From IMG/VR virus record IMGVR_UViG_3300030060_003508, positions 8,247 to 36,413 of that record: DNA of 28,167 nucleotides. One strand, 5' to 3'. Below are positions 1 through 28,167 of the stretch, one piece after another. The notes beneath the pieces were generated by a model. It was not told where the DNA came from. It saw only the letters and a list, made by a program, of their open reading frames with translations, and searched no databases. The translations under genes and the position numbers were made by a program. The DNA is from a virus. The first letter of the stretch is position 1; each line of letters starts with the position of its first letter.

Positions 1-171
1 CTTCGTTCTAGAAAACGATTTAGTAAGTGGATAAATAAGAGAGAAGAAGAGGATTTAGATCTGATTAAACAGTATTTTAATTATTCAAACGAAAAAGCAA
101 AAGAGTCAATTCGTGTTTTGACTGAAGAACAGATTCAGTCTATCCGGGAATTCTACAATTATGGTGGATAA
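1..171 (+). CDS. 62: Clamp-loader small subunit gp62, C-terminal part (partial)
   Basis: Open from the first base to TAA at 169-171, giving the last 56 residues of a protein whose start lies outside the window. The fragment opens with RSRKRFSKW and continues as a charged helical segment ending in FYNYGG. In T4-like phages gp62 and gp44 form the clamp loader that places the gp45 sliding clamp on DNA for gp43 polymerase. The KRFSKW stretch resembles a KRYGKW stretch I recall from T4 gp62. Its position immediately before regA is the conserved T4 order 45-44-62-regA. The identification rests mostly on gene order plus this short similarity. Confidence 0.72.
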   Translation, partial: LRSRKRFSKWINKREEEDLDLIKQYFNYSNEKAKESIRVLTEEQIQSIREFYNYGG

Positions 172-183
172 AATATCAAAAAG

Positions 184-191
184 CATAAATA
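184..191 (+). promoter_or_regulatory. Late-promoter-like octamer upstream of regA
   Basis: CATAAATA differs by one base from the T4 late promoter core TATAAATA and lies in the 56-base gap between gp62 and regA. The 12-mer AAAGCATAAATA containing it (180-191) recurs exactly at 18228-18239, also at a gene junction. The genome is AT-rich, so chance is possible for one copy, but the shared 12-mer at two junctions is less expected. Confidence 0.35.
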
Positions 192-213
192 CCATGAATG
201 ATTCGAAATATGT

Positions 214-230
214 AAAGGTGAATTATCATG
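214..230 (+). promoter_or_regulatory. regA translation-initiation region, possible RegA autoregulatory site
   Basis: The ribosome binding site AAAGGTG followed by AATTATC and the regA ATG fixes the start at 228. This 17-base stretch matches the initiation region at 24013-24029 at 15 of 17 positions. T4 RegA represses its own mRNA and others by binding AU-rich sequence around the start codon, so this is a candidate operator. That role is inference. Confidence 0.4.
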
Positions 231-635
231 GAAGAAGATTATGTAGACTTACAACCAAGTGATTTGTTAGAGGTTACTCTCAAGGAACCAGATGATTTTC
301 TTAAAGTTAGAGAGACCTTAACAAGAATTGGTATATCGTCAAAGAAAGAGAAAAAGTTATGGCAATCTTGTCATATACTACACAAACGTGGTAAGTACTA
401 TATTGTCCACTTCAAAGAACTATTTGCACTTGACGGATTACCAACCAACTTATCTGATAACGATATTTTTAGAAGAAACACCATTGCTGATTTGCTAGAG
501 GAGTGGGGTCTTGTCGATATAGTGGACAAGGATCCCGACGATGAACGGGTGCCTATTCATCATTTAAAAATAATTCCGTATCGGGATAAGGGAGATTGGG
601 AACTGTGTCCCAAGTACCACATAGGTAAAAAATAA
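228..635 (+). CDS. regA: RegA translational repressor of early genes
   Basis: The 135-residue protein matches T4 RegA (122 aa) along its length: DFLKVRETLTRIG, the block LWQSCHILHKRGKYYIVHFKE, LLEEWGLVDIV and the C-terminal CPKYHIG all have direct counterparts in T4. RegA binds AU-rich ribosome-binding regions of phage early mRNAs and blocks initiation, tuning the levels of replication proteins. The start is supported by AAAGGTG seven bases upstream. It follows gp62 as in T4. In T4 gene 43 comes next; here the polymerase is 19.5 kb further on, with a glycan-type gene cassette starting 6 bases after the regA stop. The N-terminus is about ten residues longer than in T4. Confidence 0.95.
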   Translation: MEEDYVDLQPSDLLEVTLKEPDDFLKVRETLTRIGISSKKEKKLWQSCHILHKRGKYYIVHFKELFALDGLPTNLSDNDIFRRNTIADLLEEWGLVDIVDKDPDDERVPIHHLKIIPYRDKGDWELCPKYHIGKK

Positions 636-638
636 ATA
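631..638 (+). promoter_or_regulatory. ATAAATA motif at the regA/cassette junction
   Basis: AATAAATA spans the regA stop codon and sits directly before the first cassette gene. It resembles the T4-like late core (T/A)ATAAATA. The run of A around it (LysLys codons then TAA) makes chance likely. Reported because it marks the left edge of the inserted cassette. Confidence 0.2.
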
Positions 639-641
639 AGA

Positions 642-1370
642 ATGAATATAATGAAACTAGTGATAAAATTTCCAACTCGAAGTAGACCCCATAAATTTAA
701 GCCTCTCCTAGATAAGTACATTGATTTCTTATCTGGTAAACATGACATCAGATTCGTTATCACAATGGACGATGACGATGAGACTATGAACAATGATGAC
801 ATCAAGTCTTTCATTGAAAATCATAAGTCAAACGGTATCGATATCGTTTATCACTACGGGCAATCCAAGACGAAGATTGAAGCGTGTAACGCTAATCTAG
901 ATGGTGAATCTGGTGATGTTTTGCTTTTGATCTCTGATGATATGGTTCCGGTGACTAGGAACTATGATGATATCATTTATCAGAATTATCAAGAAGTGTT
1001 CCCAGACTACAGTGGTGCTATTAAGTTTAACGATGGACTTCGTGGTGATAATCTAATGACACTCCCGTGTCTTGGATGGAAGTTGTACGAGTCGTTTGGT
1101 TATGTCTATCACCCAGATTATGAATCTCTATACTGCGATAATGAACAGACTCAGGCCTGTGCCATGATTGGCAAACTGGCCGTAAGTGGTATTTGTATTA
1201 TCCAACACCAGTGGATGTCTTCCGAGGATGAAAGAGCCGATGAACTCCACAAAAGAAATGAAAGTTTCTACGATAGAGATCATAAGGTATTTGAGGAAAG
1301 AATGTCTCGTAAATTTGAAACAGATGTATTAGAGGAGAAACTCCGTGAGAAACTATTGCACACTATCTGA
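642..1370 (+). CDS. GT-A fold glycosyltransferase (GT2-like)
   Basis: First gene of the cassette, 242 residues. It opens with a beta-strand plus PTRSRP typical of GT2-like enzymes. An acidic DDDD run follows near residues 42-46, and a SDD motif near 98-100 is preceded by a hydrophobic strand (VLLLI), the usual place of the metal-binding DxD. The donor and acceptor are not predictable. The N-terminal half resembles the first domain of the two-domain transferase at 22623-24014 (PT near the start, then GDD after a hydrophobic strand). The start could be ATG 642 or ATG 651; neither has a good Shine-Dalgarno. The 3' end overlaps the next gene by 26 bases. No signal peptide or membrane segment. Confidence 0.7.
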   Translation: MNIMKLVIKFPTRSRPHKFKPLLDKYIDFLSGKHDIRFVITMDDDDETMNNDDIKSFIENHKSNGIDIVYHYGQSKTKIEACNANLDGESGDVLLLISDDMVPVTRNYDDIIYQNYQEVFPDYSGAIKFNDGLRGDNLMTLPCLGWKLYESFGYVYHPDYESLYCDNEQTQACAMIGKLAVSGICIIQHQWMSSEDERADELHKRNESFYDRDHKVFEERMSRKFETDVLEEKLREKLLHTI

Positions 1371-2202
1371 CAGTAACTATCTCACGTTCGGTAAAGCACT
1401 AATCAAATCATTAATAGAATCCAGCAGTGAAGATTTTGTTTTATATTACTTGTGTATAGATGATGCTTGTTACGATGAACTGGTAGATTATGATCCCAGA
1501 GTTGTCCCTGTCAAACTTGAAGAGGTTCTTTCTAAGTACCTAACGTTAGAATCATACAAAAATAACAACGCATACAATGCCTTTTGTTGGACTTTGGCTT
1601 CTGGTTTTTCTAGATACCTTCTTGAACAAAAGAACTTGGATTCTATTTTCTACATCGACTCTGATATATTCTTTTACCAAGACCCCAAACTCATCTTCGA
1701 TGAGATTGGTGATCGAAGTGTAGGTATCATCCGTCACCGTCACAACACATCTGTCTCTGTAGATGGTGAGTTTAATGTCGGGGTTGTGTACTTCAAGAAT
1801 GATGAGGATGGATTGGGTTGCCTTCAGTGGTGGAACGATGCCATCATTCTGGGGACTAACCCCGAACTTGCAACATGTGGAGATCAGAAATACCTTGAGG
1901 GTTTTATTCCAAGGTTCGGAGACTCCGTTTGTGTGATTGATGAAACTATTGCCCACGGTGCGCCTTGGAACTTCAGACTATATGTCTATGATTATTTTGA
2001 TCAAGATGGTTCTGTTGTTTGGGGTGATAAGAGGCAACCTCTTGTGTTCAATCATTTCTCTAAATTTGGTTACACCGAAGATGGTAGAATATGGCCCGAC
2101 CGAGGGGCATATGGTGTTCATACTATGGGTGGTGCTGTTTATGGTATACCGTCCGTTCAGAAAATGTATATTGATTATGATAGGGTGTTAAAAGAATGTT
2201 GA
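1345..2202 (+). CDS. Glycosyltransferase, GT8/GT77-like nucleotide-diphospho-sugar transferase
   Basis: 285 residues from a GTG start. AGGAG about eight bases upstream and the N-terminus NYCTLSDSNYLTFG, which is the usual opening of this family, both support GTG over later starts. The DxD motif is FYIDSDIFF at about residues 102-110, the predicted metal/nucleotide-sugar site. A conserved FNVGVVYFKN block near 140-150 and the GDQKYLE block near 180 follow the family pattern of substrate-binding motifs. The protein is soluble and probably acts in the cytoplasm. The coding region begins inside the previous gene and its stop overlaps the aminotransferase start by seven bases, so translation is coupled. 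The donor sugar is unknown. Confidence 0.78.
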   Translation: MRNYCTLSDSNYLTFGKALIKSLIESSSEDFVLYYLCIDDACYDELVDYDPRVVPVKLEEVLSKYLTLESYKNNNAYNAFCWTLASGFSRYLLEQKNLDSIFYIDSDIFFYQDPKLIFDEIGDRSVGIIRHRHNTSVSVDGEFNVGVVYFKNDEDGLGCLQWWNDAIILGTNPELATCGDQKYLEGFIPRFGDSVCVIDETIAHGAPWNFRLYVYDYFDQDGSVVWGDKRQPLVFNHFSKFGYTEDGRIWPDRGAYGVHTMGGAVYGIPSVQKMYIDYDRVLKEC

Positions 2203-3146
2203 ATCTATTTGAATTTGATAATCATGTGATCGACACATCTGAGTTTGATCACTTCCTTCATGGACAGATCGTAAAAGATTTTGAACAAGAGATCTGTGAG
2301 TATGTTGGGGCGAAGTATGCTGCATCTTTTTTCAGTGCTTCGTATGCCTTGTATTCTATAATGAACAGTAAGGTCATACAAACCCCGGAGTCTATTTCCA
2401 TACCTTCCATGATTCCGGCTGTTGTGCCTAATCTTTTGGCTGATGCTGGTAAGAAAATTAAATTTACATCGGATGTTGATTGGGTTGGTAACTCTTACAT
2501 TCTAACTGATGGTATAGTAGATTCTGCTCAACGTCTAGACAGAAATCAGTTTGCGAATGAATGTGAACCAGATGACCTCATGGTGTTCTCTATGTACCCA
2601 ACCAAACCTTTACCGTCTTTAGATGGTGGTATCGTTGTGTCTAACAATAAAGAGAAGATTAATGACCTGAAGAGTCTGAGTTTCTATGGAATGGAGTATG
2701 CAGAGGATTCTTGGAGTAGGGTACAGAAACAGGTTGGGTTCAAGGCATACATGTCAACCATGCAGGCGACCATCGCTTCCAGAAACCTAAAGAACTTGGA
2801 TTCAAGGTACGAACGTATCGATGAGATTCGAGATAAATATAACAGTGAATTCGGATTGGAAAATACCAGTCGTCATTTGTATAGGATTCATGTTGAGAAT
2901 AATGTAGAGGCTATTCCATACTTCAAAGAAAAGGGAATAGTTACTGGAATACATTACACACCTCAACACCTGAATCCAGTGTTTGCAGAATACAATGACT
3001 TACATGAAGAATTCTTTTTCCATGAGATGGTGACGATACCATCGAGAACAACTTTGTCAATTCCTCTACACGATAAGTTGACAGATGAACAGGTTCGGTA
3101 TATAATGAAGACCGTGAAGGAAAGTAAATGCCTAATAAAAATGTAA
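2196..3146 (+). CDS. DegT/DnrJ/EryC1/StrS-type PLP sugar aminotransferase
   Basis: 316 residues, shorter than the usual 360-400. The fold family is recognised by FEQEICEYVGAKYAASF near the N-terminus, DSAQ with Asp109 (pyridine-nitrogen partner of PLP), and MYPTKPLPSLDGG with Lys137 as the expected Schiff-base lysine. The C-terminal domain is present (GIHYTPQHLNP, LSIPLH, then a final helix), so this looks functional. It overlaps the preceding gene, and the ketoisomerase gene begins 19 bases before its stop. The pair matches the FdtA/FdtB or QdtA/QdtB logic: isomerise dTDP-4-keto-6-deoxyglucose to the 3-keto sugar, then aminate C3. The dTDP-sugar supply (RmlA, RmlB) is not in the window and would come from the host. 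Confidence 0.85.
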   Translation: MLNLFEFDNHVIDTSEFDHFLHGQIVKDFEQEICEYVGAKYAASFFSASYALYSIMNSKVIQTPESISIPSMIPAVVPNLLADAGKKIKFTSDVDWVGNSYILTDGIVDSAQRLDRNQFANECEPDDLMVFSMYPTKPLPSLDGGIVVSNNKEKINDLKSLSFYGMEYAEDSWSRVQKQVGFKAYMSTMQATIASRNLKNLDSRYERIDEIRDKYNSEFGLENTSRHLYRIHVENNVEAIPYFKEKGIVTGIHYTPQHLNPVFAEYNDLHEEFFFHEMVTIPSRTTLSIPLHDKLTDEQVRYIMKTVKESKCLIKM

Positions 3147-3565
3147 ATGATGTTTCGTTCTATAACACCAAAACCGTAGTTGATCCGACCGGAAATCTAT
3201 GTCCCATCGAGTCATCGAGAGATGTTCCCTTTGATATTAAGAGAATTTTTTATGTGTACGGTGTAAGTGATAAAGATACTAGAGGTCAACATGCACATTA
3301 CAAGACAGAACAACTTCTAATTTGTTTGTCTGGTAAGGTTGAAGTTGTGTGTAAGGACGGTCTTAAAGAATCTAGATTTTTGTTGGAGTCTCCTCAACAG
3401 ACTTTGTACATACCAGAAATGATTTGGGATGAACAGGTTTATAGGACAGAAGACTCTGTTCTTTTGGTCCTGTCGAGTACACTGTACGACCCATCTGATT
3501 ACATTCATGATTGGGATCAGTTCAAACGACTGAAAGAAACAACAAATGAAAATTTTAATACCTGA
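3128..3565 (+). CDS. Sugar 3,4-ketoisomerase, FdtA/QdtA (WxcM-like cupin)
   Basis: 145 residues, the normal length for FdtA/QdtA. The cupin signature RGQHAH (residues 52-57) followed by EQLLICLSGKVEV is the characteristic active-site strand; the two histidines correspond to the catalytic histidines of this family. The family converts dTDP-4-keto-6-deoxyglucose to the 3-keto isomer before C3 amination. Its coding region overlaps the end of the aminotransferase gene, with AAGGAAAG as ribosome binding site, and the two proteins are probably made in coordinated amounts. The stop overlaps the next start by 20 bases. The exact stereochemistry of the product (galacto or gluco) cannot be told by eye. 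Confidence 0.87.
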   Translation: MPNKNVNDVSFYNTKTVVDPTGNLCPIESSRDVPFDIKRIFYVYGVSDKDTRGQHAHYKTEQLLICLSGKVEVVCKDGLKESRFLLESPQQTLYIPEMIWDEQVYRTEDSVLLVLSSTLYDPSDYIHDWDQFKRLKETTNENFNT

Positions 3566-4331
3566 CGCTGGCACTCATTGTGGTGATACCTTTAGAGAAC
3601 TCGTTGGTATCTGGAAAGAGTGGGATCTATGTGAAGTGGAGAGTAGTCCGGATGATTTTTGTTGGGCAGGAACTCACGGTGATGTGATTCTGTACGACTA
3701 TCCTAGACTTGACGACAGACACGTTCCATCTTTCAATAAAGGATTGTTTGGTAATACGGTTCCCGATCATCCATCATGTCATGCTTGGATTTTTTGGGCA
3801 AGAAGCCCCAGACGATTACTAGAAGCTAGAAAGAAACCCTTAAAGCCATATAAACTCAGAGAAATAGAGTCTATATTTTTAGGCAAGATCGAAAACAATG
3901 TGCAAGACGGTAACAGAAGAAATCGTGACTGGTCATCTGCTGGTATAGAATTGTTTCACTGCCCAGTGGACAGACCCGGACCGGATCATTATCCCTTCAC
4001 CAAAGAGGAGTATCTGGAGAAACTGAGGGATTCTCGTTTTGGTTTATGTCTTGCTGGATATGGTCCTAAGTGTAATAGAGAGATTGAACTTCTTGGTATG
4101 GGTGTGGTGCCTTTGTTTGCTCCTGAAGTTGACAACACATACCACGATCCCCTGATCGAAGGTGTTCATTTTCTTAGAGTGAATGACCCCAGCGAAGTCA
4201 AACAGGTTATAAACTCCATCGACGAAAAACGATGGGAGAGAATGGCTCGATCGGGACAAGAATGGTATGATCGAAACGCATCCCCGGCCGGATCATTTTT
4301 AGTTACAAAAAAAATACTGGAGTCGTTATGA
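3546..4331 (+). CDS. Exostosin-like (GT47/GT-B type) glycosyltransferase
   Basis: 261 residues. The recognisable part is the C-terminal half: LRDSRFGLCLAGYGP at about 160-174 then REIELLGMGVVPLF at about 178-191. This is the nucleotide-sugar binding pattern of exostosin/GT47 and related GT-B transferases, where an Arg-Glu pair and a 'small number of conspicuous persons' logic (old and visible acceptor) are conserved. A C-terminal helix with EWYDRN follows. No membrane anchor is present, unlike eukaryotic exostosins. It overlaps its neighbours at both ends (20 and 4 bases). The donor is unknown; fucosyltransferase-like GT10 is an alternative family. Confidence 0.62.
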   Translation: MKILIPDAGTHCGDTFRELVGIWKEWDLCEVESSPDDFCWAGTHGDVILYDYPRLDDRHVPSFNKGLFGNTVPDHPSCHAWIFWARSPRRLLEARKKPLKPYKLREIESIFLGKIENNVQDGNRRNRDWSSAGIELFHCPVDRPGPDHYPFTKEEYLEKLRDSRFGLCLAGYGPKCNREIELLGMGVVPLFAPEVDNTYHDPLIEGVHFLRVNDPSEVKQVINSIDEKRWERMARSGQEWYDRNASPAGSFLVTKKILESL

Positions 4332-5008
4332 TAAATGTTATACTTACAGTTTGGAAACGTAATAATCTAGAGGATCAACTACGAGCTATTTACGATCAAA
4401 CAGCAGACATCTCAGATGTTTATGTGTATCAAAACGAGTCTCATATAGACATAACATATCTGAAGGACAAGTATAATTTCAAACATGTTCATTCAAAGGA
4501 TATGAATTTTAAGTTTCATGGAAGGTTTACACTCCCATTACTTTTCACTTCAAAGTACACTGCAATTTTTGATGATGATACCATTCCAAATCCAAAATGG
4601 TTGGAACATTGTATCAAAGTTTCAGACGAAAGAAATTGCATAGTCGGTGGTAACGGCAGAAACTATAGTGGCAGAGGTGATCGAGATTGTTGTGGTGGAA
4701 ATGAAGATGTTGCTGTTGATATAGTTGGTCATTGTTGGTTCTTCAAGACAGAATGGATTCATTATATGTGGAGAGAATCGGCACCAACATTTGATAACGG
4801 TGAGGACATTCATTTCTGTGCTTCTTGTAAGATTCATGGAAATATTGATTCATACTACCCATCTGGCCTGGACCCAGAGACTTGGGGTGATGTGAAACAG
4901 ATGCAGTATGGTATTGACGAACATGCCTCTTGGAGAAAATCAGAACACACACCCATGAGAAATAAACTATATGAACATTGGATGTCAAAGGGGTGGACTA
5001 CAAGATGA
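4328..5008 (+). CDS. GT-A glycosyltransferase (GT2-like)
   Basis: 226 residues. It begins with a Rossmann-type strand (INVILTVWKR) and has the acidic metal motif IFDDDTIPNPKWLE with Asp82-Asp84, followed by a long insert and HCWFFKTEWI near 145. A FDNGEDIHFC stretch near 160-170 could hold the catalytic acid (ED after a Gly). These are features of GT2 and GT64-like inverting or retaining transferases; the precise family is uncertain. The ATGA junction with the upstream gene and the ATGA junction downstream place it firmly in the same transcription unit. Confidence 0.7.
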   Translation: MINVILTVWKRNNLEDQLRAIYDQTADISDVYVYQNESHIDITYLKDKYNFKHVHSKDMNFKFHGRFTLPLLFTSKYTAIFDDDTIPNPKWLEHCIKVSDERNCIVGGNGRNYSGRGDRDCCGGNEDVAVDIVGHCWFFKTEWIHYMWRESAPTFDNGEDIHFCASCKIHGNIDSYYPSGLDPETWGDVKQMQYGIDEHASWRKSEHTPMRNKLYEHWMSKGWTTR

Positions 5009-5697
5009 TTGTGATACCACATTTTCCAAATGGCCGGTTTGGTAATCGTGTTCTTTATTATAACAACATGAGGCAGTTAGCTGCGAAACATAATGTGGGA
5101 TACAGGTCACCTCCGTGGGAAGGTGATTCTGTTTTTAACATATCGAATGATGTTCGAGATAATACAAACTGGAAAATAATGGATCCGTGTCTTGGTGAAA
5201 AGTTTTTCTCAGATCGACATGTTCCCACCAGAGAAATATTCAAGTTGAAGAACATGTTTACCGTACCTGAAAATTCTTTAGCGGTTCACTTTAGAGGGAC
5301 TGACTTCCATTCGTGGAATCCTGAAGCGGTTTTAGATGTTGATTACTATTTGAATGCAATAGAAGAGTATGGGGACACCGAAACTTATTACTTGTTCACA
5401 GACGATAGAGAGTTAGAGTCCTACGCCAGAGTGATTAGACATTTACATACAAAGGGTAAAACTATTGTATTTGGTTCTCCCGGTTCCGTACTAGACGATT
5501 TCAATCTAATGTGTCGATGTGACGGTATCATTTCTAGTCCGTCTACATTTGCAATTTCCGCTGGGTTTATTGGTAAGCACAAGAAAATTATACATTCAGA
5601 AAAGTGGATAAATAGTAGAGTCGCAGTCGATGATAAGTTCTGGGTCGATTTGAAAAATGGTGGCAATGAAGATTATTCGTTATGGAGATTGGTATAA
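5005..5697 (+). CDS. GT11-like fucosyltransferase
   Basis: 230 residues from ATG 5005, which overlaps the upstream TGA (ATGA). An in-frame TTG at 4978 is rejected because the family N-terminus begins at the ATG. Motifs in order: NGRFGNRV (9-16), equivalent to the GxLGNQ motif of alpha-1,2-fucosyltransferases; VHFRGTDF (94-101), the HxRxGD GDP-fucose binding motif; LFTDD near 130; and SSPSTFAISAG near 187. The protein is likely a soluble transferase using GDP-fucose or a related GDP-sugar. No GDP-fucose synthesis genes are present in the window. It is paralogous in motif order to the protein at 10406-11236. Confidence 0.82.
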   Translation: MIVIPHFPNGRFGNRVLYYNNMRQLAAKHNVGYRSPPWEGDSVFNISNDVRDNTNWKIMDPCLGEKFFSDRHVPTREIFKLKNMFTVPENSLAVHFRGTDFHSWNPEAVLDVDYYLNAIEEYGDTETYYLFTDDRELESYARVIRHLHTKGKTIVFGSPGSVLDDFNLMCRCDGIISSPSTFAISAGFIGKHKKIIHSEKWINSRVAVDDKFWVDLKNGGNEDYSLWRLV

Positions 5698-6245
5698 TGT
5701 CAAGTGTTAGTGTAAGTTCAGAATATTTTAAAGGTAAGTCTTTTGATTTGGTCGTTGAGATAGGTACTAGATTTGGTGAGAGTACAATTCATTTACTCGA
5801 ATCGTGTAACATTAAGAAATTAGTAACGATTGATCCTTTCCTCCAATACGATGATTTCAAACATGATGGTGCATGGCAAATAGCAACAGATGAAACTTAT
5901 GAAAAAACTAAACAGTTATTGTCTAAATATGAAAATTTAGAATTGGTTCGTAAACTAAGTTCTGATGCTGTTGAAATTTTTGAAGATGAGAGTATTGATT
6001 TTATCTTTATTGATGGGAACCACTCTTATGAATATGTAACGAAGGATCTAGAAGATTATTACCCCAAAGTTAAAACTGGGGGCATATTGTGTGGTGATGA
6101 TTATTTTATGAATGCGAGTGGTTATGGTGGTAGAAAAATGGTGCAAGAAGCGGTGAATGATTTTGCAATGAAAAATTCTTTAGAATTACACACACAAGGC
6201 ACTCACGGTGGTTACCCCAAAAATTGGGTGATAATTAAAAAATGA
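5697..6245 (+). CDS. Class I SAM-dependent methyltransferase (Methyltransf_24-like)
   Basis: 182 residues. ATG 5697 shares a base with the upstream TAA (TAATG), with GGAG nine bases before it; an upstream in-frame ATG at 5682 is less likely. The SAM-binding loop is EIGTRFGEST (21-30), followed by LVTIDPF with the ribose-binding acidic residue. FIDGNHSYEYV (104-114) is the hallmark of the Methyltransf_24/TylF-like group, which includes sugar and hydroxyl O-methyltransferases. In context it probably methylates a sugar hydroxyl of the glycan made by its neighbours. The gene is AT-rich compared with the DNA polymerase gene. Confidence 0.8.
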   Translation: MSSVSVSSEYFKGKSFDLVVEIGTRFGESTIHLLESCNIKKLVTIDPFLQYDDFKHDGAWQIATDETYEKTKQLLSKYENLELVRKLSSDAVEIFEDESIDFIFIDGNHSYEYVTKDLEDYYPKVKTGGILCGDDYFMNASGYGGRKMVQEAVNDFAMKNSLELHTQGTHGGYPKNWVIIKK

Positions 6246-7009
6246 TATATTTAAAAACGTACATGTACGCCCCGCATGAACTTGAGTTCATTATTACTAA
6301 CTTGGAAGAGTGTTATGATCATATCGACAAGATGATTGTCTGTGAGTTCAACATCAATCACACTGGAGTCAAGAGGGAATATGAGTTTTTAGATCTGAAA
6401 GATCGCATTCCAGAACACCTCCGTGATAAATTAGATTATCATGCGTGTGATGTCTATGATGTTACCGCGAGGGCTTATGAAGATGAACCTGCTATTCATA
6501 GGGTGAACGAACCAGTCATGCGTAGTTGGTTTACGAAGTTGTACGACTTTAACGATAATGATATTATCATATCGATTGATGCCGATGAAATAATTTATGG
6601 TGATAAGATTCCGTACATCGTAGATCAAGTGAATAACAACGGAGTCGTATCTTTAAAGATGAGGCAGTTCTTCTATAAGAAGACATACCTATGGGAAAAC
6701 CTCACATTTAAATCTGCTATTGCTTGTTTGTTTAGAAACATTCAACCGAAGTATCCAAACAACTGGAGAGACATTGGTGTGTTGACGGATCAGTTTGTTG
6801 GTTGTCATTTTTCTTGGTGTATGACCCCAAAAGAAATGGTTCACAAGTTGGACACATACAGTCATCCTCAGTATAGGTTTTGTTCAGATGAAAAGTTACT
6901 AGAGGATGCAATTGAAAATAAGAAGTATCCATTTGATGATGGAACACAGTTTGATATCAGGGAACTTGAACCTGATGATTTGATAATTCCAGTGAGTATG
7001 AGAAAATGA
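6242..7009 (+). CDS. GT17-like glycosyltransferase
   Basis: 255 residues. The start FLKTYMYAPHELEF-type N-terminus, the metal motif ISIDADEIIYG (about 110-120) and the following LKMRQFFYKKTYLWEN block match the GT17 family (the MGAT3 bisecting GlcNAc transferase family), whose bacterial and phage members are common in surface-glycan clusters. GCHFSWCMTP near 188-197 is another family-type block. It overlaps both neighbours by four bases (ATGA). The donor is probably a UDP-sugar by family; the acceptor is unknown. Confidence 0.75.
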   Translation: MIYLKTYMYAPHELEFIITNLEECYDHIDKMIVCEFNINHTGVKREYEFLDLKDRIPEHLRDKLDYHACDVYDVTARAYEDEPAIHRVNEPVMRSWFTKLYDFNDNDIIISIDADEIIYGDKIPYIVDQVNNNGVVSLKMRQFFYKKTYLWENLTFKSAIACLFRNIQPKYPNNWRDIGVLTDQFVGCHFSWCMTPKEMVHKLDTYSHPQYRFCSDEKLLEDAIENKKYPFDDGTQFDIRELEPDDLIIPVSMRK

Positions 7010-7716
7010 AGTCTGTTATAATAATAGGAAAAGGCCCTAGTATCCTTAAGGTTAATTCTGATTATGTGAAAACATTTGATGATGTCGTAATATGCAACCT
7101 TCCCGTTTGGGGTGGGTATGAAAAACACATACCAAAAAAAGCAGATATACAATTTACAAATAACTCAACACCAAGATTTTCTCATGAAGATTTGAAGGAG
7201 TTGGGTTTGAGAAAAATAGTAAATACTTGTCCAACTGGAAAACTAAATAATTTGCCCAACTATTATGATTCTCTTGATGTAGTTTATCCATCTTATGAAT
7301 TGGGTTATATAAAAAACCGACAAACTATTACGTTTAAAGACTCTTTAGGTAATCTGTTCGACCCATCTACCGGGGTTATTGCGTTTTCTTATATTGTAGA
7401 TACGAAGGAATATGAGAAAATTTCTATGGTTGGTTTTGATTTACTGAACAGGGGAGACCGAGCGTACTACTTTGAACCAAACGAGATGCAATCAAATCTT
7501 CGTTATCTTTTTAATAATGGCACAATTATTGAAAATGGGTTTGTCTATAATCAAGAGAATGGACACGACCACCATGCCTTGGAATATATAATGGAGAAGA
7601 TCGAGAACAATCCATCTGTATCCTTTGAGTTTACTACTACTAGTGATACACTGATTGATTCATTGAATAAATATAAGAATGTTTCTTTTATAGAAAGTGT
7701 TTATAATGATAATTGA
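7006..7716 (+). CDS. Candidate GT42-type sialyltransferase
   Basis: 236 residues. The N-terminus VIIIGKGPSI (4-13) is the CMP-binding GxGPS loop seen in GT42 (Campylobacter Cst) and related sialyltransferases. DPSTGVIAFSYI (119-130) corresponds to the conserved S/TG helix start that contacts CMP, followed by SMVGFDLL (140-147) in the place of the 'SGIDF' strand. A histidine-rich GHDHHALEYI (186-195) falls where Cst-II carries its catalytic His188 followed by an ALEFL helix. This is recognised from motif order, not an alignment. The downstream genes for a CMP-nonulosonate make the assignment attractive. A DUF115-type transferase is the alternative. ATGA overlap upstream; the gene is visibly AT-rich. 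Confidence 0.58.
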   Translation: MKSVIIIGKGPSILKVNSDYVKTFDDVVICNLPVWGGYEKHIPKKADIQFTNNSTPRFSHEDLKELGLRKIVNTCPTGKLNNLPNYYDSLDVVYPSYELGYIKNRQTITFKDSLGNLFDPSTGVIAFSYIVDTKEYEKISMVGFDLLNRGDRAYYFEPNEMQSNLRYLFNNGTIIENGFVYNQENGHDHHALEYIMEKIENNPSVSFEFTTTSDTLIDSLNKYKNVSFIESVYNDN

Positions 7717-8377
7717 TATTAGTGAAAATGTTTTAAAAAAATATGGTTTTCCTGAAGAGTATTTAACCAACCATTACCCTGTAGATTATTTTGATTTCTA
7801 TATTGATATTGGTGCCAGAGGAATCATAAGTGCATGGCACGTTAATCATATTGGTGCAAGAAATCCTAACACAACTTGTGTTGCTTATGAACCTGATGTT
7901 CCTTATATTGAGGAACTAAAATCTACATGTAAGGATCTGCCCAATTGTTTCTGTAGTGGATTGGGATATGGCTCGGATAAAATTAAAATTCCGAACGGAG
8001 AATGTGATTGCACCTCTTTGTCTTCTATTTTTGATGAACACAAATTTAATGTAAATGATAATTGGTCTATAAAATTTGACTGTGAAGGATGTGAATATAG
8101 TCTTAAGAATAATCCAACCGACATGGAAATAATTAAAAACGCAAGTCATATTGCATTAGAGTTTCATAGTAACGAACATCCTACTGGTAATTTCTTTACT
8201 TCTGTAAACGAATTACCTCAAACTTTCGATGGTAATGATGTGTGGTTAGAGTCGGAGTTTTCAGATACACATAAAATATTTCTTACTAGTAAGGAACCTG
8301 GCTTAAGAACTTATGTTTTAATTTCTAATCATATTTTTTCTGATAAAGAAAATTTATTTTGGAAAGATTTGATTTAA
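7706..8377 (+). CDS. FkbM-like methyltransferase
   Basis: 223 residues from ATG 7706; an in-frame GTG at 7697 is possible but adds only three residues. It has a shortened SAM-binding strand DFYIDIGARG (30-39), an acidic YEP (61-63) in place of the usual FEP, and SIKFDCEGCEYSL (121-133), which stands for the KxDxEGaE motif of FkbM O-methyltransferases. The Cys residues around that motif (CEGCEY) are unusual. The C-terminal part (ISNHIF) looks like the closing strands of the fold. Role: probable O-methylation of a sugar. It overlaps upstream by 11 bases and downstream by one (TAATG). Confidence 0.66.
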   Translation: MIIDISENVLKKYGFPEEYLTNHYPVDYFDFYIDIGARGIISAWHVNHIGARNPNTTCVAYEPDVPYIEELKSTCKDLPNCFCSGLGYGSDKIKIPNGECDCTSLSSIFDEHKFNVNDNWSIKFDCEGCEYSLKNNPTDMEIIKNASHIALEFHSNEHPTGNFFTSVNELPQTFDGNDVWLESEFSDTHKIFLTSKEPGLRTYVLISNHIFSDKENLFWKDLI

Positions 8378-9162
8378 TGAAACACAAAATAGTTGCGTGT
8401 ATCCCTACAAAAGATAGTGCTTGGATTCAAACTTACACATTGAAGTTTTTGAGTGAATTCTGTGATACAATTATAGTGAGTGATGATAATAGTACAGATG
8501 ACACATACGATGTATGTACTTCATTTGAAAAAGTTGAATACTTTAAAAGACCTCCTAGATTAAATGGAGATAGGCAAGGTGCTTTACAAAGACAGGAAAT
8601 TTTGGAACGTGCATATGAACACGATCCCGACTATTTTTTGTTTCTCGACGCTGATGAAATGCCATCTCCTAACATAGTTCCTTGGTTAAATTCTTTGGGT
8701 GGAAGGGAAGAAGAGAAAGTAAATACTTGGTCATTCCCTTGGGTTCACTTGTGGGGAGATGATAAACACTACAGGGTTGATTGTTATGACGGCATTCATT
8801 GGGAACCTTTTACCACGACATACAGAAAAGGTTTTTTGTGTAGGAATATACCTGACTTTGAAATGAAATATGATATAAACCAACATCGGTGTAGACCATC
8901 AAATCAACCTGCAAATGTACCGGGTCCAATTTTTGATGTTCAAGGAAAACCAACAGGGAGAGACTCGGGGAGTCCGCTGATAATACATTACGGTAAAATT
9001 AGTGAATACTTTACATCAGGCCAAAATTGGAAGGACAGAGCAGAGTGGGATAAATATGAAAAGGGAGCGAATGTTCAAGCAACACTAGAACATCATATCA
9101 GATCAAACTCAACAGCGACTCTTGAATTGAAAGAAGTAGAGGAAGAATGGTTTTGGAAATGA
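8377..9162 (+). CDS. GT2-family glycosyltransferase
   Basis: 261 residues from ATG 8377 in a TAATG junction; the longer reading from TTG 8359 is rejected. Classical GT2 features: IVACIPTKDSA at the N-terminus, VSDDNSTDDT (34-43) and FLFLDADEMPS (87-97) with the metal-binding DAD. The rest contains several Trp/His-rich loops (WGDDKHYR, IHYGKISEYF) suggesting an acceptor-binding region. No membrane segments, so it does not look like an undecaprenyl-phosphate processive enzyme. Donor and acceptor unknown. Confidence 0.82.
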   Translation: MKHKIVACIPTKDSAWIQTYTLKFLSEFCDTIIVSDDNSTDDTYDVCTSFEKVEYFKRPPRLNGDRQGALQRQEILERAYEHDPDYFLFLDADEMPSPNIVPWLNSLGGREEEKVNTWSFPWVHLWGDDKHYRVDCYDGIHWEPFTTTYRKGFLCRNIPDFEMKYDINQHRCRPSNQPANVPGPIFDVQGKPTGRDSGSPLIIHYGKISEYFTSGQNWKDRAEWDKYEKGANVQATLEHHIRSNSTATLELKEVEEEWFWK

Positions 9163-9779
9163 ATACAAAAGAAAATATATTAAATCATCTAAGGGAATAT
9201 GGATTTGTTATTATTCCCGAGTATTGGTCTTCTGAAAAATGCAAACAAGCATTGAGTGAATTTAAAAAACTACCACAACAAGCTTTTGAAGGTGGACAGG
9301 GTGGTGATCTTCGTTGTCAACATTCAAATAGATATTTGTCTAGTTCTAATGAATTTTTAAATGATACATTTATTCAGGATATTGCAGACAATTATAGTCT
9401 TTGTAATAGAGCAGATAGAGTTGTTGCTGGTATTGTAAAATATAATCCAGATAGACAAACGGATTCTGGTGGGGGTTGGCATGTTGACAGCGAATCAGAT
9501 GCACAGTTAAAGAGTTTTATGTACCTCACTGATGTCACTAGCGAAAACGGACCTTTTGTGTTTGTTCAAAAATCTAGGGATCTGGTAAATAAATTAGAGA
9601 AGCATAGTAACCTTAGAATTTCAGAAGAGTTAGTTAGAGAACATGTAAATCCAGAGGACGTAATTGAAATGACTGCACCAGCAGGAACTTGCATACTTGC
9701 AGACTCAACATACCTCCATCGAGGCAAACAGATCGAAAGTGGAATTCGATACACTTACACAACATATTTTTACGAATAG
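9159..9779 (+). CDS. PhyH-like Fe(II)/2-oxoglutarate dioxygenase
   Basis: 206 residues from ATG 9159 (ATGA with the upstream stop); an ATG at 9147 is also in frame, with AGAGGA only three bases before it, so the start is not fully settled. The double-stranded beta-helix oxygenase signature is complete: WHVD gives His108 and Asp110, TYLHRG gives the distal His187, and IRYTYTTYF gives Arg197 for 2-oxoglutarate. The N-terminal NHLREYGFVIIPEY is typical of the phytanoyl-CoA dioxygenase (PhyH) group, which also hydroxylates sugars, amino acids and nucleobases. In this cassette a role in hydroxylating or oxidising a sugar is likely but not demonstrated. Confidence 0.82.
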   Translation: MNTKENILNHLREYGFVIIPEYWSSEKCKQALSEFKKLPQQAFEGGQGGDLRCQHSNRYLSSSNEFLNDTFIQDIADNYSLCNRADRVVAGIVKYNPDRQTDSGGGWHVDSESDAQLKSFMYLTDVTSENGPFVFVQKSRDLVNKLEKHSNLRISEELVREHVNPEDVIEMTAPAGTCILADSTYLHRGKQIESGIRYTYTTYFYE

Positions 9780-9796
9780 TATGAGGATAAAATAGT

Positions 9797-10396
9797 ATGA
9801 AAAAAACATTAATTATTTGCGGGTGGTTTGAACAGGGTGGTTCATATTACGAGGCAGTATCGGGCAAAAAACTGGATAACTTTGATAATATCATAGGATT
9901 TGAAGCAGAAAAAGATTTTAACATAGAAAAAGAACTTTCTTCACTCCCCGAATCAGTGCGGAATAAAACAGAATTATACAATAAGGCGGTTTGGGTGAAT
10001 GATGATGAAATCGTATTCTATGATATGGGTAAAGAATCATCTTCTGTTTTATCTAATAAACTAACCGGCGAACAAGGACTTGATCCATATAAAGTTGAAG
10101 CAATTGATTTTCCTAAATTTTTAGAAAAATTTGATAAAGAAAATTATGAACTTTACATTCAAATGAATATTGAAGGTTCTGAATTTGAAATATTAGATAA
10201 AATGTTTGAGTCTAAAACTTTTGAAAAAGTAAATATCTTGCAATTAATACTAGACAACCACACAAACATTAAAGGCAAGGAAAATTATTTTAAGGAAAAG
10301 GTATCTCAAAATAGAACAAAGTTGAAAAAGTATTTTACAGAAAGTTCTAGGCCGCTCTCGGGTAACCCTGAAGATTTTCTTTATACAAAAATGTGA
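9797..10396 (+). CDS. FkbM-family methyltransferase
   Basis: 199 residues. The SAM-binding first strand is degenerate (LIICGWFEQGGSY), then FEAEKDF (35-41) for the acidic residue after strand 2 and YIQMNIEGSEFEIL (120-133), the KxDxEGaE-type motif of FkbM. Asp is replaced by Asn in that motif (MNIEGSE), a substitution worth noting. The gene is separated from its neighbours by short gaps (17 and 9 bases), unlike most of the cassette, and has GAGGA 12 bases before the ATG. It is among the most AT-rich genes here. Probable sugar O-methyltransferase; a non-catalytic relative cannot be excluded. Confidence 0.62.
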   Translation: MKKTLIICGWFEQGGSYYEAVSGKKLDNFDNIIGFEAEKDFNIEKELSSLPESVRNKTELYNKAVWVNDDEIVFYDMGKESSSVLSNKLTGEQGLDPYKVEAIDFPKFLEKFDKENYELYIQMNIEGSEFEILDKMFESKTFEKVNILQLILDNHTNIKGKENYFKEKVSQNRTKLKKYFTESSRPLSGNPEDFLYTKM

Positions 10397-10405
10397 GGTG
10401 ATTTT

Positions 10406-11236
10406 TTGTTAGTTATTGATAAACAAACGAGAGGTAGACATGGTAATAAGGTTTTCCATTTCAACACTCTCATGCAATTGTCCAGTATTTTAAATCAAGA
10501 GTGTTCTACGGATCATTGGGATGCTTACGAGTTCTTTGAAGAGACATGTAAACTAAATTCAAAAATAGTCGGTGATGAAATACCACCAAAGGATTTGATT
10601 TATAATAATGAAACAGAGTTACGAGACAAGTATTCGACTGGAGACTGGAAGTTAAATACCTACTCCTTATGTGGACCGTTCTTTCGAATTACAAAAAAGG
10701 ATCCTAGAGAGTTTTTGAAGTTAAAAGAAGTCGTTGACTTGAATCATAAAGATCAAGTTTCGGTTGGTATCCATATCAGAGGTGGAGATACCAGAGGCGC
10801 AGACGGTATGAATTGTAGAGAAATTCATCCACCCGAGTATTATATCAATGCAATTGATTTTGTTCTAGAGGAATACAATAATCATGTTGTTTTTTATCTT
10901 TGTACTGATGACCCAGATCCAAACTTCCCGTCGTATCAAGAAACTCTCAATCACCTTCTATCTAAAAATGTAACCCTATATCATGATACTTCAAATCATT
11001 ACATGAGAGATTTTTCCATACTAACTGAGTGTGATGTTTTGATTTCAGGTTCTAGTACTTTTGCTACTGCCGCTGGAATAATGGGAAAGAATAAAAAAAT
11101 TATTCACAGTAAAGAATTTGTCGAACAGTTTAAAGAAAGTGATCAAGAATGGTATAGTAGTTTTGGTAATGGGATGTTTTTTCATGATATGAATCACATT
11201 ACAAGTGACTACTACAATGTATGGAAACTCATATGA
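10406..11236 (+). CDS. GT11-like fucosyltransferase, second copy
   Basis: 276 residues from a TTG start; GAGGTG five bases upstream supports it, and the family motif begins ten residues later, so the TTG is credible. Motifs: RGRHGNKVFHFN (9-20), equivalent to GxLGNQ; VGIHIRGGDTRG (120-131), the HxRxGD motif with the two residues after Arg conserved better than in the copy at 5005-5697; FYLCTDD near 163; SGSSTFATAAG near 215. Likely uses a GDP-sugar. The stop overlaps the epimerase start (ATGA). Divergence from the first copy suggests a different acceptor or separate acquisition. Confidence 0.82.
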   Translation: MLVIDKQTRGRHGNKVFHFNTLMQLSSILNQECSTDHWDAYEFFEETCKLNSKIVGDEIPPKDLIYNNETELRDKYSTGDWKLNTYSLCGPFFRITKKDPREFLKLKEVVDLNHKDQVSVGIHIRGGDTRGADGMNCREIHPPEYYINAIDFVLEEYNNHVVFYLCTDDPDPNFPSYQETLNHLLSKNVTLYHDTSNHYMRDFSILTECDVLISGSSTFATAAGIMGKNKKIIHSKEFVEQFKESDQEWYSSFGNGMFFHDMNHITSDYYNVWKLI

Positions 11237-12162
11237 AACAAAATATATTAGTAACTGGTGGGGCCGGATTTATTGGGATTAATCTGGTAAACGATCTATT
11301 GAATACAACTAATTTTAGTGTTACGGTTGTTGATCGGAGTGATGTAAACATAAAGAGGTTGAAGGAATCCATATCTTCAGGTCATGAAAAATTGACGATT
11401 GTGAATGTGGACTATGATGATTATGACATGCAGGATCATTTCGATTCGGTTGTACATCTTGCCGCTGTTCCTCGCGTTGGATTTTCGGTTGAGAATCCTT
11501 CTTACACAACAGACGAAAACATTTCAAAACTCGTAAGATTTTTAGAGAGAGGAAAGGACACGTTTGGAAAATTTATATTCGCTTCCTCCTCTTCTGTTTA
11601 TGGTGATGTTCAGAGTATGACACCAGAAACTCATACCCTAAATCCAAAATCTCCTTATGCACTACAGAAAAAAACTGGAGAAGAGTTTGTGGAGATGTTC
11701 TCCAAACTATATGGACTGAACACTGTTTCCTTGAGATTTTTTACTGTCTTTGGTCCAAACCAATATGTTGATGATGCTTATGCCACAGTGATCGCTAAAT
11801 GGATGAATCACATCAAAAAGAATGAACCTCTTGTTTTAGAGGGAGATGGATCACAGGTTAGAGACTTCACCTACATTGATAATGTGGTTGAGGGAATTAA
11901 AATTTTCATATGTTCTGATTTCAAATACTGTGGTGATCGTTTTAACTTGGGCAACAGTTCACAGACATCTCTCAACGAACTCATAAGTTGGTTTGAAACT
12001 AAAACAGATTTCAAAATAAATAAAGTGGAACCTCGATCCGGTGACGTTTTCCGAACTCATGCGGACATTTCTAAAATGCGAGACCTTGGTTACTTTCCAA
12101 CTGTGGGTGTACATGAGGGATTAGAAAAAACTTGGAAGTGGAATATGGAAGGACAAGTATGA
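11233..12162 (+). CDS. NAD-dependent UDP-sugar epimerase (extended SDR, GalE/WbpP type)
   Basis: 309 residues from ATG 11233 (ATGA). Rossmann motif TGGAGFIG (8-15), VVHLAA (73-78), the catalytic SSSSVYG strand (about 118-124) and YALQK with Tyr142 and Lys146 are all present, so the enzyme should be active. DFTYIDNVVEG and the closing pattern SGDVFRTHADISKMRDLGY are typical of WbpP/TviC/GalE-type UDP-sugar 4-epimerases. Substrate is probably UDP-GlcNAc, UDP-Glc or a uronate; the active-site residue deciding this was not assigned. A LegB-type dehydratase is a less likely alternative. Length is normal. Confidence 0.87.
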   Translation: MKQNILVTGGAGFIGINLVNDLLNTTNFSVTVVDRSDVNIKRLKESISSGHEKLTIVNVDYDDYDMQDHFDSVVHLAAVPRVGFSVENPSYTTDENISKLVRFLERGKDTFGKFIFASSSSVYGDVQSMTPETHTLNPKSPYALQKKTGEEFVEMFSKLYGLNTVSLRFFTVFGPNQYVDDAYATVIAKWMNHIKKNEPLVLEGDGSQVRDFTYIDNVVEGIKIFICSDFKYCGDRFNLGNSSQTSLNELISWFETKTDFKINKVEPRSGDVFRTHADISKMRDLGYFPTVGVHEGLEKTWKWNMEGQV

Positions 12163-12869
12163 AAATTTTAAGTTACGATACTGATCGGTACTATTTTGCT
12201 GATTTGGTTGGAAGTCTATATGATGTTGACCTGACTGAACTAGATAACGAAGATCAGAAAACAAATCTTACCTTGGGTAATGATACTAAGACGGCTTTTC
12301 ATAAAAAGTTTTATGAACGTCTAGATGCCGATGGTGGTTGGCCAGAATTCACCAACCTATACCAAGCGTTTGTTCGTGAGGTGATATTCCCTATGTTTGA
12401 AGACGACGAACTTCTATATCAGACTTACCCTGGCATCCGATTTTGTAGGCCAGGCGCTAAGGCTGTTTATAGGTGGCACTCTGATGGAGACAATCATCAT
12501 CGACACCCACTCGGTGAGATTAACATCTTTCTCCCGTTGACCAAGTGTTTTGGTAATAATAGTATCTGGATTGAGAGTCTTCCTGGCTTGGGTGACTTCG
12601 CACCCGCAAATCTAGAGTATGGTGAATTTGTGATGGGGTATCTTAATCAGTGCCGACATGGTAACATGGACAATGACACGGACATCACTAGAGTCAGTTT
12701 TGACTTCAGGGTCATGCCTGGTTTTGCATACGACCCAGAATCAAACTTAGCAAGTTGTACCACCAAACAAAGATTTGCCATCGGTGAGTATTATGATATA
12801 ATGTCGAGAGATGAAACCCCAGATACATTTGACCCAATTGAGAATGCAAAGTTAGGATCAGCATGTTGA
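12159..12869 (+). CDS. Fe(II)/2-oxoglutarate oxygenase, StrG-like
   Basis: 236 residues from ATG 12159, supported by GGAAGGA upstream and the ATGA junction; an upstream in-frame ATG at 12132 lies in the epimerase gene and is rejected. WHSDGD supplies His107 and Asp109, CRHGN the distal His167 and TRVSFDFR Arg178, the complete facial triad plus 2-oxoglutarate arginine. The layout resembles the StrG-type oxygenases of aminoglycoside and surface-sugar clusters. It lies between a sugar epimerase and an aminotransferase, so the substrate is plausibly a nucleotide sugar or a glycan residue. Confidence 0.78.
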   Translation: MKILSYDTDRYYFADLVGSLYDVDLTELDNEDQKTNLTLGNDTKTAFHKKFYERLDADGGWPEFTNLYQAFVREVIFPMFEDDELLYQTYPGIRFCRPGAKAVYRWHSDGDNHHRHPLGEINIFLPLTKCFGNNSIWIESLPGLGDFAPANLEYGEFVMGYLNQCRHGNMDNDTDITRVSFDFRVMPGFAYDPESNLASCTTKQRFAIGEYYDIMSRDETPDTFDPIENAKLGSAC

Positions 12870-13537
12870 TAAGCCCTTTAGAATATGATGCACGACTACT
12901 CGACTTCATGATGAAAAAATATAACTGTACCGACCCGTGGGACGTTGTTGATGTGTTCGAAAAGACTGTTGCTAGTTATGCTGGTAGTAAGTACGGCGTT
13001 GCCGTTGATAATTGCACTGACGCTATGTTTCTTTGCCTTAAGTATCTCAAGGCAGAGGGAGAGGTCACAGTCCCTCGTAGAACTTATGTCTCAGTTCCAT
13101 GTACGGTGATCCACGCGGGTTGTACTGTCAAGTTTGATGACATCGAGTGGAGCGGAGCATATGCCTTAGATCCATTCCCCGTCTATGATTCTGCAACTAG
13201 AATGACGATGGGAATGTATGTGCCTGGTTCCTACTACTGTCTTTCTTTCCATAGACGGAAGCATGTTCCAATTGGCAAAGGTGGGATGATCCTGACAGAT
13301 GATGAAGAGGCATATGAGTGGTTTAAGTCTGTTCGTTATGAGGGTAGACACCTTGATAGATTGTACAAGGATGACTACTTTGAGAACATCGGATGGAATA
13401 TGTACATGCCACCAGAACAGGCAGCGAGAGGTTTGTTTCTGTTTGATGAGATAGAGGATGTGAATGAGGATCTTGAGAGTTCTGGTATTCACAAGGACTT
13501 GTCTGAGTTTCCAATATATGAAAGAGAAAATAAATGA
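12863..13537 (+). CDS. DegT/DnrJ-type aminotransferase, truncated
   Basis: 224 residues where the family has 360-400. The N-terminal PLP domain is recognisable: FEKTVASYAGSKYGVAVDNCTDA, then VPRRTYVSVP, DSAT with Asp109, and SFHRRKHVPIGKGG with Lys133 as the expected Schiff-base lysine. The chain ends shortly after the PPEQAARGLFLFDEI helix, so the C-terminal small domain, present in the copy at 2196-3146, is missing. The next gene, an AT-rich methyltransferase, starts at the four-base overlap with its stop. Either this is a naturally short subfamily or the end was replaced when that gene arrived. Activity is uncertain. Confidence 0.75.
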   Translation: MLISPLEYDARLLDFMMKKYNCTDPWDVVDVFEKTVASYAGSKYGVAVDNCTDAMFLCLKYLKAEGEVTVPRRTYVSVPCTVIHAGCTVKFDDIEWSGAYALDPFPVYDSATRMTMGMYVPGSYYCLSFHRRKHVPIGKGGMILTDDEEAYEWFKSVRYEGRHLDRLYKDDYFENIGWNMYMPPEQAARGLFLFDEIEDVNEDLESSGIHKDLSEFPIYERENK

Positions 13538-14211
13538 CTAAATTTTATGAAGATTTGTATGAAAAATTATACAGTGATCATGGGTATCATTCTAGCGAAG
13601 AGTTAAAATCAACACACTATCCTTCTTTTTTTACTGGATGTTTAAATCCATCGGGTATGGATTATACCACTGTTTTGGATATTGGGTGTTCCACCGGTAT
13701 TGGTATAAAATCTTTTTTCGAACCTTTGGGTAAAAAATGTGAGGGTATAGATGTTTCTAAAACGGCTATACACAAAGCAACTGAACGTGGAGTGTCCGCA
13801 CAAGTCGCTTCGATAATAGACATTCCTTTCGATGACAACTCGTTTGACTTAGTATGTTCAACTGATGTAATTGAACACTTAAGGCCGGAAGATCAAGAAA
13901 AGGCACATAGAGAATGTTTTAGAACATCAAAGAAATATGTTGCACATAAAATAGCAAACACACCAGAGGGAAATTTATTTGCTGGTGAAAAATTACATTT
14001 GACATGTTGGTCACATGAAAAGTGGATGGAGTTTTTTGAATCTTTAAATCTTGAAAATTGGAAACTTATCTATACAATAACTCCAGAAGTTTGGGATAAA
14101 ATTGGTCATGATGTTTATGGTCCTAATGGAAGCGTATTTCGATCGGAACCATGTCCTTATGATCATTGGATTGAACACAACACTGTAGTTGTTTTTGAAA
14201 AGACGAGTTGA
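13534..14211 (+). CDS. Class I SAM-dependent methyltransferase (Methyltransf_11-like)
   Basis: 225 residues. Motif I VLDIGCSTGIG (47-57), the post-I GIDVSKTAI (71-79), and FDLVCSTDVIEHL (104-116) form a textbook class I methyltransferase core. A WSHEKWMEFF helix follows at about 155-165, as in many sugar and small-molecule methyltransferases. It is the first gene of the stretch leading into the nonulosonic acid module and is AT-rich compared with the aminotransferase before it. Possible role: O- or N-methylation of the nonulosonate or another sugar; substrate unknown. Confidence 0.82.
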   Translation: MTKFYEDLYEKLYSDHGYHSSEELKSTHYPSFFTGCLNPSGMDYTTVLDIGCSTGIGIKSFFEPLGKKCEGIDVSKTAIHKATERGVSAQVASIIDIPFDDNSFDLVCSTDVIEHLRPEDQEKAHRECFRTSKKYVAHKIANTPEGNLFAGEKLHLTCWSHEKWMEFFESLNLENWKLIYTITPEVWDKIGHDVYGPNGSVFRSEPCPYDHWIEHNTVVVFEKTS

Positions 14212-14213
14212 TT

Positions 14214-15032
14214 ATGACTACTAAAATTATCGCAGAGATAGGTATTAATCATAATGGTGACATTGATATTGCAAAGAAATTAATTGATGTTGCTTCTATC
14301 TCCGGATGTGATTATGTTAAGTTTCAGAAAAGAACTCCTGATATTTGTGTTCCCGAGGACCAGAAGTCTAAGATGAGAACCACGCCGTGGGGCGAAATAA
14401 CATATCTTGAGTACAAGTGGAAACTTGAATTTGGACATGACGAGTATGATGAATTGTTTTCATACGCAGACAAAAAAAATATTGGGATGATGGCTTCTGT
14501 TTGGGATGTTGATTCTGTTGATTTTATGAGGAATTACACTGGAGTCATGAAGATCCCCTCTGCACTAATTACCAATCATGAATTAGTTTCTTATGCAAGA
14601 GAAAACTCTGACTATCTTATGATATCCACTGGTATGTCATTGGAGGATGAAATCGAAGTCGCAGTTGAGAAATCACGCCCGGATCTTATTTTTCATACGA
14701 ACTCTACCTACCCATCGCCAACAGATGAACTCAACTTACGTTACATCTCTTGGTTAGCTAACAAGTATCCACACGCAGAGATTGGTTATAGTGGACATGA
14801 GTATGGACTCACCACAACATTTGCTGCTGTTGCTATGGGTGCGTCTTGGGTTGAACGACACATCACCTTAGACCGAACCATGTTTGGATCAGATCAAGTC
14901 GCATCAGTAGAACCGATTGGTGTGATGAAACTTGTTCAGGGTATTCGTGACATTGATAAAGCGATGGGGACAGGCGGACCACGAAAACTTTTTGATTCGG
15001 AACTTACCAAAAGAGAGTCGCTGAGAGGTTGA
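14214..15032 (+). CDS. neuB: NeuB-like nonulosonic (sialic) acid synthase, lacking the SAF domain
   Basis: 272 residues from ATG 14214 (a TTG at 14208 is also in frame). NeuB condenses PEP with ManNAc or a 2,4-diacetamido hexose to make the nine-carbon acid. TIM-barrel motifs are present: IAEIGINHNGD at the N-terminus, YVKFQKR near 36-42, KIPSA, NSTYPSP, GYSGHEYG and ERHITLDR followed by FGSDQVASVEP. In typical NeuB the last block reads GxDHxxS; here His is Gln. NeuB proteins are normally about 345 residues because a C-terminal antifreeze-like SAF domain closes the partner's active site. This protein stops at the end of the barrel, so that domain is absent. Confidence 0.9.
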   Translation: MTTKIIAEIGINHNGDIDIAKKLIDVASISGCDYVKFQKRTPDICVPEDQKSKMRTTPWGEITYLEYKWKLEFGHDEYDELFSYADKKNIGMMASVWDVDSVDFMRNYTGVMKIPSALITNHELVSYARENSDYLMISTGMSLEDEIEVAVEKSRPDLIFHTNSTYPSPTDELNLRYISWLANKYPHAEIGYSGHEYGLTTTFAAVAMGASWVERHITLDRTMFGSDQVASVEPIGVMKLVQGIRDIDKAMGTGGPRKLFDSELTKRESLRG

Positions 15033-15033
15033 T

Positions 15034-15666
15034 ATGAAAACTGTAGCGATCATATTAGCAAGGGGTGGTAGCAAAGGAGTTCCACATAAAAATATTAGAG
15101 ACATAGCAGGAAAACCTTTAATATCACACTCTATTGAAACTGCGCTTGATTCTTTTGTTGATTCCGTTTGGGTTAGCACTGATTGCCCAGATATAGGACA
15201 TGTATCTGAAATGTTTGGGGCAAGTGTACTAGAAAGACCGAGAGAGTTATCTACAGATGAGTCAACAAGTGAGTCTGCTCTTTTACATTTTAGTCAACAT
15301 GTAGATTTTGATAAGATGGTTTTTATTCAACCAACATCTCCATTGTTACAACCACAACACATAAATGGTGGTCTAGAATTAAGCAATCAATACGACTCTG
15401 TTTTTAGTGCATATAAAGAACACTTTCTTCCTAGATGGTCTTTAGATTTAAATCCTGTTAACTTTGATAATTATAACAGAGACAGAAGACAGGATAGAGA
15501 AGATAACTATGTAGAAAATGGTGCGTTTTATATTACAACAAAAACCATGTTACAAAATACTGGTGTTCGAGTGAGTGGTAATATTGGAGTCTACGAAATG
15601 AGTCCATTTGAAAGTTTTCAAATAGATACCGTAGAAGATTTTGTTTTTATTGAGAGACTGATGTGA
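15034..15666 (+). CDS. neuA: CMP-nonulosonate (acylneuraminate) cytidylyltransferase
   Basis: 210 residues. The CTP-binding N-terminus IILARGGSKGVPHKNI, then AGKPLI, VSTDCPDI, FIQPTSPLL and the block ENGAFYI plus FQIDTVEDF near the C-terminus are the standard CMP-sialate/CMP-legionaminate synthetase motifs. It activates the NeuB product as the CMP-sugar used by sialyltransferases. AGAGG before the ATG and a one-base gap from neuB show tight coupling. CMP-Kdo synthetase is excluded by the ENGAFY block. Which nonulosonate it prefers (neuraminic, legionaminic, pseudaminic) cannot be told here. Confidence 0.9.
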   Translation: MKTVAIILARGGSKGVPHKNIRDIAGKPLISHSIETALDSFVDSVWVSTDCPDIGHVSEMFGASVLERPRELSTDESTSESALLHFSQHVDFDKMVFIQPTSPLLQPQHINGGLELSNQYDSVFSAYKEHFLPRWSLDLNPVNFDNYNRDRRQDREDNYVENGAFYITTKTMLQNTGVRVSGNIGVYEMSPFESFQIDTVEDFVFIERLM

Positions 15667-15962
15667 TAATATTCGTTGATATAGATAGCACCATTTGCAA
15701 AACAAATGAAACTGATTATGAAAATGCAGAATCATTCTCTAAAAGAATAGAAAAGATAAATCGTTTGTATGACGAGGGAAATACAATTGTGTATTGGACT
15801 GCTCGTGGTACTGGAAGTGGTCTTGACTGGAGAGAAGTAACAGAAAAACAATTTGAAGAATGGGGTGTAAAATATCACGAACTTCGATTTGGAAAACCTG
15901 TTTATGATTTGTTTATCGACGATAAGAATATAAATTCTGAGGAGTATTTTCGGTCGCTATGA
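15663..15962 (+). CDS. Minimal HAD-family phosphatase
   Basis: Only 99 residues, GTG start in a GTGA junction with neuA. All four HAD motifs are present: FVDIDSTIC with Asp6 nucleophile and Asp8 acid/base, YWTARG with Thr46, Lys78 in FGKPVYD, and FIDDKN with Asp86 and Asp87. There is no room for a cap domain, so this is a capless (C0) enzyme of the kind annotated as capsule biosynthesis phosphatase. Its position between neuA and the 2-epimerase suggests dephosphorylation of a sugar phosphate in the nonulosonate route, but a different sugar phosphate is equally possible. Confidence 0.8.
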   Translation: MIIFVDIDSTICKTNETDYENAESFSKRIEKINRLYDEGNTIVYWTARGTGSGLDWREVTEKQFEEWGVKYHELRFGKPVYDLFIDDKNINSEEYFRSL

Positions 15963-16942
15963 TTTTATTATGTTACGGCACTCGACCCGAGTGGATAAAA
16001 ATTAAACCTCTGATCAAAGCCTTCGAGGATAAAGTTCCTTATCGACTGTTGTTTACCGGACAACACGCAGATATTTCTGGTGGTTGGTATCATGATAAGT
16101 TGAAAATTACCGAAGGTACGAATCGTCTAGACTCGATCTTTTCCTCCGTGATGAACAATATTAACTTCGATGGAGTAAATAATGTTCTGGTACAGGGTGA
16201 CACAGCTACTTGTCTTGCAGTTGGTCTATCTGCCTTCAACCACAAGGTTCCTGTGATTCATCTGGAAGCAGGACTCCGAACTTATGATTTGAATCACCCA
16301 TACCCCGAAGAGGGGTATCGACAGATGCTCTCTCGTATCACCGACATACATCTTTGTCCCACAAAGACTGCGAAGGTTCATTTGCTTCGTGACTCGGTTG
16401 GTGGTGATATTCATGTTGTCGGCAATACGGTTTTGGACAATCTAGTTGGTATTGAAACTTCCTACGGCGATGAAGTTCTAGTAACAATTCATCGTCGAGA
16501 GAACCACCATATCATCGACGAGTGGATGGGAGAACTTGATAAACTAGATGAAAAGATCACAGTGATTCGACATCCGAATCCTGTGGTGATGGATGCAGTC
16601 GATAAATTAAAGAATGTAAATGTGATCGATCCTCTGCCTCATGACGAGATGATCAAACGGATCGCAAACTGTAAGTTTCTGATTACGGATAGTGGCGGAC
16701 TACAGGAAGAGGGTTCGTTCTTCAACAAGAAAATTATCATTTGTCGGGAGACAACAGAACGACCAGAGGTATTGGAACATCATGGTGTTCTTTGTACAGA
16801 TCCGAAAAACTTAGGCGGTTTAGTTGAGTCTATAAAAAACCAATACATATTAGACAAACCATGCCCCTTCGGTGATGGTAAAACTTCCCAGAAGATAATG
16901 AAAATAATAATGAAAAATAACAGGAGTGAAAATGTCAACTAA
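15959..16942 (+). CDS. UDP-GlcNAc 2-epimerase (WecB/NeuC family)
   Basis: 327 residues, slightly short for the family (about 370). Motifs: LLCYGTRPEWIKIKPL at the N-terminus, LVQGDTATCLAVGLSAF, HLEAGLRTYDLNHPYPEE, VTIHRREN and LITDSGGLQEE, which hold the conserved Asp, Glu and His residues of the active site. It either epimerises UDP-GlcNAc to UDP-ManNAc (WecB) or hydrolyses it to free ManNAc (NeuC, or LegG with a diamino sugar). Next to neuB and neuA the NeuC role fits best, since NeuB needs free ManNAc. Its reading frame overlaps the next gene by 11 bases. Confidence 0.88.
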   Translation: MILLCYGTRPEWIKIKPLIKAFEDKVPYRLLFTGQHADISGGWYHDKLKITEGTNRLDSIFSSVMNNINFDGVNNVLVQGDTATCLAVGLSAFNHKVPVIHLEAGLRTYDLNHPYPEEGYRQMLSRITDIHLCPTKTAKVHLLRDSVGGDIHVVGNTVLDNLVGIETSYGDEVLVTIHRRENHHIIDEWMGELDKLDEKITVIRHPNPVVMDAVDKLKNVNVIDPLPHDEMIKRIANCKFLITDSGGLQEEGSFFNKKIIICRETTERPEVLEHHGVLCTDPKNLGGLVESIKNQYILDKPCPFGDGKTSQKIMKIIMKNNRSENVN

Positions 16943-18236
16943 ACCAACTATTACACTTTGTATGATTGTTAAGGACGAACACCATTGTATCGAACGGTGT
17001 TTGTCATCTTTGTACAAATACATCGATCGGTATGATATTACTGATACCGGATCAACGGATGGCACTCAAGAAATTATTAAAAAGTTTTTTGATGATAAGG
17101 GTATCCCCGGTGAAGTCCACCAATCAGACTGGAAAGGATTTGGTAAATCTAGAACCGAGTCTTTACAAAATGCAAAAAAGTCTGGTGTTGATTATGCTTG
17201 GGTGATCGATGCTGATGATACTTTAGAAGGTGATTTCACTGAGTCTTTGGAATTTATGGCTAAGACAAAATTTAGTTCTTATAGTCTTAGAATAACCAGA
17301 GGTGAAAATTTCACATGGTGGAGAAACCAAATCTTCAAGTTAGCAGACGACTGGAAGTATGTTGGTATCCTCCATGAGTATGCAGACGTTCCTGATCGAG
17401 AAAGTAAAGAGATGGCTCAGCTTCCGGGTAATTATGGTATTCATGCTAGAACCGAAGGTGCTAGAAATGTTGATGTTACTCCTGAACAAAAATACAGGAA
17501 AGATGCTGAATTACTTGAAGATGCTATCACCAATCCTAAAAACCCTGACTACGATCCCCACAATGATAGATATCATTTTTATCTAGCTCAGAGTTACTTT
17601 GATTGTCATGATTATCGTAATGCGATGAAGTGGTATGATAAGAGAGCTGCTATGGGAAATTGGCAAGAAGAAGTTTACTATTCTGTATTCAGATCTGCTA
17701 TGTGTTCTGGTCTTTTGAATGAACCCTTCGAGACAACTACATTGAAGTTTATGGAAGCTTGGAATTATAGACCAAATAGAGCCGAACCTTTACATCAACT
17801 GTCTAGAGTTTTTAGGTTGAACAATAAACCGAGACTCGCTTACTTGTATGCGACAATGGGATCAAAACTTCCCTTTCCTTCGGAAGATATTTTATTCATT
17901 GCTGGTGACATCTATGAATGGCAAATGTTAGATGAGGTTTCTGCTACTGCTTTTTATGTTGGTCAGTTAGATGAGGGTCTACATGCAACTAATGTTCTCC
18001 TTACTAAATTGGATAAGATTCCTGAGTCGGAACATGATAGGATTCGATCCAATAAAAATATGTACGAAGACGCAATAAAACAACGTGAACAAGCAATATC
18101 AAACCATTCTCAAAAGAGAAAAGAGTTACTAGAGAAGTATAATCTCGAAAATAAAGTGAAAACTGATAACAAACAGAAGAGTTATGCTAAGGCTAGAAAA
18201 GAAAGAAATAAGAAAAAGAAAAAAGCTAAAGCATAA
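16932..18236 (+). CDS. GT2 glycosyltransferase with TPR-like C-terminal half and polybasic tail
   Basis: 434 residues from ATG 16932, fixed by AGGAG five bases upstream; an in-frame GTG at 16926 lies within that site. N-terminal GT2 domain (1-170): TLCMIVKDEHHCIERCL, ITDTGSTDGT and WVIDADDTLEGD with the metal DAD. Residues about 200-380 form repeated helical pairs such as YHFYLAQSYFDCHDYRNAMKWYDKR, the TPR pattern. The last 40 residues are very Lys/Arg-rich, ending in a run of basic residues. It is the last gene of the cassette. TPR-fused GT2 proteins are known in phages and giant viruses; the tail could bind nucleic acid or an acidic partner. Confidence 0.82.
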   Translation: MSTKPTITLCMIVKDEHHCIERCLSSLYKYIDRYDITDTGSTDGTQEIIKKFFDDKGIPGEVHQSDWKGFGKSRTESLQNAKKSGVDYAWVIDADDTLEGDFTESLEFMAKTKFSSYSLRITRGENFTWWRNQIFKLADDWKYVGILHEYADVPDRESKEMAQLPGNYGIHARTEGARNVDVTPEQKYRKDAELLEDAITNPKNPDYDPHNDRYHFYLAQSYFDCHDYRNAMKWYDKRAAMGNWQEEVYYSVFRSAMCSGLLNEPFETTTLKFMEAWNYRPNRAEPLHQLSRVFRLNNKPRLAYLYATMGSKLPFPSEDILFIAGDIYEWQMLDEVSATAFYVGQLDEGLHATNVLLTKLDKIPESEHDRIRSNKNMYEDAIKQREQAISNHSQKRKELLEKYNLENKVKTDNKQKSYAKARKERNKKKKKAKA

Positions 18237-18239
18237 ATA
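18232..18239 (+). promoter_or_regulatory. Late-promoter-like octamer before the structural gene
   Basis: CATAAATA overlaps the stop of the cassette's last gene and lies 18 bases before the start at 18257. It is one base from the T4 late core TATAAATA. The surrounding AAAGCATAAATA (18228-18239) is identical to 180-191. A late promoter would fit the structural nature of the following gene. Confidence 0.4.
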
Positions 18240-18256
18240 GGTAAAGGAGATTTCTT

Positions 18257-18709
18257 ATGGCGGCCGCCAACTACGATATTCAAGTTGATCAGGGTAGTAC
18301 ATTTATTTTCAATGTTTCATATCTAAATTCTTCTGAATCTGTGGTGGATTTGTCTGACTATTCTGCATCTATGCAGGTTAGGAAATCAATTTTCACTGAT
18401 AAGATTTTAGTTTCTGCCACAGGAAATACTTCTGGTGGTTCTATAATTGGTGGTGGATCCACTGGTTATTTTATAACCGGGACGGGATCTAATACCGAAG
18501 GAATTGGTGGTGTATATCTTAATGCCTCCACTGGTGGTGTTACTGGTTCTGGGTCAAATACTGGTGGGATATACATCAACATTGATGCAACTACAATGAA
18601 AAATATTCCAAGTGGATCTCACTTTTATGATCTTGAATTGACGAGTGGGTTGGAAGTAACTAGAATACTTGAAGGTAGATTCGAAGTTGGATCGGAGATA
18701 ACTCGATGA
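18257..18709 (+). CDS. Virion structural protein, beta-rich (tail/baseplate-type)
   Basis: 150 residues with a strong ribosome binding site (AAAGGAGA, seven bases before ATG). The N-terminal DIQVDQGSTFIFNVSY and DLSDYSASMQVRKS, then a Gly/Ser/Thr-rich middle, a GGIYINIDATTM strand, and the C-terminal YDLELTS plus VTRILEGRFEVGSEITR make up a small beta domain frequent in phage virion proteins. The middle carries a tandem near-repeat of about 18 residues (around 74-91 and 95-112, both with GSNT...GG(V/I)Y.N). Exact location in the virion is unknown. It lies among early genes, preceded by a late-promoter-like motif. Confidence 0.62.
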   Translation: MAAANYDIQVDQGSTFIFNVSYLNSSESVVDLSDYSASMQVRKSIFTDKILVSATGNTSGGSIIGGGSTGYFITGTGSNTEGIGGVYLNASTGGVTGSGSNTGGIYINIDATTMKNIPSGSHFYDLELTSGLEVTRILEGRFEVGSEITR

Positions 18710-18816
18710 ATGCTGTTAAAATTACAAAAACGGAGTTTGTTGCTAGAAAAACTTCGGAAAAAAATAGAATCAAAGTAGTCGAAAAGACAAAGACTTTGGA
18801 ACTTAAGACCAATTAA
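18706..18816 (+). CDS. Small basic protein, 36 residues
   Basis: ATG 18706 overlaps the stop of the structural gene (ATGA) and the frame runs 36 codons to TAA, just before the promoter at 18820. The peptide is rich in Lys and Thr (about ten Lys) with no Cys or Trp and no hydrophobic segment. I do not recognise it. The stop-start overlap suggests translation by reinitiation after the upstream gene. Its shortness means it could be spurious, but the ORF fills the interval exactly. Confidence 0.45.
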   Translation: MNAVKITKTEFVARKTSEKNRIKVVEKTKTLELKTN

Positions 18817-18819
18817 CTA

Positions 18820-18847
18820 TTGACACAATTGAATATTGTGGTATAAT
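18820..18847 (+). promoter_or_regulatory. Sigma70-type promoter for dUTPase with palindromic spacer
   Basis: Perfect -35 TTGACA (18820-18825) and -10 TATAAT (18842-18847) separated by 16 bases, plus TG one base before the -10 (extended -10). Transcription would begin near 18854, just ahead of the GAGGT ribosome binding site of dUTPase. This is the best consensus promoter I saw in the window. It is consistent with early expression of dut and the genes after it by unmodified host RNA polymerase. Confidence 0.8.
18824..18840 (+). promoter_or_regulatory. Inverted repeat inside the promoter spacer (operator-like)
   Basis: CACAAT-TGAAT-ATTGTG is a perfect six-base inverted repeat around a five-base centre, filling the space between the -35 and -10 boxes. 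A dimeric regulator bound here would block the promoter. No T-run follows, so it is not an intrinsic terminator. No repressor gene is recognised in the window. Confidence 0.4.
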
Positions 18848-18872
18848 GTACTTTGTAAGTGAGGTAATTAAT

Positions 18873-19439
18873 ATGAGTGATACTATGAAAATTCACAAGT
18901 TGTATTCTAACGTTATTCAGATGAGACACAGCACCGAAGAGTCTGCGTGTTTTGATATCCATGCACACATGCGTGGACCGGTGGTAAGTGAAGATCGCCC
19001 GGTGGAGATCAGAAGTGTTAGGTGGTTCAATTCTTATAATGAATTGCATGAAACTACACCCGAAGTTACATTTGAAAGTGACAATCCTGTTACTACATTT
19101 GAACTTGGTCCACACTGTAGGGCATTAATCCCAACGGGTATGATTATGGAAATCCCCACAGGTTCTTCTGGTAGGATTCATCCTAGATCTGGGATTGCTT
19201 GGAAGAATGGGGTGACACTCATTAACGCAGAAGGTGTTATAGATTCTGATTATAGAAATGAAGTATTCGTCCCACTGATCAATACCACGGACATTCCCTT
19301 CAAGATTAGACATGGGGATAGAATTGCACAGATTGAAATCATTAAACCATTTTCGGCCGTGAATTATATCACATACACTGAAGCCAAAGTAAAAACAAAA
19401 ACAAATCGCAAGGGTGGTTTTGGATCAACTGGGGTTTAG
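18873..19439 (+). CDS. dut: dUTPase (trimeric type)
   Basis: 188 residues from ATG 18873, chosen because GAGGT lies eight bases upstream and the in-frame ATG at 18846 falls in the promoter -10. The five dUTPase motifs are in order: SACFDIH (24-30), GRIHPRSG (100-107), GVIDSDYRNEV (121-131), GDRIAQI (148-154) and GGFGSTG (181-187). It hydrolyses dUTP to dUMP and pyrophosphate, preventing uracil incorporation and feeding dTMP synthesis. About 40 extra residues between motifs 1 and 2 (about 34-74) make it longer than the usual 140-150. The motif V C-terminal arm is complete. Confidence 0.95.
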   Translation: MSDTMKIHKLYSNVIQMRHSTEESACFDIHAHMRGPVVSEDRPVEIRSVRWFNSYNELHETTPEVTFESDNPVTTFELGPHCRALIPTGMIMEIPTGSSGRIHPRSGIAWKNGVTLINAEGVIDSDYRNEVFVPLINTTDIPFKIRHGDRIAQIEIIKPFSAVNYITYTEAKVKTKTNRKGGFGSTGV

Positions 19440-19440
19440 T

Positions 19441-19752
19441 GTGAAAATACGAACACATACATTTATACTATATGATCCAGATACAGGTGAAGTACAAGAT
19501 AGATTTGACGCATATTGTAAAGCGGTGGATCACTTGCCAGATGATAATCAAACACCGAGAATTGTACTAAAACATGTGGATGGAATATTGGATAATAATT
19601 TATACTTTAACAATAGTGTAGATATTTGTAGAGAAGATTGTTATATTAATCCCACCTCAAAAGATAAACTTAAAATAAAAAAGGGTGCGGAGGAGGAGTT
19701 TGATTTTTTTATGAAAAACGGATACCACAAGACAGGAACAAGTAATGACTAG
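19441..19752 (+). CDS. Unknown protein, 103 residues
   Basis: Start taken as GTG 19441, one base after the dut stop, with GGGG about seven bases upstream; an in-frame GTG at 19414 would overlap dut by 26 bases. The sequence starts KIRTHTFILYDPDTGEV, has an acidic middle and a Lys-rich segment (KDKLKIKKGAEEEFDFF) near the end. I recognise no family. It overlaps the next gene by eight bases and is co-transcribed with dut from the promoter at 18820, so an early nucleotide- or DNA-related role is possible but unsupported. Confidence 0.6.
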   Translation: MKIRTHTFILYDPDTGEVQDRFDAYCKAVDHLPDDNQTPRIVLKHVDGILDNNLYFNNSVDICREDCYINPTSKDKLKIKKGAEEEFDFFMKNGYHKTGTSND

Positions 19753-20140
19753 AGATGAACTACTAAAATATCACGACGAACTCTGCACTGCTGCCAGAGA
19801 ATTGATGAACCTTAAGAACCGAGACTATGCTGGAAATGAAGGCACCGAACCATTTGCTAATTTCACACGATGTGAAGCGATGGGTATTTGTGATACCGAG
19901 GCTGGATTCATGGTTCGTGTGACTGACAAGATGAGTCGCTTGAGTTCTTTCCTTCGTTCTGGTAAGATGCACGTTGAAGACGAAAGTTTTTATGACACCA
20001 TCGTGGATGTCATTAATTACATGGTTCTTCTTGGTGCATATGTTAAGGACAAGGAAAACCAAGAAGAGGAACCCACACTGTGGGATAACTTGAATGAGAC
20101 AAATACCTTTGAAGGTACAGTATACACAGAAACTCACTGA
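19745..20140 (+). CDS. Conserved phage protein, Nmad1/DUF1599-like or MazG-like
   Basis: 131 residues. The pattern KNRDYAG, then PFANFTRCEAMGI, GFMVRVTDKMSRLSSFL and ESFYDTIVDVINYMVLL is a helical, acidic layout. It is common in phage proteins annotated as nucleotide modification associated domain 1 (DUF1599), and recalls all-alpha NTP pyrophosphatases in which helix-borne Glu/Asp bind Mg. The last 25 residues are a polar tail. It sits between dUTPase and DNA polymerase, and its stop overlaps the polymerase start by one base, so a nucleotide-pool or base-modification role is likely. The choice between these families is unsettled. Confidence 0.6.
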   Translation: MTRDELLKYHDELCTAARELMNLKNRDYAGNEGTEPFANFTRCEAMGICDTEAGFMVRVTDKMSRLSSFLRSGKMHVEDESFYDTIVDVINYMVLLGAYVKDKENQEEEPTLWDNLNETNTFEGTVYTETH

Positions 20141-22626
20141 TGGATAAACTCTTTTACACAAACGTATCTCGGAGGGGTGATGATATCCTCCTCCGGGGTA
20201 TCAATAACGGGGAATCTTTTTCCCGTAGGGTGAAGTTCAACCCTACTCTTTTTGTCCCGTCGAACAAGGAGAGTAAGTATAAGACTCTGGACGGAACATC
20301 GGTATCACCCGTACACCCCGGTACAATGAGAGAGTGTCGAGAGTTCATTCAAAAGTACACTGGTATTCAGGGGTTTGATGTCTACGGCAACACCGATTAT
20401 ATCTACCAGTTTATCGGCAAGATTCACCCCGGTGAGGTTGAGTACGATTTCTCTCAACTAAAGATTGCCTATATCGATATCGAAACTACATGCGAACTTG
20501 GTTTCCCCAACGTGGACGATCCGCAGGAGGAGATCAATGCAATCACCATGATCATCGGTGACAACCAGTATGTACTTGGTCTTGGTGAGTTTGATGACAT
20601 CGATGGGGCAGAGTGTCATAGATTTTTCCGTGAAGAAGATCTCATTGATAAGTTCCTTGATATCTGGGAACACGAATGTCCCGACATCGTTAGTGGTTGG
20701 AACGTTAGGTTCTTCGATATTCCATATCTCTACAGTAGAATCTCATCAGTCCGTGGAACGTCACAGGCGAAGAGGATGTCTCCGTGGAGGATGGTTCAGG
20801 AGAAGACCATCAATCGAATGAACCGAGAACAGACTGCGTATGATCTTGTTGGTATCTCAACGTTAGACTACTACGAACTGTACTTGACATTTACATACAC
20901 AAACCAAGAATCATATCGACTAGATCATATCGCAAACATTGAACTCGGTGAGAGTAAATTGTCCTACGATGAGTTCGAGAACATGGCAGAGTTCTACAAG
21001 AAAGACTTTGACAAGTTTGTTCGATACAATCACAAAGATACAGAGTTGATTGTTCGACTAGAAGAGAAGATGAAGTTGATGGAACTCGCAGTTGCTCTTG
21101 CCTATTCGGCCAAGGTCAACTTCGTTGATGTGTACTCTCAGGTTCGAACTTGGGATCAGATCATCTACCACTATCTTTCGGAACAGAACATTGTGATTCC
21201 CATGAAGTCTGGCAGCAAGAAGGACGAACAGTATGCCGGTGCATACGTCAAGGATCCAATTGTGGGTCGTCACGAATGGGTTGTCTCTTTTGACTTGAAC
21301 AGTCTGTATCCCCACCTGATCATGCAGTACAACATCAGTCCCGAGACAAAAATTCAAGATGAAAAAGATCATACGATCACCCCGAACTCGATTTTGAATG
21401 GCAAGATTCCCCCCGAAACTAAGTACTCTCTTGCTGCAAACGGAACTTGTTACACCAAAGATCGTCAGGGGTTTCTGCCTGCACTGATGGAGAAGATGTA
21501 CAAAGAACGTAAGATGTACAAGAAGATGATGATCGAAGCTGAAAAGAGAAAACAAGAAAGTCCGGATGATCGGTCTATCGACTTCGAGATCTCTAAGTAC
21601 CACAATTTCCAACAGGTTCGTAAGATTCAATTGAACTCTGCTTATGGTGCGATTGGTAACGAGTGGTTCCGATACTTCGATGTTGGTATGGCCGAAGCTA
21701 TCACCCTGTCCGGTCAGTTGTCTATTCGTTGGATTCAGGAATCGTTGAACAAGTATTTCAACGAGACCTTGGAGACCGATGGGGTAGACTATATCATTGC
21801 GAGTGATACCGACAGTGTTTACATTCGTCTTGGTGATTTGGTTAAGAAGAAGTGTGACACCGATAATGTGGTTGACTACTTGGACGATTACTCCACGAAT
21901 ACTCTGGAACCATTCATCGAAGAGGAATATGGCAAACTAGCAGAACTGATGAACGCATACCAGAACAAGATGGTGATGGGTCGGGAAGTTATTGCTGACT
22001 GTGGTATCTGGACTGCGAAGAAGCGGTACATGTTGAATGTGTGGGACAGTGAAGGTGTTCGTTATAAGAAACCCAAACTCAAGATCATGGGTATCGAAAC
22101 GACTAGAAGTTCTACACCACAAGTGGTTCGTGAATGGTTGAAGAAATCTATCTCTATCATTTTGACCGGAACCGAGTCGGAGATGATTCGATTCGTTGAT
22201 GAGAAGAGGAGAGAGTTCAATGGCTTGGACGTTGAGGATATTGCCTTCCCCCGTGGTGTTAGTAATCTCGACAAGTACCGTGACCACTCCGGCATTTATC
22301 GTAAGAGTACACCTATCGCCGTGAAGGGTGCGTTGATTTACAACCACTTCGTGAAGGAGAAGGGACTGGATCGAAAGTACAATCTGATCAATGATGGTGA
22401 GAAGGTGAAGTTTGTCATGTTGAAGAGACAGAACCCTATCGCTGGACCGAAGGGGGATCAGGTCATCTCCTTTCCAAACAGACTTCCTCTAGAACTTGGA
22501 TTACAGAAATATGTTGATTACGACAAACAGTTTGAGAAGAGTTTTCTTGATCCTCTTACTTCTATACTAGATACTGTTAGGTGGAGAACAGAACAAGTCT
22601 CCACACTTGAAGGGTTATTTTCATGA
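20140..22626 (+). CDS. 43: Family B DNA polymerase, T4 gp43 type
   Basis: 828 residues (T4 has 898). Exonuclease motifs: YIDIETT (111-117, Asp113 and Glu115 at nearly the same positions as T4 Asp112 and Glu114), SGWNVRFFD (185-193), YNHKDTEL (296-303). Polymerase motifs: A SFDLNSLYPHLI (383-394, Asp385), B KIQLNSAYG (495-503), C ASDTDSVYI (554-562, Asp556 and Asp558). All catalytic acids are present, so both activities should be intact. No intein or insertion is seen. The start overlaps the upstream stop (TGATG) with no clear ribosome binding site, indicating translational coupling. Codons are richer in G/C than in most cassette genes. The usual neighbour regA is 19.5 kb upstream. Confidence 0.98.
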   Translation: MDKLFYTNVSRRGDDILLRGINNGESFSRRVKFNPTLFVPSNKESKYKTLDGTSVSPVHPGTMRECREFIQKYTGIQGFDVYGNTDYIYQFIGKIHPGEVEYDFSQLKIAYIDIETTCELGFPNVDDPQEEINAITMIIGDNQYVLGLGEFDDIDGAECHRFFREEDLIDKFLDIWEHECPDIVSGWNVRFFDIPYLYSRISSVRGTSQAKRMSPWRMVQEKTINRMNREQTAYDLVGISTLDYYELYLTFTYTNQESYRLDHIANIELGESKLSYDEFENMAEFYKKDFDKFVRYNHKDTELIVRLEEKMKLMELAVALAYSAKVNFVDVYSQVRTWDQIIYHYLSEQNIVIPMKSGSKKDEQYAGAYVKDPIVGRHEWVVSFDLNSLYPHLIMQYNISPETKIQDEKDHTITPNSILNGKIPPETKYSLAANGTCYTKDRQGFLPALMEKMYKERKMYKKMMIEAEKRKQESPDDRSIDFEISKYHNFQQVRKIQLNSAYGAIGNEWFRYFDVGMAEAITLSGQLSIRWIQESLNKYFNETLETDGVDYIIASDTDSVYIRLGDLVKKKCDTDNVVDYLDDYSTNTLEPFIEEEYGKLAELMNAYQNKMVMGREVIADCGIWTAKKRYMLNVWDSEGVRYKKPKLKIMGIETTRSSTPQVVREWLKKSISIILTGTESEMIRFVDEKRREFNGLDVEDIAFPRGVSNLDKYRDHSGIYRKSTPIAVKGALIYNHFVKEKGLDRKYNLINDGEKVKFVMLKRQNPIAGPKGDQVISFPNRLPLELGLQKYVDYDKQFEKSFLDPLTSILDTVRWRTEQVSTLEGLFS

Positions 22627-24014
22627 TGAAGAACTTAATTATTATACCAACTCTTGATCGATCCGTTGAACTTAACCGGTGCATCGATAGTATTAAAAAG
22701 AACTCTACATGTTCCGACATCGTAGTGGCTGTTGATGTGGATCAGGTAGATAAATTTGACAGACGATCTGATGTCTACTGGAGAATCTTTGATACCAATA
22801 AGACTGCTATTGAAAAGATAAACACAGTAGCAATGGACAACATAGACAAGTATGATTTTATCACATTCGTTGGTGATGATTGTGTTGTCACCACGGAGGA
22901 CTGGGATGGAAAGTTATGTTCTGTCATAGAAAAAGATTTCCATGGCATGGGTATGGTTTCACCGGGTGAACCTGAGTGGGGTAGACAAGACGATCTGCCT
23001 CTACACTGGATGGTAAGTTCTAATATGATTCGTGCCATCGGTTATTTTGTTAACACGATCTTCAACCACAATTATGTGGATAATGATTTACACCAGTACG
23101 CCATGTCAATTCAGTCTTATAGAAAAGTTCGTGATGTGATTGTGGAACATCATCATCCGAATCATGGTAAGTCCGAAGTGGACAAGACCTATGAGATGGG
23201 CGAGAGAACTTGGAAAGATATTGACGAACAGACATACAATGAGTATCTTGTTTCGGAAGATAGAGCCGAACGTTCTAAAAGATTATATCAAGAAAAGTTG
23301 AATAATGACTTGAAGATTCACAATTGTTTTGATACAATATACTGCATAAACCTGAGTCGTAGGTTGGATCGAAGGCAAGAGATGGAACGAAAATTCAAAG
23401 AGGTAGATATGAAAGTTGAATTCTTTGAAGCTATTGATGGTTCCACATTTCCGTCCTTCCATAAACTACAGAGTGATGGTTATTTTGGATCTTTGATGTC
23501 ACACCTTTCTGCCTATAAAAAGTCACTTGATGCTGGTCATGATAAGATCATGGTTATCGAAGATGATCTAAAGGTAAACAAAGATATTCATCGTGCTTGG
23601 TTTGAACTAACCCAACACATTCCTAATGACTGGGGTATGATCTATTTTTCTTATATACCTTTGTCCGAGGATCATCAGATGTGGAACTACAATCTAATTA
23701 ATGATAAGTTTGTTTCTGGTGGTGTGTGTAATGGTGTGTTTGAGGCACAAAATCTTTTTAGTTTGATGGGGTACTGTATCAACGGAAAGATGATGGAAAC
23801 TATTATAGAAACTTATAAAGAAATTGGTCCGACCGAAGAGTTGGACAACATGATTACTTCTAGATTACAGAAGAATGATGAGTATAAAATTTACGCAGTA
23901 TCACCTCAACTGTTTGTTGGTACTGATACTATGTCCGATGGGACGAATACATATTTAGAGGTAGAACAAAGATCTACAGATTCTAGGTGTCTTGAGCATA
24001 ACACATTTATATAA
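22623..24014 (+). CDS. Two-domain glycosyltransferase: GT2-like N-terminus fused to GT25
   Basis: 463 residues. Domain 1 (1-200): LIIIPTLDRS start and FITFVGDDCVVTTEDWD with Asp85-Asp86, related in layout to the first cassette protein (642-1370). Domain 2 (about 235-440): TIYCINLSRRLDRRQEM and FFEAIDGS, then SLMSHLSAYKKSL and IMVIEDDL, the standard motifs of GT25 LPS glycosyltransferases. Both domains keep their acidic motifs, so two transfer reactions by one chain are likely. It is coupled to the polymerase gene by an ATGA overlap. In T4 the DNA beta-glucosyltransferase gene lies near uvsX, but that enzyme is a GT-B protein unrelated to this one. Confidence 0.83.
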   Translation: MMKNLIIIPTLDRSVELNRCIDSIKKNSTCSDIVVAVDVDQVDKFDRRSDVYWRIFDTNKTAIEKINTVAMDNIDKYDFITFVGDDCVVTTEDWDGKLCSVIEKDFHGMGMVSPGEPEWGRQDDLPLHWMVSSNMIRAIGYFVNTIFNHNYVDNDLHQYAMSIQSYRKVRDVIVEHHHPNHGKSEVDKTYEMGERTWKDIDEQTYNEYLVSEDRAERSKRLYQEKLNNDLKIHNCFDTIYCINLSRRLDRRQEMERKFKEVDMKVEFFEAIDGSTFPSFHKLQSDGYFGSLMSHLSAYKKSLDAGHDKIMVIEDDLKVNKDIHRAWFELTQHIPNDWGMIYFSYIPLSEDHQMWNYNLINDKFVSGGVCNGVFEAQNLFSLMGYCINGKMMETIIETYKEIGPTEELDNMITSRLQKNDEYKIYAVSPQLFVGTDTMSDGTNTYLEVEQRSTDSRCLEHNTFI

Positions 24015-24029
24015 AGGAGAATTATTATG
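24013..24029 (+). promoter_or_regulatory. Initiation region matching that of regA (possible RegA target)
   Basis: AAAGGAGAATTATTATG contains the ribosome binding site and start codon of the gene at 24027. It agrees with the regA initiation region (214-230) at 15 of 17 bases. An AU-rich segment joining Shine-Dalgarno and ATG is the type of site RegA binds in T4. Simple convergence on a strong, unstructured initiation site is the alternative. Confidence 0.4.
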
Positions 24030-24359
24030 ACAACAGACGAAAAGAATATTCAAATTGTACGACTTATGAGTGGCGAGGAACTCATTTGTAATCTCACCGT
24101 TGACGGTGATAACTACACCCTCGAAACCCCCTGTATCGTTCTTCCCACGGGACAGAACAATATTGGACTTGCTCCTTGGATTCCCTACGCCGATTACGGT
24201 GGTAAGGTAACTCTGGGTGAGAAGGTTGTTGCCTTTGTTGTTGCACCCCACGAAGATCTTGCGAAGGAATACAAGAGAGTCACGACCGGTGGTCCTGAAC
24301 TCGTCGTTCCTAACAAGGAAGTCGTTGGTGCAATTGGCGGTCCTGTAGGGACCGTATAA
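24027..24359 (+). CDS. Small conserved phage protein, Sm-like fold suspected
   Basis: 110 residues with a strong ribosome binding site (AAAGGAGA). The N-terminus IQIVRLMSGEELICNL followed by a strand pair (NYTLETPCIVL) resembles the Sm1 motif of Sm/LSm proteins, and the rest has further short beta strands (PWIPYADYGGKVTL, KVVAFVVAP). Small proteins of this kind are common near uvsX in marine T4-like phages. RNA binding is an inference from the Sm-like pattern only. A perfect six-base hairpin covers the last codons. It lies 12 bases upstream of uvsX. Confidence 0.6.
   Translation: MTTDEKNIQIVRLMSGEELICNLTVDGDNYTLETPCIVLPTGQNNIGLAPWIPYADYGGKVTLGEKVVAFVVAPHEDLAKEYKRVTTGGPELVVPNKEVVGAIGGPVGTV
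24338..24354 (+). other. Hairpin at the 3' end of the Sm-like gene, before uvsX
   Basis: CGGTCC-TGTAG-GGACCG is a perfect GC-rich six-base stem with a five-base loop, ending three bases before the stop codon. It is followed by TATAATCTGG, not a T-run, so it is unlikely to be a terminator. It may affect mRNA stability or initiation at uvsX (ATG 24372). Confidence 0.4.
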
Positions 24360-24371
24360 TCTGGAGAGAAT

Positions 24372-25427
24372 ATGAGTTTTTTGAAAGACCTGATCAAAGA
24401 ATCAGGAAATGATTATGCAAGTATTGCCGATGATGGCATTGACGGATCAGATGTCCGTGGTTATATTGACACTGGTTCTTATAGCTTCAATGGTTTGGTT
24501 AGCGGAAGTCTACGAGGCGGCATCCCCGACAATAAGATTATTGCTATCGCGGGTGAATCCGCTACTGGCAAGACTTATTTTGCACTCGGTATTGTTCATC
24601 GCTTCCTTCGGGATAATCCTGATGGTGTTGTACTTTATTTCGATACTGAACAAGCGATAACGTCTGACATGATTAGGGACAGGGGCATCGATCCTTCTAG
24701 GATCGGTGTCATGCCTGTCGCTACCGTCGAGGAGTTTCGACATCAGGCCATCACTGTGGTTGACAAGTATCTTGAGCAACCCAAGAGTGAAAAGAAACCA
24801 ATGATGATCGTTCTCGATTCTCTTGGTATGCTTTCCACGGAGAAAGAGATGTCTGATACGGCTGATGGGAAGACTACCCGTGATATGACTCGAGCTCAGA
24901 TCGTCAAGGCCACGTTCCGTGTCCTGACTCTGAAGTTGGGCAAGGCGGGTATTCCTCTCATCATGACCAATCACACATACGATGTTGTGGGATCTATGTT
25001 TCCACAGAAGACTATGGGTGGTGGTTCTGGCCTGAAGTATGCCGCTTCTACCATTGTGTATCTTTCAAAGAAGAAGGTGAAGGAAGGAACCGATGTGATC
25101 GGTAATATCATTCACTGTAAACTCTTCAAGTCTCGACTTACTAAAGAGAATGCAATGGTTGACGTTCTCTTGACTTATGATTCGGGACTACATCCGTACT
25201 ATGGTTTGGTTGACATTGCACTGAAACATGGTATAATCAAGAAGAATTCTACAAGACTAGAATTCCCAGACGGTTCAAAGGCATTTGAAAAGACAGTGTA
25301 CCGAGAACCCGAAAAGTATTTTACACAGGACATTATGGATCAGCTTGAAATTGCTGTTGCGAAAGAGTTCAAGTATGGAAAACCGGAAGAAGAAACTGAA
25401 GTACAAACTGATTCCGTGGGAGAGTGA
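24372..25427 (+). CDS. uvsX: UvsX RecA-like recombinase
   Basis: 351 residues (T4 UvsX 391). Walker A GESATGKT (61-68), Walker [10 protein letters not shown] (144-152) with Asp149, then [16 protein letters not shown] and [10 protein letters not shown] followed by [13 protein letters not shown], all with direct counterparts in T4 UvsX (including the NHTY and MGGG loop-2 segments). It forms presynaptic filaments on ssDNA and drives recombination-dependent replication. The Glu/Asp-rich C-terminal tail is shorter than in T4. GGAG before the ATG supports the start. It precedes gene 41 with one small gene between, as in T4 (uvsX-40-41). Confidence 0.96.
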
Positions 25428-25707
25428 TCGATATGCCGTAAAGGTAACTGGAGGGCGATACAAAGGTATCGTCTTCCTACCCGGAAAGGTGCAGTTTCAA
25501 GAGAATGATTCTCAAGAGACTGCAACTTTCCGTTTCGATTACAATGTTATAGAGAATCCTAAAAATCGTGAGATCGATAAGAGAATGGAATCTTTTATTG
25601 GTGATGTTATTATAGAACTTCTTGATAAAGAACTTGAAAGACAAGACAATGAACGTATCCAACTTGACGGTGGAGAAACTAGTATTGAGCAACATTCTTC
25701 ACAATGA
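25375..25707 (+). CDS. Small protein in the position of T4 gene 40
   Basis: 110 residues from ATG 25375, with GAAAGAG seven bases upstream; the open frame extends to 25285 but the added part is the uvsX reading frame shifted and is Ser/Leu-rich junk. It overlaps uvsX by 53 bases and the helicase gene by 59. The recognisable core is [23 protein letters not shown], then [13 protein letters not shown] and [15 protein letters not shown]. In T4, gene 40 (head vertex assembly chaperone) occupies this place; the assignment here is positional only. The long overlaps on both sides imply strong translational coupling. Confidence 0.6.
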
Positions 25708-27082
25708 AGAATATACTAGGAAGGTAATTCCTTTTGTTCAACCTGAATTTTTCCATGACGTTAACGAAAAGAAAATATACAATCACATAAGAGAGTATAT
25801 TCAAAATTATAACAACAGGCCCACTAAAGAGGCATTGGTAATTTCTTTGAGTGAAGACTCGGCGATTATTGGTGATGGGTTTCAAAAGTGTTGTGAGATT
25901 GTAAACGAATGTACCGAGTCGTATACAGAGAACGATCCAAAGTGGTTACTAGATATCACCGAGGAATTCTGTAAGGACAAGGCAGTTTATAATGCTATTA
26001 TGGAATCCATTCACATCATCGATGGTAAGTCCAAAGATAAAACTCAGAACGCGATTCCAGAAATTCTATCCGATGCTCTGTCTGTATCTTTCGATACACA
26101 CATCGGACATGATTATCTTGAAGATGCAGATGATAGGTATGACTTTTACCACCGAGTTGAGTCTAGAATCCCATTCGACTTAGAGTTTTTCAATACAATC
26201 ACCAATGGTGGTGTTCCCAAGAAGACTCTGAATATTTGTCTTGCTGGTACGGGGGTTGGTAAATCTCTGTACATGTGTCATCATGCTGCTAACTGTGTTA
26301 CGCAGGGATTGAATGTCCTTTACATCACATGTGAGATGGCTGAAGAGAGGATTGCAGAACGTATCGATGCAAATCTCATGGACATTCAGTTGGATGATCT
26401 TCGTCAACTCCCAAAGATGTCTTATGATAAGAAGATTGAACGACTACAGAGTGAGGTGAAGGGTAAGTTTATCATCAAAGAATACCCAACTGCTACTGCT
26501 AACGTAACTCACTTCAGACATCTTATGGATGAACTAAGATTGAAGAAGGATTTTATTCCTGATGTTGTGTTCATCGACTACCTGAACATCTGTGCCAGTT
26601 CTAGATATAAGAACAATGGAATGGTGAACTCTTACACCTATATTAAGGCAATCGCTGAAGAGTTGCGTGGTATGGCTGTTGAATATGACATTCCAATCTT
26701 CAGTGCAACACAGACAAACCGAACTGGATTCGTTAGTACGGATGTTGGTTTGGAAGATACGTCAGAATCTTTTGGTTTGCCTGCAACTGCTGACTTTATG
26801 TTTGCTCTCATTGCTACCGATGATCTCGATGATATGGGTGTTGTGATGGTGAAACAACTTAAAAATAGATATAATGACGCGGCCGCGAATCGGAAGTTTT
26901 TAATTGGGATAAATAGATCGAAGATGAAACTTTTTGATGCGGAGGACAGTGTTCAGTCCTCACTTGTGCAGACAAATCAAACCGAACAGAAAAAGAATGG
27001 TTCGGGTTTCGATGGATCTAACTTTGATGAAAAGTTTTTATCAGGAGAAAAGAGTACAGACTTTACTAGTTGGAACATTTAA
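25649..27082 (+). CDS. 41: Replicative DNA helicase, T4 gp41 (DnaB-like)
   Basis: 477 residues from ATG 25649 (T4 475). [15 protein letters not shown] near the N-terminus aligns with the T4 start VEIILSHLIFDQAY, so the true start could be a TTG or GTG a few codons later. Walker A AGTGVGKS (199-206), Walker B VVFIDYLNI (306-314), VLYITCEMAEERIAERIDANLMD and the SFGLPATADFMFALI block match T4 gp41 closely. It forms the hexameric 5'-3' helicase that moves on the lagging strand and recruits gp61 primase. The C-terminal 50 residues are polar and variable. TAATG junction with the next gene. Confidence 0.96.
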   Translation: MNVSNLTVEKLVLSNILHNEEYTRKVIPFVQPEFFHDVNEKKIYNHIREYIQNYNNRPTKEALVISLSEDSAIIGDGFQKCCEIVNECTESYTENDPKWLLDITEEFCKDKAVYNAIMESIHIIDGKSKDKTQNAIPEILSDALSVSFDTHIGHDYLEDADDRYDFYHRVESRIPFDLEFFNTITNGGVPKKTLNICLAGTGVGKSLYMCHHAANCVTQGLNVLYITCEMAEERIAERIDANLMDIQLDDLRQLPKMSYDKKIERLQSEVKGKFIIKEYPTATANVTHFRHLMDELRLKKDFIPDVVFIDYLNICASSRYKNNGMVNSYTYIKAIAEELRGMAVEYDIPIFSATQTNRTGFVSTDVGLEDTSESFGLPATADFMFALIATDDLDDMGVVMVKQLKNRYNDAAANRKFLIGINRSKMKLFDAEDSVQSSLVQTNQTEQKKNGSGFDGSNFDEKFLSGEKSTDFTSWNI

Positions 27083-27681
27083 TGGCAGATAAAACAAACG
27101 AAGAGATCGTTTTAGAAACATTGGGTGAAGAGTTGTCTAGTGACTCTACATCTGATGTTTTTACTTTTTTAACTAATCTCAGTGGTGAAATAGATTCTAG
27201 TGCTTTAGCTGCGGGACAGACAGAAGTTCAGAAAAGAGTTGACTCTTTAGTAACTACACTGTTAGATATATCCAAATCTGCCGAATTGGAAGATGTTCCT
27301 ACTAACCTACCAACTGTTAGTTTAGATGATGTTGGAACCGGAAGTTTGGTGCAAGTAGACACACCAATAGATCTAACTCCGGTAAGGACAGAAACTATAG
27401 AAAAAACTATAGTACAAAGAGAAATTACTGTCTCTTCTGATCAAGTTGACAAGCAAACTGTAAATGAAATTGACTTTGATAAGAGTGATTTTACAGCAAC
27501 CAGAGAAGGAGATGTCCTTACAGTTTCTTTGAAGGGTGAACTCGGTGCCGTTGCTTATGTTTCTTCTGCGGACCCGTCGTTGACTGAGGCGGTTAAGTCT
27601 GGAGAGTTCTGGTTTTGGACTCAAAAGGGAAAACTATATATTAGGTACGGTTCTTATTGGGTTCAACCACACCCAAATTGA
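27082..27681 (+). CDS. Probable virion structural protein
   Basis: 199 residues from ATG 27082, which shares a base with the helicase stop; a TTG at 27070 is rejected. The N-terminal two thirds are acidic and Ser/Thr-rich with helical segments. The C-terminus is a compact beta module: GDVLTVSLKGELGAVAYV, then FWFWTQKGKLYIRYGSYWVQP. A 'W..KG.LYI.Y...WV' ending is common in small phage structural proteins. I cannot name the component. It is followed seven bases later by another structural-type gene with a matching Trp-rich motif, so the two may act together. Confidence 0.5.
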   Translation: MADKTNEEIVLETLGEELSSDSTSDVFTFLTNLSGEIDSSALAAGQTEVQKRVDSLVTTLLDISKSAELEDVPTNLPTVSLDDVGTGSLVQVDTPIDLTPVRTETIEKTIVQREITVSSDQVDKQTVNEIDFDKSDFTATREGDVLTVSLKGELGAVAYVSSADPSLTEAVKSGEFWFWTQKGKLYIRYGSYWVQPHPN

Positions 27682-27689
27682 GGTAGATA

Positions 27690-28167
27690 ATGGATCTTTC
27701 TTTTCCTAATAACCCAGCCACAAACCAAACTCATACATTTGCCGGTAAAACGTGGAAATGGAATGGTACTGCTTGGGATGCTGTCCTTGAAGTTGGTGGT
27801 GGTGGAACAGGCACAGTAAGATATACCATTGGAATTGTTGCTCCATCCAATCCGGTCTCAGGTGATAAGTGGTTTAACACAACGGTTGGGTTGGAACTCA
27901 CATACATTGAGGACAAGTGGGTAGCTGTTAACGCAGCTCAAGGTGACGAGTCTACTTGGTTGAGGACTGATGGTACTACAGAAACAGTTGGTGGGATACC
28001 CGCAGGCACAACTTTTTCATTGGGAACTAACTCGATTACGGTGTTGGAACAACTCTTATATCCATATCAGAGTGTAAGTTTTAGTGCTTTTAGTGATGGA
28101 ATTGGTTCGAATAGAGAGGTCGGGAATACATTCCAAACCAATTCTACATTTGAGTGGACCGGATCTG
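27690..28167 (+). CDS. Tail-fibre-like structural protein, 5' part (runs off the window)
   Basis: ATG 27690 follows GAGGT by five bases and the frame is open for 159 codons to the window edge. The N-terminus FPNNPATNQTHTFAGKTWKWNGTAWD is a Gly/Trp module frequent at the N-termini and within tail-fibre and other virion proteins of marine T4-like phages. A second unit follows (SGDKWFNTTVGLELTYIEDKWVAV) and then a Gly/Ser/Thr-rich beta stretch ending EVGNTFQTNSTFEWTGS, another repeating virion-protein element. The remainder is outside the window, so length and receptor-binding function are unknown. Confidence 0.62.
   Translation, partial: MDLSFPNNPATNQTHTFAGKTWKWNGTAWDAVLEVGGGGTGTVRYTIGIVAPSNPVSGDKWFNTTVGLELTYIEDKWVAVNAAQGDESTWLRTDGTTETVGGIPAGTTFSLGTNSITVLEQLLYPYQSVSFSAFSDGIGSNREVGNTFQTNSTFEWTGS

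Follow-up and report, generated by a model that had tools for sequence, protein, structure and literature searches.

Among the closest described counterparts of the phage gene examined here are human COLGALT1 (GLT25D1), Mimivirus R655 and the DNA beta-glucosyltransferase (b-gt) of T4, all glycosyltransferases (GTs). According to one report, COLGALT1 has a catalytic GT25-type C-domain with an EDD metal core and an N-domain that dimerises and is not catalytic (PMC13382579), and in an older study the N-domain DXD of GLT25D1 was required for activity (PMC3244457). The activity of R655 was not assayed in the study concerned (PMC9546862). For phages, a paper on RB69 places the DNA GTs of T4 and RB69 in the GT-B class and describes the interval between the polymerase gene and uvsX as plastic (PMC6024577). 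The GTs of marine T4-like phages of the kind considered here have been argued, in a paper on Pelagibacter myophages, to act on the host O-chain (PMC7029224). Among the papers listed by literature searches, no description was seen of the domain combination presented below, a phrog_14945 domain fused to a GT25 domain.

This combination is encoded in a window of 28,167 nt, which is the whole stretch of DNA analyzed and comes from a 36-kb fragment (IMG/VR record IMGVR_UViG_3300030060_003508, positions 8,247 to 36,413). The reading favored here, with a probability of about 0.5, is that the product is a soluble bifunctional GT-A and GT25 enzyme that would transfer two sugars in succession to an acceptor other than DNA, perhaps a virion protein.

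Genomic context and conservation

The two-domain GT described in the initial annotation is present as a 463-aa open reading frame (ORF) at 22623-24014 on the plus strand, recognized from the ORF list and from Pfam and PHROG profiles. As claimed there, it is coupled to gene 43 (DNA polymerase; 20140-22626, plus strand; phrog_262, 1071 bits) through an ATGA overlap at 22623-22626 on the same strand, in which the gene 43 TGA (22624-22626) runs over the GT ATG (22623-22625); the same overlap is seen in the relative L002, with the end of gp43 at 1223 and the GT start at 1220. About 9 nt 5′ of the GT start is an AAGGG stretch. It may fairly be inferred that the GT is co-expressed with the polymerase. 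With at most one mismatch, the promoter motif TATAAATA occurs 46 times in the window, where 48.2 occurrences are expected, a number so close to expectation that the late-promoter search is uninformative. The reported spacing of 4.4 kb from the main cassette is correct, the last cassette-side GT stopping at 18236, 4387 nt away. The gene shares the interval with uvsX but is not immediately next to it, as had been stated: a 110-aa ORF (24027-24359, plus strand; phrog_527, E 2e-15), also present in L002, L003 and L004, intervenes before the uvsX-like recombinase (24372-25427, plus strand; phrog_97, E 2e-88).

Whether relatives keep a GT at this site, a question raised with the initial annotation, has a divided answer. 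The fusion is kept in three close, fragmentary relatives (L002, L003 and L004), and both domains are under purifying selection, with a dN/dS of 0.136 for the gene against L002 and of 0.105 and 0.160 for the two domains. Neither domain occurs between gp43 and uvsX in any of 80 other gp43 loci. The interval is a plastic spot: among the 72 relatives (out of these 80) in which both of its ends are present, its length varies from 3 to 2544 nt. The fusion at the gene 43 site is, as sampled here, local to one marine T4-like lineage.

The N-domain and the C-domain

The N-domain (22623-23300, plus strand; residues 1-226) matches the PHROG profile phrog_14945, "glycosyltransferase", at E 7.8e-25, with residues 4-211 on positions 6-207 of 218. 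It has no Pfam match, and NCBIfam has a name for neither domain. The earlier label GT2-like is right as to a GT, and GT-A type, phrog_14945, is the more exact description, assigned from profile, HMM and fold match. The likeness reported between this domain and the first cassette gene (642-1370, plus strand) holds: the latter also matches phrog_14945 (3.2e-12), pairwise alignment gives 20% identity at E 0.002, and one HMM built from 78 other N-domain homologs recovers both the fusion N-domain (3.7e-45) and the first cassette gene (2e-18), so that the likeness is real. A GDD motif (residues 84-86; 22872-22880, plus strand) keeps its G and both D residues in all 12 stand-alone N-only sequences of the alignment, where other polar residues are invariant too. 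Across the 78 N-type loci, a nucleotide-sugar epimerase gene lies downstream on the same strand at 69, 40 of which have the commonest short overlap, and the neighbors include helicase or primase (36), endolysin (8) and terminase or protease genes (12). A PHROG label of "DNA methyltransferase" for the N-domain was set aside as no evidence, because that profile consists of the N-domain plus a methyltransferase part; the latter matches the cassette gene at 5682-6245, a Methyltransf_24/CmcI-type protein.

The C-domain (23319-23960, plus strand; about residues 233-446) matches Pfam Glyco_transf_25 (PF01755) with 53.6 bits (E 3.5e-14), above the curated cut-off of 24. The NLxxRxDR motif of GT25 is present as NLSRRLDR at residues 243-250 and is kept in most C-only sequences of the alignment. 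Its EDD (residues 313-315; 23559-23567, plus strand) aligns with that of COLGALT1, with DD found in 16 of 16 C-only sequences and E in 14. In a scan of genome contigs, the bacterial GT25 relatives were two weak ones only. The putative metal and nucleotide-sugar motifs are intact in both domains.

Predicted structure

The predicted model of the 463-aa fusion has a pLDDT of 84.4. It was built from a 32-row alignment (the window, L002, L003, L107, 12 of 18 N-only and 16 of 27 C-only sequences), whose rows were picked by trial for correct MAFFT placement, so that their number reflects a choice and not a count; a 48-row alignment misplaced N-only rows onto the C-domain, and a 4-row alignment gave a pLDDT of 37. 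The top PDB match of the model is COLGALT1 (9evj and others; Foldseek E 8.7e-20), for which VIA gives Z 22.5 with 374 residues aligned over 1-443 at 18% identity and an rmsd of 17.9. By domain, the predicted N-domain fold matches GalNAc-T2 (Z 18.8) and has WrtF fucosyltransferase and TarP among its neighbors, and the C-domain fold matches R655 and COLGALT1. At the sequence level, the phage profile A10 matches COLGALT1 in the C-domain only. No GT-B DNA glucosyltransferase is among the 50 VIA-align matches listed.

Split gene pairs in other phages

The same two domain families occur as separate genes in another phage group, of which 11 loci (L232-L242) were retrieved by the C-domain alone. In all 11, an N-type GT lies directly upstream of GT25 with a 4-nt overlap, in the order of the fusion, and the ATGA was read directly in L240. 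The nucleotide-sugar epimerase gene (PF01370, 5e-28; phrog_540, 4.9e-48) comes next after GT25 in 10 of 10 contigs that continue. The N genes of these loci are 50-87% identical to that of L240, and since the loci are mutually related, they may represent one event. In addition, at four Streptomyces-phage loci a GT25-like gene lies just upstream of the N-type GT gene, with a nucleotidyltransferase-like gene downstream (hhalign 94%). Two other candidates were discarded: at L191 the N-type GT and GT25 are 3 kb apart and form no pair, and the megaphage proteins L104/L107, considered as a second fusion, have a blast match to residues 170-441, inside a roughly 1100-aa protein that contains several GT parts, but the N-domain HMM does not recognize this region (E 0.07 and 0.1 when only these two sequences are searched).

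On the favored reading, the gene would be the fused form of two genes, adjacent and overlapping, that belong to a phage glycan module comprising GT-A, GT25 and a nucleotide-sugar epimerase, with fusion, rather than splitting, as the presumed direction of change. The fused gene lies downstream of gene 43 and ahead of the small ORF that precedes uvsX, in a single lineage of marine T4-like phages. The GT-A and GT25 domains would act successively on one acceptor and thereby contribute two of the sugars in a short glycan, the donors probably coming from the phage's own nonulosonate/deoxysugar cassette. That no epimerase gene lies directly behind the fusion counts against this reading.

Candidate acceptors

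The acceptor is most probably something other than DNA, and the best single guess would be a virion protein that receives its sugars in the cytoplasm. None of the 36 window ORFs has a transmembrane-like segment in a search with T4 imm as positive control, so the window shows no envelope-pathway flippase, polymerase or oligosaccharyltransferase; this absence of membrane genes in 28 kb argues weakly for a virion-protein acceptor. Alternatively, once infection is under way the fusion may alter a glycan of the host envelope (LPS or capsule), for instance to exclude superinfecting phages, which is possible although somewhat unlikely. Pfam names PF01755 as a family of LPS biosynthesis proteins, which counts against a virion-protein acceptor; the view of the Pelagibacter myophage paper and the WrtF and TarP fold neighbors point the same way, and expression with the polymerase would suit a surface change soon after infection. 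However, the findings hold no direct pointer to an envelope acceptor, and the transmembrane count speaks against one, though cytoplasmic LPS-core enzymes require no such segment.

Compatible with any acceptor is a different view of the mechanism, in which GT25 alone is catalytic and the N-domain has a structural or dimerizing role. Given that the COLGALT1 N-domain is reported as dimerising and non-catalytic, the phage N-domain could also be a scaffold, but this is unlikely: the invariance of GDD and other polar residues in stand-alone relatives, together with the occurrence of the N-domain without GT25 but with an epimerase at most loci, suggests an activity of its own, and the DXD requirement of GLT25D1 likewise speaks against a scaffold.

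It is improbable that the fusion glycosylates the phage's collagen-like protein as a counterpart of animal collagen glycosylation, an idea to which the COLGALT1-like predicted fold and domain order give rise. In the two fusion-bearing relatives whose sequence reaches far enough (L002/L093 and L004), a collagen-like protein is encoded three genes after gp41 (for the L004 protein, Pfam Collagen E 3.8e-30), compared with only 1 among the 23 further gp43 relatives that extend 2.5 kb or more past gp41 (2 of 24 listed, one being the fusion locus L004). These are, however, two closely related cases only, and no collagen-like gene is within reach at any of 78 N loci or 53 GT25 loci. The Gly-X-Y repeats are nearly lysine-free (0 in L093, 2 in L004), which rules out hydroxylysine as the general acceptor; Thr is frequent in L004 only. 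The COLGALT1 sequence match is limited to the C-domain, and the domains are placed differently. The link to the nearby protein is only suggestive, and it is doubtful that a COLGALT1-like enzyme from a mobile two-gene module decorates it on non-hydroxylysine residues with sugars of the nonulosonate cassette. If true, this would be collagen-type protein glycosylation in a bacteriophage, and the split pair would illustrate the sort of components out of which COLGALT-type enzymes with two domains can arise.

A role of the fusion in glycosylating the bases of phage DNA, like that of T4 b-gt, whose gene occupies the same interval, is very improbable. This interval also holds the RB69 candidate arabinose genes (PMC6024577), the gene overlaps that of the polymerase, helicase or primase genes adjoin the N-domain at 36 loci as counted above, and three far T4-like relatives have a TET/JBP gene. 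Nevertheless, PF00303 (dCMP/dUMP hydroxymethylase type) was found in 0 of 28 records (14 + 14) by a search that does find T4 gp42; the three records positive for Tet_JBP, among 27 searched with that of L003 left out, carry neither domain; all records in both searches are fragments or of uncertain completeness. Gene 42 is absent from the interval here and from the 28 records, the model matches GT-A enzymes, and N-domain relatives adjoin lysis and packaging genes as well. With neither domain in the other 80 gp43 intervals, the earlier hint of DNA glycosylation finds no support, and no DNA-modification role should be read from location between these two genes, gene 43 and uvsX, alone.

Comparison with known systems

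T4 b-gt does lie in the corresponding neighborhood, as had been noted, and is likewise a phage GT between uvsX and gene 43, but it has a GT-B fold (PMC6024577) and adjoins gene 42, which has no equivalent here. R655 (PDB 9crz) matches the C-domain of the fusion only, through its GT25 domain (189 residues at rmsd 2.6, Z 20.7). Like the predicted phage model, COLGALT1 has two GT domains in one chain, in the same order and with an EDD core in the GT25 C-domain, whereas its domains are set differently, as the rmsd of 17.9 indicates, and the phage protein, at 463 aa, has no signal-like hydrophobic stretch. The split module shares both domain families, their order and the gene overlap, but consists of two genes instead of one and is followed by the epimerase gene that the fusion lacks. 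The Streptomyces phages Wofford (gp36-gp35) and TunaTartare (gp77-gp78) also have an N-type GT beside a GT25-like GT, although as separate genes whose order is reversed and which are followed by a nucleotidyltransferase-like gene (PF01467 in Wofford gp34). This phage GT pair is open to study either apart, as two genes, or joined, as the fusion, and the cultured Streptomyces phages offer a bench system for it.

Gene setting and conservation of the site

The gene at 22623-24014 (+) is a real, selected, fused two-domain glycosyltransferase with an architecture like that of human procollagen galactosyltransferase (COLGALT1). Its source virus record, of 36,413 bases, is a fragment of a T4-like phage with the window as its 3' part, in which clamp-loader-like genes (so labelled from reading of the translations) and regA precede a long glycan cassette, followed by dUTPase, gp43, the glycosyltransferase, a 110-aa ORF, UvsX and gp41. 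The nearest named relatives of gp43, the DNA polymerase, are from marine Synechococcus/Prochlorococcus phages (~52%). The two domains proposed in the initial annotation are recovered as a GT25 C-domain above the Pfam cut-off and a phrog_14945 N-domain, and the proposed overlap with gene 43 (20140-22626) is equally evident, the ORF starting within the gene 43 stop as ATGA. The gene had also been placed next to uvsX (24372-25427), which is indeed close by, but the small ORF (24027-24359) intervenes. As had been noted, the N-domain resembles the first cassette gene: an HMM of 78 environmental N-domain relatives matches the window protein at 3.7e-45 and gene 642-1370 at 2e-18. In addition, phrog_2675, labelled 'DNA methyltransferase', matches 22809-23198 and 5598-6197; it apparently combines this N-type glycosyltransferase with a methyltransferase portion, and its label is probably misleading.

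Whether relatives hold the gene at this site has a divided answer. The fusion occurs in three contigs, complete in L002 (79%) and cut at the contig start in L003 (88%) and L004 (91%), and in all three the small ORF and then uvsX come next. Comparison of the window with L002 gives an overall dN/dS of 0.136 (N-domain 0.105, C-domain 0.160), values low enough to place both domains under purifying selection. However, HMM searches of a further 80 gp43 loci (L006-L085; polymerases 47-61% identical, apart from 92% in L006, whose contig ends inside gp43) found the N-domain nowhere and GT25 once, upstream of gp43 in L008. The position of the fusion thus reflects local acquisition into a plastic stretch rather than a conserved feature of the replication block; where both ends of the gp43-uvsX interval are present (72/80), it spans 3 to 2544 nt, and an RB69 paper describes it as highly plastic (PMC6024577). 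Many far T4-like relatives have other inserts in this interval; judged by eye, these include a 178-200-aa 2OG-type hydroxylase-like protein (L041, L045, L048, L049, L054 and further loci up to L084), often accompanied by a thioredoxin-like gene, and ClpP-like genes (L030-L032, L046, L052). UvsX itself is 99% identical between the window and L002, with a dS of 0.17 against 0.55-1.0 for adjoining genes, which hints at recent recombination across uvsX.

Distribution of the two domains

A scan of viral contigs for the N-domain family yielded 353 relatives, the best 80 of which were retained; omitting the fusion loci L110 and L003 left 78 for analysis. Among these 78, an NAD-dependent epimerase gene lies downstream on the same strand in 69, with an identical short overlap in 40 of them; another glycosyltransferase-like gene is nearby in 19, a methyltransferase-like gene (by eye) intervenes in six, and GT25 intervenes in one, L174. 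In four Streptomyces-phage loci, a GT25-like gene is immediately upstream of the N-type gene (profile-profile probability 94%). The wider gene company of the 78 comprises helicase/primase (36), terminase/protease (12), endolysin (8) or none of these (22), the 36 representing mostly one lineage, since a single gene order is common to them. Because the module travels, its neighbouring genes tell little about its target. In 38 of the 78 there is also a gene cluster including two direct matches to a 131-aa window protein (19745-20140), which has a sub-threshold match to DUF1599 ('nucleotide modification associated domain 1') and is common in fusion-less relatives.

The C-domain scan, with five query rows including the GT25 of L174, retrieved 56 loci. 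In 11 of them (L232-L242), an N-type gene is immediately upstream of GT25 on the same strand with a 4-nt overlap, and an epimerase comes next in all ten that continue; beyond these and the fusion loci, only L191 has an N-type gene, 3 kb off. All 11 come from one group of related phages, and ten are on contigs other than that of the query row (L240 being the contig of L174). As retrieval was by the C-domain alone, the pairing is unselected. Two enzymes that one phage group encodes by overlapping genes, and another as a single polypeptide, most probably work on a common product.

Candidate acceptors

The cassette favours a glycan, containing NeuB, a cytidylyltransferase and a UDP-GlcNAc 2-epimerase, together with aminotransferases, FdtA, methyltransferases and several glycosyltransferase families. 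Its roughly two dozen nonulosonate/deoxysugar genes (642-18236) immediately follow regA; one, a GT2 glycosyltransferase (16926-18236), has relatives in six gp43 loci (L006, L008, L013, L020, L023, L025) and is weakly similar to the peptide S-glycosyltransferase SunS. No transmembrane-like segment was detected in the 36 window ORFs, with T4 imm as control, which suggests a soluble process of stepwise glycosylation, for example of a virion protein. According to a citation in PMC12619734, mycobacteriophage virions are glycosylated on their capsid and tail-tube subunits. Alternatively, host LPS may be the target.

A COLGALT-like action on collagen-type protein seems improbable. It would fit the collagen-like protein encoded three genes past gp41 in L002/L093 and L004, a position the window stops short of and one where such a gene occurs in 1 of the 23 remaining gp43 relatives whose sequence runs on for 2.5 kb or more past gp41. 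But the repeats are nearly lysine-free, the two cases are close kin, and no collagen-like gene lies near the other modules (0/78 of the N-domain loci analysed from the best 80 of 353; 0/53 GT25 loci).

DNA glycosylation, at which the initial annotation had hinted, is unsupported, though still conceivable: thymidylate-synthase-type hydroxymethylase was found in 0/14 and 0/14 records by a search that recovered T4 gp42, and Tet_JBP occurs in 3/27 records, all far relatives without either domain. These Tet_JBP dioxygenases (E 2e-26 to 5e-28), from T4-like relatives of 165-174 kb, lie at 162613-163002 in G011, 172524-172964 in G013 and ~17187-17624 of L048 (record G012), where the gene comes just after gp41; they suggest that DNA bases undergo oxidation of the TET type in this branch.

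Predicted fold and comparison with known glycosyltransferases

The structure model, built from 32 rows, has a pLDDT of 84.4 and a pTM of 0.76, with weak stretches at 179-193 and 361-368. Domain by domain, the matches for the C-domain include mimivirus R655 (rmsd 2.6 over 189 residues, Z 20.7) and bacterial GT25 beta-1,4-galactosyltransferases (rmsd 3.4 over 174 residues, Z 18.0); those for the N-domain include polypeptide GalNAc-transferases (rmsd 3.0 over 212 residues, Z 18.8) and the WrtF fucosyltransferase (rmsd 2.5 over 194 residues, Z 18.3). The GDD of the N-domain is kept in 12/12 stand-alone phage rows and the DD of the C-domain in 16/16, so both domains are expected to be active.

For the whole protein, the top solved-structure match is COLGALT1 (Foldseek E 8.7e-20), aligned by VIA-align with Z 22.5 over 374 residues within 1-443 at 18% identity; the large rmsd of 17.9 is read as domains that match singly but would be differently set. 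By sequence profile, COLGALT1 is matched in the C-domain only (E ~4e-28), EDD aligning on EDD. According to a review, the C-domain of COLGALT1, with its Glu-Asp-Asp metal core, is the active one, and the N-domain mediates dimerization (PMC13382579); an earlier mutagenesis study had found an N-domain DXD to be required too (PMC3244457). The phage protein is a new variant assembled from known families.
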